Source: Jiangella muralis (GTDB lineage: Bacteria; Actinomycetota; Actinomycetes; Jiangellales; Jiangellaceae). Taken from it: a stretch of DNA of 64,000 nucleotides. Made by a program: the position numbers and the translations under genes. This document shows positions 1-64,000 of the stretch, in pieces (the first letter of the stretch is position 1; each line of letters starts with the position of its first letter). The stretch spans positions 1 through 64,000 of the forward strand of contig NZ_KQ434755.1 in assembly GCF_001270745.1 (NCBI RefSeq), written 5' to 3'. The notes below the pieces were generated by a model, which did not search any database, was not told the origin of the DNA, and was given only the letters and a program-made list of their open reading frames with translations.

Positions 1-111
1 GAGGCTGACGCCGAACGTCTCGGCCAGCTGGCTCGCGGTGACCGAGCCCTCGCGCAGCACGTGATCGGCGATCTGGTCCTGGCGCGCGTTGCGTGTGGTC
101 CGGCCGGTCAT
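1..111 (-). CDS. DeoR-family transcriptional regulator, N-terminus only
   Basis: Only the first 37 codons are inside the window; the gene continues past the left edge. The visible residues include QDQIADHVLREGSVTASQLA followed by ETFGVS, the winged-helix start typical of DeoR-type sugar regulators (known family feature). The ATG at 111-109 overlaps the TGA of the upstream histidine phosphatase (ATGA), so the two are probably translationally coupled. DeoR proteins usually sense a sugar phosphate; the ligand and targets cannot be seen here. Confidence 0.8.
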   Translation of the reverse strand, partial: MTGRTTRNARQDQIADHVLREGSVTASQLAETFGVSL

Positions 112-749
112 GATGCGGTCCGGAGGTAGTGGCCGCGGGTGACCGTGTGGTTGTAGTGGTCGAGCGTGACGGTGCCGCCGGCGCCGAAGGAGATGCGGAT
201 GGTGGCAGTCGGTTCCGGGCCGCGGAGCGCGGTGCGATAGGTGCGCAGCGGGATGCCGGCGAGCCGGCAGACGACTAGTTGCATGAGCGTGTTGTGGCAG
301 ATCACCAGGACATTCTGGTCCGGATGCCGATCGACGGCCTCACGCAGCGCCCGCTCCGCTCGGTCGGCGGCCGCTTCGGGGTGCTCGCCACCTGGGAGGT
401 GATGGGCGACGGGGTCGAGCTCGAACGCGGCGACGGCATCGGGGTCGATCGCGCGCAGTTCGGCCAGGGTCCTGCCCTCGGCGGCGCCGAAGTCGAGCTC
501 GCGCAGCCGCGGATCGGTGTGAACGGCCAGCCCGGTGACCGCGGCGACGGCGGCAGCGGTCTGGCGGGCGCGGAGCAGGTCGGACGCGTAGAGGGCGTCC
601 GGCGCATCGGCGCCGCGCTGGGCGGCGGCGAGGACGGCGGCCTGCTGGTGTCCGACGTCGTCGAGCTTGAGGTCGCTGGAGCCGATGTAGCGGCTGCCCT
701 CGTTCCACGTGGTGCGGCCGTGCCGGGCCAGCGTGATGGTGGTGGTCAT
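108..749 (-). CDS. Histidine phosphatase family protein (phosphoglycerate-mutase-like)
   Basis: A 213-residue protein with the phosphohistidine motif LARHGRTTWNEG at residues 7-18 and the second catalytic His in VICHNTLMQLVV near residue 150, both hallmarks of the histidine phosphatase superfamily. Length fits single-domain cytosolic members that dephosphorylate small phosphoesters. The substrate cannot be told; the neighbouring DeoR gene, co-directional and overlapping by 4 bp, points to sugar-phosphate metabolism. The start ATG has only a weak purine-rich stretch upstream. Confidence 0.85.
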   Translation of the reverse strand: MTTTITLARHGRTTWNEGSRYIGSSDLKLDDVGHQQAAVLAAAQRGADAPDALYASDLLRARQTAAAVAAVTGLAVHTDPRLRELDFGAAEGRTLAELRAIDPDAVAAFELDPVAHHLPGGEHPEAAADRAERALREAVDRHPDQNVLVICHNTLMQLVVCRLAGIPLRTYRTALRGPEPTATIRISFGAGGTVTLDHYNHTVTRGHYLRTAS

Positions 750-1375
750 GGGCCTACCCGTTCAGCCGAGGCGTGGCAGTCGTCGGAGCGGTGCCGACCC
801 AGATGACGTCCGCCGGCCTCGACTCCATGGGCACTCCGCCTGCTCAATGTCCGTTCCTAGCCGCACGATATCTCATAATTAACACCATGATTCGTTAGGA
901 AGCGTCAAGCGGTTGCGGAGAAGGCGCACGTTCGCTTCGCTTCGGGCTCGACAGTCGAGAGGGCGAGGCCGTCTCGTGGTGCGAGTGCTGTCGCCAGCGC
1001 CGGGAAACCAGATGGTCAGAGGCGTTTGAGCAACTCGGTGGCGAAAATGCTTGCCACCATCTCATTCCAGACGTTAAGTTACCGCACCAAGTGTTAGATA
1101 CGCCTGTCCCGCCCATCGATCCGATGGCGACTGTCACGTCGGAGGCGCTTGTGGGGAGTCGAACGGTCATGTGGGCGCACCGCGGCTCTCCGGCCGCGGA
1201 GCCCGAGAACACCCTGGTCTTGTTCCGGCACGCCGTCGACGAGGGCGCGGACGTCGTGGCCGAGCTGGTTCTGCTCGTCCCGTCCGCGCCCGTCGGGCTG
1301 ATCGCGTCGGCCGGCACCACCCACACCCCGGCGGCGCAGGCGCACCGCCGGGGCGTGATCATGACGCGGGTCCTC
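750..1375. other. Intergenic stretch with one gene fragment
   Basis: No intact gene is visible. An AT-rich patch at about 865-900 is the most likely place for the promoter of the leftward histidine phosphatase operon. The middle holds a short fragment of a glycerophosphodiester phosphodiesterase (separate entry). The rest looks like decayed coding sequence with no recognisable product. Confidence 0.5.
1169..1264 (+). pseudogene. Glycerophosphodiester phosphodiesterase fragment
   Basis: About 30 codons read MWAHRGSPAAEPENTLVLF then RHAVDEGADVV, matching the N-terminal motif of GDPD-family enzymes (AHRG, PENT, AF..A...GAD), in which the His and Arg/Glu bind the substrate and metal. After this the frame stays open but loses all family similarity and runs antisense to the next gene. 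It is a remnant, not a working enzyme. Confidence 0.6.
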
Positions 1376-2281
1376 TCAGAGCGGGAACCACCCGGTGCGG
1401 AAATGCCAGGGGCGACCCGCACGAACATGGGTCACCAGGGCGCGCTGCAGCGAGGTGTCCTGCGCGAGCGCGTCCAGCCAGGTGGCCGGGCGCTTGAAGA
1501 CGAACTCGATGACGGTGTCCGCGCAGTCCGGGCCGGTGCCCGGCGCGAGCTCGAACCGGCGCTGGAAGGTCAGGATGTTGGAGTCGTCCGCGAGGTAGGA
1601 CCGCAACTGTGGATCCAGCACCCACGAGGTGCAGACGCCGAACCGGTAGTCCTCGTGCCCGAACTCACGCCGGAAGAAGGTGGTGGCGGCGGCGATGGAC
1701 TCGTCGCAGGCCGCTGCGGTCAGCCGCCCTTCGGGGATGTGCAGGGCCAGCACGGGCTCGCCTCTGACGGGGCTCGTGGCGCCGCCTCCGGGAACGTCGC
1801 CTTCGAAGTAGGTCCGCTCGACGTGGAGCCTGCCGAAGTCGAAGATCGTGGCGCGGAAGTGCCGGGTCAGCCAGTTCTGCCCGCTGAGTCCGGCGGCGCC
1901 GTGCAGAGATCTGTGCGCGGCCACCTGGGCGGCGAGGTTGGCCAGGACCCGGCTGCCATCTCGTCGCGTCACGCCGTGGCGCTCGTGGAACGCGCGCACC
2001 GCGGGAAGGGCCGACAGGAACACCCAGACGTAGAGCAGGTTCCCGACCCGCTCGTGCGGCGGGCCGATATCGGGCCACGCCGGCAGCGGCCGTGGGTCGC
2101 CCAGGTGCGTGAGCAGGTCGCGGCGCCGTTCCTCGAGCACCGCCATCAGGTCCTGCGCGGCTTCCAGCTCCGGACGAGCCGCCAGCACGGCGAGGCGGTC
2201 GTCCTCGGCGACGCCGAGCTCGGCCAGCCAGGCTTCGGCCTGCTCCGCCGAGGGGAGCACCGCACCTTCGGGTTCGTGCAT
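1376..2281 (-). CDS. GNAT-like acyltransferase-domain protein
   Basis: A 301-residue protein of the actinobacterial type annotated as acyltransferase domain-containing protein (an N-terminal helical domain followed by a GNAT-like C-terminal domain). Recognisable stretches are LSGQNWLTRHFRATIFDFGR around residue 155 and the C-terminal VLALHIPEG segment. No substrate is known for the family. It runs opposite to the downstream sugar operon and has its own promoter region between 2282 and 2428. Assignment is from overall resemblance rather than from catalytic residues. Confidence 0.6.
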   Translation of the reverse strand: MHEPEGAVLPSAEQAEAWLAELGVAEDDRLAVLAARPELEAAQDLMAVLEERRRDLLTHLGDPRPLPAWPDIGPPHERVGNLLYVWVFLSALPAVRAFHERHGVTRRDGSRVLANLAAQVAAHRSLHGAAGLSGQNWLTRHFRATIFDFGRLHVERTYFEGDVPGGGATSPVRGEPVLALHIPEGRLTAAACDESIAAATTFFRREFGHEDYRFGVCTSWVLDPQLRSYLADDSNILTFQRRFELAPGTGPDCADTVIEFVFKRPATWLDALAQDTSLQRALVTHVRAGRPWHFRTGWFPL

Positions 2282-2391
2282 GGTCCCTGATCACCTTTTC
2301 TCGTCCGGTTCCTGAGCGAGGCGGTACCGCACCACTCATTTTTTTTCGCCGTCTCCGCCGCAACACTTTACGTTCCCAACTCCGAATTTAT

Positions 2392-2407
2392 CTTCGAAAT
2401 ATCGAAG
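2392..2407. promoter_or_regulatory. Putative operator, 16-bp palindrome
   Basis: CTTCGA-AATA-TCGAAG is a perfect 6-bp inverted repeat with a 4-bp spacer, 22 bp before the start of the binding-protein gene. A site with 13 of 16 identical bases lies at 6490-6505 in front of the permease genes. Size and symmetry fit a LacI/ROK/DeoR-type repressor site; the regulator is not identified. Confidence 0.5.
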
Positions 2408-2428
2408 AACTAGACGACAGGAGTTCCA

Positions 2429-3802
2429 GTGCTCACTCCCACGCAGATCACCACGCAGTTGTCTCGTCGCCGGGTCCTTCAGATCGGCGGCGCCGCAGGG
2501 CTGGCGGCCTTCCTCGGGTCCTGCGGCCTCGGCGAGAACACCAGCGGCAACTCCGGCGGAGGAGGCGGCAAGCTCGACCTGTGGCTGACGCCCAACGCCT
2601 CGCCCGAGGCCATGAAGGCGTTCACCGACGAGATGGCCGCCGGCATCAGGGAGTCCTCGGGTGGCGAGATCACCGCGAGCAGCCTCGTCATCCCATGGGA
2701 GAACGCCCTGACGAAGTACACCGCGGGGTTCTCGGGCAACAACCCGCCCGACGTGAGCTACCAGATCATCCCGTGGATGAACAAGTGGCGCGAGACCGGC
2801 GTGCTCGCCGACATCCGCGAGCTCGCCGGCGACGACGATCTCGCCTCCTTCACCCAGGGACAGCCGCAGTCCTACCTGGACGCCGCTACCGGCCCGGACG
2901 GTGAGCTGTACGCCGTCCCGTTCACGCAGGGGTTCCAGCCGCTCGGCCTCAACGCCGCGATCTGGGAGAAGGCCGGGCAGCCGCCGCTGCCGACGACGTT
3001 CGAGGAGATGATCGGTTTCGCCGAGGCGCTGACCTTCGACACCAGCGGGCGCAACCTCAAGGACCCGGGCTTCGACGCCGAGAACGTCGAGCACTGGGGG
3101 ATGGCGTGGTCGAGCATCCCGACCCAGGAGGACAACTGGGTCTGGCAGTACTTCTGGGGCTACGGCAGCGACTACATCAACGAGGCGCGCGACGACATCG
3201 GCTTCGACACCCCTGAGGGCCGGGAGGCCCTGGAGGTGATGAAGCGGCTCGTGGATTCCGGCGCCGTCGTTCCGCAGGGCACCTTCGCCGACGACGCGCG
3301 CTGGAGCCAGGCCACCATCTCGGGCAAGGCGGGGATGCAGTGGATGCCGCCGCTGTCGGAGGAACTGTGCACGCAGTATCCCGACGCGCAGCTGAAGGTC
3401 GTCCCGCTGCCGGGCGGGCCGGAGGGGCGCAACATCGTCGCCGGTTGCGGCTACTGGGCGGTCGCGGCGAAGAGCGACGACGTCGAAGCGGCCTACGAGT
3501 TCGCGAAGTTCCTGCTCCAGCCCGAGCAGGCCGACCGCTACATCCGCATGATCCTGGGTCAGCCGACCCGCCCGGTCGAGGGGAACTTCTACGAGGAGCC
3601 GCTCGCCGACCCGAGGATGAACACCTTTCTGAACGAGGCCACCGAGTACGGCCAGTACGCCCGGGCCACCCTGGTGCTGCCGTACCAGCCGCAGGAGTTC
3701 CTCATCGGCAAGATCAACGACTACCTGTTCAACGGCCAGCCCCTCGACGCCATGATCTCCGAGGCCTCCGCGGGCATCCGGCAGATGGCCAGCACCGCTT
3801 GA
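2429..3802 (+). CDS. Sugar ABC transporter substrate-binding lipoprotein
   Basis: A 457-residue CUT1-type extracellular solute-binding protein. The N-terminus has an RRR plus hydrophobic stretch and a lipobox ending in FLGSC (Cys near residue 31), so it is probably exported, possibly by Tat, and lipid-anchored. Mature features such as the WLTPNASPEAMKAF segment and the C-terminal FLIGKINDYLFNGQP fit family 1 sugar-binding proteins. The start is GTG at 2429, preceded by ACAGGAG. It opens a cluster whose permeases lie at 6590-8408; three enzyme or secreted genes come between. No ATPase is present, as usual for actinobacterial CUT1 systems that share an MsiK-type ATPase. Confidence 0.88.
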   Translation: MLTPTQITTQLSRRRVLQIGGAAGLAAFLGSCGLGENTSGNSGGGGGKLDLWLTPNASPEAMKAFTDEMAAGIRESSGGEITASSLVIPWENALTKYTAGFSGNNPPDVSYQIIPWMNKWRETGVLADIRELAGDDDLASFTQGQPQSYLDAATGPDGELYAVPFTQGFQPLGLNAAIWEKAGQPPLPTTFEEMIGFAEALTFDTSGRNLKDPGFDAENVEHWGMAWSSIPTQEDNWVWQYFWGYGSDYINEARDDIGFDTPEGREALEVMKRLVDSGAVVPQGTFADDARWSQATISGKAGMQWMPPLSEELCTQYPDAQLKVVPLPGGPEGRNIVAGCGYWAVAAKSDDVEAAYEFAKFLLQPEQADRYIRMILGQPTRPVEGNFYEEPLADPRMNTFLNEATEYGQYARATLVLPYQPQEFLIGKINDYLFNGQPLDAMISEASAGIRQMASTA

Positions 3803-3878
3803 CCCAGCGCCGACGGTGGCAGCCGCTGCTGTCGCACCCCTCCGTTCCCCTCCAGGACACCCGAGCCGAGGACCGACC

Positions 3879-5492
3879 ATGACACCTGACGACACTGTCG
3901 AACCGAGACCGACACAGAGCCAGCTCCTTGCCGCACGATGGGGGCGCCGGCGGTTCCTCACCGTCTCCGGCGCCGCGGCCGCGCTGGCCCTCGGCGGCTC
4001 CCTGGCGGCGGCCGACACCTCGCCCCAGCGTGCCCGGCTGCCCTACCCGTTCACGCTGGGAGTGGCGTCCGGCGACCCCCTCGCCGACGGCGTCGTGCTC
4101 TGGACCCGCCTGGCGCCGGACCCCCTCGCCATGTTCGGCGGTATGGACGGGCGCCTCTCGGTGCCGGTCGAGTGGGAGGTCGCCGAGGACGAGGCGTTCC
4201 GGCGTGTGGTGCGCCGCGGCACCGCGCTGGCTCGGCCCGAGTTCGCCTACGCGGTCCACGTGGACGTGCGCGGGCTGCGGCCGTCGGCACACTACTTCTA
4301 CCGCTTCCGGGCCGGCGACCACCTCTCGCAGCCGGGGCGGACGAAGACGGCTCCGGCGCGCGATGTCCCCGCGTCGTCCATGCGATTCGCCTTCGTGTCG
4401 TGTCAGCACCGGGTGGTCGGCTACTACACCGCCTACCAGCACCTGACCGGGGAGGACCTCGACGTCGTGCTCCACCTCGGCGACTACATCTACGAGGGTG
4501 CTGACCAGGGCAGTCTCGGACGCGGACACTTCCCGGAGCGCACGCTGCTCACGCTCGACGACTACCGGGCGCGCTATGCGCAGTACAAGACCGACCCGGA
4601 CCTCCAAGCGGCGCACGCCGCGTTCCCCTGGATCGTCACCATGGACGACCACGAGGTTCTGTCCAACTGGGCGTCGGACTACTCGTACTACTACCCACAG
4701 GAGGCGCAGGACGCTTTCGTCGTCAGGCGGGCGAATGCGTTCCGCGCCTACTGGGAGCACATGCCGCTGCGCCTCGCACAGCTGCCGGCCGGACCCGATA
4801 TGCCGCTCCACCGGCGGTTCGACTACGGAGGCCTGGCCCGGTTCAACGTCCTCGACACCCGCCAGTACCGCAGCGACCAGGCCAACGGCGACGGCATCAA
4901 GCCACCCAGCGACGAGAGCCGCGATCCGAACCGGACCATGCTCGGCGACACCCAGGAACAGTGGCTGCTCGACGGTCTGGCCGGCTCCGGCGCCACCTGG
5001 AACGTGCTCGCCCAGCAGGTCTTCTTCTCGCAGCTGGACCTCAACGTCGCCGATGACAAGGAGTCCTACGAGATGGACGCCTGGGACGGCTACGAGGCCA
5101 GCCGCGACCGCATCGTCGACTTCGTCCAGGACCGGGGCATCGGCAATCCCGTCGTCCTGACCGGCGACGTCCACGCGAACAACGCCTGCGAGATCAAGGC
5201 CGACTTCGACGACCCCGACTCGGCCACCATCGGGACGGAGTTCGTCGGCACCTCGATCAGCAGCTCCGGCGACGGCCGCGACACCGATCCGGGCCGGGAC
5301 GCCCTCGCTTCACAGCTGCCGCACATCCCGTACTACAACGTGCAGCGCGGATACGTGCGCTGCGAGCTGACTCCGCAGCTGTGGCGCACCGACTTCAAGG
5401 TCCTCTCCTACGTGAGCCGGCCCGGTTCACCGCTGCGCACCGACGCGACGTTCTACGTCGAAAGTGGCCGCCCGGGTCTGCGGCCCGCCTGA
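3879..5492 (+). CDS. phoD: PhoD-family alkaline phosphatase, Tat-exported
   Basis: A 537-residue metallophosphoesterase. A twin-arginine signal (RWGRRRFLTVSGAAAALALGG) sits at residues 20-40, followed by the N-terminal PhoD domain beginning LPYPFTLGVASGDPLADGVVLW and the metallophosphatase core with VLHLGDYIYE, TMDDHEV and LTGDVHAN, which carry the expected metal ligands. PhoD enzymes release phosphate from phosphodiesters and monoesters outside the cell, usually with Ca/Fe. ATG 3879 is preferred to an upstream in-frame start because it places the Tat motif near the N-terminus. It lies 76 bp after the sugar-binding protein, so it is probably co-transcribed. Confidence 0.88.
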   Translation: MTPDDTVEPRPTQSQLLAARWGRRRFLTVSGAAAALALGGSLAAADTSPQRARLPYPFTLGVASGDPLADGVVLWTRLAPDPLAMFGGMDGRLSVPVEWEVAEDEAFRRVVRRGTALARPEFAYAVHVDVRGLRPSAHYFYRFRAGDHLSQPGRTKTAPARDVPASSMRFAFVSCQHRVVGYYTAYQHLTGEDLDVVLHLGDYIYEGADQGSLGRGHFPERTLLTLDDYRARYAQYKTDPDLQAAHAAFPWIVTMDDHEVLSNWASDYSYYYPQEAQDAFVVRRANAFRAYWEHMPLRLAQLPAGPDMPLHRRFDYGGLARFNVLDTRQYRSDQANGDGIKPPSDESRDPNRTMLGDTQEQWLLDGLAGSGATWNVLAQQVFFSQLDLNVADDKESYEMDAWDGYEASRDRIVDFVQDRGIGNPVVLTGDVHANNACEIKADFDDPDSATIGTEFVGTSISSSGDGRDTDPGRDALASQLPHIPYYNVQRGYVRCELTPQLWRTDFKVLSYVSRPGSPLRTDATFYVESGRPGLRPA

Positions 5493-5536
5493 TGCCGGAC
5501 CGCCCTCGCCCACCCCGCCTCACATCAGGAGCCACC

Positions 5537-6421
5537 ATGCCCCACGTCCAGCAGAGCGGGCGCCGAACGCGCACCGTCCTCGCGTTCAGTGCCTCCGCCA
5601 CCGTCATCGCGTTCGGAATCCTCGCGGTCGTCGCCCCGCGAGGCGACAGCGCTCCGGCCGGGCCGGCACCGTCGGCGCCGGTCGAGCTCACCGCCGGCCC
5701 GGAGCGGCTCGACGTCGCGCCCGGGCTCTGCGCCCCGTCGACAGCACAGATCGGCGTCCGGAGCCTGGAGGGCGAGAAGGCCTACCCGACCGTGCGGATC
5801 GATGCGCCGACTCCGGTCAGGCTCTCGCGCACCACCTTCACCACCTATGCGCCTGCCGAGTACCCGGCCCTGACCCCGGTCGACCTGGTGGTCCCCGGCG
5901 ACACCCCGGCGGGGGAGTACGACCTGTCGGTGCAGTCGGGCGACGCGAGGCTGACCATTCCGGTGACCGTGACGGAGCGCGGTTCCGGGCCGGACGCCAA
6001 CGTGGCCCGCGGCCAGGAGACCGTGGCGTCCACGGTCGGCAACCTCACCGCTGCCTGCGGCGTGGTGGACGGCAACCACACCTACACGCTCGAGGGCTTC
6101 AACCGGCCGCCGACGGCGTGGGCCGACGGCTCACCCGGGGTCTTCCCGGACGAGCTCGAGACGCGCTTCGCTCGCCCGGCACAGGTCAGCCGCGTGGTCG
6201 TCCACACCCATGCGGAGTCGAGGTTCGCCCTGCGCGACTGGGACGTCGCGCTGCACACGGAGGCCGGCTGGACGACGGTGGCATCGGTGCGCGGCCACAC
6301 CGCCGGCGGTGCGACCTCCACCTTCCCGACCGTGCGGGCGGACGCGGTGCGGATCACCGCCCTCGCGACCAACGGCTACGCCCACGCGATCGTGACGGAG
6401 GTCGAGGCCTACGGACCCTAG
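5537..6421 (+). CDS. Secreted protein with discoidin (F5/8 type C)-like C-terminal domain
   Basis: A 294-residue protein starting at ATG 5537 behind AGGAGCCACC. Residues 10-32 form a hydrophobic signal or anchor segment. The middle is a beta-rich immunoglobulin-like stretch. The C-terminal about 150 residues (from NVARGQETVASTVGN through TEVEAYGP) have the pattern of discoidin/galactose-binding domains: an opening A.G...ATAS-like strand, a DG region, and a closing I.EVE.YG. These domains bind sugars or surfaces. Catalytic residues are not evident, so a carbohydrate-binding or surface role is inferred. Confidence 0.6.
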   Translation: MPHVQQSGRRTRTVLAFSASATVIAFGILAVVAPRGDSAPAGPAPSAPVELTAGPERLDVAPGLCAPSTAQIGVRSLEGEKAYPTVRIDAPTPVRLSRTTFTTYAPAEYPALTPVDLVVPGDTPAGEYDLSVQSGDARLTIPVTVTERGSGPDANVARGQETVASTVGNLTAACGVVDGNHTYTLEGFNRPPTAWADGSPGVFPDELETRFARPAQVSRVVVHTHAESRFALRDWDVALHTEAGWTTVASVRGHTAGGATSTFPTVRADAVRITALATNGYAHAIVTEVEAYGP

Positions 6422-6489
6422 TCCGCGCCCGCGCGTAGCGAGGGCCGTCGCGTTGGAGGTACGTCATTTTCCCGATATATCAAACACAT

Positions 6490-6505
6490 CTTCGGTATAT
6501 GGAAG
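6490..6505. promoter_or_regulatory. Putative operator, second copy
   Basis: CTTCGGTATATGGAAG matches the palindrome at 2392-2407 at 13 of 16 positions, including both outer CTTC/GAAG arms and the central ATAT. It lies in the AT-rich intergenic region ahead of the permease genes, suggesting that both transcription units answer to one regulator. Confidence 0.45.
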
Positions 6506-6521
6506 AGATTGAGGAGGCGTG

Positions 6522-6593
6522 GTGAAGGTCGACAACCGAGTGGTCCGGTGCGATGTCGGCTCCAGCAGCCGTCGGACAGGAACCACGCCATGA
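6522..6593 (+). CDS. Possible 23-codon leader ORF coupled to the permease
   Basis: A GTG at 6522 lies 4 bp after a very strong Shine-Dalgarno sequence (GAGGAGG, 6511-6517) and opens a 23-codon frame (MKVDNRVVRCDVGSSSRRTG plus TTP). Its TGA overlaps the ATG of the permease gene (ATGA at 6590-6593). The permease itself has a weaker ribosome site. The arrangement suggests translational coupling; whether the peptide matters is unknown. Confidence 0.35.
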   Translation: MKVDNRVVRCDVGSSSRRTGTTP

Positions 6594-7558
6594 CGCCCGC
6601 GAGCGCCGGCGTGCCCGTCCTCGCCACCGCCGCGACCCGGCCGGCGGAGTCCGGCACGGGTGGGACGGACCGCGGCCGGCGGCGCCGGCGGCGTCTCGGC
6701 GAGCTGGGGCCGCCACTGCCCTTTCTGGTGGCCAAGGTGCTGCTCTTCGGAACGTTCATCGCGTTCCCCTTCGTCTACACCGTCTATCTCACCTTCCAGC
6801 GCGGTTCGCTGCTCTCCGGACTGACGTTCGCCGGGCTCGAGAACTACCGCAACGTGCTGCGCGACACCCTGTTCCACGAGACGTTGCGCAACACGGCGCT
6901 GTTCATGGTGGTGGTCATCCCGCTGACCATCGTTGTCACGTGTGCGGTCGGGCTCCTGTTGTCGAGCCGGATCCGCGGCATGGGGGTCTACCGGTCGCTG
7001 ATCTACACACCGTCGCTGCTCTCGATCGTGGTCGCCGGCCTCATCTGGAAGATGCTCATCGATGGCGAGACCGGCCCGCTGGACCGCTTCACCAGCGGTG
7101 TGCTCGGCCTCGACGTGCCCTGGCTGACCGATGGCACGACCGCCATCGTGTTCCTCTCGGTGGTCACGCTGTGGACCAGCATCGGCTTCTACTCGCTCCT
7201 CTTCATGGCGGCGTTCAACAACGTCGACCTCGACGTCGTCGACGCCGCCCGCATCGACGGAGCCGGCGGCTGGCAGATCCTGATGAAGATCAAACTCCCG
7301 CTCATCAGGCCGGTGGCCCAAGTGGTGCTGGTGCTCGTCACCATCAACGCGGTGCAGCTGTTCGACCTGGTCTACGTGATGACGCAGGGCGGTCCGGGCA
7401 CGGCGACCTACACGGCCATGTGGTACGTCTACCAGAACGCCTTCAACGGTGGCAGCGTCCCGTACGCCGCCACGATGAGCCTGGTGCTGCTCCTGATCAC
7501 GGCGATCATCGCCGGGATCTTCATCAGCCGAAGCAGGTCGGAGGCCGACGATGTCTAG
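6590..7558 (+). CDS. Sugar ABC transporter permease (MalF/UgpA type)
   Basis: A 322-residue membrane protein with about six transmembrane helices. The cytoplasmic EAA-type loop reads VVDAARIDGAGGWQILMKIKLPLI, the contact site for the ATPase. The start at ATG 6590 gives a typical short cytoplasmic N-terminus; a leader ORF overlaps it. The stop overlaps the next permease (ATG at 7551). With the binding protein at 2429 it should form an importer for a mono- or oligosaccharide. Confidence 0.9.
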   Translation: MTPASAGVPVLATAATRPAESGTGGTDRGRRRRRRLGELGPPLPFLVAKVLLFGTFIAFPFVYTVYLTFQRGSLLSGLTFAGLENYRNVLRDTLFHETLRNTALFMVVVIPLTIVVTCAVGLLLSSRIRGMGVYRSLIYTPSLLSIVVAGLIWKMLIDGETGPLDRFTSGVLGLDVPWLTDGTTAIVFLSVVTLWTSIGFYSLLFMAAFNNVDLDVVDAARIDGAGGWQILMKIKLPLIRPVAQVVLVLVTINAVQLFDLVYVMTQGGPGTATYTAMWYVYQNAFNGGSVPYAATMSLVLLLITAIIAGIFISRSRSEADDV

Positions 7559-8408
7559 TGCCACCGCAACCGGCCGGCCCGCCGTCAGGGCACGCCGGAA
7601 TACCCGGCGAGGCGCGCAGGCCGCCGCCGTCCACCTGGCGGCCATCGTGACGTCGTTCGTCTGTGCCGGCCCGGTCATGCTCCTGATCGTCGCCTCGCTG
7701 CACGACTCCGTCTTCGCCGACTTCTCCCTCACCGACCTCACGGTCGCGAACTACGAGCAGCTGCTGTCCAACGCCGTCTTCCTGCGCTGGATCGTCAACA
7801 GCCTCCTCGTGGCGCTGGCCGTCACGGCACTCACGGTCGCCGTCGATGTGCTCGCGGCGTACGCGTTCGCGAAGATGCGCTTCGCCGGCCGCGACGTCAC
7901 CTTCCGGATCATGCTGGCCACGATGATGTTGCCGTTCTCGGCCACCCTGGTGCCGGTCTACCTCCTGGCCTCCGAATTCGGCATGATCGACCGCTACAGC
8001 GGGCTCATCATCCCGGCCCTCGCGGGGCCGCTGGGTGTGTACCTGCTCCGCCAGTTCATCAGGGGCATCCCCGACTCCCTGCTCGAGGCCGCCCGCATCG
8101 ACGGCGCCGGCCACGGGGGCATCTTCGCCAGGATCGTCCTGCCCCTGTGTCGCCAGCCCATGGCGGTGCTGGCCATCTTCACCTTCGTGGCCAACTGGAA
8201 CACGTTCCTGTGGCCGCTGCTCATGGCGCAGAGCGAGCACATGATGACCCTGCCGGTCGGCATCGCCACCACGAACACGCAGTTCGCGCAGAACATCTCG
8301 ATGCTCACCGCGGGCGCGGTCATCAGCATCGTGCCGATGGCATTGCTCTTCGCCGCCTTCCAGCGCCATTTCATCGGCGGCGTCCTCGCCGGCGCCGTGA
8401 AGTCCTGA
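7551..8408 (+). CDS. Sugar ABC transporter permease (MalG/UgpE type)
   Basis: A 285-residue permease with six predicted helices and the EAA loop SLLEAARIDGAGHGGIFARI, followed by VLPLCRQPMAVLAIF. It overlaps the preceding permease by 8 bp and ends MalG-like with FQRHFIGGVLAGAVKS. It is the second half of the heterodimeric CUT1 channel. No ATP-binding subunit is encoded nearby. Confidence 0.92.
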   Translation: MSSATATGRPAVRARRNTRRGAQAAAVHLAAIVTSFVCAGPVMLLIVASLHDSVFADFSLTDLTVANYEQLLSNAVFLRWIVNSLLVALAVTALTVAVDVLAAYAFAKMRFAGRDVTFRIMLATMMLPFSATLVPVYLLASEFGMIDRYSGLIIPALAGPLGVYLLRQFIRGIPDSLLEAARIDGAGHGGIFARIVLPLCRQPMAVLAIFTFVANWNTFLWPLLMAQSEHMMTLPVGIATTNTQFAQNISMLTAGAVISIVPMALLFAAFQRHFIGGVLAGAVKS

Positions 8409-8447
8409 CCCATCCACACCACGTCCGCCCACCTGAAAGGTAGATCC

Positions 8448-9857
8448 ATGTCTTCGTTCCGCGGCCGGCCACGGCTTCCTGAGCAGGGCATCAAGGCCAC
8501 GCTCTGCGGCGGCAACACCATCGGCGGCACCATTCGTGAACGGGAGGCCCGTGCCGACGGCTACCGGCACATCGACACCCCGGCATTGGTCCGCCGGCTG
8601 CTCGAGCTGAACGTCAACACCTACCTGTATGGCGTGTGGGACTCGCCGACCGACTGGGACGATCTGCGCGACGAGTTCCTGCCCGCGGCGGCGGAAGCCG
8701 GCATCGACGTCATCCCGTACATCGTGCCGCCCAGCGAGACCACCGAGAACGGCCGCGCCTCGCGCCCCTTCATGACCGACTACGTCGCCTGGGCGCAAGC
8801 CATCGCCGAGTTGTCCGTCCGGTATCCGAACCTGGTCTCCTGGGCGATCGACGACTTCGAGATCGGCGACAACGCTCTGCTGTTCACGCCCGACTACATG
8901 GAGCAGATCAAACGGGCTCAGGCAGAGGTCAACCCCGACCTCGGCTTCTACACGTGCGCCTACATCCGGTCGGCGACCGACTCGGCCTTCCTCGACAAGT
9001 ACGGCCCCTACATCGACGGCATCATCTATCCGTACCTGGACGGGCGGAGCGAGAACACGACGATCACCAGCTCGTTGCGGGAGTGCATCGACGAGATCCG
9101 CTCCCACACGGAGCCACGCGGTCTGCAGCTCGTGCTGCTCATCTACACCGGCCGGTTCCTCGACGCGCCGCTGCCGCCGACCGAGGACTACGTGCGCGAC
9201 ACGGTCTCCGAGGGCGTGCGGCTGGCCGCCGAAGGCACGATCGCGGGCGTCGTGGCCTACGGCACGCAGCAGGACGGCGCGTCGGCACCGGCCACGGACA
9301 ACCGCGCGATGTACGGCGCCGGGCGGCTCGCCCTCTTCGCGTCCCGGAAGCGGGTGGCGCCCGGTCAGCAGGCCCGCTGCGTCCAGACTGTCCGGGTCGA
9401 CCCGAGGAGCCCGCGCTACGAGCTGTCGTTCTGGTTCCGCCGCGAGTTCGTGACGGACAATCTCAAGCCCGGCGACTACCGGCTCCAGGTGGCCGTCGAC
9501 GACCACACCGTCTGGGACTTCGACGTGGTGGAACAGCCGCAGAACCTGTGGCTCCAGGGCGATGCCTATCAGGGCCCCATCGACATCACGACGGCGGTCG
9601 CGGGCAAGGAGTCGGTGCAGCTCACCTTCCGCCTCGTGTCGACGTCGCAGACCGACCACGCCTTCGTCGACGTAGGGATCGACAACATCGAGACCGTCGG
9701 TCTGCACGTCGTCGACCCCGGCTTCGAGGAGACCGGCACCTGGCAGGTGCACAGCGAGGGCTCCATGGTCGCGACCATCGACATCTTCGCGCCCGACCGC
9801 CCACAGCGGATCCTGTCGGCGCTCCGCGACGTGTTCGCGGCGGACCGGCGCCCGTGA
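8448..9857 (+). CDS. Hypothetical protein, TIM-barrel glycosidase-like with C-terminal beta-sandwich
   Basis: A 469-residue cytosolic protein (no signal) that I do not recognise as a named family. Residues 1-310 alternate beta strands and helices like a (beta/alpha)8 barrel, with acidic strand ends such as SWAIDDFEIGDN and IIYPYLDGRS that could be catalytic. Residues 310-450 look like a jelly-roll carbohydrate-binding module. It sits between the sugar permeases and an aldose epimerase with AAAGGT about 7 bp ahead, so action on the imported sugar is likely. The reaction is not known. Confidence 0.5.
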   Translation: MSSFRGRPRLPEQGIKATLCGGNTIGGTIREREARADGYRHIDTPALVRRLLELNVNTYLYGVWDSPTDWDDLRDEFLPAAAEAGIDVIPYIVPPSETTENGRASRPFMTDYVAWAQAIAELSVRYPNLVSWAIDDFEIGDNALLFTPDYMEQIKRAQAEVNPDLGFYTCAYIRSATDSAFLDKYGPYIDGIIYPYLDGRSENTTITSSLRECIDEIRSHTEPRGLQLVLLIYTGRFLDAPLPPTEDYVRDTVSEGVRLAAEGTIAGVVAYGTQQDGASAPATDNRAMYGAGRLALFASRKRVAPGQQARCVQTVRVDPRSPRYELSFWFRREFVTDNLKPGDYRLQVAVDDHTVWDFDVVEQPQNLWLQGDAYQGPIDITTAVAGKESVQLTFRLVSTSQTDHAFVDVGIDNIETVGLHVVDPGFEETGTWQVHSEGSMVATIDIFAPDRPQRILSALRDVFAADRRP

Positions 9858-10660
9858 CGGAGTCCGTCCCGCCCGGCTCCGGTGCGCACCTCCTGCAACT
9901 GGAGACGCACCGGAGCTCGGCCACTGTCGATCTCCTCGACGGGGCGCGGCTGACCTCGCTGCGGTTCGACGGACGCGAGGTCCTCGTCCCGCACGAAGGT
10001 CGCGACCAGATGTGGTGGGGATCGTTCGTCATGGCGCCGTGGACCGGCGATCTGCTGGATGGGTCGTTCTCGTGGAGCGAGCGGCGGTGGCAGCTGCCGT
10101 GCGAGTCCGGCGGCCATGCCTCCCACGGCACGGCGCGGCTGGCTCGCTGGATCTCGACGGCTCCCGGCCGGGCGGTGACGCGGCTCGGCGACGACTGGCC
10201 GTTCGCCGGCTCCGTGGAGCTGACCGCTGATCTCGAGCCCGACACGCTCCGGCTCGGCCTGATCCTCCGCGCGGAGCAGGACATGCCGGCGTCGATCGGA
10301 TTCCATCCCTGGTTCCCCAGATTCCTCTCCCCGGGCGGAGCCAGCGCACGAGTGGAGCTCCCGCCCGGGTCGCGGATGCTGCTGCGCCACCCCGACGGAT
10401 CGCCATCGACCCGCTACATCGGGCTCGGCCCGCCGCCCTGGAACGAGACGATTCGATGTTCGGTGCCCCAGGCGGCCGTCGTGTGGCCCGGCGAAGGCAC
10501 GCTCGAGTTGTCATGGACCAGCCCGTTCGCCACTGTTTTCACGGCCCACGAGCAAGGAGTGTGCGTCGAGCCGGTGACGAGTCCGTCCGGCCGGATGGAC
10601 GACGACCTGGCCGCGGGGGAGACCTTGGAACTGACCTTCACGCTCAACTGGGCGCCATAG
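9854..10660 (+). CDS. Aldose 1-epimerase family protein
   Basis: A 268-residue protein starting at GTG 9854, overlapping the previous stop (GTGA). It shows the galactose-mutarotase fold pattern: DLLDGARLTSLRFDGREVL at the N-terminus, GGHASHGTARLARW (the conserved H-x-x-x-H region), SIGFHPWFPRF with the second conserved His-Pro, and CVEPVTSPSGRMDDD, which carries the catalytic Glu. Such enzymes interconvert alpha and beta anomers. It is the last gene of the sugar cluster. Confidence 0.85.
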   Translation: MTESVPPGSGAHLLQLETHRSSATVDLLDGARLTSLRFDGREVLVPHEGRDQMWWGSFVMAPWTGDLLDGSFSWSERRWQLPCESGGHASHGTARLARWISTAPGRAVTRLGDDWPFAGSVELTADLEPDTLRLGLILRAEQDMPASIGFHPWFPRFLSPGGASARVELPPGSRMLLRHPDGSPSTRYIGLGPPPWNETIRCSVPQAAVVWPGEGTLELSWTSPFATVFTAHEQGVCVEPVTSPSGRMDDDLAAGETLELTFTLNWAP

Positions 10661-10888
10661 CCGGGTGGTCCCCGCGCGAAGACGCGGATTCTTGATCGCC
10701 CCATGCTGCCTGACGCCGCCGACCGCGGCCGCGCCGTCGTGCCGGTTGGCGTGTAAACGTTCCGCCAACCTTGATCGTTTGCGGAGGTGGATCGGGCCTC
10801 GGTTCGGTCGGTCTGAGCCGCGGGGTTCGGGTGCGTGAGTATGTGGCGGCGGGACTGGGTCTGCCGCACGGATAGGTGACAGCGGTTC

Positions 10889-11780
10889 TCAGGCGGCGAG
10901 TGCGACCTGGGTGGTGTTGATGGTCTCGTACTCGATCGGGGTGAGGCGTCCGAGGCGTGCTTGGCGGCGGCGTCGGTGGTAGGTGCGTTCGATCCAGGTG
11001 ATGATCGCCAGGCGCAGTTCGTGGTGGGTGGCCCAGCGTCGACGGTCGAGGACGTTCTTCTGCAGCAGGGCGAAGAAGCTCTCCATGGCGGCGTTGTCGC
11101 CGGCGGAGGCGAGCTGGCCCATCGATCCGGCCAGGTCGTGGCGGGCCAGCTCGCGCAGGAACTTCCGGGACCGGAACTGCGACCCGCGGTCGGAGTGCAC
11201 GATGCACCCGGCCACGTCACCGCCGCGGCGCGCCACGGCGCTGGCCAGGGCGTCGACGGCCAGGTCCGACTTCATCCGGTCGCTGATCGAGTAGCCCACG
11301 ATCCGGTTCGAGTACACGTCCTTGATCGCGCACAGGTAGAGCTTGCCCTCACCGGTGGGGTGCTTGGTGATGTCGGTGAGCCACGGCTGGTTCGCCCGGC
11401 CGGCGGTGAAGTCCCGGCGCACGAGGTCGTCGTGCGAGGGCGGTCCGGGGCGTTTGCCGTTCGTGCCGCGTTTCTTGCCGAACACGCTCCACCAGCCACC
11501 GGCGGCGCAGATCCGCCACATCGTGCGGTCGCACGCGACGTGACCGGCGTCGCGGGCCTCGTCACCCAGCAGCCGGTGACCGAACTCCGGGTCGTCGCGG
11601 TGGGCGTCGAACAACGCGTTGGCCAGATACGCCTGCGCCAGTTCACGGGCCGTGACCGGGCTGGGCGAGCCACCGGTAGTAGGGCTGGCGGGCGAGTTTC
11701 AGGACCCGGCAGGTCACCGCGACCGGCACCCGGACAGCGGCGTCGGTGGCGGCAAGATCACGGACCAGCGGGTAGATCAT
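10889..11780 (-). pseudogene. IS3-family transposase orfB, frameshifted
   Basis: The integrase core has the DDE residues in WLTDITKHPTGEGKLYLCAI, CIVHSDRGSQFRS and DNAAMESFFALLQKNVL (D, D, E). The N-terminal part reads MIYPLVRDLAATDAAV through YYRWLAQP from 11780, then hits a stop; the similarity resumes one base out of phase as VTARELAQAYLANALFDAHR. The shift maps to the GGG run at 11658-11660 (one extra C on the coding strand). Without it a full orfB would result. This shift is distinct from the programmed shift between orfA and orfB. Confidence 0.8.
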
Positions 11781-12073
11781 TTTCCCGGCAGGTGTGCCTG
11801 GGCGAAGTAGGCGGCGGCGCGGCGCAGGACCTCGTTCTCCTGCTCCAGCAGCCGGTTACGGCGCCTCAACTCGCGCAGCTCTGCCGACTCCGACGCGGTC
11901 GTCCCTGGCCGGTGGCCGTCCTCGGCATCGGCAGCATGCAACCAGTTACGCAGATATGACTCGCTGATCCCGAAGTCCTTCGCGATCTGCGCGATCGGAG
12001 CCTCCCCGCGGCGAGCTACGGCCACGACGTCATCACGGAACTCCTTGGGATGGGGTCTGGGCACGTTCGACAT
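11777..12073 (-). CDS. IS3-family transposase orfA
   Basis: A 98-residue protein starting MSNVPRPHPKEFRDDVVAVA at ATG 12073, with an HTH in PIAQIAKDFGISESYLRNWL and a leucine-zipper-like coiled coil in LRELRRRNRLLEQENEVLRR. This is the DNA-binding half of an IS3 transposase. A GAGAGG ribosome site lies just upstream. Its stop overlaps the start of the frameshifted orfB. Confidence 0.85.
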   Translation of the reverse strand: MSNVPRPHPKEFRDDVVAVARRGEAPIAQIAKDFGISESYLRNWLHAADAEDGHRPGTTASESAELRELRRRNRLLEQENEVLRRAAAYFAQAHLPGK

Positions 12074-12266
12074 CCTCTCAGCGGCACCACGCGGCACCAC
12101 AGATCAGGTCCAACCGATCATGGACGGCATCGCTGTACGCGCGGCGTCGGAGGCACCCGCGGCGAGTTGCGTCAGATCGCCGGTCTCGCCCTCGCCATTC
12201 CGGGACTTCGGGCAACGGGTCGACAGGTGGTCGAGGGGGAGCGGGCCGCAGCTGAGGATGGTGCGG

Positions 12267-12440
12267 GATCGCGAACATGCTGCGTGTTTCCGTCACCGGG
12301 CCGATGGCGAGGATCTGGTCGAGCAGTAGCTGCTCGTACGACGCGAGGGTCGGGAACCACCGCTTCAACCAGGACGTCCGCCGCTTCGCCGGAAACCAGG
12401 TAGCAGGCGGGGATCGCGGTCAGTGCGTTCCCGCTCAGCT
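12267..12440 (-). pseudogene. Lrp/AsnC-family regulator, C-terminal remnant
   Basis: Reading leftward, one frame gives AIPACYLVSGEAADVLVEAV followed by VPD, and after a one-base shift at the GGG run 12347-12349 the next frame gives LASYEQLLLDQILAIGPVTE then TRSMFAI. Joined, this is the ligand-binding RAM domain of an Lrp/AsnC regulator. The DNA-binding half is missing and the end runs into sequence next to the IS3 element. It is a decayed fragment. Confidence 0.6.
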
Positions 12441-12719
12441 GCCGAGCCGTCTGTGGGTCTTGGATGGCAATGACGCCTTGTCGCCCCGCGGATGCCGTGG
12501 ACCAGGCGCTGGTGAGGCTATGAGGCTCGGCAGTCCAGCATGTAGCTCGTCTGCGACGGGGTTGTGGAGCTGTAGGCGCACGGCCAGGAGGATGACGAGT
12601 GGATCCGACGGCTCGAATCGATCAGGCGGGAGCAGCGCGGTGTGGGCCGATGCGAGCAGGATCCTTGGGCGGACCGAGCACCGATGGATGCCGTGCCAGG
12701 GGCGCCACCGGCGCCCGTC

Positions 12720-12837
12720 GGCACTGGAGCGCGTGTATCCGGTGATGTTCATCGACGCCATTCACGTGAAGATCCGCATGGTCAGGTCACCAGCCGCCCG
12801 ATCTATGTCGCCATCGGCGTCACTGCGACCTACGCGA
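12720..12837 (+). pseudogene. IS256-family (Mutator) transposase fragment
   Basis: About 36 codons read ERVYPVMFIDAIHVKIR and then, one base out of phase, GQVTSRPIYVAIGVT. This is the strongly conserved core around the first catalytic Asp (FIDA) of IS256 transposases. A single base is missing at about 12777, where the family has an Asp codon. The fragment ends just before the truncated 3' end of the GH43 gene, so an IS256 insertion followed by deletion probably cut that gene. Confidence 0.7.
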
Positions 12838-12860
12838 AGGTTTTGCCGGAGCCGGCCAGG

Positions 12861-14573
12861 TCAGATGAAGAAGGCGCGGGCGGGGTCGGTGAAACCGTCG
12901 GCGACGATCACGGAGTTGCCGAACGGCCGTGTGGCGAAACTCCGGTCGTTGTGCCAGGCCCAGATTTCGCCGCTGGTCTGGACCACGGCGAGCTCGTCCC
13001 GGCCATCGTGATCGAGGTCGGTGAACTGCACCCTCGTGGGGTCGGTGAAACCGTCGGCGACGATCACGGAGTTGCCGAAGGGCCGTGTGGCGAAACCTCG
13101 GTCGTTGTGCCAGGTCCGGATTTCGCCGCTGGTCTGAACCGCAGCGATCTCGTCGCGGCCGTCGCCGTCGATATCGGCGAACGACGTGCGGGCAGGATCG
13201 TGGAACCCGTCGGCGATCGTGGCGGCCGCGCCGTATGGCATCCGCGCGAACGCGCCGTCGTTGTGCCAAGCGATCACGTCACCGGTGGCGTTGCCAGTGA
13301 CCAGGATCAGCTCCGCCCGGCCGTCGTCGTCGAGGTCGGCGAACCTCACTCGCTCCGGATCGGTGAAGCCGGTGCCGATCAGCTCGGAGTTGCCGAACGG
13401 GTTCTCGCGGAACCCGCCCCAGTTCAGCCAGGCGTGGACCTCCCCATCCGGCCGGATCTGGATGATCTCCTTGCGGCCGTCGTCGTTCAGATCGGCAAAC
13501 CTGACCCGGCGCGGTTCGGTGAACCCGTCGGCGATCTGTACCGAGTCGCCGTACGGCCGGGTGCTAAACCCGCGATCGTTGTGCCATGCGTCCACCCGGC
13601 CGGAGGCCTGCACCGCCGCGATCTCTGCCCGGCCGTCACCGTCCAGCGACGCGGCCCGGTGCCCGCCCAGGACCGGCAGCCCGTTCACCCAGCTGATGTC
13701 GACTGAAAACAACTGCCGGACGCCGCCCAGCCAGCCGTGCACGAACATCTTGTCGCCGCCGGTCAAGCCGTCTGCCGCCGTGACGACGTCGGCACCGCCC
13801 GGGCCGCAGACGCCCGAGTTGCCCTGGGTCATTAACGTCCCGGTGAACTGCCACGGTCCGGTCACGGATGACGCCGTCGCGTACGCGGTGTGGTAATTGC
13901 AGCTGTCGAAGGTGTTGACCGAGTAGAACAGGAAGAACCGGCCGCCGCGCTGCACGATGTCGGGCGCCTCGATGACGGTTCCGCTGGAGGTGAGCATCGT
14001 GACCCGGCTGCCGATCAGCCGGGCTCCGTTGTCCACAGCCTGCTGCATGTAGAGCGCGTGCGATCCATCCTTCCAGAGCAGGTAGCGGGTGCCGTCAGCG
14101 GCCACGAAGGTGTTGGCGTCGATCACGTTGCTGCCGGAACAGACCAGTGGCTGGCCGCCGTACGGCACGAACGGGCCGAGCGGCGAGTTCGCCAGCGCGA
14201 CGCCAAGACACTGCCGACCGGTTGTGCCATGCCGCGCGGTGTAGGTCAGCGTGAACGTTCCGTCCGGATTGGCGACTACGTCCGGCGCCCAGGTGTAGCC
14301 GTAGACGGACCAGCCGTCCGACCAGCCGTGCGGCATCGCGTCACCGCGGATCGACCACGGCCCGTCGATCGTCGGCGCGCTGGCCACCGGGACGTGCCAT
14401 GAGTTGTTCGTGGCGTAGGCGTACCAGGTGTTCCCGACCCGAAGGATGTCCGGATCGGGGAAGTCCTGGCCGATCATCACCTTCGGCACCTCGGGCACGG
14501 CGGCCATGGCCGCCGGCTGGATGAGCGTGGTCGCCAGCGCGGCGAGGAGCACCAGGAGTTTCCGATACGACAT
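12861..14573 (-). CDS. Secreted GH43-family glycosidase with C-terminal VCBS/FG-GAP-like repeats, 3'-truncated
   Basis: A 570-residue protein with a Sec signal (to AAMA near residue 24). The five-bladed GH43 domain spans about residues 30-310: the catalytic-base region QDFPDPDILRVGNTWYAYAT, the TWAPDVV strand and the general acid in TVIEAPDIVQRGG. Family members cut arabinan, xylan or related side chains outside the cell. Residues about 315-570 hold roughly five copies of a 50-residue repeat containing FADLNDDGRKEI-type Asp-rich calcium loops and AWHND segments. The protein stops abruptly after DGFTDPARAFFI, in the middle of a repeat, beside an IS256 relic; the original gene was longer. A GGGGTTGGGCG ribosome site precedes ATG 14573. 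Confidence 0.82.
   Translation of the reverse strand: MSYRKLLVLLAALATTLIQPAAMAAVPEVPKVMIGQDFPDPDILRVGNTWYAYATNNSWHVPVASAPTIDGPWSIRGDAMPHGWSDGWSVYGYTWAPDVVANPDGTFTLTYTARHGTTGRQCLGVALANSPLGPFVPYGGQPLVCSGSNVIDANTFVAADGTRYLLWKDGSHALYMQQAVDNGARLIGSRVTMLTSSGTVIEAPDIVQRGGRFFLFYSVNTFDSCNYHTAYATASSVTGPWQFTGTLMTQGNSGVCGPGGADVVTAADGLTGGDKMFVHGWLGGVRQLFSVDISWVNGLPVLGGHRAASLDGDGRAEIAAVQASGRVDAWHNDRGFSTRPYGDSVQIADGFTEPRRVRFADLNDDGRKEIIQIRPDGEVHAWLNWGGFRENPFGNSELIGTGFTDPERVRFADLDDDGRAELILVTGNATGDVIAWHNDGAFARMPYGAAATIADGFHDPARTSFADIDGDGRDEIAAVQTSGEIRTWHNDRGFATRPFGNSVIVADGFTDPTRVQFTDLDHDGRDELAVVQTSGEIWAWHNDRSFATRPFGNSVIVADGFTDPARAFFI
12875..13630 (-). repeat. Tandem coding repeats of about 150 bp
   Basis: The C-terminal part of the GH43 gene is built of tandem 150-165 bp units. 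The two units nearest the 3' end (starting about 12880 and 13037) are almost identical over more than 100 bp, for example GTCGGTGAAACCGTCGGCGA in both, while units further upstream are more diverged. This suggests recent duplication or gene conversion at the 3' end. Confidence 0.75.
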
Positions 14574-15230
14574 CGCCCAACCCCAAGATGATTCGCTATT
14601 TCGAATATAGTTTCGTTATTTGGGGTGAGGCTAAAACCGCCGAAGCGGTCTGTCAAGGGACCGTCCGGATCTGCACCGGCGCCCTCTCGACAGCAGCAAA
14701 GGTGCCGAGCTACGCGGCGGGCAGCGGTACGCGCCGGCCGTGAGCCCCGCCTGGCGTCGGGCTCGTTGTACGGGCCGGGTCGCGCCGGCTCTCCGCGCTC
14801 CGCTGGTGGTGGGCGATCCGCTGTGCGACGACTTCCGAGGCCGATGGAACCCCAGCCCGTGGCCGGCGAGGTACTGGTTCGTCAGAGCCGCTTGAAGGGG
14901 ATCGTCGACACTGGACAAGGCCGCGAACGTCGCCCGAGGCCCTCGGCGGCTTCTTCGAGGGCGCCGCCGAGCGCTTCACCATCGTCGTCAGGGCGGACGT
15001 AGCTGACCCACCCGGTCGACCGTCCCTACGATTCGCATGCTGGTGGAGCCCGACGGGGAAGACGAACCGACAATCGACGATGGGGCCCCCAAGCACGTCC
15101 GATGGTGATCGGTGATATCTGAGCAACTACGGCCAATACTTTGGCGAATACGTGTCCAAGTTGTGTGCCTGCCGCGGAATCGGCGCATGTTTGTGCAGGT
15201 CAGAGCGTTCGGATCCGATCTCGGCGCGAC
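14574..15230. other. Gene-free stretch upstream of the att core
   Basis: Apart from an AT-rich segment at 14590-14622 (TTTCGAATATAG, TTTCGTTATTT), probably the promoter and operator of the leftward GH43 gene, no gene is visible. Open frames here lack recognisable products and look like decayed sequence on the outer side of an integration scar. Confidence 0.5.
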
Positions 15231-15276
15231 GCCATCTCAAGGCGGTAGCGCGGGTTCGAATCCCGTCGGGGCTACA
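15231..15276 (+). other. Attachment-site core: 3' half of a tRNA-Glu(CTC) gene
   Basis: From the anticodon loop onward (TCTCAA, anticodon CTC) the sequence has the 3' anticodon strand GGCGG, a short variable loop, a complete T arm GCGGG-TTCGAAT-CCCGT and the 3' acceptor strand CGGGGCTACA, as in actinobacterial tRNA-Glu. The 5' half (acceptor, D arm) is absent. A tRNA 3' half next to a tyrosine recombinase is the usual trace of an integrated element's attL/attR. Confidence 0.75.
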
Positions 15277-15279
15277 GAG

Positions 15280-15320
15280 AAGCGCCCCTCACCTGCGGAA
15301 ACGCCAGGTGAGGGGCGCTT
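15280..15320 (+). terminator. Strong hairpin terminator after the tRNA fragment
   Basis: A perfect 16-bp inverted repeat (AAGCGCCCCTCACCTG at 15280-15295 and its complement at 15305-15320) with a 9-base loop lies 3 bp after the tRNA 3' end. It looks like the tRNA gene's natural terminator carried along with the fragment, and would also stop leftward transcription of the recombinase remnant. Confidence 0.8.
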
Positions 15321-15367
15321 ACGTCTGTCCGGCCGTCGACGGCTCCAGGCGGGCTTCTACGGTGTTC

Positions 15368-15916
15368 TCACGCGTCGTCGCCGTCGATGCACTTGGCGTA
15401 GATCTTGAGCAGGATGTCGACGGAGTGCCCTGCCCAGGTTGCGACCTTGGTCGGAGGAACGCCGGAGTTGAGCCATGTCGAGATGGCCGCGTGGCGCAGG
15501 TCGTAGGGGCGCAGCGCAACCAGCGCCACCACCAGGTTCTGGAACGTCTCATCGCCCAGCACGTCGAACCCCAACCCGTCGTAGACCGCCGCGAGAGCCT
15601 CGTACAGCGGCCGTGACCCCGTCGCCACAACCCGGCCAGGCCGGTCACGACCATCCCGACCAGCGCGGTCATCACGGCCCTGCTCACCACGCGAGTGCTG
15701 CCCCGCAACGTCGAACAGGACCGGCTCGCCGGGCTCGGGCACCAGTCCTGCCACCGTCGGCGTCGGCTCGACCCCCAGCGGCAGCAGCCCCTGTGACGGA
15801 TCGGCCAGCAGCTCGCGGGCCCGTTCCAGCCCTACAGCCTGGCGAAACCCGACCGCGTGACCCAAGTCAGGAGGCCGCCGGGTCGCGCCCGACGGGCTCA
15901 GCGGCTCGCGGTCGGG
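15368..15916 (-). pseudogene. Tyrosine recombinase (integrase), C-terminal remnant
   Basis: The last about 55 codons read LRPYDLRHAAISTWLNSGVP then PTKVATWAGHSVDILLKIYA, which contain the R-x-x-H, H-S and nucleophile Tyr of tyrosine recombinases of actinomycete integrative elements. Upstream, the frame is open but shows no core-binding domain and no first catalytic Arg, so the N-terminal two thirds has been replaced or decayed. The gene ends 92 bp from the tRNA-Glu att core and faces it, as integrases at such sites do. Confidence 0.72.
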
Positions 15917-15917
15917 C

Positions 15918-16559
15918 TCAGTCCTCCGGGAAGTACGGCGCGACAGCCTCGGCGATCGCCTGAGCGGTGTCACACATGCCCTCAGCGCCGGCGGACTCGA
16001 CCGTCGCCAGTTCCACGCTGACCGAGTCGTCGCCTCGGCTGAACTCCACCAGGCAGCCAACACCGGGCGCTTCTAGGACACTGGCATCACGACCGTCGAT
16101 GGTGGTTCCGTCACCACCGACCTCGGTGTCGGCCGAGAACTTCACCGAGGTGGTGATGTCCTCGTTGTCGGTGCGGTCGATCATGCATTCGACCAGCGAG
16201 GGGTCGTCGAAGGGTTTCAGTTCGTCGACCGGGACCGGCAGTTCGGCGACGGGGATCGCCCCGCAGACCTGCTCGGCAGTGACGTCGCTCTGATCAGCCG
16301 GGACCACCGTGGCCCCCGTCAACTCATTGGCGTCGCCGGAACCGTCCTCGGCGCCACCGGTCTGGTCCTCGGTCCCGTCCTCGGCCCCGGCCGACGGGCT
16401 CGACCCGTCGCCGTCCGAGCCATCCTCGGACGCACCAGCCTGGCCCTCGGTCCCGGCCGACGGGTTCGACCCGTCCGCGCCACCCGTGTCGTCACCACAT
16501 GCGGACAAAGTGCACAGCGCGGCCAGCACGGCGGCCGCGATCGTCATCCTTCGTGTCAT
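15918..16559 (-). CDS. Secreted lipoprotein of unknown function (DUF3558-like)
   Basis: A 213-residue lipoprotein. The lipobox is LCTLSACGDD (Cys near residue 21), followed by an 80-residue low-complexity linker rich in Gly, Asp, Ser and Glu. A compact C-terminal domain has three Cys (VCGAIPV, LVECMID, VGCLVEF) and resembles the actinobacterial DUF3558 group. No function is known. The start at ATG 16559 places the signal peptide correctly. It may be cargo of the vanished integrative element or a chromosomal gene beyond it. Confidence 0.65.
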   Translation of the reverse strand: MTRRMTIAAAVLAALCTLSACGDDTGGADGSNPSAGTEGQAGASEDGSDGDGSSPSAGAEDGTEDQTGGAEDGSGDANELTGATVVPADQSDVTAEQVCGAIPVAELPVPVDELKPFDDPSLVECMIDRTDNEDITTSVKFSADTEVGGDGTTIDGRDASVLEAPGVGCLVEFSRGDDSVSVELATVESAGAEGMCDTAQAIAEAVAPYFPED

Positions 16560-16826
16560 GACGCGACTATGACAGCCCCGACGACTCTGCGTCGCGCTCA
16601 CCCCCGGCGGGTGCGTGAGCGTTGCGGAAGCCGGCGAAATTCGGTTGTGCCTGCCGTCGTGGATCGGCGATGGTGAACGCTCATGAGGGCGTCGCGTGAT
16701 CTGCGACCCCTGGATCGACCGCCTCGACGCCGTGCTCACGGCCGTTCCCCGAGTGCTTCCAGGAGCGCGCGTGGACGGGTGTGCTGGACGAGGGCACGGA
16801 CGTCTGCGTGATCGAGGGTACGCACC

Positions 16827-16844
16827 TGGACGTGACGTTACGTC
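16827..16844. promoter_or_regulatory. Putative LacI operator, copy 1 (autoregulatory)
   Basis: TGGACGTGACGTTACGTC lies 6 bp before the start codon of the LacI-family gene. The same 18-bp motif occurs twice ahead of the next operon (17920-17937 and 17948-17965). Its core is GACGNNNCGTC, an inverted repeat. A repressor bound here would cover the start region of its own gene. Confidence 0.6.
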
Positions 16845-16850
16845 GATACC

Positions 16851-17879
16851 ATGACGCGTATGGGTACCCAGAAGGAGATCGCACGCCGCGCCGGGGTTTC
16901 GGTCTCCGTCGTGTCCGCCGTCATCAACGGCACCACGCACACGCGGATGAGCGACGAGACGCGTGCTCGCGTCGAGACCGTCATCGAGGAACTGGGGTAC
17001 GTCCCGAACGACGCCGCACGGGCCCTGCGCCGGCAACGCTCGGGGACGATCGCCGTCGTCGTCGAGAAGATCGAGAACCCGATCTACCGCGACATGTTCC
17101 ACGGTATCTACGACGCCGCGGAGGCGCGCGGGTGGGCGGTCGTGCTGGGCGACGCGCGCTGGATGCGCTCCGGCAGCCACTTCCTCGCGCGCCTGCTGGG
17201 GCAGGGTTCGATCGACGGCATCATCCTGCGGAGCGAGGGCCTCATCGACGACGAGGTGCTCGCCCACCTGCGCGCCCGCCCCGCGCCGGTGATCGTCGTC
17301 GAGGGGCGTCACGCCCCGGACGGCCGCTGGCTGGCGATCGACGACGCCGCGGCCGGCCGCGTGGCGACACAGCACCTGCTCGACCTCGGCCACCTGGACA
17401 TCGAGTTCGTGGGCGGCGAGCGGTGGGTCCCGACGCTGGAACGGCACCGGGGCTACGCCGACGCGATGCTCGGCGCCGGCCTCGAGGCGCGCGATGCGAT
17501 CCCGACCGGCCACGGGTCCCAGGCAGGCGCCGCGGCCCTCCAGGAGGTCATCGACTCCGGCCGCCGGCCGACGGCGCTCGTGGTCAACAACGTGCTCGCG
17601 GGCATCGGCATCAACGCGGCGGCTCACGATGCCGGCATCTCCATCCCGGACGACCTCTCCGTGATCGCGATCCACGACGCGGACGTCGCCGGTGACGTCC
17701 GCCCCGCGCTCGCGACCGTGCGCATGCCGATGGCCGAGCTCGGGGCACGCGCCGTCGACGCGATCGCGGCGATCCTGGAGGACTCACCGACGCGGTTCGG
17801 CCTCGTCGACGAGCCCGCACCCGTGCTGATCCCGCGCGCCAGCACGGCGCCGCCTCCGGTGTCGCCTCACCTCTGGTGA
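16851..17879 (+). CDS. LacI-family transcriptional regulator
   Basis: A 342-residue regulator. Residues 5-55 form the LacI HTH and hinge (TQKEIARRAGVSVSVVSAVI; VIEELGYVPNDAARALR), and the rest is a periplasmic-binding-like sensor domain (SGTIAVVVEKIENPIY; GHLDIEFVGGERWVPTLERH; NNVLAGIGINAAAHDAGISI). It directly precedes the pyruvyltransferase/ABC/lyase operon and probably represses it until a breakdown product of the polysaccharide is present. Repeated operators in both promoter regions support this. A second in-frame ATG at 16860 is an alternative start; no clear Shine-Dalgarno is seen, so translation may be leaderless. Confidence 0.92.
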   Translation: MTRMGTQKEIARRAGVSVSVVSAVINGTTHTRMSDETRARVETVIEELGYVPNDAARALRRQRSGTIAVVVEKIENPIYRDMFHGIYDAAEARGWAVVLGDARWMRSGSHFLARLLGQGSIDGIILRSEGLIDDEVLAHLRARPAPVIVVEGRHAPDGRWLAIDDAAAGRVATQHLLDLGHLDIEFVGGERWVPTLERHRGYADAMLGAGLEARDAIPTGHGSQAGAAALQEVIDSGRRPTALVVNNVLAGIGINAAAHDAGISIPDDLSVIAIHDADVAGDVRPALATVRMPMAELGARAVDAIAAILEDSPTRFGLVDEPAPVLIPRASTAPPPVSPHLW

Positions 17880-17884
17880 GTCGC

Positions 17885-17902
17885 TGACGCGTCGTCGCGT
17901 CA
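17885..17902. promoter_or_regulatory. Inverted repeat after the LacI gene
   Basis: TGACGCG-TCGT-CGCGTCA is a perfect 7-bp inverted repeat with a 4-bp spacer, 5 bp after the LacI stop. It shares TGACG/CGTCA ends with the operator motif. It may be an auxiliary operator or a short terminator; there is no T run. Confidence 0.4.
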
Positions 17903-17919
17903 TGAAGTGGGTCACAGCC

Positions 17920-17965
17920 TTGACGTGACGATGTGTCCTCGACTACGTTGACGCGACGATACGTC
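17920..17965. promoter_or_regulatory. Paired putative LacI operators before the polysaccharide operon
   Basis: TTGACGTGACGATGTGTC (17920-17937) and TTGACGCGACGATACGTC (17948-17965) differ at three positions and are spaced 28 bp start to start. Together with 16827-16844 they give the pattern TKGACGYGACGWTRYGTC. They lie 62 and 90 bp upstream of the TTG start at 18027. Confidence 0.6.
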
Positions 17966-18026
17966 AGCGTCCTCCGTCAAGGGCGACGCCGGACCGCACA
18001 CGGACGCCGCACTCGGAAGGACACCG

Positions 18027-19343
18027 TTGACCTCCAGCACCGCCACGCCCCGCTCCGTGCTCCTGCGCTCGTCGTGGGCGAACGTGAACATCGGCGACGT
18101 CGCACACTCGCCCGGCCTCATCACCGCCCTGCTCGACGCCGAGCCCGATGCCCGCATCACGCTGTGGCCGCTGCGCCTCGGCGAGCGCGAGGAGGCGATG
18201 ATCCGCCGGGCGATCCCGACGGTCACGATCGTGCGGGGCGCCCTTGACGAGGCCGGGGTGCCGACGACGCCGGAGCTCGCCGCGGCGTGGGACAGCGCGG
18301 ACGTCTTCGTGCACGGCTCGGCGGCGAGCGCCTCGCTCGTGCCGGAGCTGGCAGCCTGGCGTGAGCGGTCCGACCGCCCGTACGGGTATGGCGGCGTGAC
18401 GGTCGACCCGCTCTGCCCGCCCGCCTGGGGCTCGCTCGAACGGTTGCGCGTCATGACGCAGGACCTGCCGGCTACGTTCCTCGAGGACGATGCCCGCGCG
18501 ATCATCGACGGCGCCGAGTTCCTGTTCGCGCGGGACTCGATCAGCCTCGAGTACCTGCGCTCCCAGGGGGCTCGCCCAGGGGTGCTCGAGTTCGGACCGG
18601 ACGGCACGTTCGCCTATCGCTACCGCGACGACGCTGCGGCTGACGCCTTCCTGGTCGCGCTGGGTCTCACGGCCGGGGAGTTCGGGTGCTTCGTGCCCCG
18701 GCTGCGCTACACGCCGTACCCGGACATCTACGGAACGGAGCGCACCCAGGAGTTCGACCGCCGGTACGCGATCAACGCCGGCACCGTCGGCCTCGACCTC
18801 GACACTCTCGCCGCCGCGATCGCCACCTGGGTCCGCTCCACGGGCCAGCGGGCCGTCGTCGTGCCCGAGATGAGTTACGCGGTGGAGCTGGCACAGGACG
18901 AACTGCTGCCACGCGTCTCGGACGACGTCGTCGACCAGGTCACCGTCCTCGACCGGTACTGGTCGCTCGAGGAGGCGACCGCCGTCTACGCCCGCGCCCG
19001 CGCCGTCGTCAGCATGGAGTGCCACTCGCCGATCCTCGCGTCCGTCCATGGCACGCCCACGCTCTACGTGCGTCAGCCCACCGACACCGTCAAGGGTGAG
19101 ATGTACGCCGACCTCGGAGGGGCGGACGTCGTCGTCGAGATCGAGCCGGACGGCCCGGAGGCCGCGGCCGCGGCCGTCGAAGCGCTTCTGGAGGACGAGG
19201 CTGCGTCCCGGGCGACGTCGTCGGCTATGAACGCCGCGGCCGTCGGTCGCTTGCGGGAGGTCGCCCGCACCATCCTGTTCGGCGAGGGGGCATCCGAGTT
19301 CACCCGAGGGGCCCGGGAGGCAGACCTTGTCTCAACTCGCTGA
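18027..19343 (+). CDS. Polysaccharide pyruvyl transferase family protein
   Basis: A 438-residue cytosolic protein with the family pattern: an N-terminal NIGDVAHSPGLITALLDAEP glycine-rich strand-helix, a central GADVFVHGSAA-like segment and a C-terminal half with ARARAVVSMECHSPILASVH, HGTPTLYVRQPTDTVKGEMY. The family transfers pyruvate from PEP to sugar residues, though many members in catabolic loci have no assigned reaction. The start is TTG at 18027 with CGGAAGG 6 bp upstream. It overlaps the permease by 17 bp, so it belongs to the uptake operon, an unusual place for a biosynthetic-type enzyme. Confidence 0.78.
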   Translation: MTSSTATPRSVLLRSSWANVNIGDVAHSPGLITALLDAEPDARITLWPLRLGEREEAMIRRAIPTVTIVRGALDEAGVPTTPELAAAWDSADVFVHGSAASASLVPELAAWRERSDRPYGYGGVTVDPLCPPAWGSLERLRVMTQDLPATFLEDDARAIIDGAEFLFARDSISLEYLRSQGARPGVLEFGPDGTFAYRYRDDAAADAFLVALGLTAGEFGCFVPRLRYTPYPDIYGTERTQEFDRRYAINAGTVGLDLDTLAAAIATWVRSTGQRAVVVPEMSYAVELAQDELLPRVSDDVVDQVTVLDRYWSLEEATAVYARARAVVSMECHSPILASVHGTPTLYVRQPTDTVKGEMYADLGGADVVVEIEPDGPEAAAAAVEALLEDEAASRATSSAMNAAAVGRLREVARTILFGEGASEFTRGAREADLVSTR

Positions 19344-20322
19344 ACGGCCGCCTCGGAAGTCCGTGCGGAAGGGCTCGTCGCCGGCGGCGACCACCCGCCG
19401 GGCGCGACGCCCCGGCCAGGCCCTCGCCCGCTGGCGGCGGGACCGGCTTCTGCTGCTGCTGGCCGCCCCGGGCGTGCTGGTGGTGCTGTTGTTCCACTAC
19501 CTCCCCTTGCTGGGCAACGTGATCGCGTTCAAGGGGTATCTGCCGTTCTTGACGATCGCGGAGAGTCCCTGGGTCGGCTGGGACAACTTCCAGGTGATCT
19601 TCTCTGGCGACCCACTGTTCGTGAACGCGTTGACGAACACGTTGATCATCACGCTGATCCAGGTTCTGTTCGTGTTCCCGCTGCCGCTCGCGCTCGCCCT
19701 TCTCCTCAACGAAGTCATCTCCGAGCGGCTCAAGCGGATCGTGCAGTCGGTCCTCTACATGCCGCACTTCATGTCCTGGGTGATCGTGGTCGCGTTGTTC
19801 CAGCAGATCGTCGGGAACGCGGGCATGGTGAACACGCTCCTGCGAGAGCACGACATGGCGACCTTCTCCATCATCGGCGTGCCGGAGCTGTTCGAGGTCC
19901 TGATCACCAGCCAGGTGATCTGGAAGGACACCGGGTGGGGCACGATCATCTTCCTGGCTGCCATCTCGCGGGTCGACACCTCGCTGTACGAGGCGGCGGC
20001 GATGGACGGCGCCGGCGCACTGCGGCGCATCTGGCACGTCACGCTGCCGGCGATCCGGTCGGTGTTCGTCCTGCTGCTGATCCTGCGGCTCGGGGACGCC
20101 CTCACCGTCGGCTTCGAGCAGATCATCCTGCAGCAGGGCGCGGTCGGCGCGACGGCGAGCGAGGTCCTCGACACGTACGTCTACAACCACGGAATCGTCG
20201 GCGGCAACTGGGGCCAGGCGGCCGCCGTCGGCCTCACGAAGGGCGTCATCTCAGTGCTCTTGGTGCTGGGCGCGAACAAGCTCGCGCACAAGTTCGGTGA
20301 GCGAGGGGTGTACCACAAGTGA
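19327..20322 (+). CDS. ABC transporter permease (LplB type)
   Basis: A 331-residue protein with a basic cytoplasmic N-terminus and six predicted helices. The EAA loop is SLYEAAAMDGAGALRRIWHV. The ending ANKLAHKFGERGVYHK is characteristic of LplB-type permeases that work with large lipoprotein binding proteins on oligosaccharides. The start is TTG 19327 with GGGAGG upstream, inside the end of the previous gene. Confidence 0.9.
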   Translation: MSQLAERPPRKSVRKGSSPAATTRRARRPGQALARWRRDRLLLLLAAPGVLVVLLFHYLPLLGNVIAFKGYLPFLTIAESPWVGWDNFQVIFSGDPLFVNALTNTLIITLIQVLFVFPLPLALALLLNEVISERLKRIVQSVLYMPHFMSWVIVVALFQQIVGNAGMVNTLLREHDMATFSIIGVPELFEVLITSQVIWKDTGWGTIIFLAAISRVDTSLYEAAAMDGAGALRRIWHVTLPAIRSVFVLLLILRLGDALTVGFEQIILQQGAVGATASEVLDTYVYNHGIVGGNWGQAAAVGLTKGVISVLLVLGANKLAHKFGERGVYHK

Positions 20323-21269
20323 CCACGACCTCTCCTCTGGGCCTCACGGCCAAGCCACGAAAGGCCAGGCCGCCGACATCCACCGGGCGCCCGGTCTGGA
20401 TGGGGCCTCCGAACCGGGTGCTGACGGCCTTGCGCGGCCTCATCCTGACGATCGGTTGTGCCGCCGTCATCCTCCCTTTCCTCGCCGTCGTCTCGACCTC
20501 GCTCGCCACGCAGGAGGAGGTGACCGCGAACGGCGGTTTCGTGCTGCTCGTCCGGGAACCGACCCTCGCCTCCTACCAGGCGATCCTGTCCGGCGGCGTG
20601 GTGACCCGCGCTCTGGTCATCAGCATCATCGTGACCGTCGCCGGCACGCTGCTGTCGTTGGCATGCACGATCGGGCTCGCATACTCGCTGTCCCGGCCCG
20701 GATCGCTCGGCTCGCGCCCGATCCTGCTGGCCGTGCTTTTCACGATGCTGTTCAGCCCCGGCATGATCCCGATGTATCTCGTGGTCAAGCAGCTCGGCCT
20801 GCTCGACAACCTGCTCGCACTGATCCTCCCGGTGCTCATCAACGCCTTCAACGTCATCGTCATGCGGGAGTTCTTTCTCGACATCCCGGGCGAGCTCATG
20901 GAGAGCGCCCGCATCGACGGCGCGAATGACCTCACGATCCTCGCGCGCATCGTGTTGCCGCTGTCCAAGGCCGTGATCTCCGTCATCGGGCTGTTCTACG
21001 CCGTCGGCTACTGGAATGCGTTCTTCAACGCCATGTTGTACATCAGCTCGCCCGAGAAGTGGCCCCTGCAGCTGGTCCTGCGGACCTACGTCGTCAACGA
21101 GACCCCGATGGGTGTCGATCAGGTCTCCGCCGGCTCCGACAGCCTGCCCCCGCAACTGTCCATCCAGATGGCGATCCTCGTCATCTCGATCATCCCCATC
21201 CTTCTCGTCTACCCGTTCCTCCAGAAGCACTTCACCAAGGGGCTCATGATCGGCGCCGTCAAGGGCTGA
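20319..21269 (+). CDS. ABC transporter permease (LplC type)
   Basis: A 316-residue MalG-like permease starting at GTG 20319, overlapping the previous stop (GTGA). The EAA loop reads ELMESARIDGANDLTILARI and the C-terminus is QKHFTKGLMIGAVKG, as in LplC proteins. Partner of the preceding permease; no ATPase gene is nearby. Confidence 0.92.
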   Translation: MTTTSPLGLTAKPRKARPPTSTGRPVWMGPPNRVLTALRGLILTIGCAAVILPFLAVVSTSLATQEEVTANGGFVLLVREPTLASYQAILSGGVVTRALVISIIVTVAGTLLSLACTIGLAYSLSRPGSLGSRPILLAVLFTMLFSPGMIPMYLVVKQLGLLDNLLALILPVLINAFNVIVMREFFLDIPGELMESARIDGANDLTILARIVLPLSKAVISVIGLFYAVGYWNAFFNAMLYISSPEKWPLQLVLRTYVVNETPMGVDQVSAGSDSLPPQLSIQMAILVISIIPILLVYPFLQKHFTKGLMIGAVKG

Positions 21270-21313
21270 TCACCTGTTCTTCATCCTGTCCTCGATGTAG
21301 CGGAAGGAATCCC

Positions 21314-22951
21314 ATGTCCGGCACGATCTCTCGTCGTAGGTTCCTGGGCGTCACCGGCGCATTCGCGGCGATGGGCCTGTTGGGGGCCTGCTCACGCTCG
21401 CCGGGTAGTCAGTCGCCGAATGCGGGATCCACCGGTGGTGGTGCCAGTGCCGGGCTGCTGCCGACGTACCGGCCATTCGACACGTTCCCGCCCGACCTCG
21501 CCTCGAGCAACCCGGATGTGGCCCCCGGCTATTTCACCTACCCGGATCCGCCCACGGCGATGACCAGCGGGGTTCCGGCGTCCGGTGATCCGATTCGGGC
21601 GCTGACCTTCACCTATGATCCGGTCGCTCCCGAGCTTGCCAACAACGCGCTGTGGCAGAGCATCAACGAGGCGCTCGGCACCGAGCTGGACCTGGAGTAC
21701 ACCCCCGCGGCGGAGTACAGTGCCCGGTTCGCGACCACGATCGCCGGCAACGACCTGCCGGACCTCATGGCGATCAAGGGTCAGCAGCAGCAGATGCCGG
21801 CGATGCTGGCGGCGAAGTTCACCGACCTCACCGAGTACCTCTCCGGTGACGCCGTGCTGGACTACCCGAACCTCGCGGCGCTACCGACGCCGTCCTGGCT
21901 GAGCACCGTCTACGACGGCAAGCTCTGGGGCGTCCCGGTGCCCCGCTCGCTGATCGGCAACGTGCTGTACACACGTGCGGACATCCTCGAGCGGGCGGGC
22001 CTGTCCCTGCAGCCGGAGTCGCTCGAGGAGTTCACCGAGATGGCGCAGGCCCTCACCAACGATCGGGAGGGTCGCTGGGCCTTCGGGCAGACGCCCCTGT
22101 CGGTGCTGCTCGAGACGAACGGCATCGCGAACCTCTGGTCGGTCGACGACAGCGGCGTCTTCGCCTTCAATGGCACGCTGCCGGAATACGAGCAGGCCCT
22201 GGCCGACTCGGTCGCCCTCAACGACCTGGGGGTCGTGCACCCGGACGGCAATGCCGTTCAGAACACCCAGCGCAACGAATGGATGATTGCGGGCACGACC
22301 GCGTTCCAGATCGGTCTCTACGCAGGATGGCCCAAGTTCTACGTGCAGGGAGCCGACATCGAGGGCTTCCGCCTGACGGGCATGCTCTCCCCCGCACGGG
22401 AGAGGGGCGGGACGATGGTACGCACCGCCGGCCCGTCAGTCTCGCACTTCTCGGCCATCGACAAGCAGGACGACCCGGAGCGCCTCGCCGAGATCCTGCG
22501 GGTGCTCGACTGGCTGGCCGCGCCTTTCGGCAGCACCGAGTACATCACCCGTCGGTTCGGCAAGGAGGGTGAGACCTTCACCTTCGACGGTCCGGATCCG
22601 GTGCTCACCTCACAGGGTGTCAACCAGGCGACGCTGCCGATGCGGTACATCACGGAGAACTCGCCGGTCATCTTCGAGTCGCGCAACGAGCAAGCCGTCC
22701 GGGATCAGTTCGACCACCAAGAGGCGGGTCTGCAGTACACCGTGCCCAACCCGACGGAGGGGCTCTACTCCGAGACCGCCGTCAGCGAAGGGGCGAGCGC
22801 GCAGCAGGCGCTGACCGCGACCGAGCTCGAGATCGTCCTGGGAAACCGGCCGGTCGCAGACTGGGCCGCCGCGGTCGAGAGCTACATGTCTGCCGTCGGC
22901 AACAAGATCCAGGCCGAGTACGAGGAGGCGTGGGCTCAGCTCAACGGCTGA
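21314..22951 (+). CDS. Extracellular solute-binding lipoprotein (LplA type)
   Basis: A 545-residue binding protein. SRRRFLGVTGAFAAMGLLGA then CSRS gives a Tat-like signal with lipobox (Cys near residue 26). Its size, larger than monosaccharide-binding proteins, and its LplB/LplC partners fit capture of oligosaccharides, here presumably unsaturated uronate-containing fragments made by the secreted lyase downstream. ATG 21314 follows GGAAGGA at a normal distance. Confidence 0.88.
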   Translation: MSGTISRRRFLGVTGAFAAMGLLGACSRSPGSQSPNAGSTGGGASAGLLPTYRPFDTFPPDLASSNPDVAPGYFTYPDPPTAMTSGVPASGDPIRALTFTYDPVAPELANNALWQSINEALGTELDLEYTPAAEYSARFATTIAGNDLPDLMAIKGQQQQMPAMLAAKFTDLTEYLSGDAVLDYPNLAALPTPSWLSTVYDGKLWGVPVPRSLIGNVLYTRADILERAGLSLQPESLEEFTEMAQALTNDREGRWAFGQTPLSVLLETNGIANLWSVDDSGVFAFNGTLPEYEQALADSVALNDLGVVHPDGNAVQNTQRNEWMIAGTTAFQIGLYAGWPKFYVQGADIEGFRLTGMLSPARERGGTMVRTAGPSVSHFSAIDKQDDPERLAEILRVLDWLAAPFGSTEYITRRFGKEGETFTFDGPDPVLTSQGVNQATLPMRYITENSPVIFESRNEQAVRDQFDHQEAGLQYTVPNPTEGLYSETAVSEGASAQQALTATELEIVLGNRPVADWAAAVESYMSAVGNKIQAEYEEAWAQLNG

Positions 22952-23022
22952 CGCCACGGATGGTTCGGCTGCCAGTCGCGTGGCACCGGGTGGACACCTT
23001 CACAGCAAAGGAGTCACGGGAG

Positions 23023-26000
23023 ATGCAACGAAGCACTTCTCGGCGGAGCATTCGCCGTCGTGTCCATGCGATCACCGGCGCGGCAGTCACGCTGGCCGTG
23101 GTGGGGACGGGTCTGTCGTCGGTACCGGCCGCTGCGTCCGACATGTCGGATCTCGGCGAGCTGCTCGACCTGACGCGTCCGGAGCTCGCCGAAGTCGCGG
23201 CGGAGCTCGCGGCCGGCGATGAGGCGGGCGCCGCCGACGAGCTCAAGGTCTACTACGCGGGCCGCACGGGGATCGGGTTCCCGACGCCGGGAGCGGCGGG
23301 AGTCGGCGACGCGACCGCCGACGAGCTTGCGGCCGGGATCTTCCGGTTCGGCGCCGAGACCCGCGACTTCTACGACGACGCCGAGCAGAGGATCGACGTC
23401 GACTGGCAGGACACCTGGGGTGGGACGGAGACCGCCCCCGGCGGCGCACAGGTCCTGATGAGCGACTTCGCGTTCATGCCGACGCTGGCGAGCGCCTACC
23501 TGAACGAGAGCGACCCGCAGCAGCGTGCGGCGTATGCGAAGGCGTGGATGGAGATCTCACTGGACTTCTTCGCCGACAACCCGAGCTGGCCGCAGGTCCG
23601 CAATCTGTCGGCCGGCAAGCGGCTGACCCAGCTCGTCAGCGCGTTCTCCGTGTTCCGGACGGAGCCGACCATCGCCGCGGGCGACCTGGTGACGTACCTG
23701 TCCGGCGTGCACGAGACGACCGACTTTCTCACGCAGGTTCTGCAGGTACATGTCGGGAACAACTGGTACGTGTCGATGGCTCGCTCGATCTACTTCGCGG
23801 CGGTGTACCTGCCCGAGTTCACGGCATCCGTCGGCTGGGAGTCGTTCGCCGTGCGGTCCGTCGAGCGGTTCCTGCGCGCGTACATGCAGAGCGACGGCGT
23901 GTACCGCGAGCCAACATTCAACTACCAGGCCTACGTGGCGGACCTGATCAACACCATGATCGGCGTCGCGGATGCCAACGGGCGGAAACTGCCCGATGCG
24001 ATCATCCAGTCGGCGGACTGGATCGCGGACGTGCTGTTCGCGACCCGGCAGCCGAATCTCGAGCCCGCGCTGATCGGCGACACACCGAACACCGATGCGG
24101 GCAGGAGCGCCATTCGGGCGACCGGTGAACGCAACTCGTGGTCCGATTTCACCTGGGTCGCCTCCGGTCGAACCGAGGGGACGACCCCGACACTGGGGTC
24201 CACGCTGTATCCGATCAGCTTCGCGGTGCAGCGCTCGGGGTGGGACGCCGATGCGCAGTACCTGCTGATCAACAACCACAACTCCAGTTACACCGCCTCG
24301 CACCGGCATCCGGACGACCTCAGCCTGGTGATGTCGGCGTACGGGCGTCCGCTGATCGTCGACCCCGGAGTGGGCGACTACAGCGCGACCCCGACGAACG
24401 ACTGGATGCGCCGCACGACCGAGGCGCACAACACGATCGAGGTCGACGGAAAGCCGCAGGCCGCCGGCGTCACCCGCGCGATGTCGCTGTGGCGGTCGAG
24501 CGCGGGTCTCGACGTCTACCGCGGCCAGGCGATGGGCTACCAGCCGGTCGCGCACGATCGGGTCGTCTACTTCGTCAAGCCCGGCTTCTGGGTCGTCTCC
24601 GACGACCTCACCGGTGACACCGCCGCGCACGACTACCGGCAGCTCTGGCACTTCCCCGGTGATCCGGTCACCGTCGACCCGGCCACGAACGTCGCCACGG
24701 TCGGGTTCGACACCGTGCCCGGCGCCGCACCGGTTGCCGGGGTGCAACTCGTTCCCGTGACGCCGGCCGGCGTCGAGGTCGCGCCGAGCGTCCACGAGGA
24801 CGGCGCCGTGCGCGTGGGCGAGGACGTGCTCACGGACGTCGACTACCTGTCCTACGACTGGTCCGCCACCGGCGCCACGGGACTGGACACCATCGTGTTT
24901 CCCGGCGAGGCCGGCCCGGCGCCCTCGGTGACGGCAACCCGCATCGAGCTACCCGGGGTGGATCACTCCGTGGCGACCGCGATGGAGATCGACCTGCCGC
25001 ACGCGACCGGCCGCTTCTACCTCTCGCGCGAGGCGACGCCTTCGTCGCGGGAGTTCGGGAACGCCGCGACCGACGCCGAGACCGCGTATCTCGAACGTGC
25101 CGGGCACGACAGGCTCACGCGGTACGCGCTGACCCGAGGGTCGTCGCTGGTCGACGACGGGGACACCGTGATCGACGCGTCCGCAGTGGTGTCCGACGTC
25201 AGTGTGGAGCTGCGGGGCGCGACCGCCCGGATCTCGCTCGGGGACCCGTTCACCGGCACACTCACGATCAACGCGCCGACGGCGAGAGTGGTGAAGGTGA
25301 ACGGCACCCCGACCGCATTCACTCGTGCCGGTGACCTCGTCACCGTGACGGTCGAGCCGGCCTTCGCGCCGGCGCCGGTGCTCGACGAGGAGTTCGAGGA
25401 CGCGAGCCTGGACCGCACCGTCTATGGCTTCGACGGCGGATTGGAGGGCTGGACGCCGGTGCAGGGCACCTGGGAGCTGGGCGGCGATCCATCGAACACC
25501 AAGCTGGCACAGACCTCGAGCGCGGACATGCAGGCGTTCGCGATGCTGCAGGACGTGCCGGACGACGTGATCGTGTCCGCGGACATCGATCCCGGCACCG
25601 CTAACCGGACGACCGCCCGGACCGGCCTGGCGTTCCGCTACCAGGATTCCCGCAACTACTACCGGGCCAACGTTCTCACCACACCGGCGGGCGCGACGCT
25701 GCAGCTCGTGAAGGTCTACAACGGGACGTCCACGCTCCTTGCGGAGACCGACGTGGAGCTGAACGCCGACGACCGGCACACGTTGACCGTCTCCGCGGTC
25801 GGGCGCCACCTGGTCGCCACCGTCGGCGACACGTCGATCTCCGCAAACGACAGCCAACTGCCGACCGGCGGGGCTGCGGCCTACACGCATCGGCGGGCCG
25901 CGACCTTCGACGACATCACGATCACCGAGGCACTCGATCAGGCGAATTGGCGCGGAATCGGGGGCCAGGTGTCCGTTGGCTCTGGTCAGCTGACCCTCAC

Positions 26001-26457
26001 GCCGGTCGATGGCCGAGCGCACGTGCTCGCCGAGTCGACGCTGCCGGCGCGGTTCTCCCAACAGTGCGACTATGTCGCGGAGACCACTGTCACGATCAAC
26101 GGCGTCGGCAATGCCGGCATTTCGTTGCGCGACAGCACGGACTCCTACGGGTATCGCATCCAGGTCGGCAGGACGAGCAGCGGTACCCGGTACGCGAGCA
26201 TCATCCGCGAGGCCCACCGGTCGGGCCCGGTCACGGTGGACACGGTCTCCCTCAGCGACCCGCTGAACGGTCCCGTTCGACTGGGCGCGGCCGTTCACGG
26301 CGACCGCATCACCGCGACGTTGAACGGGGTGCAGATCCTGGAGGGTCGCGACACGGTGGTGCGAAGCGGCGGCGTCGGGCTCTACGCATCCACGCAGAGC
26401 ACGTTCGACGACTTCACGGTCGCCCAGTCCTGCGAGAAGGCGCCGGAGGACGGATGA
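23023..26457 (+). CDS. Secreted heparinase II/III family polysaccharide lyase, multidomain
   Basis: A 1144-residue exported protein. A Sec signal covers residues 1-37 (ending VPAAAS). An alpha/alpha-toroid domain covers about 45-390 and the heparinase II/III beta-sandwich about 400-700, with the catalytic-site segment SYTASHRHPDDLSLVMSAYG and TTEAHNTIEVDG. Two C-terminal beta-sandwich modules (about 790-950 and 955-1140, LamG-like) probably bind carbohydrate. The family cleaves uronic-acid polysaccharides (heparin/heparan, alginate and others) by beta-elimination. AAAGGAG precedes ATG 23023, and its stop overlaps the next lyase (ATGA). Confidence 0.85.
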   Translation: MQRSTSRRSIRRRVHAITGAAVTLAVVGTGLSSVPAAASDMSDLGELLDLTRPELAEVAAELAAGDEAGAADELKVYYAGRTGIGFPTPGAAGVGDATADELAAGIFRFGAETRDFYDDAEQRIDVDWQDTWGGTETAPGGAQVLMSDFAFMPTLASAYLNESDPQQRAAYAKAWMEISLDFFADNPSWPQVRNLSAGKRLTQLVSAFSVFRTEPTIAAGDLVTYLSGVHETTDFLTQVLQVHVGNNWYVSMARSIYFAAVYLPEFTASVGWESFAVRSVERFLRAYMQSDGVYREPTFNYQAYVADLINTMIGVADANGRKLPDAIIQSADWIADVLFATRQPNLEPALIGDTPNTDAGRSAIRATGERNSWSDFTWVASGRTEGTTPTLGSTLYPISFAVQRSGWDADAQYLLINNHNSSYTASHRHPDDLSLVMSAYGRPLIVDPGVGDYSATPTNDWMRRTTEAHNTIEVDGKPQAAGVTRAMSLWRSSAGLDVYRGQAMGYQPVAHDRVVYFVKPGFWVVSDDLTGDTAAHDYRQLWHFPGDPVTVDPATNVATVGFDTVPGAAPVAGVQLVPVTPAGVEVAPSVHEDGAVRVGEDVLTDVDYLSYDWSATGATGLDTIVFPGEAGPAPSVTATRIELPGVDHSVATAMEIDLPHATGRFYLSREATPSSREFGNAATDAETAYLERAGHDRLTRYALTRGSSLVDDGDTVIDASAVVSDVSVELRGATARISLGDPFTGTLTINAPTARVVKVNGTPTAFTRAGDLVTVTVEPAFAPAPVLDEEFEDASLDRTVYGFDGGLEGWTPVQGTWELGGDPSNTKLAQTSSADMQAFAMLQDVPDDVIVSADIDPGTANRTTARTGLAFRYQDSRNYYRANVLTTPAGATLQLVKVYNGTSTLLAETDVELNADDRHTLTVSAVGRHLVATVGDTSISANDSQLPTGGAAAYTHRRAATFDDITITEALDQANWRGIGGQVSVGSGQLTLTPVDGRAHVLAESTLPARFSQQCDYVAETTVTINGVGNAGISLRDSTDSYGYRIQVGRTSSGTRYASIIREAHRSGPVTVDTVSLSDPLNGPVRLGAAVHGDRITATLNGVQILEGRDTVVRSGGVGLYASTQSTFDDFTVAQSCEKAPEDG

Positions 26458-28439
26458 TCTCGCGTGACCGTGATCGTTCCCGTGCCCATCCGACACCGCC
26501 TGCGGACATAGCGGCGCTCATCACGCCGGGCCACCCGCGCCTGATGGTTGACGACGCGGCGCTCGCCGGGATCGCCGAGCGCATCGCGTGCGACGACCTC
26601 ACCGCGCAGCTGTACGACGACCTGATCGCGCAGGCAGACGCGCTGCTCACCACGCCGGCATCCGAGTATGAGTTCCCCGACGGGCGCACGCTGCTCATCG
26701 TCACCCGCGAGGTCCAGAGCCGCCTCTACGCGCTGGCGATGGCGTACCGGCTCACGCAGGACGAGCGGTACGCGGCGCGCGCGTACGAGGAGATGGCGGC
26801 CGTCGCCGTGTTCCCGGACTGGAATCCGGAGAGCTTCCTGTCCGTCGCGGAACTCATGCACGCGTTCGCGGTGGGCTACGACTGGCTGTACGGGTACCTC
26901 GACGAGACGCAGCGCCAGGTCGTGCGCGACGCGATCGTCACGTTCGGGCTGGAGCCCGCGATCGCACAGCACGAGTCCGGGGCGTCGTGGACCACCAGGA
27001 CGAACAACTGGAACATCGTGTGCAACGGCGGGACGATCATGGCCGGGCTCGCCATCGGCGTCGAGGAGCCGGAGCTCGCGAACGAGGCGATGCACCTCGC
27101 GTTCGACGCGCTGCCCGTGGCGCTCGCGGAGTACGGGCCTGACGGCGGGTACCCCGAGGGCGTCACGTATTGGGGCTACGCCACGCGATTCCTCGTGCCG
27201 ATCATGGCGTCGCTCGAGACGGCGGTCGGTGACGACTTCGGCATCACGGAGACCGCGGGGCTCGACCGCACGGTCGACTTCGGGATCCACATGACCGGTC
27301 CGGCGGGCCAGCCGTTCAACTACTACGACGCCCCCAGCAGCGGCCACCCCGGGAGGACTGCCGCGCACTGGCTCGCCGCGCACTACGGCGAGCCGGTCTA
27401 CGCGTGGTGGGCCGAGCAAGGAGCCGTGCGGCAGTCGCGTCCGCTTCCCCCGCTGCACCTGATGTGGCAGGGGCTGATCGATGCCGTGCCGCCGAACGAG
27501 GCCGGCCTGCCGCTGGACCGCGAGTTCGACGCCATCTCCACCTTCCTCTCGCGCAGCGCGTGGAACAGCACGACCGCGAACTTCTTCGGGTTCAAGGCGG
27601 GGGACAACGCGTCCAGCCACGCCGACCTCGATCTGGGCACGTTCGTGCTCGACGCGCTCGGTACACGGTGGGCCACGGAACTCGGGCCGGAGAGCTACGA
27701 CCTGCCCGGGTACTGGTCGGCCGGTCCCGAGGGTCGACGCTGGACCTACTACCGCAAGCGTCCCGAGGGACAGAACACGCTCGTCATCAACCCCGACGCG
27801 ACGCCCGGTCAGGCCGTCGACGCGAGGGGGACGCTCGTGGCGACCGGCTCGAGCCCGGACGCGAGCTTCGCCGTCGCCGACCTGTCGGAGGCGTACACGG
27901 CCCAAGGCGTGACGAGCTGGCAACGCGGCATGGCGCTGATCGACGGCCGGAGCCGCTTCGTCGTGCAGGACGAGGTCACGGCGTCCTCCCCGGTCGAGGC
28001 GTGGTGGTTCATGCACACGTCCGCCGACATCGACGTCGCGCCTGACGGCCGGTCCGCCACGCTCACCCTCGACGGCCGGCAGCTGCGAGCCGTCCTGCTC
28101 GATGCGCCCGACGGCGCCCGGTTCTCGGTCATGGACGCCGTGCCGCTGCCGACGTCGCCGAACCCGGACGGCCAGACGCCGAACGCCGGCGTCCGCAAGC
28201 TCGTCATCACGGGGCCGGAGTCGGCGCAGTTCCGCCTCAGCGTGCTCCTCGAGCCGCTGCCCACGGGCGTGCACGGGCCGGAGCCCGCCGTGACGGACCT
28301 CGCGGACTGGGCGGTGGCGCCCGCCCCCGATGTCGCCCCGGCGGACCTGCGCGTCGACGGCGAGCCGGTGGCCGGCCGCTCCGCCACGAGCCACAGCTAC
28401 GTCGTCGACCGGCCGCCAGCGCCGCGCTCCCGGTCGTGA
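26454..28439 (+). CDS. Heparinase II/III family lyase, probably cytosolic, C-terminally frameshifted
   Basis: A 661-residue protein without signal peptide, coupled by ATGA to the secreted lyase. The toroid domain (HPRLMVDDAALAGIAERIAC through TNNWNIVCNGGTIMAGLAIG and YPEGVTYWGYATRF) and the beta domain with NASSHADLDLGTFVLDALG are clear. It may finish oligosaccharides imported by the ABC system. At about 28420 the frame ends with RPPAPRSRS, but the next frame continues as SAALPVVTADGADGARVTVE and stops at 28533, resembling an Ig-like tail. This suggests a one- or two-base indel near the end. Confidence 0.82.
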   Translation: MISRDRDRSRAHPTPPADIAALITPGHPRLMVDDAALAGIAERIACDDLTAQLYDDLIAQADALLTTPASEYEFPDGRTLLIVTREVQSRLYALAMAYRLTQDERYAARAYEEMAAVAVFPDWNPESFLSVAELMHAFAVGYDWLYGYLDETQRQVVRDAIVTFGLEPAIAQHESGASWTTRTNNWNIVCNGGTIMAGLAIGVEEPELANEAMHLAFDALPVALAEYGPDGGYPEGVTYWGYATRFLVPIMASLETAVGDDFGITETAGLDRTVDFGIHMTGPAGQPFNYYDAPSSGHPGRTAAHWLAAHYGEPVYAWWAEQGAVRQSRPLPPLHLMWQGLIDAVPPNEAGLPLDREFDAISTFLSRSAWNSTTANFFGFKAGDNASSHADLDLGTFVLDALGTRWATELGPESYDLPGYWSAGPEGRRWTYYRKRPEGQNTLVINPDATPGQAVDARGTLVATGSSPDASFAVADLSEAYTAQGVTSWQRGMALIDGRSRFVVQDEVTASSPVEAWWFMHTSADIDVAPDGRSATLTLDGRQLRAVLLDAPDGARFSVMDAVPLPTSPNPDGQTPNAGVRKLVITGPESAQFRLSVLLEPLPTGVHGPEPAVTDLADWAVAPAPDVAPADLRVDGEPVAGRSATSHSYVVDRPPAPRSRS

Positions 28440-28647
28440 CCGCGGACGGGGCCGACGGCGCGCGCGTCACGGTGGAGCAGGCCACTGCGCTGCCCGGCAC
28501 AGCCGTCGCGACGTGGTCACCCGCGAGCCGCTGACCTGCTGGCGCTGGGCAACGGCAACCGGGGTGCACCTCGTGCCGCCGCTCACCACGACGGCCGACG
28601 AGGCACGCGGGCCTGCGGATCCTGGACGAGGCCCTGACTGAGGTCGG

Positions 28648-29763
28648 TCAGACGAGCGCCGCGTCGAGTTCCGCGGTCTCGATGCCGTGAGCCGCGCCGA
28701 CCGGACCGTAGACGAGCCGGCCGGCGTGGGTGTTGAGTCCCAGGCATAGCGCGCCGTCGTCTGCCACTGCCTGACGCCAGCCCTTGGTCGCCAGCGCGAC
28801 GATGTAGGGGATCGTCGCGTTGGCCAGGGCGTAGGTCGCGGTGTTCGGCACCGCGCCCGGCATGTTCGCCACGCAGTAGAACGTCGATCCGTGCACCTGG
28901 AACACGGGGTCGGTGTGCGTGGTGGGCCGGGAGTCCTCGAAGCAGCCGCCCTGGTCGATCGCGATGTCGACGAGCACCGAACCGGGCTTCATCCGGGCGA
29001 CGAGGTCGTTGGTGACCAGCTTTGGCGCAGCGGTGCCGGGAACGAGGACGCTACCGATGACGAGATCGGCCTGCTCGACCTGCTCCTCGATCACGAGCTG
29101 GCTCGACGCCAGGCCGCGGACCCGGTTGTCGTGGCGCCAGAACGACATCCGCAGCTTGTCCAGGTCGACGTCCAGCAGCGTGACGTCGGCGCCCATGCCG
29201 AGCGCGATGTTCGCGGCGTTCTGGCCGCTGACCCCGGCCCCGATGATGACGACCTTGGCGGTGGCCACCCCGCCGACGCCGCCCATGAGCGTGCCGAGCC
29301 CGCCCTGCTGGCGCATCAGGTGGTAGGCGCCGACCTGTGGCGCGAGGCATCCGGCTACCTCCGACATCGGGTACAGCAGCGGCAGCGCGCCCGAGGGCCG
29401 CTGCACCGTCTCGTAGGCGATGGCGGTGACGCCGGCGGCGAGCAACCGCTCGGTCAGCGGCTTGTCCGCGGCGAGGTGCAGGTAGGTGAAGAGGACGAGG
29501 CCCTCGCGCAGGCGGTGGTACTCGGCAGCGACCGGCTCCTTCACCTTGAGCACCAGGTCGGCGGCGCCCCAGACCTCGTCGGCGCTGTCGAGGATCTTCG
29601 CGCCGGCCGCGGCGTAGGCGTCGTTCCCGATCGACGAGCCGGTCCCGGCGTCGCGCTCGACGAACACGTCATGGCCGAGCCGGGTCAGCTGGTCGACGCC
29701 GGACGGCGTGATCGCCACCCGGAACTCGTTGTCCTTGACTTCCTTCGGGATGCCGATGCGCAT
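28648..29763 (-). CDS. ald: Alanine dehydrogenase
   Basis: A 371-residue NAD-dependent alanine dehydrogenase: MRIGIPKEVKDNEFRVAITP at the N-terminus, catalytic Lys in VLKVKEP, catalytic His in LFTYLHLAADKPL, and the Rossmann motif VVIIGAGVSGQNAANIALGM near residue 170. It converts L-alanine to pyruvate and ammonia. The start lies 1 bp after the stop of the dialkylglycine decarboxylase gene, so the two are co-translated. That pairing is meaningful: the decarboxylase makes alanine from pyruvate and this enzyme regenerates the pyruvate. Confidence 0.95.
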   Translation of the reverse strand: MRIGIPKEVKDNEFRVAITPSGVDQLTRLGHDVFVERDAGTGSSIGNDAYAAAGAKILDSADEVWGAADLVLKVKEPVAAEYHRLREGLVLFTYLHLAADKPLTERLLAAGVTAIAYETVQRPSGALPLLYPMSEVAGCLAPQVGAYHLMRQQGGLGTLMGGVGGVATAKVVIIGAGVSGQNAANIALGMGADVTLLDVDLDKLRMSFWRHDNRVRGLASSQLVIEEQVEQADLVIGSVLVPGTAAPKLVTNDLVARMKPGSVLVDIAIDQGGCFEDSRPTTHTDPVFQVHGSTFYCVANMPGAVPNTATYALANATIPYIVALATKGWRQAVADDGALCLGLNTHAGRLVYGPVGAAHGIETAELDAALV

Positions 29764-29764
29764 G

Positions 29765-31157
<1,393 letters not shown>

Positions 31158-31283
31158 ATATTGCCCAGGCAAGACATGAGGAGAGTGGCCGTGGACACAT
31201 CCGGGTCCGAGCTGAGGTGATGCGAGGGCATCGATGTGATCATCAACGATCAGCGACAGCATGACGTTGCCAACGGTTGACGA

Positions 31284-33233
31284 TCATGGTCGAAAGGCGC
31301 GGCGGTGCACCAGCTGGGTCATGGGCGCCTGCACCGTGTACTCGCCGGCGACGTCGCCGGCGATCCGGACGATGGCGTCGGTCGTGCGCTGCACCAGCTC
31401 GTCGCCGTCGCGCTCCAGCGTTCCCGGGACGGGCGGCAGCGCGTTGGCCAGGCCGGCGCCCAGCGACAGTACCGGCCACCGGCCCTGGTCCGGGGCCAGC
31501 CGGGCGGCCGCCAGCAGGGCCGCCACCCCGAGGTCGACGCCGGGCAGCAGGGGTGCGGGCACCTCGGCGTCGAGCTCAGCGCCATCGAGGGTGGACCAAT
31601 GGACGGCGTAGCGGTCGCCGTCGCGTCGCACCGTCGCGACGTCGGCGCCCTCGGCGCGGCGCCGCTCGATGTCGGCCGACACCAGGTATCCGGACGCGTC
31701 GATGACCGTCGTGCGGGTCTCGACGCCGTGCCGGGTCGCGATCTGCTCGCGCCAGGTGGTCGCGCCGCCGTCGGAGTGCGAGGAGATCCTCGTGGCGGCG
31801 TCGGTCCGGCCGAAGCTGGTCCGCTCGTACTCGCCGACCAGCCGTTCGCCGGACGGCACCGGGCGCAGCCGGGCGCGGTCCGGCTCGGCGTGGACCAGCG
31901 TCTCGACCTCGTCGAGCAGGGCGTCCAGCCGCGGGCGCTCCAGCACCGTCCCGCCCACGACGACGGCGGCCGGGTCCTTCAGGGCGGTGACCGACGCCAG
32001 GGGGTCGCCGGTCACGGCCACCAGGTCGGCGACGAACCCGGCGTCGACGCGGCCGCGGTCGGTCAGGCCGAAGTAGTCCGCCGCGCCCCTCGTCGCCAGC
32101 CGCACGAGTTCGGCGCTCGTGTACCCGGCGCCGGTCATCAGCTCCAGCTCCTCGACCAGCGAGGACCCGTGGAAGACGAACGCGTTGTGGGTGTCGGTGC
32201 CGACCAGGACCGGCGCGCCGGCGTCGCGGAGCGCGGCAAGGACGCGCCGGCTGCGCTCATGGAAGAGATCGGCGGTGCCCTGCAGTTCGTCGGGCGTCAG
32301 CGCCATGATGCGGAAGTCGTTCTCCGACCGCCACGTGCGGGCGAGCACGGGATCGGTGAGGCGCAGCCGAGGGTCGGAGAAGTCGCGGTGCCCGAGCAGG
32401 CGGTCGAGGACGATCAGCGTGGGGCAGGAGGTGATGTTCTCGGCGGCCATCCGCTGGGCCAGGGCCGCGATCTTGTGTTCGTCGATGTCCGACGCCGCCT
32501 TGGCGGCCTCGGGCGAGAACCGGTTCCGGCCACGTCCGTAGCTGAACCCCTGCGCGAAGAAGGCGTCGAGGCGCTCCTGCGCGGCCGGGCGCAGCGAGCC
32601 GTATTCGTAGTTGTTCAGGTGCTCGAACCCGGTCTGGCCGCGGTCGATCGCCTGGTGCACGGTGAGCTCCTGCGGGCAGTGCCCGACCAGCGGGAGGCCG
32701 GTGTCCCGGCACGCCTCGCCGAGGCCCTCGAGCGCCTCGGCGGACAGCCACTGGTACGCCTTGACCTGCTGGTACCCGAGCCCGGCCCACCGGTGCACCG
32801 CCGCGTGCGCGGACGCGCGATCGGTGATCTGCGCCGAGTCCGGCCACACTGTCGTTCCCGGCGCGCCGCGTCCGTCGGCCATGGCGGTGCTGGTGACGAG
32901 GTAGGGCCCGAGCTCGGCGCCCTCGGCGACGCGCCGGCGCCAGTCCAGGTGCCACGGCTTGCCACGCATGTTGCGCACCAGGGTGACGCCGTGCGCCAGG
33001 TAGCCGAGCATGTCCGCCCGGTCCTCGACGTGCACGTGGCAGTCGGCGAGACCGGGCAGGATGGTCCGGTCTCGCCAGTCGACGACCGGGCCGGTGATCT
33101 CGTGCTCGGCGCGGGGCGCGACCCGGGTGATCCGGCCGTCGGCCACCGTGATCGCCTGATCTCGGAGCACCCCGCGATCGGTCATCGAGAGCACGGTTCC
33201 CGCGAGGATCGTCGTCGGCGTGGCGTCGTTCAC
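31284..33233 (-). CDS. Amidohydrolase family protein
   Basis: A 649-residue metal-dependent hydrolase of the imidazolonepropionase/prolidase-like branch. ILPGLADCHVHVEDR carries the HxH metal site; the carbamylation/metal Lys is probably in YQQVKAYQWLS; GHCPQ and GFEHLNN supply later His ligands and LVGTDTHNAF the final Asp. Related enzymes hydrolyse cyclic amides, prolyl or acylated dipeptides. About 180 extra C-terminal residues form a beta-rich domain seen in some members. GTG 33233 is chosen because GGAGGACCAC directly precedes it. It transcribes toward dgdA and diverges from the M19 peptidase. Confidence 0.82.
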   Translation of the reverse strand: MNDATPTTILAGTVLSMTDRGVLRDQAITVADGRITRVAPRAEHEITGPVVDWRDRTILPGLADCHVHVEDRADMLGYLAHGVTLVRNMRGKPWHLDWRRRVAEGAELGPYLVTSTAMADGRGAPGTTVWPDSAQITDRASAHAAVHRWAGLGYQQVKAYQWLSAEALEGLGEACRDTGLPLVGHCPQELTVHQAIDRGQTGFEHLNNYEYGSLRPAAQERLDAFFAQGFSYGRGRNRFSPEAAKAASDIDEHKIAALAQRMAAENITSCPTLIVLDRLLGHRDFSDPRLRLTDPVLARTWRSENDFRIMALTPDELQGTADLFHERSRRVLAALRDAGAPVLVGTDTHNAFVFHGSSLVEELELMTGAGYTSAELVRLATRGAADYFGLTDRGRVDAGFVADLVAVTGDPLASVTALKDPAAVVVGGTVLERPRLDALLDEVETLVHAEPDRARLRPVPSGERLVGEYERTSFGRTDAATRISSHSDGGATTWREQIATRHGVETRTTVIDASGYLVSADIERRRAEGADVATVRRDGDRYAVHWSTLDGAELDAEVPAPLLPGVDLGVAALLAAARLAPDQGRWPVLSLGAGLANALPPVPGTLERDGDELVQRTTDAIVRIAGDVAGEYTVQAPMTQLVHRRAFRP

Positions 33234-33284
33234 GTGGTCCTCCAGACCGGCGCGGGCACTGGGCGGTCGCCACGCTAGCAGCAA

Positions 33285-33297
33285 TTTAGGCCTATGG
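33285..33297. promoter_or_regulatory. Putative GntR operator between amidohydrolase and M19 genes
   Basis: TTTAGGCCTATGG contains the perfect 8-bp palindrome TAGGCCTA in the divergent promoter region. The sequence resembles the site at 37854-37864 (TTTAGGCCTAA). Confidence 0.4.
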
Positions 33298-33383
33298 ACA
33301 TGGGGCGAACTCTTGCGCCCGGTGGTGGATTGCCTCAAGAATCGACCCATGATGACGCGACGTTGTTTGCCTGGAGCTGACCG

Positions 33384-34412
33384 ATGACGGCGCCGGACGA
33401 GGCCCTGGTCGTCGACCTGCACAACGACCTGATCCTGCTGGTCGACCACTTCGACCAGCGCGGCCGGCCGGAGCATTTCGCCGAGTTCTGGCTGCCCGAG
33501 CTGCGGTCGGGCGGCGTGAACGTCCAGGTGCTGCCCGTGTTCATCGAGGCCCAGTACCAGTCCGAGGGCGCCCTGCGGCGGACGCTGCTGCTGATCGAGC
33601 GGATCCACGCGCTGGCGGCGCGGCACCCGGAGGTGGCGATCTGCCTGACCGGTGCGGACGTCACCGCGGCCGTGGCCGCCGGCCGGATCGCGTTCGTCAT
33701 CGGGCTGGAGGGCGCGCACGCCCTGGGCCAGGACCCGGAGCTGATCGGGACGATGTACCGCGTCGGCGCGCGGGTGGTCTCCCTCGCCCACCTGGGCCGG
33801 ACGCACCTGGCCGACGGCAGCGGGTTCGACGACAGCTCGCGCGGCGGGCTGACCCCGCAGGGGTTCGAGGTGCTCGCCGAGATGGAACGGCTCGGGATCG
33901 TCTTCGACATCAGCCACCTCGGCGTGGCCGGCGTCGACGACGTGCTGGCCCGGGCGACCCGCCCGCTGCTCGCGACCCACTCGGGCTGCCGGGCCATCAC
34001 CGACATGCACCGCAACCTCAGCGACGACCAGATCAAGGGCATCGCCGGCCTCGGCGGCGTGATCGGGGTCGCGGCGGCGATCGCGCCGTTCATCGACCCG
34101 GCCCGGCCGACCGCCGCCCGCGTCGTCGACCACGTCGAGCACATCGCGTCGGTCGCCTCGATCGACGCGGTGGCGCTGGGGCCGGACTTCATCGACGACT
34201 ACTACGCGGAGGTCTACGGCGGCCGCATGGAGATCATGGGCGTGGACGAGGTCGAGTTCGTGGCGGCCGAGGTGCGGCGGCCGTCGGACCTCCCGAAGCT
34301 CACCGCCGAGATGGTCGCCCGCGGCTTCTCCCAGGCCGACATCGCCAAGGTGCTGGGCGGCAACGCCAAGCGCGTCCTCGACGAGGTGATGGGCGTCGGT
34401 ACGGGTGGCTGA
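33384..34412 (+). CDS. Membrane dipeptidase (peptidase M19)
   Basis: A 342-residue renal-dipeptidase-type enzyme with the full di-zinc set: HxD (VDLHNDL, His13 and Asp15), the bridging Glu in FVIGLEGAHALG, His in FDISHLGVAGVDD and His in LLATHSGCRAI. No signal peptide is present, as in many bacterial members, so it is probably cytosolic. M19 enzymes hydrolyse dipeptides, including those with D-, dehydro- or unusual C-terminal residues. It is the only one of the three M19 proteins here with all metal ligands. It is followed 13 bp later by the gamma-glutamyltransferase. Confidence 0.9.
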   Translation: MTAPDEALVVDLHNDLILLVDHFDQRGRPEHFAEFWLPELRSGGVNVQVLPVFIEAQYQSEGALRRTLLLIERIHALAARHPEVAICLTGADVTAAVAAGRIAFVIGLEGAHALGQDPELIGTMYRVGARVVSLAHLGRTHLADGSGFDDSSRGGLTPQGFEVLAEMERLGIVFDISHLGVAGVDDVLARATRPLLATHSGCRAITDMHRNLSDDQIKGIAGLGGVIGVAAAIAPFIDPARPTAARVVDHVEHIASVASIDAVALGPDFIDDYYAEVYGGRMEIMGVDEVEFVAAEVRRPSDLPKLTAEMVARGFSQADIAKVLGGNAKRVLDEVMGVGTGG

Positions 34413-34469
34413 CCGCCGGCAGGGGATGATCGTCGCCGCCCAGCCGGGGCCGTCGAGGCGGGCGCCGCG

Positions 34470-36041
34470 GTGCTCGAGGCGGGCGGGAACGCGGTCGACG
34501 CCGCGATCGCCTGCGCGTTCGTGCAGACCGTGGTCGACCCGCTGATGTGCGGCGTCGCCGGGTTCGGCAGCATGGCCGCGTACCTCCCGCGGCGGGACTT
34601 CCACGGCTACTACGACTTCCACGCGCCGGCGCCGCGCGCGGCCCGGCCGGACATGTGGGAGTCGCTGGTCGAGGGTGAGGCCCGCGACGGCTTCGGGTTC
34701 ATCGTGACCGGCCACGTCAACGAGATCGGCTACGAGTCGATCTGCGCGCCGGCGTCGCTGCGCGCGTTCCACACCGCTCACCGGGAGCACGGGACGCTGC
34801 CGTGGCGCGAGGTCATGGCGCCGGCGATCGGCTACGCCCGCGACGGGTGGACGGTGCGCCCGGACGTGCACGCCTTCTGGTCCGACCCGGGCGCGTTCGG
34901 GCACGTGGCCAACAGCGACCGCGCGTCGTTCACCCCCGCCGCCGCGGCGCTCTACCTGCGCCCGGACGGGTCAGCGAAGCGGATCGGCGACGTCGTGGTG
35001 AACCGCGACTACGCCGACGTCCTGGCGACGATCGCCCGGCACGGCCCGGCCCCGTTCTATACCGGCGATCTGGCCCGGGCGATGGTCGACGACATCGCCG
35101 CCAACGGCGGTCACCTGAGCCTCGACGACCTCGCCGGCGTCACCGTCCGCCGCAACGAGCCGCTCTGGACGACCTACCGGGCCTGGTCGCTCGCCACGAA
35201 CCGCCCGCCCGGCGGCGGCGTGCAGCTCGTCCAGATGCTCAACGTCCTGGAGAACTTCGACCTGGCGGCGCTGGGACACAACAGCCCGGAGTACGTGCGC
35301 GTCGTCAGCGAGGCCATGAAGCTGGCGACGGCCGACAAGGACCGCCACGTCGGCGACCCCGTCTTCGTCGACGTGCCGCTGGACCGGCTGACGTCGAAGG
35401 GCTACGCGCGGGAGGCCGCGGAGCGGATCGGGGCCGGCGAGCGGTTCTCCGTGCCACGGCACCAGGGACCGGCCGAAGGCGCCGACACCACCCATCTCTC
35501 GGTGATCGACGCCGACGGGAACTGCGTCGCGATGACGCACTCGCTGGGCCTGCCGTCGGGCGTGGTCAGCCCCGGGCTGGGGTTCATGTACAACGGCTGC
35601 ATGTCCAGCTTCGACCCCCGGCCCGGCCGGGCGGCGTCGATCGCCCCGGGCAAGGCGCGGTTCAGCTCCGTGTGCCCGTCGATGGTGTTCGACGAGGAGG
35701 GCCCGATGCTGGTGATCGGGGCTCCGGGCGGCACCCAGATCGCCATGGGCGTCCTCCAGGCGACGTTGAACGTACTGGACTTCGGCGTTCCCGTCGGCGA
35801 GGCGGTCGCGTTGCCGCGGTTCTCGGCCACCAGCGACGTCATCGACGTCGTCAACCGCGTCCCGCGCGCCGTCCAGACCGCCCTCGAGGCGCGCGGGTAC
35901 GAGGTGGTGCGCAGCCCGCGCAGCCACGCCTTCGGCCTCGTCCACGGGCTGGCCCGGCAGGACGGACGGTGGCGCGGCGGCGCCGATCCCGGCGGCGACG
36001 GCATGGCCCTGGAGGTGGCGGCCCCTCAGACGGGCACCTGA
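34470..36041 (+). CDS. Gamma-glutamyltransferase family protein, N-terminus frameshifted
   Basis: An Ntn hydrolase of the gamma-glutamyltranspeptidase family: AGGNAVDAAIACAFVQTVVD at the N-terminus, NRPPGGGVQLVQML in the large subunit, and the autocatalytic/nucleophile site GADTTHLSVIDADGNCVAMT with Thr340-Thr341. Upstream, MIVAAQP is encoded from ATG 34426, but the frame changes before AVEAGAAVLEAGGN. One base appears to be missing at 34447-34448 in a CCGGGG run. As read, GTG 34470 loses about 15 residues of the first strand. No signal peptide. It could remove gamma-glutamyl or other N-terminal acyl caps from peptides. Confidence 0.8.
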   Translation: MLEAGGNAVDAAIACAFVQTVVDPLMCGVAGFGSMAAYLPRRDFHGYYDFHAPAPRAARPDMWESLVEGEARDGFGFIVTGHVNEIGYESICAPASLRAFHTAHREHGTLPWREVMAPAIGYARDGWTVRPDVHAFWSDPGAFGHVANSDRASFTPAAAALYLRPDGSAKRIGDVVVNRDYADVLATIARHGPAPFYTGDLARAMVDDIAANGGHLSLDDLAGVTVRRNEPLWTTYRAWSLATNRPPGGGVQLVQMLNVLENFDLAALGHNSPEYVRVVSEAMKLATADKDRHVGDPVFVDVPLDRLTSKGYAREAAERIGAGERFSVPRHQGPAEGADTTHLSVIDADGNCVAMTHSLGLPSGVVSPGLGFMYNGCMSSFDPRPGRAASIAPGKARFSSVCPSMVFDEEGPMLVIGAPGGTQIAMGVLQATLNVLDFGVPVGEAVALPRFSATSDVIDVVNRVPRAVQTALEARGYEVVRSPRSHAFGLVHGLARQDGRWRGGADPGGDGMALEVAAPQTGT

Positions 36042-37699
36042 GCGATCCAGCGTTCCACGGCGCCGGACAGCACCGTCATGGGCACCGATCCGTTGCCGAG
36101 GACGGTGTCGTGGAAGGCGCGGACGTCGAAGGCGGCGCCGAGGCGTTCCTGGGCCGCCTGCCGCAGCCGTTCGATCTCGAGACGGCCGGTCATGTAGGCC
36201 AGGGCCTGGCCGGGCCAGGCGATGTAGCGGTCGACCTCGTTGGCGACGTTCTCGGGGGTGAGGGCGCTGTTGCTGAGCATGAAGTCGATGGCTTGCTGAC
36301 GCGTCCAGCCGTGGTGGTGCAGGCCGGTGTCGACGACGAGGCGGCAGGCCCGCCAGGAGTCGAACGAGAGCATCCCCAACCGGAACAGGTCGCCGGAGTA
36401 GAGACCCATCTCGTCGGCGAGACGCTCGGCGTAGAGGCCCCACCCCTCACCGAAGGCCGGAACGTACAGGTAGCGGCGGAACGCCGGCAGCTCGGTGAGC
36501 TCCTGCGCGAGCCCGAACTGCAGGTGGTGGCCGGGCACGCCCTCGTGGAACGCCAGCGTCTCGTACTCGAACCGGGTCCGCGTGCGTGGCGCGTAGGTGT
36601 TGACGTTGAAGCGGCCCGGCCGGCTGCCGTCACCCGACGAGGGCAGATACTCGCCGAGCACCGCGGCCGGCGCCAGCACCTCGTTCATGGGCACCACCGC
36701 GCACGAGTCCGACGGGGTGCGGCCGAACCAGTCCGGCAGCGCCGCTTCGGCCCTGGCCACCGCCGTCCGCGCGTCGGCCAGGATGTCCTCGGCGGACGAG
36801 TAGCGCAGCTCCGGGTCGTGTCGCAGCCGGTCGACGATCGCGTCGAAGGCGCTGATGCCGAACACCTTCTGCCCCAGCACGGCGTACTCGTCGCGCAACG
36901 CCTCGCACAGGTCCAGGCCGAGCCGGTGGATCTCGTCCGGCGAGCGCGTCGTGGTCGTGTGCGCCGCGACGGCGCGCGCGTACATCTCACTGCCGCCGGG
37001 CACGTGCAGCAGCCCGCTGCGCTCGTCCGGGCGGGCCGCCGCCAGCACCGGTCCCGAGAGCGTCTCCAGCAGCGCCGCCAGGGCCGGCCGGATGGACTCC
37101 GCCACCAGGCCGCGGACCTCGTCCTCGACGGCGGCGCCGGTCACCATGCCGGCGATGAGGTCGTCCTCGGCGCGGCCGCGCAGGTAGGCGTCCAGCCGTT
37201 CGGTGGTCTGCTCGACGCCGCGGCGGGTCGGTACCCGGCCGGCAGTCACGCCGTCCAGCGCCCGCTCCCGGGCCTGGCCGAGGTAGCCGGGCACACCGCG
37301 CAGCCGGCGCAGGTAGCTCTGCTGTTCGTCCGGCGTGGCGACCGAGACGGTGGTCAGCGCGGTGAACAGCAGTGCGCTGGGGGAGGCGTAGCCGGAAACG
37401 GCGAACTCCGCATGCCGGTCCTCGTACGGCACGGCCTCGGACCGCGCGACGTGGATCAGCACGTCCCGCGTCACCCGGTCGTGGTCGTCGAGCCCGTCCG
37501 CCGGGATCCGCTCGGCGCGCGCCGCCAGGTCCAGGAGGCGCTCGGCCGACGCGAGCTGGGCGGACTCGTCGAGATCTGGCACTTCGCCGTCGAGCCCGGG
37601 GATGCCGTGGATGAGCGTTGCCACGAACGGATCGGCCGCCGCCAAGGCCGCGTACAGGTCGTCGGACAGCTCAGCGAGGGGTCGGGACGACGTATCCAT
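36026..37699 (-). CDS. DUF885 family zinc peptidase
   Basis: A 557-residue protein of the DUF885 group (M32/M3-like fold, carboxypeptidase-type). The zinc site is LAFHEGVPGHHLQFGLAQEL, the family's HExxH-like variant HEGVPGHH, followed by the third-ligand region FGEGWGLYAERLADEMGLY. A substrate-binding segment RFNVNTYAPRTRTRFEYE is also present. Family members cleave oligopeptides; precise specificities are mostly unknown. Its 3' end overlaps that of the gamma-GT gene by 16 bp, tail to tail, and it diverges from the mutase operon. Confidence 0.85.
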   Translation of the reverse strand: MDTSSRPLAELSDDLYAALAAADPFVATLIHGIPGLDGEVPDLDESAQLASAERLLDLAARAERIPADGLDDHDRVTRDVLIHVARSEAVPYEDRHAEFAVSGYASPSALLFTALTTVSVATPDEQQSYLRRLRGVPGYLGQARERALDGVTAGRVPTRRGVEQTTERLDAYLRGRAEDDLIAGMVTGAAVEDEVRGLVAESIRPALAALLETLSGPVLAAARPDERSGLLHVPGGSEMYARAVAAHTTTTRSPDEIHRLGLDLCEALRDEYAVLGQKVFGISAFDAIVDRLRHDPELRYSSAEDILADARTAVARAEAALPDWFGRTPSDSCAVVPMNEVLAPAAVLGEYLPSSGDGSRPGRFNVNTYAPRTRTRFEYETLAFHEGVPGHHLQFGLAQELTELPAFRRYLYVPAFGEGWGLYAERLADEMGLYSGDLFRLGMLSFDSWRACRLVVDTGLHHHGWTRQQAIDFMLSNSALTPENVANEVDRYIAWPGQALAYMTGRLEIERLRQAAQERLGAAFDVRAFHDTVLGNGSVPMTVLSGAVERWIAQVPV

Positions 37700-37731
37700 G
37701 TGGCTCCTCCGTCGGACGGCCGGGTCGCTGG

Positions 37732-37864
37732 TGGCCTACACATTAGCGCCTTGTTCTATCTAGTGACATGGGGTGATGGTGCCCAGCTCAAGCTGGCGCA
37801 GTCGGTAGTGGCGAACGGCATGGTTGAAACCGGTGGGCAGTCTGACCTACTTGTTTAGGCCTAA
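37732..37864. promoter_or_regulatory. Divergent promoter region of the mutase operon with two candidate operators
   Basis: TGGCCTA-CACAT-TAGCGCC (37732-37750) and TTTAGGCCTAA (37854-37864, with a perfect TTAGGCCTAA palindrome) lie between the DUF885 peptidase and the operon starting at 37917. Both resemble the site upstream of dgdA. The region is AT-rich compared with its surroundings. The start of the first operon gene has CACGGAGGAG upstream. Confidence 0.45.
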
Positions 37865-37916
37865 GTGCTCTACTCTGTCTGCGACAAGGATCCCCCAGCT
37901 GGCACGGAGGAGTCTG

Positions 37917-38318
37917 ATGTTGGAGCCGAGGTCTGTTGGCGACGACCGAGCGATGATCCGACTTCGCTTGTCGCCCGGCGATGCGCGGTATGCGGGGAAC
38001 CTGGTCCCCGGGTCGAAGGCGATGGAGATCTTCGCCGACCTCGAGACCGAGCTCGCCCTCAAGGAAGGGGGCGACGAGGGCCTCTGCGCGGCCTACGATT
38101 CGGTCGAGTTCCTTGCGCCTCTGCGGGTGGGCGACTACGTCGAGGGCATCGCGCGGGTGACCCGGCGCGGGAACCGCAGCCGCACCATCGAGGCCCGGAT
38201 CTTCAAGGTCCTCGGCGTCGACGAGAAGGGCGCGCTCGCCACCACCGACCCGGTGCTGGCGGCCACCGCCGTGGCGACGATCGTCGTGGGCACGAACTCC
38301 GGCGCGGGCGTTGCCTGA
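37917..38318 (+). CDS. kal: 3-aminobutyryl-CoA ammonia-lyase-like hotdog protein
   Basis: A 133-residue single hotdog-fold protein. The stretch MIRLRLSPGDARYAGNLVPG then SKAMEIFADLETELALKEGG, DEGLCAAYDSVEFLAPLRVG and DYVEG.ARVTRRGNRSRTIE follows the 3-aminobutyryl-CoA ammonia lyase (Kal) of lysine fermenters, which reversibly converts 3-aminobutyryl-CoA to crotonyl-CoA and ammonia. Length fits. This organism's operon has none of the lysine-fermentation genes; instead it has a CoA ligase and a B12 mutase, so the substrate must be formed another way. ATG 37917 has GGAGGAG upstream. First gene of an eight-gene operon. Confidence 0.75.
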   Translation: MLEPRSVGDDRAMIRLRLSPGDARYAGNLVPGSKAMEIFADLETELALKEGGDEGLCAAYDSVEFLAPLRVGDYVEGIARVTRRGNRSRTIEARIFKVLGVDEKGALATTDPVLAATAVATIVVGTNSGAGVA

Positions 38319-38319
38319 C

Positions 38320-39795
38320 GTGATCGCCCACCCTGACACGGTCGTCGCGTGGATCGAGGCGGTGGTGCGTGCCCACGCCGGCCGCCCGGCGCTGATCCAC
38401 GACGGCGCCACCTGGAGCTACCGGGACCTGTGGTCGCGCGCGGAGGACACCGCGCGGCGCCTGCTGGCCGGCGGCCTGCGGCCCGGCGACACGGTCGGTC
38501 TCCTGGGCGCCAACGAGCCGGCGTACATCGTCAACTACCTCGGGATCGCCCGGGCGGGCGGTACCGCGGTTCCGGTCAACGACCGGCTCGACGGCGCGAC
38601 GGTGCGCAGCCTGCTCGCCTCGGTCGACGCCACGCGAGTGTTCGTCGGCCGGGTCGACGCGGCTGTCCGCGACGAGCTCGCCGAGACGTTCCAGATCCTC
38701 CCCATGGACGCCGGCGACCCGGTGCAGCGCCGCGGCCGGCTGCCGGTCGCGGCACCGGGAACGCCGGCCGCGATCATGCTGACCAGCGGCTCGACCGGGC
38801 GGCCGAAGGGGGTCGTGCACACCCAGGGCACCATGTTGCACGCGGCTCAGCAACTGACCTCGGCGTTCCCGTTCCGCTCCGACGACCGGTCGGTGGTCTT
38901 CCTCCCGCTCTATGCGTGCATCCCGGAGCAGGTGCTGCCGGTGCTGTGCACCGGCGGCGCGCTGGAGATCCTGCCGCGGTTCGACATCGAGCGCGTCGCC
39001 GACGCCTGCACCAGGGCAACGACGTTCGACGCGGTGCCGACGATCCTGAGCCGGCTGATCGAGCACGCGCCCCCGGAGAAGCTCGCCCACCTGCGGTGGG
39101 TGCTGTTCGCGTCGGAGCACATGCCTGTCACGCTCCTGCACCGCTGGTGGGACGAGCTGCCCGGTGTCGAGACGCACCAGCTCTACGGGATGACGGAGGT
39201 GCTGCCGCTGTCGGCGGCGCCGCACTGGCTGCTGCGCCGGGAGCCGTCCACCATCGGACGGGCGTTCCCGACGACGCGGCTGAGCGTCGACGACGTCTCC
39301 TCCGACGGCGGCGAGCTGATCGGCACCAGCCCGGCCCAGATGGTGGGGTACTACAAGGACGAGGTCGCCACGAAGGCTGCGCTGGGCCCGGACGGCGCCA
39401 TGCGGACGGGCGACCTCGGCCGCATCGACGAGCGCGGGCTGGTGTTCCTGACCGGCCGAAGCAAGGACATCATCATCTCCGGCGGCATCAACATCGCGCC
39501 CGCCGAGATCGAGGCCGTCGCGGCCCGGCATCCGTCGGTCGAGCGGGCGGTCGTCGTGGGCGTGCCGAGCGAGCGCTGGGGCGAGACCCCCGTCGTCGTC
39601 GCCGTGCCCCGCCCGGGCCGGGCGCTCACAGCGGACGATCTGCTGAGCCACTGCCGGTCGCTGCTGTCCAGCTACAAGCGACCCACCGGCGCCGGGCTGA
39701 TCGACGCCCTCCCGACCACCGGTATCGGCAAGACGGCCAAGGACACGGTGAGGAAGATGATCGTGGATGGGAAGATCAACGTTGTTCGAATCTGA
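38320..39795 (+). CDS. AMP-forming acyl-CoA ligase 1
   Basis: About 491 residues of the ANL superfamily. The P-loop-like IMLTSGSTGRPKGV is near residue 150, the A5 motif is THQLYGMTEVLPL, the hinge region is TGDLGRIDERGLVFLTGRSK, and the catalytic A10 Lys lies in TTGIGKTAKDTVRK. It should convert an acid to its acyl-CoA through the acyl-adenylate. It overlaps or directly follows the kal-like gene (TTG 38311 is an alternative start) and overlaps the MeaB gene. In 2-hydroxyisobutyryl-CoA mutase operons such a ligase activates the mutase substrate; here an amino or hydroxy acid is plausible. It is clearly paralogous to the ligase at 45676. Confidence 0.88.
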   Translation: MIAHPDTVVAWIEAVVRAHAGRPALIHDGATWSYRDLWSRAEDTARRLLAGGLRPGDTVGLLGANEPAYIVNYLGIARAGGTAVPVNDRLDGATVRSLLASVDATRVFVGRVDAAVRDELAETFQILPMDAGDPVQRRGRLPVAAPGTPAAIMLTSGSTGRPKGVVHTQGTMLHAAQQLTSAFPFRSDDRSVVFLPLYACIPEQVLPVLCTGGALEILPRFDIERVADACTRATTFDAVPTILSRLIEHAPPEKLAHLRWVLFASEHMPVTLLHRWWDELPGVETHQLYGMTEVLPLSAAPHWLLRREPSTIGRAFPTTRLSVDDVSSDGGELIGTSPAQMVGYYKDEVATKAALGPDGAMRTGDLGRIDERGLVFLTGRSKDIIISGGINIAPAEIEAVAARHPSVERAVVVGVPSERWGETPVVVAVPRPGRALTADDLLSHCRSLLSSYKRPTGAGLIDALPTTGIGKTAKDTVRKMIVDGKINVVRI

Positions 39796-40687
39796 CCAGA
39801 TCGAGACCCTGGTGGCCAAGGGCCGGGAGGGCCACTGGGCGCCGCTCGCACGGGCGGTGACCGTGGTCGAGAACAGCCCGCCCTGGGAGGTCTCCATCCC
39901 GCGGGCGTCCCGGCCCTGCCACATCGTGGGCATTACCGGCCCGCCCGGTGCCGGCAAGAGCACCCTCACCGGCCGCCTGATCGAGTCCTTCGCCGACGAC
40001 GGCCAGCGGGTCGCCGTCCTGGCGATCGACCCTTCCAGCCCGCTCAGCGGCGGTGCCGTCCTCGGCGACCGGGTACGGATGGAGACCTACCTGAACGGCC
40101 GGCCCGGCGTGTTCGTGCGCAGCCTGGCCAGCCGTGGATCGCACGGCGCCGTGGCCGGGTCCACCCGGAACATCGCCCGGCTCCTGGAGCTGTCCGGCCT
40201 GTTCGACATCGTGCTGATCGAGACGGTGGGTGCGGGTCAGACGGAGGTCGCCATCGTCGAGGTCGCCGACACCGTGCTGCTGGTCACCGTGCCCGGGCTC
40301 GGCGACGCCGTGCAGACGATCAAAGCGGGCCTCATGGAGGTCGCCGACGCCTTCATCGTCAACATGGCCGACCGGCCCGGCGCCGCGGAGACGGCGCGGC
40401 ACCTGCGCCTGGCCGCCGGCCGGGTGGATGCCGTGTACAAGACGGTGGCCATCGAGGGCACCGGAGTGGACCAGGTGCGCGACGGCATGTACGCGCGGTG
40501 GCGCTCGCTGCTGGAAGACGGGCAGCTGGAGGCGCGGCGCCTGGACAAGTGGGGCTCGGACGCGGCGCTGGTGGCCGAGGCCTGGGTCGCCGACTGCGCA
40601 GGCGCGATCGCCCTGGACCCGCACGCGACGATGCAGGACTCCGTGGACAAGATCTTGAAGGAGGCGTCACGCCGATGGAGCCGATGA
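39767..40687 (+). CDS. meaB: MeaB/MeaH-type GTPase chaperone of the B12 mutase
   Basis: A 306-residue G3E GTPase with Walker A GITGPPGAGKSTL, the switch/Mg site LAIDPSSPLSGGAVLGDRVR, ETVGAGQTE and the base-recognition region VNMADRPGA. MeaB proteins gate adenosylcobalamin loading and protect acyl-CoA mutases from inactivation. It starts inside the ligase gene and ends inside the mutase large-subunit gene, so all three are tightly coupled. Confidence 0.93.
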   Translation: MGRSTLFESDQIETLVAKGREGHWAPLARAVTVVENSPPWEVSIPRASRPCHIVGITGPPGAGKSTLTGRLIESFADDGQRVAVLAIDPSSPLSGGAVLGDRVRMETYLNGRPGVFVRSLASRGSHGAVAGSTRNIARLLELSGLFDIVLIETVGAGQTEVAIVEVADTVLLVTVPGLGDAVQTIKAGLMEVADAFIVNMADRPGAAETARHLRLAAGRVDAVYKTVAIEGTGVDQVRDGMYARWRSLLEDGQLEARRLDKWGSDAALVAEAWVADCAGAIALDPHATMQDSVDKILKEASRRWSR

Positions 40688-42363
40688 ACGAGGACGACAA
40701 GCGCTGGGACGAGCGCGTCGAGGAATGGAAGACCGGACGGGTCGTCGCCGACTACCAGCGGGTCCCGCCGCGGCGCTCGGAGTACACGACCCTGTCCGGT
40801 GCGCCGGTCAAGGACGTCTACACTCATGCCGACATCCGGCACCTTGACCCGGCCGAGGACATCGGGCTCCCCGGCGAGTACCCGTACACCCGTGGCGTGC
40901 ACGCCACGATGTACCGCGGCCGGCCGTGGACGATCCGGCAGGTGGCCGGCTTCGGCCAGGCCGAGGACACCAACAACCGGTACAAATACCTGCTCAAGAC
41001 CGGCCAGACCGGTCTCTCGACCGACTTCGACCTGCCGACGCTGCTGGGCTACGACTCCGATCACGAGGTGTACCGGCGCGAGGTCGGTCGCATCGGCGTC
41101 GCCGTCGACACCGTCGTCGACATGCACGCGCTGTTCGACGGCATCCCGCTCGACCAGATCTCCACGTCGATGACGATCAACCCGTCGGCCGCCGTCGTGC
41201 TGGCCATGTACCGGGTGGTGGCCGACGAGCGGGGCATCCCGGGCCACGTGCTCACCGGGACCACCCAGAACGACATCCTCAAGGAGTACATCGCCCAGAA
41301 CGAGTTCATCTTCCCGCCGCTGCCCTCGGTGCAGCTGGTGGTCGACACGATGGAGTACGGCGCGGACGTGATGCCGCGGTTCAACCCACTCAACGTGTGC
41401 GGCTACCACATCAGGGACGCCGGCTCGACGGCCGTCGAAGAGGTCGGCCTCACCATCAGCAACGCGCTGTGCTACCTCGAGCACGCGGTCGAGCGCGGCA
41501 TCGACATCGACCGGTTGGCGCCGCGGGTGTCGTTCTTCTGGGACGTGCACAACAACTTCTTCGAGGAGGCGGCCAAGCTGCGTGCGGCCCGCCGATTGTG
41601 GGCGCGGCTCATGCGGGAGCGGCTGGGCGCCAAGGATCCCCGGTCGTGGCTGATGCGGGCGCACTGCCAGACCGCCGGCGTCTCCCTCACCGCGCAGCAG
41701 CCGTACAACAACGTCGCCCGGACCGCGATCCAGGCCATGGCCGCCATCCTGGGCGGCACCCAGTCGCTGCACACGAACTCCCTCGACGAGGCCCTGTCCA
41801 TCCCGTCGGAGAGCGCGATCAAGATCGCCGTCCGCACCCAGGCGATCATCCTGCACGAGACCGGCGTCGCCGACGTCGTCGATCCGCTCGCCGGGTCGTA
41901 CTACGTGGAGTCCCTCACCTCCCAGATCGAGGAGGACGCGCTTGCGCTGATCGAGCGCATCGACGCGCTGGGCGGCATGATCGAGGCGGTCCAGTCCGGC
42001 TACGCGGTCCAGCTGATCTCCGACTCCGCCTGGGAGCAGCAGGTCAAGGTCGAGAGCAACGACACCATCACCGTCGGCGTGAACGACTACGTCGACGAGG
42101 ACGAGACCCAGGACATCGAGATCGACCGTCCGGTGCCCGGCGTCATGGAACGCCAGATGGCGCGACTCGCCGAGGTGAAGCGGTCCCGCGAGGACCGGCA
42201 GGTGACCGCGACACTGCGGGCGATCGAGAAGGCCGCCCCTGACCTGCACCACAACCTGATGCCGCTGATCGAGGACGCCGTGCGCGCGCGAGCCACGGTC
42301 GGCGAGATCTGTGACGTGTTACGCGACGTATGGGGCCACCACCAGCCGTCGACCGTGTTCTAG
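40675..42363 (+). CDS. B12-dependent acyl-CoA mutase, large subunit (2-hydroxyisobutyryl-CoA mutase subclass)
   Basis: A 562-residue substrate-binding subunit of the methylmalonyl-CoA mutase family without the B12 domain. Its numbering matches HcmA of Aquincola exactly at two diagnostic sites. The residue in TIRQxAGFG is Val90 (Ile90 in HcmA, Phe in isobutyryl-CoA mutase, Tyr in methylmalonyl-CoA mutase). GLSTDFD has Asp117, the residue that contacts the substrate hydroxyl in HcmA and is Ala in the others. GYHIRDAGS and QTAGVSLTAQQPYNNVARTA are family core motifs. It should move a thioester group between adjacent carbons of a branched acyl-CoA carrying a polar alpha substituent. ATG 40675 follows AAGGAGG. 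Confidence 0.88.
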   Translation: MEPMNEDDKRWDERVEEWKTGRVVADYQRVPPRRSEYTTLSGAPVKDVYTHADIRHLDPAEDIGLPGEYPYTRGVHATMYRGRPWTIRQVAGFGQAEDTNNRYKYLLKTGQTGLSTDFDLPTLLGYDSDHEVYRREVGRIGVAVDTVVDMHALFDGIPLDQISTSMTINPSAAVVLAMYRVVADERGIPGHVLTGTTQNDILKEYIAQNEFIFPPLPSVQLVVDTMEYGADVMPRFNPLNVCGYHIRDAGSTAVEEVGLTISNALCYLEHAVERGIDIDRLAPRVSFFWDVHNNFFEEAAKLRAARRLWARLMRERLGAKDPRSWLMRAHCQTAGVSLTAQQPYNNVARTAIQAMAAILGGTQSLHTNSLDEALSIPSESAIKIAVRTQAIILHETGVADVVDPLAGSYYVESLTSQIEEDALALIERIDALGGMIEAVQSGYAVQLISDSAWEQQVKVESNDTITVGVNDYVDEDETQDIEIDRPVPGVMERQMARLAEVKRSREDRQVTATLRAIEKAAPDLHHNLMPLIEDAVRARATVGEICDVLRDVWGHHQPSTVF

Positions 42364-42378
42364 AGGAGGGACGAGACA

Positions 42379-42804
42379 ATGACATCCGCCACTGCTGGTC
42401 TGCCGCCGCTCAAGGTGGTGATCGCCAAGCCCGGGCTCGACGGGCACGACCGCGGCGCCAAGGTCGTGGCGCGGGCGTTGCGCGACTCCGGTATGGAAGT
42501 CGTCTACACCGGCATCTACCAGAGCCCGGAATCGATCCTGCGCGCGGTCGTCCAGGAGGACGCCGACGTCCTCGGCCTGTCCAGCCTGTCCGGCGCTCAT
42601 CTCGAGTACGCCAGGGACCTGTGCGCGCTGCTGAAGGAGAACGACCGCCGGGACGTCCTGTTCGTCGTCGGCGGCACCATCCCGCCCGAGGACGCCGACA
42701 CGCTCAAGGGCTACGGCGTCCACGAGGTCTTCGGGCCCGGGACGCCGACGGCGGAGCTGGTCGCGTACATCTCCCGCAACGCCCGACAGGCGCGGCTGGC
42801 GTGA
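42379..42804 (+). CDS. B12-binding small subunit of the acyl-CoA mutase
   Basis: A 141-residue cobalamin-binding domain with the DxHxxG motif (Asp21, His23, Gly26 in PGLDGHDRGAK), where His23 is the lower cobalt ligand. LGLSSLSGAH and VVGGTIPPEDADTLKGYGVH complete the Rossmann-like B12 fold. It pairs with the large subunit 15 bp upstream, as HcmB or IcmB do. RBS AGAGGAGGGACGAG precedes the ATG. Its stop overlaps the next start (GTGA). Confidence 0.93.
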   Translation: MTSATAGLPPLKVVIAKPGLDGHDRGAKVVARALRDSGMEVVYTGIYQSPESILRAVVQEDADVLGLSSLSGAHLEYARDLCALLKENDRRDVLFVVGGTIPPEDADTLKGYGVHEVFGPGTPTAELVAYISRNARQARLA

Positions 42805-43898
42805 CGGGCAGGTCGCGCGATCTCGGCATCGTGGTCGGTGACCTCCCGACCGGCCGGCACAACGCGATCACCGACGTCCCCGGCGTGCGGGTGGGACACC
42901 ACACGGTGCATGCGGGCGACGGGCCGCTGGTCGTCGGCGAGGGTCCGGTGCGCACCGGGGTGACCGTCGTGGAGCCGCGGCCGCAGGTCTGGCGCTCGCC
43001 GGTCTTCGCCGGCTTCCACCGGCTCAACGGCAACGGCGAGATGACCGGTCTGCACTGGATCCGGGAGAACGGGCAGCTCACCACCGCCATCGGGCTAACC
43101 AACACCCACTCCGTCGGCGTGGTCCGCGACGCGATCGTCGCTCGGCTGCACCGGGAGCGGGGCGACGACGAGCTCTACTTCCACCTGCCGGTGGTGGCGG
43201 AGACCTACGACGGCCTCCTGAGCGACATCAACGGCCAGCACGTCACGGCCGCCCACGTCGACGCGGCCTTCGACGCGCTGTCCGGCGGACCGGTGCCCGA
43301 GGGCTCGGTCGGCAGCGGCACGGGCATGATCTGCCACGAGTTCAAGGGTGGCATCGGCACGTCGTCGCGGGTCGTCGGCGGCTCCACCGTTGGCGTCCTC
43401 GTGCAGGCCAATCACGGCCGGCGCGGGCGGCTGCGGGTGAACGGCGTGCCGATCGGCGAGCGGATCCCCACCGACGACGTTCCGTCGCCGTTCGACGCGG
43501 TGGTGCGCTCGGCCCGGGGCAGCGGGTCGATCATCGTGTTGATCGCGACGGACGCGCCGCTGCTGCCGCACCAGTGCGAACGGCTGGCCCAGCGCGGTGC
43601 GCTGGCCATCGGGCGGACCGGCGGGTCCGGCGAGAACGGCAGCGGCGACCTGCTCCTGGCGTTCTCCACCGGGAACGACAGCCTGCCGCGGGTCGGCCTG
43701 GTGGAGCCGGGCCCGGACGAGATTCCGCTGCGCATGGCCGGCAACACCGTGATCAACATCCTGTTCGACGCGGTCATCGACGCCACCGAGGAGGCGATCC
43801 TCAACGCCGTAGTGGCCGCGGAGACCAGTGTCGGACGCGACGGGATCACCGCGCACGCGCTGGACCACGACCGCCTGCGCGCGGCCTACGCCGGGTGA
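42801..43898 (+). CDS. P1/S58-family aminopeptidase (DmpA/BapA-like)
   Basis: A 365-residue Ntn-type peptidase of family S58. GSGTGMICHEFKGGIGTSSR is the DmpA core, and the self-cleavage site is Gly242-Ser243 in ARGSGSIIVLIATDAPLLP, with Ser243 the nucleophile after autoprocessing. SGENGSGDLLLAFSTGN is also conserved. DmpA acts on D- and L-N-terminal residues and BapA on N-terminal beta-amino acids. Its position inside a CoA-dependent amino-acid operon suggests that it releases the residue that is then activated and rearranged. GTG 42801 overlaps the mutase stop. Confidence 0.9.
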   Translation: MTGRSRDLGIVVGDLPTGRHNAITDVPGVRVGHHTVHAGDGPLVVGEGPVRTGVTVVEPRPQVWRSPVFAGFHRLNGNGEMTGLHWIRENGQLTTAIGLTNTHSVGVVRDAIVARLHRERGDDELYFHLPVVAETYDGLLSDINGQHVTAAHVDAAFDALSGGPVPEGSVGSGTGMICHEFKGGIGTSSRVVGGSTVGVLVQANHGRRGRLRVNGVPIGERIPTDDVPSPFDAVVRSARGSGSIIVLIATDAPLLPHQCERLAQRGALAIGRTGGSGENGSGDLLLAFSTGNDSLPRVGLVEPGPDEIPLRMAGNTVINILFDAVIDATEEAILNAVVAAETSVGRDGITAHALDHDRLRAAYAG

Positions 43899-45655
43899 CG
43901 CGCCCGATGCCACCCGCCGAAGCACACGACGCCGCGCCGGCCACCGTGGCCGCGGCGATCGCCGAGTACCTGAGCGGTCAGGGGATCGAACGGGTGTTCA
44001 GCCTGCCCGGATCGCACATGAAGCCGATCTGGGCGGAGCTGGCCGCGCGGGGCGTCCGGGTCGTGACGGCGCGGCACGAGGTGGCCGCCGTGCACATGGC
44101 CCAGGCGGAGGCCGATCTGCGTCACGGGCTCGCCGTCGCGATCGTCACGACCGGGCCCGGGCTGACCAACGCGGTCACCGGGATCGGATGCGCCTTCCTC
44201 GCCGGTTCACCGGTGCTCGTCATCTCGACCCGCCCGCCGGACGAGCAGGCGGGCATGGGTGCCCTGGAGGAGATCGACCAAGCGGCGATCGTCCGGCCGG
44301 TCTGCCGGGCAGTGGAGGTGGTCCGATCGCGCCGGCACGTCGTCGACCGGCTCGACCGCGCCGTGAGCGCGGCACTCGGCGACGACGGCCCCGGCGGCCC
44401 GGTGTACGTCGAGTTCGGCACCGAGCTGCTGCGCCAGGATGCCGCGCCGCTCTACACGGCCTATCCGCGCCGCACGAGGGTGCGCCGGCCACCGGAGGCC
44501 GCCGCCGTCGACCGGGCCGTCGACGCGATCGCGGCCAGCACCCGGCCGCTGGTGCTCGCCGGTCGCGAGGCGCTCACCGTGCCCGGCCCGCTGGCCGAGT
44601 TCGTGCGCACGACCGGCGCCCTGTACCTCGACACCCGGGCGAGCCGGGGCGCCCTGTCCGAGAGCATCCCCTCGTTCGTGCCGGCGGCGCGGGCCCGGGC
44701 GATGGCCGAGGCCGACCTGGTGATCACCGTCGGCCGGCGGCTGGACTTCGAGACGGCGTACGGGTCGCCCGCGGTGTTCACCGCGGCCGAGCGGTTCCTG
44801 CGGATCGGCCGGAACTCCGAGGAGGTCCAGGCCAACCGCCGCGGCGACGTGGAGCTGCGCGCCGATCCGCACTCAGCGCTGGAGGCCCTGGTGACGGCCG
44901 GCGCGCGACCGGCCGCTCCGGATCTCGGGTGGCGAGACGACGTCATGAGCAGCAACGCCGGCAAGCGGCGCCGGCTCGGCGAGACGATGCGGGCCCAACC
45001 CGCCGCCGCGGACGGCGGGCTCCACCCGCTGCAGGTCATCCGCGCGCTCAACGAGCACATCGACGACACCGCGATCGTGATCGTCGACGGCGGGGACATC
45101 CTGTCGTGGTCGCGATCGAGCCTGAACACGCCCACCTATCTGGACCTGGGGGCGTTCGGATGCCTCGGGGTGGGCGTCCCGTTCGCTGTCTCGGCGTCGC
45201 TCAACCATCCAGACCGCACGGTGGTCGTGCTCGCCGGGGACGGCGCCCTGGGCTTCAACGTCATGGAGCTGGAGACCGCGGTCCGCGAAGGCGCACGCTT
45301 CGTCGTCGTCGTGGCCGACAACAACGCGTGGAACATCGAGCGCGCCGACCAGGTCCGCAACTACGAGGGGCGGATCATGGGCACCGAGCTCGGGCCCTGC
45401 GCCTGGGACCGGCTCGCGGACAGCCTCGGCGTCGCCGGCTACCGCGCCGGCAGTGTGGACGACCTGGACACGGTCCTCAGCGAGGCCTTCGCGCACGCAC
45501 CCGCGCTGGTCGCCGTCCGGACCTCCCGCGAACCGATCTCGCCGGACACCAGGAGCGGCCTCGCCCTGGTGCCGGAGTACCACGCGCTCGCCGCATGGGA
45601 CGCGGCCGAGCGGGCGTGGCTGTCGGGTCCGCGTCATGGGGACGTCGAGTCGTGA
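43895..45655 (+). CDS. ThDP-dependent lyase/decarboxylase (candidate 2-hydroxyacyl-CoA lyase)
   Basis: A 586-residue thiamine-diphosphate enzyme of the acetolactate synthase/oxalyl-CoA decarboxylase superfamily. The catalytic Glu62 lies in TARHEVAAVHMAQ; the Mg/ThDP motif begins Gly448-Asp449-Gly450 and ends near Asn476-Asn477 (VVADNNAWN). A C-terminal extension includes SPDTRSGLALVPEYHAL. Actinobacteria cleave 2-hydroxyisobutyryl-CoA to acetone and formyl-CoA with a ThDP lyase (known from Actinomycetospora). Location between a 2-hydroxyisobutyryl-type mutase and a CoA ligase makes that role likely, but motifs alone cannot exclude acetolactate-synthase-like or other chemistry. GTG 43895 overlaps the previous stop; ATG 43907 is an alternative. 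Confidence 0.75.
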   Translation: MTRPMPPAEAHDAAPATVAAAIAEYLSGQGIERVFSLPGSHMKPIWAELAARGVRVVTARHEVAAVHMAQAEADLRHGLAVAIVTTGPGLTNAVTGIGCAFLAGSPVLVISTRPPDEQAGMGALEEIDQAAIVRPVCRAVEVVRSRRHVVDRLDRAVSAALGDDGPGGPVYVEFGTELLRQDAAPLYTAYPRRTRVRRPPEAAAVDRAVDAIAASTRPLVLAGREALTVPGPLAEFVRTTGALYLDTRASRGALSESIPSFVPAARARAMAEADLVITVGRRLDFETAYGSPAVFTAAERFLRIGRNSEEVQANRRGDVELRADPHSALEALVTAGARPAAPDLGWRDDVMSSNAGKRRRLGETMRAQPAAADGGLHPLQVIRALNEHIDDTAIVIVDGGDILSWSRSSLNTPTYLDLGAFGCLGVGVPFAVSASLNHPDRTVVVLAGDGALGFNVMELETAVREGARFVVVVADNNAWNIERADQVRNYEGRIMGTELGPCAWDRLADSLGVAGYRAGSVDDLDTVLSEAFAHAPALVAVRTSREPISPDTRSGLALVPEYHALAAWDAAERAWLSGPRHGDVES

Positions 45656-45675
45656 ACCGGTGAGGTGGTCAGCGC

Positions 45676-47148
45676 ATGGTCAGCACCCTGATATCCCACA
45701 TCGGCGCCGTCGCGAGGGCCCACCCGAACGATCCGGCGCTGATCTACGACGGCGAGACCTGGACGTACGCGCAGTTCTGGTCCCGCACCGAGGAGATGGC
45801 CCGCGGACTGCTCAGCCTCGGGCTGAGACCGGGGGAGCCGGTCGGGATCATCGGGCAGAACGAGCCGGCCTACATCGCCGCCTACCTGGGCGTCATGCGG
45901 GCCGGGCAGGTCGCGGTCCCCATCAACACGATGCTCGACCTCGCGTCGATCCGCGACCAGCTCGACCTCGTCGGCGTGCGGACGATCCTGGCCGGACGGA
46001 TTCCCGCCGAGCTCCGGGAGGGGCTCGAGGACTCCCACCGGCTCCTGGAGCTGTCCGCGCCACCACGCGGGCCGGCCGGCCCGGCGCTGCCGCGGATCGC
46101 GCCGGACGCCACCTGCAAGATCATGCTCACCAGCGGCTCGACCGGACGGCCGAAAGGGGTCGAGCACACGCACGGATCGATCTTCCACACGGCGCTGCAG
46201 ATGGCCGCTGCCCTGCCATTCGACCGCGGCGACCGCGGCCTCGTGTTCCTGCCCCTCTACACCTGCATCCCCGAGCACGTCCTGCCCACCCTGTGCGCCG
46301 GCGGCTCGCTTGAGGTCCTGCCAGGCTTCGACGTCGAGCGGGTCGCCGACGCCTGCACCCGGGCGACGACGTTCGACGCCGTGCCGACGATCCTCAGCCG
46401 GCTGATCGAACACGCACCGCTGGAGAAGCTCGCGGGGCTCCGGTGGATCCTGTTCGCCTCCGAGCCGATGCCGGTCCACCTGCTCCGGACGTGGTGGGAG
46501 CTGCTGCCAGGGGTGGAGACGCACCAGTTCTACGGACTGACCGAGCTGGTGCCCGTCACCATCGCGACGCACGCCATGCTGCGGGCCGAGCCGACGACCG
46601 TCGGGCGCGCCTTCCCGACGACCGAAGTGGCGCTCGACCCGCTGGAGGGCCACGGCGGCGGCGGGGAGATCCTGGCGGCCGCCCCCAGCCGCATGCGCGG
46701 GTACTTCGGCGACGCCGCGGCGACGAACGGCGCGCTGACGGCGACGGGCGCGCTTCGCACGGGGGATATCGGCCGGGTGGACGACCGTGGGCTGGTCTTC
46801 CTGACCGGACGGCTCAAGGACATCATCATCTCGGGCGGCCTCAACGTCGCTCCGGCCGAGATCGAGGCCGCGGCGTTCGGCCACGGAGGCGTCCAGGAGG
46901 CCATCGTCGTGGGGATCCCGAGCGATCGGTGGGGCGAGACCCCGGTGGTCGTCGCCGTGCCGAAGGCGGGCAGCGGCCTCACCGCTGAGGCCCTGCTCCG
47001 GCACTGCCGTGAGGCGCTGCCGAGCTTCAAGCGTCCGTCGGCGGCCGCGCTGGTGCCGAGCCTGCCGGTCACCGGGATCGGCAAGGGCGACAAAGCGGCG
47101 GTGAAGCGGCTGATCGCGGACGGGAGGATCGACCTCGTGGGCGCGTGA
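45676..47148 (+). CDS. AMP-forming acyl-CoA ligase 2
   Basis: A 490-residue ANL ligase, paralogous to ligase 1: shared blocks include VERVADACTRATTFDAVPTI and LSRLIEHAP.EKLA, with IMLTSGSTGRPKGV and catalytic Lys in VTGIGKGDKAAVKR. Differences around the acid-binding pocket (HQFYGLTELVPVTIATH against HQLYGMTEVLPLSAAPH) suggest a different acid. It is the last gene of the operon, next to the ThDP enzyme, so it may prepare the 2-hydroxyacyl-CoA for it. ATG 45676 has GGTGAGGTGG upstream. Confidence 0.88.
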   Translation: MVSTLISHIGAVARAHPNDPALIYDGETWTYAQFWSRTEEMARGLLSLGLRPGEPVGIIGQNEPAYIAAYLGVMRAGQVAVPINTMLDLASIRDQLDLVGVRTILAGRIPAELREGLEDSHRLLELSAPPRGPAGPALPRIAPDATCKIMLTSGSTGRPKGVEHTHGSIFHTALQMAAALPFDRGDRGLVFLPLYTCIPEHVLPTLCAGGSLEVLPGFDVERVADACTRATTFDAVPTILSRLIEHAPLEKLAGLRWILFASEPMPVHLLRTWWELLPGVETHQFYGLTELVPVTIATHAMLRAEPTTVGRAFPTTEVALDPLEGHGGGGEILAAAPSRMRGYFGDAAATNGALTATGALRTGDIGRVDDRGLVFLTGRLKDIIISGGLNVAPAEIEAAAFGHGGVQEAIVVGIPSDRWGETPVVVAVPKAGSGLTAEALLRHCREALPSFKRPSAAALVPSLPVTGIGKGDKAAVKRLIADGRIDLVGA

Positions 47149-47153
47149 CGACG

Positions 47154-48143
47154 TCAGCCCGCGCGGACGGGCGTCGCCGGCGCGGGCGACGCCTGGCCGA
47201 GCGACGGCGCCGTGCCACGCTTGAGGTCCTGCATGTCGCGGACGACGTCGCTGACCATGCGGATGGACGCGGCGTCGAGCACGTTGCCGAACTCCATGAC
47301 CTTGACCCGGCCCTCGAGCTGCTCGCGCAGCTCGCCCATGCCGTCCGGGATCACGACGAGGTCGACGCCCTCGAGGTCCTTGTCCTCGATGGCGTCGAGC
47401 ACCTCGATGTTCTTGATGCCGGAGTCGCGCAGGGAGTCGCGGACGGTGACGGCCTGCTCGTCGGTGCGGTACCAGATGCCGACCGTGCCGTTCTTCGCCA
47501 CGGACGCGATCTGCACCAGCGTCTGGACGTGCGGCGCGACGACGATGGCGACGATCTCGGTGTTGGGGCGGCGCATGAGCCCGCGCACCTCGGCGAGGTG
47601 GAAGAACGTCGTGAGGACGAGGTCGGCGCGCTCCTCCTCGGGCTCGAAGGTGCCGAGCACCAGCGGCTTCACCTTGACGCCGATGTTGGCCTCGAGCTCG
47701 CTTGCGAAGTACTTGGCGCGGTCGACGTTGCACTCGACGAACGAGACCTTCAGGAGGTCGTCCTCGGCGCGCAGCGCCAGGCTCATGACGAGCGACTGGA
47801 TCTCGGCCGCTGACAGCCCGAGCTCGATGCATTCCCGGGTGGCCGACTCGAGCAGCTGTCTGGCCTGGTCGCGCGCCAGCGACCCCTCGCGCTCGGGACC
47901 GGGTCCCACGACGATGGTCCCGCTGCGTCCGCGCCCCTCGACCACGCCGGTCTCGCCGAGCTCGGCATAGGCCCGGGCGACGGTGTTGCGGTTGATGTGG
48001 AGGTTGTTGGCGAGGAGGCGGGCACTGGGAAGGGCTTGGCCGGGCGCGAGGTCGCCGGTCTCGATCATGAACGACAACTGCGTGACGATCTGCCGGTAGA
48101 TGGGCACATCGGAGTGCAGGCTCACCTGAATCTTGTCGACCAC
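47154..48143 (-). CDS. GntR-family regulator with a periplasmic-binding-like sensor domain
   Basis: A 329-residue regulator. Residues 1-75 form a GntR winged helix (DVPIYRQIVTQLSFMIETGD; LPSARLLANNLHINRNTVAR; GVVEGRGRSG) of the YtrA-like type. The C-terminal 240 residues have alternating strands and helices (DLVLTTFFHLAEVRGLM, AIVVAPHVQTLVQIASVAKN, VDLVVIPDG), like a type 1 periplasmic-binding fold that could sense a small ligand. GTG 48143 is preferred (GAGGGAGAG just upstream); an upstream ATG at 48194 is possible. It lies tail to tail with the mutase operon and diverges from the peptide transporter. It is the obvious candidate controller of the island. Confidence 0.85.
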   Translation of the reverse strand: MVDKIQVSLHSDVPIYRQIVTQLSFMIETGDLAPGQALPSARLLANNLHINRNTVARAYAELGETGVVEGRGRSGTIVVGPGPEREGSLARDQARQLLESATRECIELGLSAAEIQSLVMSLALRAEDDLLKVSFVECNVDRAKYFASELEANIGVKVKPLVLGTFEPEEERADLVLTTFFHLAEVRGLMRRPNTEIVAIVVAPHVQTLVQIASVAKNGTVGIWYRTDEQAVTVRDSLRDSGIKNIEVLDAIEDKDLEGVDLVVIPDGMGELREQLEGRVKVMEFGNVLDAASIRMVSDVVRDMQDLKRGTAPSLGQASPAPATPVRAG

Positions 48144-48261
48144 TGCTCGCTCTCCCTCTGCGGAAGACGTATCCGCCCAGCACAAGTACACCACTGTCCG
48201 CTGTGTGGAGTCGACCTAGCCGGATGAGCTGAAGCAGCTGAGCGGGTTCCGTCACCCCTTT

Positions 48262-48280
48262 TGGCATAGATCATAGGGCG
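48262..48280. promoter_or_regulatory. Putative autoregulatory GntR operator
   Basis: TGGCATA-GATCA-TAGGGCG, an imperfect inverted repeat, matches the dgdA-upstream site in its TGGC.TA / TAGG.C arms. It is about 120 bp upstream of the GntR start, in the divergent region shared with the peptide transporter. Confidence 0.4.
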
Positions 48281-48777
48281 AATCGGCCGCGCCGGCGCGT
48301 TCGCGATGGGTGAGAGATGGCTGTCGTCTCGGCACCACCAGGCGCTCGTCCATCTCCAGCGCCGGATGCACGTCGCCGCGCCGGTGGACCGTACCTGGTG
48401 CGCGTGCCGCCGGTCCGCCTCGCCCGGGTCCTGTGCCATTTCACCCTAAGGCCATAGATCCGTATCGGCCCGAGAGATCAACCCTCTGTGTCGCGCGGGT
48501 TGCGGGCGTGGTGGCCGGACGGCGCTGGCCACCTGCAGGTGGCGCGGGCGGTATCGGTCCGAAGTCGGGCGTGTTGCCCGGATATCGACTACCTCCCTCA
48601 GGCTTGGGTTGGACCACTTAACTAGGTCTTGACAGGCATAAGCAATCAGACAATGCTGTGCTCCACGTTACGACATGGGCCAGCTAGACACAGGCCGGAG
48701 CGACGAGAAACCAGGCTCTTCGCGGAGTCCCGTGAAGGGACGCGGATTCTCTGCCACGACAACCGAATGGTGTTGAG
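48281..48777. other. Long intergenic region upstream of the peptide transporter
   Basis: No protein gene is seen. It holds an AGGCC-centred palindrome (CTAAGGCCATAG, 48446-48457), a further candidate operator at 48613-48632 and a promoter (separate entry). The roughly 120-base leader between promoter and ATG 48778 contains no convincing riboswitch or leader peptide. Confidence 0.45.
48613..48657 (+). promoter_or_regulatory. Promoter and overlapping operator of the peptide transporter operon
   Basis: A perfect -35 TTGACA at 48629-48634 is followed after 17 bp by AATGCT (48652-48657), a weak -10. Overlapping the -35 on its upstream side is TGGACCACTTAACTAGGTCT, which matches the dgdA-upstream site at 14 of 20 positions, with the centre AACTAGG identical. 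A repressor bound there would block RNA polymerase. Confidence 0.5.
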
Positions 48778-50433
48778 ATGTCCGAGACGAACCGTGTTCC
48801 GAACCGCGGACGACGACGAGCGCAGATCATGTCGTGCGTCCTCGGCGTCGCGCTGCTCGCGGCGTGTGCCGGCGGCGGTGGCGACGACCAGGATCCGGCC
48901 AGCGACGGGGCCGGGCCGGCCTCGACGGCCAGGACGGTGGATCCGGGCGCACCGGTCTCGGACCAGCCGATCCCGCACCTGAACGTGGGTCTGGCCGGCA
49001 AGGTGACGCTCGTCGACCCGGCGGAGAACATGGAGTCGGGTCTCTTCGTCAACCAGCTCGGCCTGGAGCCGCTGCTGCGGATCGACCCGGAGGGTCGGCT
49101 GCAGCCGTGGCTGGCCACTGGGTGGGAGCAGGTCAGCGACACCGTCTACGAGTACACGTTGCGCGAGGGTGTGACGTTCTGGGACGGCACCGAGCTGACC
49201 GCCGAGGACGTCAAGTACTCCTGGGACCACCTGCGGGCGCCGGAGAGCCGGCGGGCCAACTACTTCGCCACGGTGGACACCATCGAGGTCGTGGATCCGT
49301 ACACGGTGCGGGTCACGCTGACGCAGCCGGACGCGTCATGGCAGTACACGCCGGCCATGTGGTACTCGGTGATCTTCCAGAAGAAGTTCGCCGAGCAGGC
49401 CGGCGACGCCTTCGGCCAGCCGGGCACCCTGCTGGTGGCGACCGGCCCGTGGAAGTTCGACAGCGTCAACCCGGCGACCGGCATGGAGCTGTCGGCGCAC
49501 GAGGGCTACTGGGGCGGCAAGCCCCCGGTCGACCGGATCTCGATCAAGGCCTTCGCCGACGACAACAGCATGGCGCTGGCGCTGCGGGCCGGTGAGATCG
49601 ACATCACCCCGACGGTGGCCGGCCCCACCGGCTTCGACGCCGCCGCCGGCGGCAACACGGTCACGACGGTGGAGACCTGTGCCAACACGCTGCTCAGCAT
49701 TCCCACGCAGAGCGAGCCGTGGAACGACGTGCACGTGCGCCGGGCGGTCGCGTACGCGATCAACCAGGACGACATCATCGCGGCGGCCCAGGGCGCCGCG
49801 GCCGGACCGGCCGAGCACCTGATCTCGCGGCGGCTGCTGCAGCCACTCGGCTCCGACGAGGAGATCGACGCGGCGCTGGACGGGGTGCAGACCTATCCGT
49901 TCGACCTGGAGGCCGCCGAGGCCGAGCTGGCGCAGTCGTCGGTCCCGGACGGGTTCGGCTACGACCTCACGGTCACGGCGGCCTCGGCCGCGATGGCCGA
50001 GGTGATCGCCGCCCAGCTGGGCGAGATCGGCATCGACATCACCGTCGCGGTACTCCCGGACACCGCGTACTACGCCGCCCTCGGCGAGGACGAGAAGCCG
50101 TTCACGTTCTTCCAGACCGGTCCCTGCTCGCCGGACCCGAGTTGGGCCTCCCTGTTCATGGACACCGACGAGGCCGGGCAACCGGTCGGACTGAACTTCG
50201 CCGAGTACGCGCCGCCGGAGGTGACACAGCTGCTCGCCGACGGGTTGCTCGAGCAGGACCCGAAGGAACGGCTGGGGATCTACGCGGAGGTTCTCACCCA
50301 CCTGGGCGAGGACGTTCCCTACGTGCCGCTCTACGCCGAGGGCAACACGTACGGCTCGACCGACTACGACCTGGTCGAGTTCAGCAGCTTCTGGTCGAAC
50401 CTGCCGTGGGTGCTGAACCTCGTCCCCGAGTAG
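48778..50433 (+). CDS. Peptide ABC transporter substrate-binding lipoprotein 1
   Basis: A 551-residue family 5 (Dpp/Opp-type) binding protein. The lipobox is GVALLAAC (Cys near 30). Core motifs are EYTLREGVTFWDGTELTAED, VKYSWDHL, GTGPWKF-type region VATGPWKFDSVNPA, and HVRRAVAYAINQDDII. It is the first of three tandem paralogs serving one permease/ATPase set. Captures peptides outside the membrane. Its N-terminal linker is rich in Gly and Asp. Confidence 0.9.
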   Translation: MSETNRVPNRGRRRAQIMSCVLGVALLAACAGGGGDDQDPASDGAGPASTARTVDPGAPVSDQPIPHLNVGLAGKVTLVDPAENMESGLFVNQLGLEPLLRIDPEGRLQPWLATGWEQVSDTVYEYTLREGVTFWDGTELTAEDVKYSWDHLRAPESRRANYFATVDTIEVVDPYTVRVTLTQPDASWQYTPAMWYSVIFQKKFAEQAGDAFGQPGTLLVATGPWKFDSVNPATGMELSAHEGYWGGKPPVDRISIKAFADDNSMALALRAGEIDITPTVAGPTGFDAAAGGNTVTTVETCANTLLSIPTQSEPWNDVHVRRAVAYAINQDDIIAAAQGAAAGPAEHLISRRLLQPLGSDEEIDAALDGVQTYPFDLEAAEAELAQSSVPDGFGYDLTVTAASAAMAEVIAAQLGEIGIDITVAVLPDTAYYAALGEDEKPFTFFQTGPCSPDPSWASLFMDTDEAGQPVGLNFAEYAPPEVTQLLADGLLEQDPKERLGIYAEVLTHLGEDVPYVPLYAEGNTYGSTDYDLVEFSSFWSNLPWVLNLVPE

Positions 50434-50484
50434 TGGGTCCGTTGCCGGTCGAACGCCTGTGGTCGCGAGACGAGGAGTGAGCGC

Positions 50485-52152
50485 ATGTCCGAAACGACGA
50501 GAACCAGGGGATGGCGCGGACGCCGGGCGCGGATCGTGTCCTGTCTGCTCACCACGGCGCTGCTCGCGGCATGTGCCGGGAACGGCCCCGCGGGTGAGGA
50601 CGGCGACGGTGCGGCCGGGAACGGTGAGCGGCCGGCGGACACCGCGCGGACGGTGGATCCGGGCGCACCGGTCTCGGACGAGCACATCGCGCAGCTCGAC
50701 GTCGGCATCCCCGGCAAGGTGACGCTCGTCGACCCGGCCGACAACATGGAAGCGGGTCTCAACGTCAACCAGCTCGGCCTGGAGCCGCTGCTGCGGATCG
50801 ACCCGGACGGCGAGCTCCAGCCGTGGCTCGCGACCGAGTGGGAGCAGGTCAGCGACACCGTCTACGAGTACACGCTGCGCGAGGGCGTCACGTTCTGGGA
50901 CGGCACCGAGCTGACCGCGGAGGACGTCAAGTACTCCTGGGACCACCTGCGGGCGCCGGAGAGCCGGCGAGCGACGTACTTCGCGGCGGTCGACACCGTC
51001 GAGGCCGTCGACGCCGGCACGGTGCGGGTCACGCTGACGCAGCCGGACGCGTCGTGGCAGTACACGCCGGCCATGTGGTACTCGGTGATCTTCCAGAAGA
51101 AGTTCGCCGAAGAGACCGGCGACGCCTTCGGCCAGCCGGGCACCCTGCTGGTGGCGACCGGCCCGTGGAAGTTCGACAGCGTCAACCCGGCCAGCGGGAT
51201 GGAGCTGTCGGCCTACGAGGGCTACTGGGGCGGCAAGCCGCCGATCGACCGGATCTCGGTGAAGTCGTTCGCCGACGACAACAGCATGGCGCTGGCGCTG
51301 CGGGCCGGTGAGATCGACATCGCGCCGGTCGTCAGCGGGCCGACCGGCTTCGACGCCGCCGCCGGCGGCAACACCGTCACGACGGTGGAGACCTGCGGCA
51401 CCGCCAGGATGAGCCTGCCGATGCGGCGCGCCCCGTGGGACGACGTGCACGTGCGCCGCGCGGTCGCACACGCGATCAACCGGGACGACATCGTCGCCGC
51501 CGCCCAGGGGGCCGCGGCCGGACCCGCGGTGTACGCGATCTCCCCGCGGCTGCTCCAGACGCTCGGCACCGAGGAGGAGGTCCAGACCGCGCTGGAGGAG
51601 ATCGAGACGTACCCGTACGACCTGGAGGCCGCCGAGGCCGAGCTGGCCCAGTCGTCGGTCCCGGACGGGTTCGACTTCGACCTCACCGTTCCGCCCTCGT
51701 CTGCCGCCATCGCCGAGGTGATCGCCGCTCAGCTGGGCGAGATCGGCATCGACATCGCCGTCGAGGTCCTCCCGGACACGGCCTGGTACGCCGCCCTCCG
51801 CGAGGACGTCCGGCCGCTGACGTTCTCCGCGACCGGCGCCTGCACGCCGGACCCGGACTGGGACTCGATCTTCTTCGACACCGACGAGTCCGGTGAGCCG
51901 ATCGGGCTGAACATGGCCCAGTACTCCTCGCCGGAGGTCAGCGCCCTGTGGGCCGAGGGCCTGCTGGAGCAGGACCCGGCGCAGCGGTTGCGGATCTACA
52001 CGGACCTGCAGAAGCAGGTCGCCGAGGACGTTCCCTACATCTCCCTGTTCGCCGAGGGGACGACGTATGCCTCCACCACGTACGACATCGCCGAATACAA
52101 CAGCTACTTCTGGATGAACCTGCCCTGGGCGCTGAACCTGGTGCCGAAATGA
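50485..52152 (+). CDS. Peptide ABC transporter substrate-binding lipoprotein 2
   Basis: A 555-residue paralog of the preceding protein, with long identical blocks (VSDTVYEYTLREGVTFWDGT; DASWQYTPAMWYSVIFQKKF) and lipobox TTALLAAC. Differences concentrate in binding-cleft segments such as TARMSLPMRRAPWDDVHVRR. It has the same ribosome-site context GACGAGGAGTGAGCGC as the third copy, showing that promoter-proximal DNA was duplicated with the gene. Confidence 0.9.
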   Translation: MSETTRTRGWRGRRARIVSCLLTTALLAACAGNGPAGEDGDGAAGNGERPADTARTVDPGAPVSDEHIAQLDVGIPGKVTLVDPADNMEAGLNVNQLGLEPLLRIDPDGELQPWLATEWEQVSDTVYEYTLREGVTFWDGTELTAEDVKYSWDHLRAPESRRATYFAAVDTVEAVDAGTVRVTLTQPDASWQYTPAMWYSVIFQKKFAEETGDAFGQPGTLLVATGPWKFDSVNPASGMELSAYEGYWGGKPPIDRISVKSFADDNSMALALRAGEIDIAPVVSGPTGFDAAAGGNTVTTVETCGTARMSLPMRRAPWDDVHVRRAVAHAINRDDIVAAAQGAAAGPAVYAISPRLLQTLGTEEEVQTALEEIETYPYDLEAAEAELAQSSVPDGFDFDLTVPPSSAAIAEVIAAQLGEIGIDIAVEVLPDTAWYAALREDVRPLTFSATGACTPDPDWDSIFFDTDESGEPIGLNMAQYSSPEVSALWAEGLLEQDPAQRLRIYTDLQKQVAEDVPYISLFAEGTTYASTTYDIAEYNSYFWMNLPWALNLVPK

Positions 52153-52267
52153 CGGCGCCGTCCGGAGCTCCGGACGCGCGGTCCGTCCCCGAAGCAGACG
52201 AAGGCTCTGCTGGATCCGAACCCGTTGCTGTTCACGCGTGGCGTGGTCACAGACGAGGAGTGAGCGT

Positions 52268-53920
52268 ATGTCCGGATCGACCAGGAACAGGGGGTGGCGC
52301 CGGGCGCGGGTCGTGTCGTGTCTGCTCGGCGCGGCCGTGCTGGCAGCGTGTGCCGGCAACGGGCCGGCCGACGACGACCCGGCCAGCGGCGACGGCGAGC
52401 ACCCCGGCGCGACGGCCAGGGACGTGAACGCCGGGAAGCCGGTGTCGGGCGAGCACGTCGCGCACCTCACCGTCGGCATCTCGGGCCAGGTGCCGCTGGT
52501 CGACCCGGCGCAGAACATCATGTCGGGGATGTCCGTCAACATCAACGCGCTGGAGCTGCTGCTGCAGGTCGACGCCGAGGGGAACCTCGAGCCGTGGCTC
52601 GCGTCGGAGTGGAAGCAGGTCAGCGACACCGTCTACGAGTACACGCTGCGCGAGGGCGTGACGTTCTGGGACGGCACCGAGCTGACGTCGGAGGACGTGA
52701 AGTACTCCTGGGACCGGATGGCGCCGTCGTCCGGCGGGACCAGCACGATCTTCGCCGCTGTCGCCGGCATCGAGGCGCCCGACAAGTACACGGTCCGGGT
52801 GACGCTGCACCAGCCGGACGCGTCGTGGCAGTACGTGCCCGCGATGTTCTACGCGGCCGTCTACCAGAAGGCGCACGCCGAGCAGGCCGGAGAGGAGTTC
52901 GGGCACCCGGCCACCCTGGCGGTGGGGACCGGCCCGTGGAAGCTCGACAGCCTCAACCCCACCAGCGGGATGGAGCTGTCGGCCTACGAGGGCTACTGGG
53001 GCGGGAAGCCGCCGATCGACCGGGTCTCGGTCAAGTTCTTCACCGACAACAACAGCATGGCCCTGGCGATGCGGGCCGGTGAGATCGACATCGCTCCAGG
53101 AATCGCTGAGCCCGAGGGCTTCGTGGCCGCCGCCGGCACGGCGAGCACCTACACGACGGCCACCTGCGCGACGGCGCTGGTGAGCATGCCGACGCAGACC
53201 GAGCCATGGGACGACATCCACGTCCGCCGGGCGGTGGCGCACGCGATCAACCGCGACGACATCATCGCCGCCACCCAGGGACAGGCAGGGGCGCCGCTGC
53301 ACACGCTGATCTCCCCGCAGCTCTTCGAGTCGCTCGGGTCCTCCGACGAGGTCGAGGCGGCGCTGGAGGAGGTCGAGACCTATCCGTTCGACGTCGAGGC
53401 CGCCAAGGCCGAGCTGGCGCAGTCGTCGGTCCCGGACGGGTTCAGCTATGACCTCACCATCCCCGGCGCCTCCTCCGCCGTCGCCCAGGTGATCTCGGCC
53501 CAGCTGGCCCAGATCGGTATCGACGCCCCGGTCAAGGTCGTCCCGGACACCGCGTGGTTCGGGATGATCTCCGAGGACGAGCCGATGCTCACCTTCACCG
53601 AGACGGGCGCCTGTACGCCCGACCCGGACTGGGACTCGCTCTTCCTGGACACCGACGACGCGGGTGAGCCGATCGGGCTGAACCTGGCCCACTACACGCC
53701 GCCGGAGGTCAAGGAGCTGCTCAACGAGGGACTGCTGGAACAGGACCCGGCCGAGCGGTTGCGGATCTACACGGAGCTGTCGAAGCGGGTCGCCGAGGAC
53801 GTCCCCTACGTGCCGGTGTACGCGGAGGGCAACACCTACGCGTCGGCCGACTACGACATCGTCGAGTACGACAGCTTCTGGATGAACTTCCCCTGGCTGC
53901 TGAACGTGGTGCCGCGATGA
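52268..53920 (+). CDS. Peptide ABC transporter substrate-binding lipoprotein 3
   Basis: A 550-residue third paralog, more diverged than copies 1 and 2: INALELLLQVDAEGNLEPWL replaces the shorter equivalent, and the cleft segment is ATALVSMPTQTEPWDDIHVR. Lipobox AAVLAAC. ATG 52268 is chosen over an upstream in-frame start because GACGAGGAGTGAGCGT lies directly before it, as in copy 2. Its stop overlaps the permease start (ATGA). Confidence 0.9.
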   Translation: MSGSTRNRGWRRARVVSCLLGAAVLAACAGNGPADDDPASGDGEHPGATARDVNAGKPVSGEHVAHLTVGISGQVPLVDPAQNIMSGMSVNINALELLLQVDAEGNLEPWLASEWKQVSDTVYEYTLREGVTFWDGTELTSEDVKYSWDRMAPSSGGTSTIFAAVAGIEAPDKYTVRVTLHQPDASWQYVPAMFYAAVYQKAHAEQAGEEFGHPATLAVGTGPWKLDSLNPTSGMELSAYEGYWGGKPPIDRVSVKFFTDNNSMALAMRAGEIDIAPGIAEPEGFVAAAGTASTYTTATCATALVSMPTQTEPWDDIHVRRAVAHAINRDDIIAATQGQAGAPLHTLISPQLFESLGSSDEVEAALEEVETYPFDVEAAKAELAQSSVPDGFSYDLTIPGASSAVAQVISAQLAQIGIDAPVKVVPDTAWFGMISEDEPMLTFTETGACTPDPDWDSLFLDTDDAGEPIGLNLAHYTPPEVKELLNEGLLEQDPAERLRIYTELSKRVAEDVPYVPVYAEGNTYASADYDIVEYDSFWMNFPWLLNVVPR

Positions 53921-54882
53921 CCGGCCGCGCCATCCTGCTGATGATCGGCAAACGCCTGGTCGCGTTGGTGGTCCTGGTCGCGATCCTGTCGTTCCTCGTC
54001 TTCTCCCTGGTTCACATCGCCCCGGGCACCGCGGTCGACGCCTATCTGGGCGGCAAGCCGGCCACACCGGAGCTGGTGCAACTGCTGACGGAGCGGTACC
54101 ACCTCGACGAACCGTTCTTCACCCAGTACTGGCTGTGGCTGAAGGACGCGCTGGTGTTCGACTTCGGCGAATCAACGCTGACGACGCTGCCGGTCACCGA
54201 CGAGATCGGGATCAGGCTGGGACCGTCGGCGTTCCTCGCCGTCTACGCCTACGTCCTGACGGTGCTCCTCGGCGTCGTCCCCGGGATCATCGCCGCCCTG
54301 CGCCAGCGGAAGCTGCTCGACCGCGGCCTCGTGGCGGGAGCGGTCGTGGCGCTGAGCACGCCGCCGTTCGTGATGGGGATCCTGCTCCTGTACCTGTTCG
54401 CCGTCCTGGTGCCGATCTTCCCGGCCGCCGGTCGCGGCGAGGGGTTCTTCGACCAGTTGTGGCACCTGACCCTGCCGGCGCTGGCCCTCGCCCTGTGCGT
54501 CGCGGCGTTCCTCCTGCGGCACACCCGCGCCTCGATGATCAACGTGCTGGATCAGGACTACATCATGTTCGCCCGGGCCCGGGGTCTGAGCTGGGGACAC
54601 GTGCTGTTCCGGTACGCGTTCCGGAACGCGCTGATCCCCGTGGTGACGGTCTCCGGGGCCCTGCTCGCGTTCTTCTTCGCCGGGGCCGTGTTCGTGGAGG
54701 CGACCTTCTCCCTGGGCGGCATCGGTGAGCTTCTGGTGCAGTCCGCCCAGAGCAGTGACATGCCGATGATCCAGGCCCTGGCGATCCTCATCGCGGTGCT
54801 GATCGTGCTGGCCAACCTGCTCGCGGACCTCGCCTACGTGGCGATCGACCCGCGGATCCGCTTCGAAGGGAGGTCGGCATGA
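53917..54882 (+). CDS. Peptide ABC transporter permease (DppB type)
   Basis: A 321-residue permease with a DppB N-terminus (ILLMIGKRLVALVVLVAILS; FSLVHIAPGTAVDAYLGGKP) and six helices. The coupling loop is YIMFARARGLSWGHVLFRYA followed by FRNALIPVVTVSG. It overlaps both neighbours by 4 bp. Forms the channel with DppC-type gene 54879. Confidence 0.93.
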   Translation: MTGRAILLMIGKRLVALVVLVAILSFLVFSLVHIAPGTAVDAYLGGKPATPELVQLLTERYHLDEPFFTQYWLWLKDALVFDFGESTLTTLPVTDEIGIRLGPSAFLAVYAYVLTVLLGVVPGIIAALRQRKLLDRGLVAGAVVALSTPPFVMGILLLYLFAVLVPIFPAAGRGEGFFDQLWHLTLPALALALCVAAFLLRHTRASMINVLDQDYIMFARARGLSWGHVLFRYAFRNALIPVVTVSGALLAFFFAGAVFVEATFSLGGIGELLVQSAQSSDMPMIQALAILIAVLIVLANLLADLAYVAIDPRIRFEGRSA

Positions 54883-55745
54883 CCGAAGCAGCCGTCACGG
54901 CGCCGCGGCAGCTGACCAGGCGCCGGATGAAGAGCCGTCCGCCGCTCCTGATCGGCCTGTGCCTCGGATTCATGGCGCTGGTCCTGCTCGTGGCGGTCTT
55001 CGGCGAGGCCCTGGCGCCCCAGGACCCGTCCCAGCAGGACGTGCTCGGCAGCCTGGCGCCGCCGAGCGCCGAGCACTGGCTCGGCACCGACGGCCTGGGA
55101 CGTGACGTGTTCTCCCGGATGCTGGCCGGAGCGCGGTCCGCGATCATGGGGCCGCTGGTCATCGCCGTCGTCGCCATGGTGTGCGGCAACCTGCTCGGAC
55201 TCCTGGCCGGCTACCGCGCCGGGCTCGTCGACTCGTTGCTGATGCGCTGGGTCGACCTGATGGTGGCCATCCCGTCGCTGCTGATCATCATCGTCGTGGC
55301 CGGTGCGCTGGGCGGAGGCTACTGGCTGGCCGTCGCGCTGCTGACCATCCTCACGATTCCCACCGACGCTCGCGTCATGCGCGCCGCCACGCTCGAGCAG
55401 GTGCCGCGTCCGTACGTCGAGGCGGCGAAGACCCTGGGCGTGTCGAACGGCCGGATCATGGTGCGGCACATCTGGCCGAACATCGCCGCGACGGCCGTCG
55501 CGAACTCGGTCATCATCTTCGCCGGGTCGCTCGTGGCCATCGCCGGCCTGTCCTTCCTCGGCCTCGGCGCCGCGCCGGGCACCCCCGACTGGGGCCAGAT
55601 GCTGTCGGAGAACCAGCCACTGCTGTTCACCAACCCGGTCGCGAGCATCGCGCCCGGCATCGCCATCGCCCTCACCGCCACGGCGGTGAACCTGATCGGC
55701 GACTGGGTGTACGAGAAGATGTCGAGGCGAGGAGCAGCCCGTTGA
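54879..55745 (+). CDS. Peptide ABC transporter permease (DppC type)
   Basis: A 288-residue permease with HWLGTDGLGRDVFSRMLAGA RS-type motif (the DppC hallmark) and coupling loop RPYVEAAKTLGVSNGRIMVR, HIWPN. Six helices are predicted. Starts at ATG 54879 within the stop of DppB and overlaps the ATPase gene (TTGA). Confidence 0.93.
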   Translation: MTEAAVTAPRQLTRRRMKSRPPLLIGLCLGFMALVLLVAVFGEALAPQDPSQQDVLGSLAPPSAEHWLGTDGLGRDVFSRMLAGARSAIMGPLVIAVVAMVCGNLLGLLAGYRAGLVDSLLMRWVDLMVAIPSLLIIIVVAGALGGGYWLAVALLTILTIPTDARVMRAATLEQVPRPYVEAAKTLGVSNGRIMVRHIWPNIAATAVANSVIIFAGSLVAIAGLSFLGLGAAPGTPDWGQMLSENQPLLFTNPVASIAPGIAIALTATAVNLIGDWVYEKMSRRGAAR

Positions 55746-57622
55746 GCCCCCACACCGAGCCCACGCTCACCGCCGGCCGTCCCGTCCTCGAGGTCGAAGG
55801 GATGCGGATCGAGCGCACCGACATCGGTGCCCCGATCGTCACCTCGCTGGACCTGCAGCTGGCCGCGGGGGAGAGCATCGGCATCGTCGGCGAGTCCGGC
55901 AGCGGGAAGTCGATGAGCGCGAAGGCCCTGATCGGCCTCCTGCCCGAGGGGGTCGTCGCGAGCGGAACCGCCCGCTTCGACGGCCAGAACCTGCTCGGGC
56001 TGTCCGAACGGCAGTGGCGCAGCATCCGGGGCCGCCAGATCGGCATGATCATGCAGGACCCGTTCACGATGCTGAACCCGGTCATGCGCTGCGGCCGGAT
56101 CCTGGAGGAGTCGCTGCTCCCCGAGCGGCGGCTGAGCCGCGCCGAGCGGCGCGCCGAGGCGATACGGCGGCTCGCCGAGGTGGGCATCACCGATGAGTCG
56201 GTCGTCGAGCGGTACCCGTTCCAGCTCTCCGGCGGCATGCGCCAGCGCGTCGCGATCGCCGCCGCGCTGGCCCGGGACCCGAAGGTCCTGATCGCGGACG
56301 AACCCTCCACGGCGCTGGACGTGGTGACGCAGCGCGAGGTCCTGGCCCTGATCAAGAGGATCCAAGCGGCGCGAGGCATGGCCCTGATCCTCATCACCCA
56401 CGACCTGCGGGTCGCGTTCGCCACCTGTGACCGGATCCAGGTCCTCTACGCGGGATCGCTGGTCGAGACGGGCCGGGCGGACGACGTGCGCGAGCGACCT
56501 CTGCATCCGTACACGCAGGGACTGCTGCTGTCCGAACCCCCGGCCGACCGCCGGGTGCGCCAGCTCGTCGCCATCCCGGGCTCGGTCCCGTCGGCCGCCG
56601 ACGTGCAGGACCGCTGCTCGTTCTCTTCCCGGTGCCGCTGGGCCGAGGACGCCTGCCGGGACGGTGTGCCGGCACTGGCCGAGGTGGGCGAGGACCGCCA
56701 CTCCCGCTGTATCCGGCTGCCGGAGATCGGGGCCGAGATGGCCGCGCTGCTCAGCAAGAGCGAGGAACGTGCGGTGGTGCCGGCCGAGGGCCGCTCCGAC
56801 GGTGCGCTGATCGACATCGTGAACATCGAGAAGGTCTTCGAGAGCGGTGGCCGCACTGTCACCGCCGTCGACGACGTGTCGATCTCGGTCCGCGAGGGCG
56901 AGAGCGTCGGGATCGTCGGGGAATCCGGGTCGGGCAAGACCACGATCGCCCGGATGCTGGTCGGGCTCGAGTCGCCGTCCGGCGGCGAGATCGTGATCGA
57001 CGGCATTCCGGTCCGCAGCTGGAGCGCATTGACCCCGCGCGACCGCCGCAAGCTCCGGCAGACCGTGCAGACCGTGTTCCAGGATCCCTATTCCAGCCTC
57101 AACCCGATGCGGACCATCGGCTGGGCGCTCAAGGAGGCGATCACCACCCACGACCGCGGCGGCGGGAACGTCGAGGGCCGGGTCGCCGAGCTCCTGGAGT
57201 CCGTCGGCCTCTCGGCGAGCTACGCCCAGCGGCGTCCGTCGTCGCTGTCCGGCGGCGAGCGGCAACGCGTCGCGATCGCGCGGGCGCTGGCGGTGGAGCC
57301 CCGGGTGCTGATCTGCGACGAGCCGGTGTCGGCGCTGGACATGTCGGTCCAGGCGCAGATCCTGAACCTGCTGCAGGAGGTCCGCACCGAACGCGGGATC
57401 AGCTGCCTGTTCATCACCCACGACCTGTCCATCGTGCGGCAGGCCTCGGAGTACCTCTACGTCATGCACCACGGCAAGGTCGTCGAGTCCGGGCCGACCG
57501 AGTCGGTGCTCGACAACCCGAGCGTCGAGTACACCGCCCAACTGCTCAACTCCGTCCCGCGCCCGGATGGCCAGTGGCTCGTCACCGGCGACGCCGACGA
57601 GATGGCAGCGACGCGCGGCTAG
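55742..57622 (+). CDS. Fused dipeptide/oligopeptide ABC transporter ATPase (DppD-DppF type)
   Basis: A 626-residue protein with two complete nucleotide-binding domains. NBD1 has GIVGESGSGKSMSAKALIG, LSGGMRQRVAIAAALA and VLIADEPSTALDV; it carries the Cys-rich oligopeptide C-terminal motif (DRCSFSSRCRWAEDAC) before the linker. NBD2 begins near residue 355 with GIVGESGSGKTTIARML, LSGGERQRVAIARALA and VLICDEPVSALDM. The fusion replaces separate DppD and DppF subunits. TTG 55742 overlaps the DppC stop. It should energise uptake of peptides delivered by the three binding proteins. Confidence 0.93.
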   Translation: MSPHTEPTLTAGRPVLEVEGMRIERTDIGAPIVTSLDLQLAAGESIGIVGESGSGKSMSAKALIGLLPEGVVASGTARFDGQNLLGLSERQWRSIRGRQIGMIMQDPFTMLNPVMRCGRILEESLLPERRLSRAERRAEAIRRLAEVGITDESVVERYPFQLSGGMRQRVAIAAALARDPKVLIADEPSTALDVVTQREVLALIKRIQAARGMALILITHDLRVAFATCDRIQVLYAGSLVETGRADDVRERPLHPYTQGLLLSEPPADRRVRQLVAIPGSVPSAADVQDRCSFSSRCRWAEDACRDGVPALAEVGEDRHSRCIRLPEIGAEMAALLSKSEERAVVPAEGRSDGALIDIVNIEKVFESGGRTVTAVDDVSISVREGESVGIVGESGSGKTTIARMLVGLESPSGGEIVIDGIPVRSWSALTPRDRRKLRQTVQTVFQDPYSSLNPMRTIGWALKEAITTHDRGGGNVEGRVAELLESVGLSASYAQRRPSSLSGGERQRVAIARALAVEPRVLICDEPVSALDMSVQAQILNLLQEVRTERGISCLFITHDLSIVRQASEYLYVMHHGKVVESGPTESVLDNPSVEYTAQLLNSVPRPDGQWLVTGDADEMAATRG

Positions 57623-57639
57623 GGGACACCCCCTAGGCC
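57617..57639. terminator. Hairpin at the end of the ATPase gene
   Basis: GGCTAGGGG-ACAC-CCCCTAGGCC forms a strong stem that includes the ATPase stop codon. There is no T run, so it may act as a partial terminator or RNA-stabilising element between the transporter and the M19-like gene, which starts 21 bp later behind GGAGGAAA. Confidence 0.45.
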
Positions 57640-57659
57640 GATCGAATGGAGGAAACACC

Positions 57660-58658
57660 GTGATCAACAGCTATGTCGGCGGCGTCATCTACGACGTCAT
57701 GGCCCACCACGGCGTCCCGGGCAACAGGGCGGAGGTGCTGCGCTCCACCTACCTCCCGCGGTGGCGTGCGGGGGGTCTCGAGGCCGCCGTCGTGCAGGTC
57801 TCGAACTGGTCGTCCATCAACGCCTACTTCGCGGAGATCAGCCGGTCCGAGGGCGAGATCACGTACTGCAGGACGCGGGCCGACTTCGACAACCGCCCGG
57901 AGGGATCGTTCGGCCTGTTCCTCTCCCTGGAGGGCCACGGGTCGTTCGCGGGCGACTTCGAGGCGCTGCACACGCTGGCCGAACTCGGCATCACCACCTT
58001 CACGTTCTCGCACAACCTGCAGAACCTGCTGTGTACCGGCAGCAACGAGCGCTTCGGCGAGGGCGGGTTCAGCCACCTCGGCAAGCAGACGCTCCAGGAG
58101 CTCGAGTCGTCGCCGATGATGATCGACCTCGTCCACATGTCGCGGGCGTCGTTCTGGGACGCGTTGGACCTCTACGACGGCGATCTGTTCGTGTCGCACT
58201 CCAACGCCGACGCGCTCTGCCCGCATCCGCGGAACCTCACCGACGAGCAGATCAAGGCGGTCGCCGAGCGCAACGGCACAATCGGGCTCAACACCTTCCG
58301 CGGCTACGTGTCGCCGGAGCCGCTGAAGGCCACGCTGTCCGACCTGCTCGACCACGCGATGTACATGTACGACATGGTGGGGCCGGAGCACCTCAGCATC
58401 GGCGCCGACTACTGCGAGTCGCCGGTCGAGATGCTGCTGCCCGTGCTGGACATGATCGACCCCGACGGCGCCCACGGCATCAAGGGTCGCGGCCGCGAGC
58501 TGTACACGTACGGCCCGGAGGGCCTGGAGGACGCCAGCAACCTCGGCGCGATCGCCACCGGCCTCGCCGAGCGGGGCCTGACCCCCGACGAGGTCGACCT
58601 GGTCTGCGGGGAGTCCTACCTGCGGATGCTCGAGCGGTCGCGCCCGTCGAAGCCCTGA
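57660..58658 (+). CDS. M19 dipeptidase-like protein lacking the HxD metal motif (copy 1)
   Basis: A 332-residue protein of the membrane dipeptidase superfamily. The Glu of FLSLEGHGSF, His of IDLVHMSRASF and His of FVSHSNADALCPHPRNLTDE align with three of the metal ligands, and DEQIKAVAERNGTIGLNTFR is family-like. The N-terminal HxD is replaced by V-I-Y-D (SYVGGVIYDVMAHH). The same loss occurs in the closely similar protein at 63181. Either metal binding has changed (nearby His14-His15 could substitute) or the protein acts on other substrates. Starts at GTG 57660 after GGAGGAAA. Confidence 0.78.
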   Translation: MINSYVGGVIYDVMAHHGVPGNRAEVLRSTYLPRWRAGGLEAAVVQVSNWSSINAYFAEISRSEGEITYCRTRADFDNRPEGSFGLFLSLEGHGSFAGDFEALHTLAELGITTFTFSHNLQNLLCTGSNERFGEGGFSHLGKQTLQELESSPMMIDLVHMSRASFWDALDLYDGDLFVSHSNADALCPHPRNLTDEQIKAVAERNGTIGLNTFRGYVSPEPLKATLSDLLDHAMYMYDMVGPEHLSIGADYCESPVEMLLPVLDMIDPDGAHGIKGRGRELYTYGPEGLEDASNLGAIATGLAERGLTPDEVDLVCGESYLRMLERSRPSKP

Positions 58659-59096
58659 TGGACGCCGCCGACGCCGGCCTGACCGGCCCGGAACTGGGTG
58701 CTGGCGGGCCTCGCCCGGAACCCGGTGGTGGCATGCCCCGCCCGGTTTGGGTGGGTGGCCCACCCTACGGGCGGGCACCGACAACCTCGCAGCGGCGGCC
58801 GCCGCTGCCGTCGCGGTCACCGAGCGACGAGCCGGCCGTGCTCGACGGTGTGGGATCGCTGCCGGATGTGGGTGCCGTTGCTGTTGTCAGGGCGACAGTG
58901 CTGCCACCCATCAGGTGCAGTGATCTCACACCGTTGCTGCTGGCGCGACGGACCGATGAGCCGCGGCATCGTCGTGCTGTGGCCATGTGGAGGCGCGCTG
59001 TCGCCGCAGCGACCTCGCGGAAGCTTGGTGCACTGGTTCAGGCACGCCGTTGCGGCTCGCCGCGCCGGATCAAGCCGGACCCTGAATGGTCACCGT
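58659..59096. other. Gene-free stretch between M19-like and FhuF-like genes
   Basis: Open frames here give only low-complexity Arg/Pro/Gly-rich products. I see no RNA gene, repeat or promoter. It is probably degraded sequence between convergent genes. Confidence 0.4.
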
Positions 59097-59730
59097 TCAA
59101 CGTGCCGAGGCGTGCCGGGTCAGTGGGCAGTCGCCGCAGTAGGCGCCGGGCCGGGCTCGGTAGAAGAGGCAGCAGCTGCGCCGCCGGTACGTGCTCGGGT
59201 CGAGCCGGCCGGCCAGCAGCGGGTGAGCGAGCGCCTCCTCGGCCAGCGACATCGACGCGGGGCCCAGGACGGTGCCTGCGCCACGCACGGCCGACGCGGC
59301 GTTGCCCCACAGGGCGCCGGGAGCGATCCAGGCGGCTCCAGGCGCGGACCAGCGGCGTCAGCTGCCGGTCGACCACCTCCTCGGCGGGCGTCGCGCCGAG
59401 GCGCGGCGCGCGGCAGTGCAGCGTCAGCGTGCCCCGGGAGCTGGACCAGCCCAGGGCGCCGGGGTCCAGGTCGAGACCGCGGCCGGTGAGCTCGGCGGTG
59501 CCGATGGCGAGACACCACAGCCGGGAGGCGTAGCCGAGGAAGAGGGCGGAGACGGCGACGCGGACCTCGGCGGCGCCGATCCGCCGGCCCAGCTCGCCGA
59601 TCAGCGCGACGGCGACGTCGGGGTCACGCAGGTCAGCGGTGGGGCGGCCGCCGGCCTCGGCTCCGACGCGCACGACGTAGAACGGCGTGCGGTCGCGGAC
59701 CCGGCGCACCACCGCCTCCGCGTCGCCCAT
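59097..59730 (-). pseudogene. FhuF-like [2Fe-2S] ferric-siderophore reductase, frameshifted
   Basis: The N-terminal frame reads from MGDAEAVVRRVRDRTPFYVV to PLVRAWSR. The similarity continues out of phase as AWIAPGALWGNAASAVRGAG and ends with RRRSCCLFYRARPGAYCGDC, the C-C-x10-C-x2-C iron-sulfur motif of FhuF-type siderophore-iron reductases. The phase change maps to about 59326-59340. With the shift, the reading frame loses its cluster ligands. It could be real decay or a base error in a GC-rich run. It transcribes away from the S10 peptidase gene. Confidence 0.65.
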
Positions 59731-59781
59731 GGGTGTCTCCCTTCAGGCCCACTGCACTAGCTCAATCTAAAGCACACACTA

Positions 59782-59810
59782 TTGACGCTCTATTGCCATA
59801 GTCGTACAGT
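59782..59810 (+). promoter_or_regulatory. Sigma70-type promoter of the S10/S9 peptidase operon
   Basis: TTGACG (59782-59787), 17-bp spacer, TACAGT (59805-59810), 30 bp before ATG 59841. The spacer holds CTATTGCCATAG, a 12-bp near palindrome that could be a regulator site. Confidence 0.6.
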
Positions 59811-59840
59811 CCAAACACCGCCGATCCCTGGGAGACATCG

Positions 59841-61337
59841 ATGCCGGAAGCCGCGACCACTGAGCCCACCGCCGCCGAGACCGACAAGGTCGCGGACGCC
59901 AAGCCGCTGGAGGACCAGCAGTTCGTCAGCCAGCACGCCGTCACCATCGGCGGCGAGCGGATCCAGTACACGGCGAAGACCGGCCGCATGGTCATGCACG
60001 ACGACGACGAGCAGAGCAAGCCGAAGGTCGCCATCTTCTACACCGCCTACCTGCGCGACGGCGTGTCGTCGACCCAGAAGCGTCCGCTGGTGTTCGTGTG
60101 GAACGGCGGCCCGGGCTCGTCGACGATCTGGCTGCACATGTACAGCTACGGCCCGCGCCGCGTCGTGTTCGAGGGCGACCCGCTGGTCGATGTCTCGCGC
60201 TGGGAGCTGCGGGAGAACGAGCACTCGCTCCTGGACGTGGCCGACCTGGTGTTCCTCGACCCGCCGAGCACCGGCTTCAGCCGGACCGCCCCCGGCGTGG
60301 ATCCCAAGGAGTTCTACGGGATCGAGGTCGACGCCGCCGTGGTCGGGGACTTCGTGCTGGAGTTCATCGCGCGTGAGGGCCGCGGCGACAGCCCGATCGT
60401 CCTGTTCGGCGAGAGCTACGGGACGCTCCGGGCGCCGGCGGTGGCCGACTACCTGCAGCAGGGACCCGGACTGTTCGTCGACGGCGTCATCCTGCTGTCC
60501 TCGCTCATGGACGTGGCGGGAACGACCTTCGGCGTCGGCGTCAACAACGGCCCGGTCGGCCAGCTCCCCAGCTACGCCGCGACCGCCGTCTACCACGGCG
60601 TCATCTCCGGCGACCTGACGACGGTCGTCGCGGAGGCCGAGGACTTCGCCCTGAACGACTACTCGGTGGCCCTGCTGAAGGGCAGCCGGCTCACCGCCGC
60701 GGAGGAGCAGCGCATCGCCAACCGGCTCCACGAGCTGACCGGCATCTCGGCCGAGTACTTCCTCCGGGCGAACCTGCGGGTGACCCTCTGGCGGTTCATG
60801 AAGGAGCTGCTGCGCGACCGGGGACGCACCGTCGGCCGGCTCGACACCCGCTTCACCGGCGTCGACTCCGACTCCGCCGGCGAGGCGTTCGAGAACGACC
60901 CGAGCTACACGGCGCCGACCGGCGCGGCGACGGCCGCGCTGACCAAGTACCTGCGGTCCGATCTCGGCTGGGAAGCCGACCGGCCGCTGCTGTACCGGCA
61001 CATCCGGCCGCGCTTCAAGTGGAAGCACCGCGAGAGCGAGCAGATGGGGATCTGGACGCCCCAGCTCGAGGTCGCCACGCTGCTGCGCGGAGCGATGTAC
61101 CGCTCACCCAACCTCAAGGTGTTCCTGCTCAGCGGCTACTACGACCTCGGCACGCCGTTCTTCCCGGCCGAGCTGACGTTCGACCACCTGCGTCTGCACC
61201 CGGACGTCGCGCGCAACGTCACCAAGAAGCGCTACGAGTCCGGGCACATGATCTACCTGCATGAGCCGTCGCTGGCCCAGACGCGCGCCGACCTGGTGGA
61301 GTTCCTCACCTCCGTCCGGACAGGCATCGGTGCATGA
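59841..61337 (+). CDS. S10-family serine carboxypeptidase-like protein
   Basis: A 498-residue alpha/beta hydrolase of peptidase family S10. The oxyanion segment is FVWNGGPGSSTIWLHMYSYG, the nucleophile Ser192 lies in VLFGESYGTLRAPAVA, the catalytic Asp is in LLSGYYDLGTPFFPAE and the His in KRYESGHMIYLHEPS. No signal peptide is visible, so it acts in the cytosol, which is compatible with trimming imported peptides from the C-terminus. Its stop overlaps the start of the S9 peptidase (ATGA). Confidence 0.9.
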   Translation: MPEAATTEPTAAETDKVADAKPLEDQQFVSQHAVTIGGERIQYTAKTGRMVMHDDDEQSKPKVAIFYTAYLRDGVSSTQKRPLVFVWNGGPGSSTIWLHMYSYGPRRVVFEGDPLVDVSRWELRENEHSLLDVADLVFLDPPSTGFSRTAPGVDPKEFYGIEVDAAVVGDFVLEFIAREGRGDSPIVLFGESYGTLRAPAVADYLQQGPGLFVDGVILLSSLMDVAGTTFGVGVNNGPVGQLPSYAATAVYHGVISGDLTTVVAEAEDFALNDYSVALLKGSRLTAAEEQRIANRLHELTGISAEYFLRANLRVTLWRFMKELLRDRGRTVGRLDTRFTGVDSDSAGEAFENDPSYTAPTGAATAALTKYLRSDLGWEADRPLLYRHIRPRFKWKHRESEQMGIWTPQLEVATLLRGAMYRSPNLKVFLLSGYYDLGTPFFPAELTFDHLRLHPDVARNVTKKRYESGHMIYLHEPSLAQTRADLVEFLTSVRTGIGA

Positions 61338-63184
61338 CGGCCGGCGCGCTGTCCGCGGCGGACGTGTTCGCGCCGGCCAGGGCGTTCAACTGGCTACGCG
61401 GTGACGGCGACGCCCTGCTGTGGACCGAGACGAGACCGGCGGAGGCCCGCACGGTCGTGGTCCGCTGGGAACCGGGGGCGGAGCCGGTCGACCTCACCCC
61501 GCCGGGGCGGTCGAGCAGCAACATCGTCGGTTACGGCGGCATCCCGTACGGCGTCGCTCCGGACGGCGAGGTGCTGCTGTGCGACAGCGAGGACCAGCGC
61601 ATCCACAGCGTGCGGCGCGGCGTCGCCGTGACACCGGCGGCGCCCGGCAAGACGGTCCGATGGAGCGACTTCGTGGTGAGCGGCGAGCACGTCTACGCCG
61701 TCCGCGAGAAGCACCACGACGACGGCCGCATCGCCAACGAGCTGGTGCGGGTCCGCCTGGACGGCGCCGGGGACCCGGTCGTCCTCGACGGCGGCCACGA
61801 CTTCGTGGGTTCGCCCCGGGTGTCGCCCGACGGGACCAGGATCGCCTGGATCACCTGGGACCACCCGCAGATGCCGTGGGACGGCACGCAGCTGTGGGTC
61901 GCCGATCTCACGTCCGCGGGCCTCGTCACGGCGACGCGCGTCGCCGGGTCCGCCGCCGAGTCCGTCCTGGAGCCCACCTGGACGCCGGACGGCGAGCTGC
62001 TCTTCCTCAGTGACCGCACCGGCTGGTGGAACGTCTACCAGCACGGCGCCGCGGGAGTCCTGGCCGGCATGGAGGCCGACATGGGCGGGCCCGTGTGGTT
62101 CCTCGGCCTGCGCAGCCTCGACGTCTTCGCCGACGGGCGGCTGGTGGTGAAGTGGACGATCGACGGCGTCGAGCACCTGGGCGTCCGGCACCCCGACGGC
62201 CGGCTGGACGAGATCGCGACGCCGTACACGCAGTTCGTCTCGCCGACCGTCGTCGGCGACCGGATCGCCGTCATCGCCGCCGGATACCGGCACGCTCCCG
62301 CGGTGGTCCTGCTCGACCCGGCCGCCGGCGGCGCCGGCGAGGTGGTGCGCGACAACGGCACCCAGGCGCCCGAGACCATCGCGGTGCCGGAGGCGATCAC
62401 CTATCCGACGACCGACGGGGCGGTGGCGCACGCCTTCTGGTACCCGCCCACCGTGCCGGTCGACGGCCCGCCGCCGCTGATCGTCAACTGCCACGGCGGC
62501 CCCACCGGCCACGTCGTGCCGGTGCTCGACCTGCGCCAGCAGTACTGGAACAGCCGCGGGTACGGCTACCTGGAGCTCAACTTCCGCGGTAGCAGCGGGT
62601 ACGGACGCGCCTACCGCGACGCTCTCAAGGGCACCTGGGGCGTGGTCGACGTCGACGACGCCGTGGCGGGCGCCGAGTACCTCGTGGCCAAGGGACTGGC
62701 CGACGGGTCGCGGCTGGTGATCCGTGGCCTCAGCGGCGGCGGCTGGCTGACGCTGTGCGCCATGGCCTTCCGCGACGTGTTCGCGGCCGGCGGCAGCATG
62801 AACGGCGTCGCCGACGCCTACAAGATGGCGACGGACACCCACAAGTTCGAGTCCCGCTACCTCGACTCGCTGATCGGCCCGCTGCCGGAGGCGAAGGACC
62901 TCTATGCCGAGCGGTCGCCGGTCACGGCGGCCGAGCACATCACGGCACCGCTGATCCTGCTGCAGGGAGAGGCCGACAACGTGGTCCCCGCCGACCAGGC
63001 CGAGGCGATCGCCGTCGTGCTGCGTGAGCGCGGCGTCGACCACGAGCACCACGTCTACGCGGGCGAGGGCCACCTGTTCGCGAAGGCCGAGAACCTCGTC
63101 CACGCGCTCGAGGCCGAGCGTGACTTCTACGCCCGCGTCCTGGCCGCGGCGGGCTCGTCAGCGCCAGAAGGAGGAACGAGATGA
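61334..63184 (+). CDS. S9-family prolyl oligopeptidase-type peptidase
   Basis: A 616-residue enzyme: an N-terminal beta-propeller of about 360 residues (repeats with SPDGTRIAWITWDHPQMPWD and TPDGELLFLSDRTGWWNVY) that admits only short peptides, and a C-terminal hydrolase domain with nucleophile Ser467 in IRGLSGGGWLTLCAM, Asp in LQGEADNVVPADQ and His in YAGEGHLFAKAEN. Members include acylaminoacyl peptidases and dipeptidyl peptidases. Coupled by ATGA to the S10 gene and overlapping the M19-like gene by 4 bp. Confidence 0.9.
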   Translation: MTAGALSAADVFAPARAFNWLRGDGDALLWTETRPAEARTVVVRWEPGAEPVDLTPPGRSSSNIVGYGGIPYGVAPDGEVLLCDSEDQRIHSVRRGVAVTPAAPGKTVRWSDFVVSGEHVYAVREKHHDDGRIANELVRVRLDGAGDPVVLDGGHDFVGSPRVSPDGTRIAWITWDHPQMPWDGTQLWVADLTSAGLVTATRVAGSAAESVLEPTWTPDGELLFLSDRTGWWNVYQHGAAGVLAGMEADMGGPVWFLGLRSLDVFADGRLVVKWTIDGVEHLGVRHPDGRLDEIATPYTQFVSPTVVGDRIAVIAAGYRHAPAVVLLDPAAGGAGEVVRDNGTQAPETIAVPEAITYPTTDGAVAHAFWYPPTVPVDGPPPLIVNCHGGPTGHVVPVLDLRQQYWNSRGYGYLELNFRGSSGYGRAYRDALKGTWGVVDVDDAVAGAEYLVAKGLADGSRLVIRGLSGGGWLTLCAMAFRDVFAAGGSMNGVADAYKMATDTHKFESRYLDSLIGPLPEAKDLYAERSPVTAAEHITAPLILLQGEADNVVPADQAEAIAVVLRERGVDHEHHVYAGEGHLFAKAENLVHALEAERDFYARVLAAAGSSAPEGGTR

Positions 63185-64000
63185 TCAACATCTACGTCGG
63201 CCCCACCATCGCGCACGTGATGTCGGGCCACAGGGCCGACCCGCACGCCCAGATCCTGCGCGAGAACTACCTCGAGTCGTGGCGGGCCGGCGGCCTGACC
63301 GGGGCCATCATGCAGGTCTCCGACTGGCCCACGGTCGGCATGCTGCTGTCCGAGGTCCGCGGCTCGGAGGGCGAGATCACGTTCTGTACGTCCAGGGCCG
63401 ACTTCGACAACCGTCCCGAGGGGTCGTTCGGCCTGTTCATGTCGTTCGAGGGGTACGGCCCGCTGGTCGGCGACTTCGAGGCGCTGGAGACGATGTCCCA
63501 GTTGGGCGTCACCACGTTCACGTTCTCGCACAACATGCAGAACCTGCTGTGCACCGGCTGCAACGAGCGCTTCGGCGAGGGCGGGTTCAGCCACCTCGGC
63601 AAGCAGGTGCTCAAGGAGCTGAAGTCGCTGCCGCTCATGGTGGACCTCGTCCACATGTCCCGGGGGTCGTTCTGGGACGCGCTGGACATCTACGACGGCG
63701 ACATCTTCGTCTCCCACGCCAACGCCGACGCCGTCTCCCCGCACCGGCGCAACCTGACCGACGAGCAGATCAAGGCCGTGGCCGCGCGCAACGGCGTCAT
63801 CGGCATCACCACCTACCGCGGCTACGTCACCGAGGACCCCTACCGGGCGACGCTGTCGGACGTGCTCGACCACGCCATGCACATCTACGACCTGGTCGGC
63901 GCCGAGCACCTGGCGATCGGGGCGGACTACTCGGGCTCGCCCATGGAGATGATCTCGGCCGGCCTCAAGCAGGCCGACCCGGACAACGCCTACGGCCTGA
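63181..64000 (+). CDS. M19 dipeptidase-like protein lacking HxD (copy 2), 3' end outside window
   Basis: The first 273 codons of a close paralog of the protein at 57660 (shared FGEGGFSHLGKQ, DLVHMSR.SFWDALD.YDGD, RRNLTDEQIKAVAARNG). The HxD site is again missing (IYVGPTIAHVMSGH), while Glu in FMSFEGYG and the two later His remain. ATG 63181 overlaps the S9 stop (ATGA) and has AGGAGGAACGAG upstream. The gene runs past the right edge; no in-frame stop is seen. Confidence 0.78.
   Translation, partial: MINIYVGPTIAHVMSGHRADPHAQILRENYLESWRAGGLTGAIMQVSDWPTVGMLLSEVRGSEGEITFCTSRADFDNRPEGSFGLFMSFEGYGPLVGDFEALETMSQLGVTTFTFSHNMQNLLCTGCNERFGEGGFSHLGKQVLKELKSLPLMVDLVHMSRGSFWDALDIYDGDIFVSHANADAVSPHRRNLTDEQIKAVAARNGVIGITTYRGYVTEDPYRATLSDVLDHAMHIYDLVGAEHLAIGADYSGSPMEMISAGLKQADPDNAYGL

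Follow-up and report, generated by a model that had tools for sequence, protein, structure and literature searches.

A candidate B12- and CoA-dependent route for Aib in a predicted dialkylglycine-peptide island of Jiangella muralis

Genes of the Locus

The window, a stretch of 64,000 nucleotides from the soil actinobacterium Jiangella muralis, contains a set of five genes (37917-42804) that, by open-reading-frame reading and family profiles, all lie on the forward strand and overlap or nearly abut, with start codons of our own choosing (Table 1). They encode a small hotdog protein, an AMP-forming ligase, a MeaB chaperone GTPase, and the large and small subunits of an acyl-CoA mutase, and their order is kept in 8/8 loci examined, window included. 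A reading made from the letters alone (the sequence-only reading) had described these five as one operon of overlapping genes, as the coordinates and the profiles of all five confirm, but had closed it at 42804, whereas it extends to 47148 with genes for an S58 aminopeptidase, a relative of ThDP 2-hydroxyacyl-CoA lyases, and a second CoA ligase.

Table 1. Features of the island, with coordinates in the window, strand, and basis of assignment
Feature	Position	Strand	Basis
Alanine dehydrogenase	28648..29763	-	TIGR00518, 520 bits vs cut-off 392
2,2-dialkylglycine decarboxylase DgdA	29765..31078	-	PDB 1d7r, E 7e-180, 602 bits
Operator palindrome GGCCTATTCAACTAGGCC, before dgdA	31139..31156	.	1 of 2 perfect genome sites
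M19 dipeptidase	33384..34412	+	PF01244
Gamma-glutamyltransferase-like protein	34470..36041	+	PF01019, 395 bits; TIGR00066, 352.5 bits, slightly below cut-off 357.85
DUF885 protein	36026..37699	-	PF05960
Operator palindrome GACCTACTTGTTTAGGCC, before mutase operon	37844..37861	.	Second of 2 perfect genome sites
Hotdog protein, Kal/Acl-like; proposed 3-aminobutyryl-CoA ammonia lyase	37917..38318	+	Homology, profile, alignment, fold search
AMP-forming ligase 1; proposed Aib-CoA ligase	38311..39795	+	PF00501
MeaB chaperone GTPase	39767..40687	+	PF03308; TIGR00750, 237 bits, slightly below cut-off 241
Acyl-CoA mutase large subunit, V90/D117/Q208	40675..42363	+	Homology, pocket alignment, tree
B12-binding mutase small subunit	42379..42804	+	TIGR00640, PF02310
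S58 aminopeptidase	42801..43898	+	PF03576; PDB 5tzb 3e-107, 1b65 5e-82, 3n2w 1e-78
ThDP 2-hydroxyacyl-CoA-lyase relative, Q128 to E	43907..45655	+	NF058623, 613 bits vs cut-off 600; PDB 7pt1
AMP-forming ligase 2	45676..47148	+	58.6% identity to ligase 1
GntR-family protein; candidate regulator of regulon	47154..48194	-	PF00392
Three peptide-type substrate-binding proteins and two Opp-type permeases	48778..55745	+	Profiles; sequence likeness
Second M19 dipeptidase	57567..58658	+	PF01244
S10-type carboxypeptidase and S9-type peptidase	59841..63184	+	PF00450, PF00326

The S58 gene overlaps that of the mutase small subunit by 4 bp (42801-42804), and its product presumably belongs to the DmpA/BapA family. 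The operon could thus be read as degrading beta-amino acids freed by this peptidase, with ligase and hotdog protein taking 3-aminobutyrate or the like to an enoyl-CoA and the mutase serving a branched homologue. The gene overlap, the relationship to a beta-peptidyl aminopeptidase (1e-78) and the precedent of a CoA ligase working with an ammonia lyase on beta-valine (PMC4619459, in excerpt) speak for such a function. Against it, D-aminopeptidase 5tzb and 1b65 are nearer relatives of the S58 protein than the beta-peptidyl enzyme is, the S58 gene is absent at the locus of a MAG, and the mutase, its co-occurrence with DgdA and the operator that they share (see below) are left unexplained; we regard this reading as quite improbable.

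Dialkylglycine and Peptide Setting

About 7 kb upstream of the mutase operon, amid peptide transporter and peptidase genes, lie dgdA and an alanine dehydrogenase gene. The DgdA assignment is specific among class-III enzymes (602 bits vs 237 bits for the next family), and the enzyme would convert Aib and pyruvate into acetone, CO2 and alanine, which alanine dehydrogenase would return to pyruvate. Among the transport proteins, the first substrate-binding protein and both permeases were scanned with profiles, and the second and third binding proteins were assigned by sequence likeness. We hold with high confidence that dialkylglycines are handled by this island, a point on which the evidence is good. 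Its gene content points to the uptake and digestion of peptides rich in alpha,alpha-dialkylglycines, notably Aib; isovaline is probably a substrate as well, and in nature such peptides would likely come from fungi, as peptaibols.

An Operator Shared by dgdA and the Mutase Operon

Within the 7.27 Mb genome, the palindrome GRCCTA-N6-TAGGYC occurs in perfect form at exactly two places, those listed in Table 1. A reversed-motif control gave three sites in the same genome, so that one or two operator sites by chance are normal. The operator also precedes dgdA at loci L006, L039, L040 and L041, and the hotdog gene at L006 and L039-L042, while the orthologue of the first M19 dipeptidase (33384) has a perfect copy upstream at L006, L039 and L042, and the window gene itself a degenerate one (2 mismatches). 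It was not seen at the Streptomyces samsunensis hotdog promoter and before dgdA and the hotdog gene of the MAG (best 2-3 mismatches). At 18 dgdA loci lacking a GntR neighbour, namely 16 mutase-free loci (15 genomes), the S. samsunensis dgdA contig and the MAG, the search gave null-like results (best 3-5 mismatches); the only mutase-free dgdA locus with a GntR homologue has the operator, with one mismatch. A GntR homologue adjoins dgdA in genome G156, and the GntR-family protein encoded next to the operon is a candidate regulator of this regulon.

Co-occurrence Across Genomes

Of 12 genomes from the genus, the same 6 carry DgdA, the mutase clade and the hotdog clade. Across the class, DgdA was found in 22 of 393 genomes (best four candidates per genome scored), among them all six that bear the module (best three candidates per genome scored), and DgdA and the mutase module also occur together in two further actinobacterial lineages. 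For the genus to which G089 belongs, 377 genomes yielded no further module, in a sample without positive control in which the best three candidates per genome were scored. In the remainder of the phylum sample, 395 genomes, nothing scored higher than 632 bits (again the best three candidates per genome). The mutase clade was not found in a plasmid collection, all 421 records of which fall below 60% identity (best row, 53.7%).

Affinity and Pocket of the Mutase

The best solved relative of the large subunit is HcmA (4r3u, E 1e-171), followed by human MCM (1e-148). For the small subunit, the matches are to 2yxb (3e-39) and to HcmB (4r3u_C, 3e-33). These results uphold the assignment of both subunits to the 2-hydroxyisobutyryl-CoA mutase type already made from the sequence. 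As in that enzyme, mutase and B12-binding subunits are separate and accompanied by MeaB. The pocket (V90/D117/Q208) is near that of HcmA, whose pocket residues Asp117 and Gln208 are both kept, while Ile90 is replaced by Val throughout the clade. Among 69 mutase rows, Asp117 occurs only in the 14 rows of this clade, among which some genomes are represented by two cuts, and in Xanthobacter HcmA; Methylibium HcmA likewise has it. The plasmid operons of these two genera we take, by likeness, to be HcmAB operons like that of Aquincola. In the tree the island mutases form their own clade, placed only tentatively as sister to HcmA (support 73/54, long branches).

Identities of 50-55% link the enzyme to mutases with an F/A/Q pocket, labelled ICM-like by us, and would suit a mutase for simple branched substrates such as isobutyryl- or pivalyl-CoA that sits in the island incidentally. 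The V/D/Q pocket found here in place of F/A/Q, and the conserved link with DgdA and the operator, make this very unlikely.

The Hotdog Protein

The hotdog protein has beta-alanyl-CoA:ammonia lyase 2 as best solved relative (4mtu, E 8e-14), with acyl-CoA hydrolases at 6e-8 and weaker, and carries the D..TE motif of the Kal/Acl family. The Kal-like lyase of the sequence-only reading agrees with these two observations, but not with the score of 108.9 bits, below the 160 bits set as curated threshold for NF052388, the Kal equivalog, or with the change of AHY to ARY, in which Arg replaces the Kal/Acl His in 5/5 aligned island sequences from three lineages. Three island orthologues also score below that cut-off (98.7-108.7 bits), which the Fusobacterium and Acetoanaerobium proteins pass (197 and 194 bits); a distant relative, L048, has Tyr at the His position. 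A fold search again ranks 4mtu first, with acyl-CoA hydrolases just after, so that its discrimination is weak.

Two other functions were considered and set aside. The match to Pfam 4HBT (31.8 bits vs a gathering cut-off of 20.6) is family-level only, and a thioesterase is the less likely reading: Asn28 and Asp43 of a Staphylococcus aureus thioesterase, named as catalytic from structure entry titles, align with Arg24 and Ala40, the register near Asp43 being unsure. MaoC-type enoyl-CoA hydratases carry an Asp/His motif, which is absent, by eye, from the sequence.

Ligases, ThDP Lyase and the Hydroxyisobutyrate Alternative

Ligases 1 and 2 are unrelated to the ligase of the Xanthobacter HcmAB operon (blastp E 0.004 and 0.001) and to that of Methylibium (tblastn E 0.73 and 0.019), which share 72% identity with one another. 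The sequence of the proposed Aib-CoA ligase does not reveal its substrate, the best solved match reaching only 182 bits, and this counts against the Aib-CoA assignment.

Relatives of the ThDP lyase are found in all three module lineages, in S. samsunensis about 25 kb from the mutase core. The enzyme retains H44, T88, L127, I492 and E493 of the actinobacterial 2-hydroxyacyl-CoA lyase AcHACL and has P, S and E in the window for Q41, G43 and Q128. Gln128, near the substrate 2-OH, is Glu in 8/8 island-type lyases and Gln in the 4/4 others aligned; Ser43 is found in 8/8, and also in a Cupriavidus relative, and Pro41 in 7/8 (Thr in S. samsunensis).

This lyase bears on the main rival explanation, which has the mutase act on 2-hydroxyisobutyryl-CoA. 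The lyase would form that thioester from formyl-CoA and the acetone released by DgdA, or a ligase would form it from 2-HIBA, and the mutase would rearrange it to 3-hydroxybutyryl-CoA, with the hotdog protein a dehydratase or thioesterase. Asp117 and Gln208 match HcmA, the lyase scores above the NF058623 cut-off and accompanies the module in every lineage, HcmAB and a ThDP lyase gene stand together in Methylibium, and a lyase and mutase have been proposed for acetone in D. biacutus (PMC7176365, in excerpt). Yet both ligases differ from the HcmAB ligases, family profiles found no hydroxybutyryl-CoA dehydrogenase among the operon genes, and an ammonia-lyase-family hotdog protein lies in the core of all eight loci; the lyase gene of S. 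samsunensis stands apart from that core, Gln128 is consistently exchanged, and a characterised lyase has a Km for acetone above 1 M (PMC7176365, in excerpt). Since the island departs from a canonical 2-HIBA operon in its type of ligase and in the enzyme downstream, we do not take such an operon as the simplest reading; the 2-hydroxyacyl-CoA-lyase relative in the same operon speaks for the alternative, which we judge unlikely but worth weighing.

Proposed Route of Aib Catabolism

In the explanation that we favour, with somewhat better than even confidence in the whole, the island serves dialkylglycine peptides, and free Aib would have two disposal routes, the known one through DgdA and alanine dehydrogenase and one encoded by the operon at 37917-42804. 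Ligase 1 would convert Aib to Aib-CoA; the AdoCbl mutase, its activity maintained by MeaB, would move the carbonyl of the thioester off the tertiary carbon and onto one of the methyl carbons, yielding 3-aminobutyryl-CoA; and the Kal-like hotdog protein would release ammonia to give crotonyl-CoA for beta-oxidation. The rearrangement would turn a tertiary amine that does not allow direct deamination into a beta-amine open to elimination. We consider it reasonably probable that Aib-CoA and 3-aminobutyryl-CoA are the substrates of mutase and hotdog protein, respectively. That DgdA by itself can dispose of Aib counts against a CoA route.

The sequence-only reading had proposed the same substrate and steps. 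For Aib, the case is now much strengthened by independent evidence that it did not cite, from DgdA, alanine dehydrogenase, co-occurrence, the shared operator and the peptide setting. The ligase, mutase and Kal steps fit the genes, the last being qualified by the sub-threshold hotdog scores and the Arg for His. No mention of aminoisobutyryl-CoA was found in the literature searched. More speculatively, and in our view doubtfully, Aib-CoA might have two undescribed fates: conversion by an AdoCbl carbon-skeleton mutase, in which a 2-aminoacyl-CoA becomes a 3-aminoacyl-CoA that can then lose ammonia, and cleavage by the ThDP lyase variant to formyl-CoA and acetone imine, the latter an aza form of the known 2-hydroxyacyl-CoA lyase reaction, with Gln128 changed to Glu beside the substrate 2-substituent.

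If correct, the proposal would add a third, B12-dependent route for Aib to DgdA and AibH1H2 (PMC7782822, in excerpt). It would extend the acyl-CoA mutase family to substrates of the amino-acyl-CoA kind, bring hotdog ammonia lyases into the breakdown of Aib, and provide a gene set for the possible consumption by soil bacteria of peptaibols, antibiotics stabilised by Aib.

Comparison With Known Systems

With HcmAB operons the island shares split large and small subunits, MeaB, a CoA ligase, a GntR regulator, D117 and Q208 and, as regards Methylibium, a nearby ThDP lyase gene; it differs in Val90 for Ile, in the separate clade of its mutase and in its unrelated ligases. The Methylibium operon has an annotated 3-hydroxybutyryl-CoA dehydrogenase where the island has the hotdog gene, of which no match was found in that operon (best E 3.3). 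Kal of lysine fermentation and Acl, which acts on beta-alanyl-CoA, resemble the island protein in hotdog family, 4mtu as best match and D..TE, but it falls below the Kal cut-off, has ARY rather than AHY, and is encoded with a mutase instead of in a lysine-fermentation cluster.

CoA activation followed by ammonia elimination is known for another tertiary amine, beta-valine, through BvaA/BvaB; the lyases of that pathway are of crotonase type, which set aside our idea that they were hotdog proteins, and the excerpted source describes no mutase (PMC4619459). From AcHACL, as far as the excerpted sources go, the island lyase, above the NCBIfam cut-off and with five residues including E493 kept, differs in E128 and S43 for Q128 and G43 (PMC7176365, PMC8760513).

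The routes named for Aib in the excerpt of PMC7782822 are DgdA and the AibH1H2 hydroxylase. The latter, in Rhodococcus wratislaviensis, has the same substrate and ends in L-alanine dehydrogenase, but employs oxygenase chemistry, and a CoA or B12 step is not described in that excerpt (PMC7782822). The DgdA route itself, with alanine dehydrogenase, is present in the island, where a second, CoA-dependent route would join it under a common operator.

Gene content of the island

The neighbours that matter most for reading this region, which lies on contig 6 of a 7.27 Mb genome, are genes outside the five-gene set proposed by the sequence-only reading and absent from it: a 2,2-dialkylglycine decarboxylase (DgdA) and an alanine dehydrogenase, whose gene adjoins dgdA and through which the alanine produced by DgdA would be recycled. 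Near them lie two M19 dipeptidases, a gamma-glutamyltransferase-like protein, a DUF885 protein and peptidases of S10 and S9 type, and the island also includes a peptide-type ABC transporter. The DgdA substrate 2-aminoisobutyrate (Aib) is plentiful in fungal peptaibols (PMC10169451, PMC7782822), and the island very probably serves dialkylglycine-rich peptides. A candidate third M19-like dipeptidase gene occurs at 63181, and the open frames at 10889-12100 on the minus strand give, on reading the sequence, the impression of transposase parts.

The five genes (hotdog, AMP-forming CoA ligase 1, MeaB and both mutase subunits; hereafter the core) are all present where the sequence-only reading placed them, some overlapping. 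They form the front part of a longer operon that continues with an S58 aminopeptidase, a thiamine diphosphate (ThDP) enzyme and a second AMP-forming CoA ligase; with the gene starts chosen here, four of the seven junctions overlap and the remaining gaps span 8-20 bp.

Coordinates of the mutase operon, its adjacent regulator gene and dgdA
Feature	Position	Strand	Remark
DgdA (2,2-dialkylglycine decarboxylase)	29765-31078	-	602 bits to solved enzyme, against 237 for next class-III enzyme
Hotdog	37917-38318	+	first operon gene
Ligase 1	38311-39795	+	
MeaB	39767-40687	+	
Mutase large subunit	40675-42363	+	
Mutase small subunit	42379-42804	+	
S58 aminopeptidase	42801-43898	+	
ThDP enzyme (lyase)	43907-45655	+	
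Ligase 2	45676-47148	+	last operon gene
GntR regulator	47154-48194	opposite to operon	

A palindrome at the dgdA and mutase-operon promoters

The palindrome GRCCTA-N6-TAGGYC precedes both the mutase operon (37844-37861) and dgdA (31139-31156). When up to one mismatch is allowed, chance alone would give 0.14 matches in the window, and none of 100 shuffles reached two. These two are the only perfect sites in the whole genome; a reversed-pattern control gave three, which makes a couple of sites by chance normal for a genome, but such sites would not be expected to fall in precisely these two promoters. Because the motif was picked after viewing the promoters, more weight falls on its recurrence in related genomes. 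It recurs at both promoters in four compared loci (L006, L039, L040, L041), two of which (L006 and L039) also carry it at the M19 promoter; in a further locus, L042, it precedes the hotdog and the M19 gene. At the Streptomyces samsunensis locus L178 it lies at 4855-4872, ahead of a ligase-lyase-dipeptidase operon and 24 bp from the ligase, provided that the ATG at 4831 is the start of the latter (its longest frame begins upstream, at 4993); it was found neither at the hotdog promoter of this species nor in an actinomycetotal metagenome-assembled genome (MAG) that holds the core. The ligase behind this shared operator (L178 3224-4831), which precedes the ThDP lyase, is an AMP-forming enzyme unlike ligase 1, with 36% identity to it over a short stretch.

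In G156, a genome that lacks the mutase, dgdA and a gene homologous to the window GntR (54% identity) are divergently oriented, and their promoter carries the palindrome with one mismatch, a match reached by 0.07% of random 350-bp stretches; in G134, where dgdA directly adjoins the GntR gene ending the mutase operon, a two-mismatch site occurs (2% of random stretches). Eighteen further dgdA loci that lack this GntR neighbour are null-like, their best matches having 3-5 mismatches. Between the GntR gene and the first substrate-binding protein (48195-48777) there is an operator-like site with two mismatches, which could reflect GntR autoregulation or chance.

Co-occurrence and conservation

The window-type mutase clade occurs in six of 12 Jiangella-genus genomes (relatives, and hence not twelve independent events; L006 and G192 were counted once), and DgdA and the hotdog clade occur in the same six. 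Of 393 genomes sampled from the class, only those six have the mutase clade (>1200 bits; next best 584), whereas 22 have DgdA, the six among them. Two further holders of the core, S. samsunensis and the MAG, also have DgdA, on a separate contig in the former and within the same 13 kb locus in the latter. Core gene order is identical in all eight loci, the window counted, with S58 next in seven. A 35.7 kb S. samsunensis contig carries the core together with S58, GntR, a peptide transporter, dipeptidases and an S10-like gene; the ThDP lyase is on it too, ~25 kb away from the core. The core was found within ~10 kb of DgdA in none of 18 other DgdA loci (17 from 16 mutase-free genomes, plus the S. 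samsunensis DgdA contig).

The hotdog protein and the ThDP lyase

The hotdog protein had been read as a Kal-like 3-aminobutyryl-CoA ammonia lyase, and the solved protein most similar to it, which is also the top hit by fold, is indeed an ammonia lyase, the beta-alanyl-CoA:ammonia lyase of Clostridium propionicum, with acyl-CoA hydrolases ranking closely after in the fold search (model pLDDT 78). Against the closer assignment, the window protein and three orthologues score 99-109 bits, under the Kal cut-off of 160 that Fusobacterium and Acetoanaerobium hotdogs and one actinobacterial relative pass (192-197 bits; the last at locus L043), and the AHY His is Arg in all five aligned island hotdogs, which keep the D..TE motif. 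It is therefore a divergent member of the ammonia-lyase family with putative specificity. In the class sample, hotdog matches at E <= 1e-8 come from 79 of 393 genomes; six of these are of the island clade and the others score at most 88 bits. Sixteen contexts of the latter (L043-L058, hence including the L043 relative that passes the Kal cut-off) were covered at the level of the hotdog itself. A same-family hotdog also sits in a small cluster of a Streptomyces sp. S501 plasmid (L152, 4242-9154) with a type III PLP enzyme, holo-ACP synthase, AMP ligase, carrier protein, ectoine synthase and EctA.

The ThDP lyase passes its family cut-off narrowly (613 bits against 600) and keeps the residues of the actinobacterial 2-hydroxyacyl-CoA lyase AcHACL named in PMC8760513, save Q41, G43 and Q128. 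Position 128 is Glu in all eight island-type lyases, which span three lineages, and Gln in the four others aligned. Since Gln128 holds a water that touches the substrate's hydroxyl, Glu128 may, as a lead only, suit an amine, and the enzyme is possibly an aminoacyl-CoA lyase.

The mutase, its proposed pathway and the 2-hydroxyisobutyrate operon

At mutase positions 90/117/208, 69 aligned rows comprise V/D/Q in 14 (the window clade, including some double cuts of one genome), I/D/Q in the 2-hydroxyisobutyryl-CoA mutase HcmA of Xanthobacter, F/A/Q in 28 and Y/A/R in 26, the last two of which we take from these pocket residues to be ICM-like and MCM, respectively. Methylibium HcmA likewise has I/D/Q, and Asp117 of HcmA touches the hydroxyl of its substrate. 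A tree of 31 rows sets the window clade apart (support 100/100); its sister position to HcmA is weak (73/54), with a long-branch warning. The most likely route, held with moderate confidence, is that of the sequence-only reading, by which the operon would convert Aib-CoA to 3-aminobutyryl-CoA and this to crotonyl-CoA. The main rival reading is a 2-hydroxyisobutyryl-CoA mutase acting on acetone released by DgdA. The literature searched, which left out most subscription papers, yielded no mention of aminoisobutyryl-CoA, methylalanyl-CoA, Aib-CoA or an aminoacyl-CoA mutase, and no paper that combines catabolism of aminoisobutyric acid with cobalamin and crotonyl-CoA; one paper contains both hydroxyisobutyryl-CoA mutase and an aminoisobutyr- term.

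The Methylibium PM1 plasmid operon, presumably that for 2-hydroxyisobutyrate, runs GntR, B12-binding subunit, ligase, MeaB, mutase, cobalamin adenosyltransferase, ThDP enzyme and 3-hydroxybutyryl-CoA dehydrogenase. Neither this operon nor that of Xanthobacter gives a real match to the window hotdog (best E 3.3 and 0.07, respectively). In chemical terms, the 3-hydroxy product is oxidised in the oxygen version, and a nitrogen version would eliminate ammonia from a 3-amino one. The window operon resembles the Methylibium HcmAB operon in plan, but differs from it in having an ammonia-lyase-family hotdog and other ligases.
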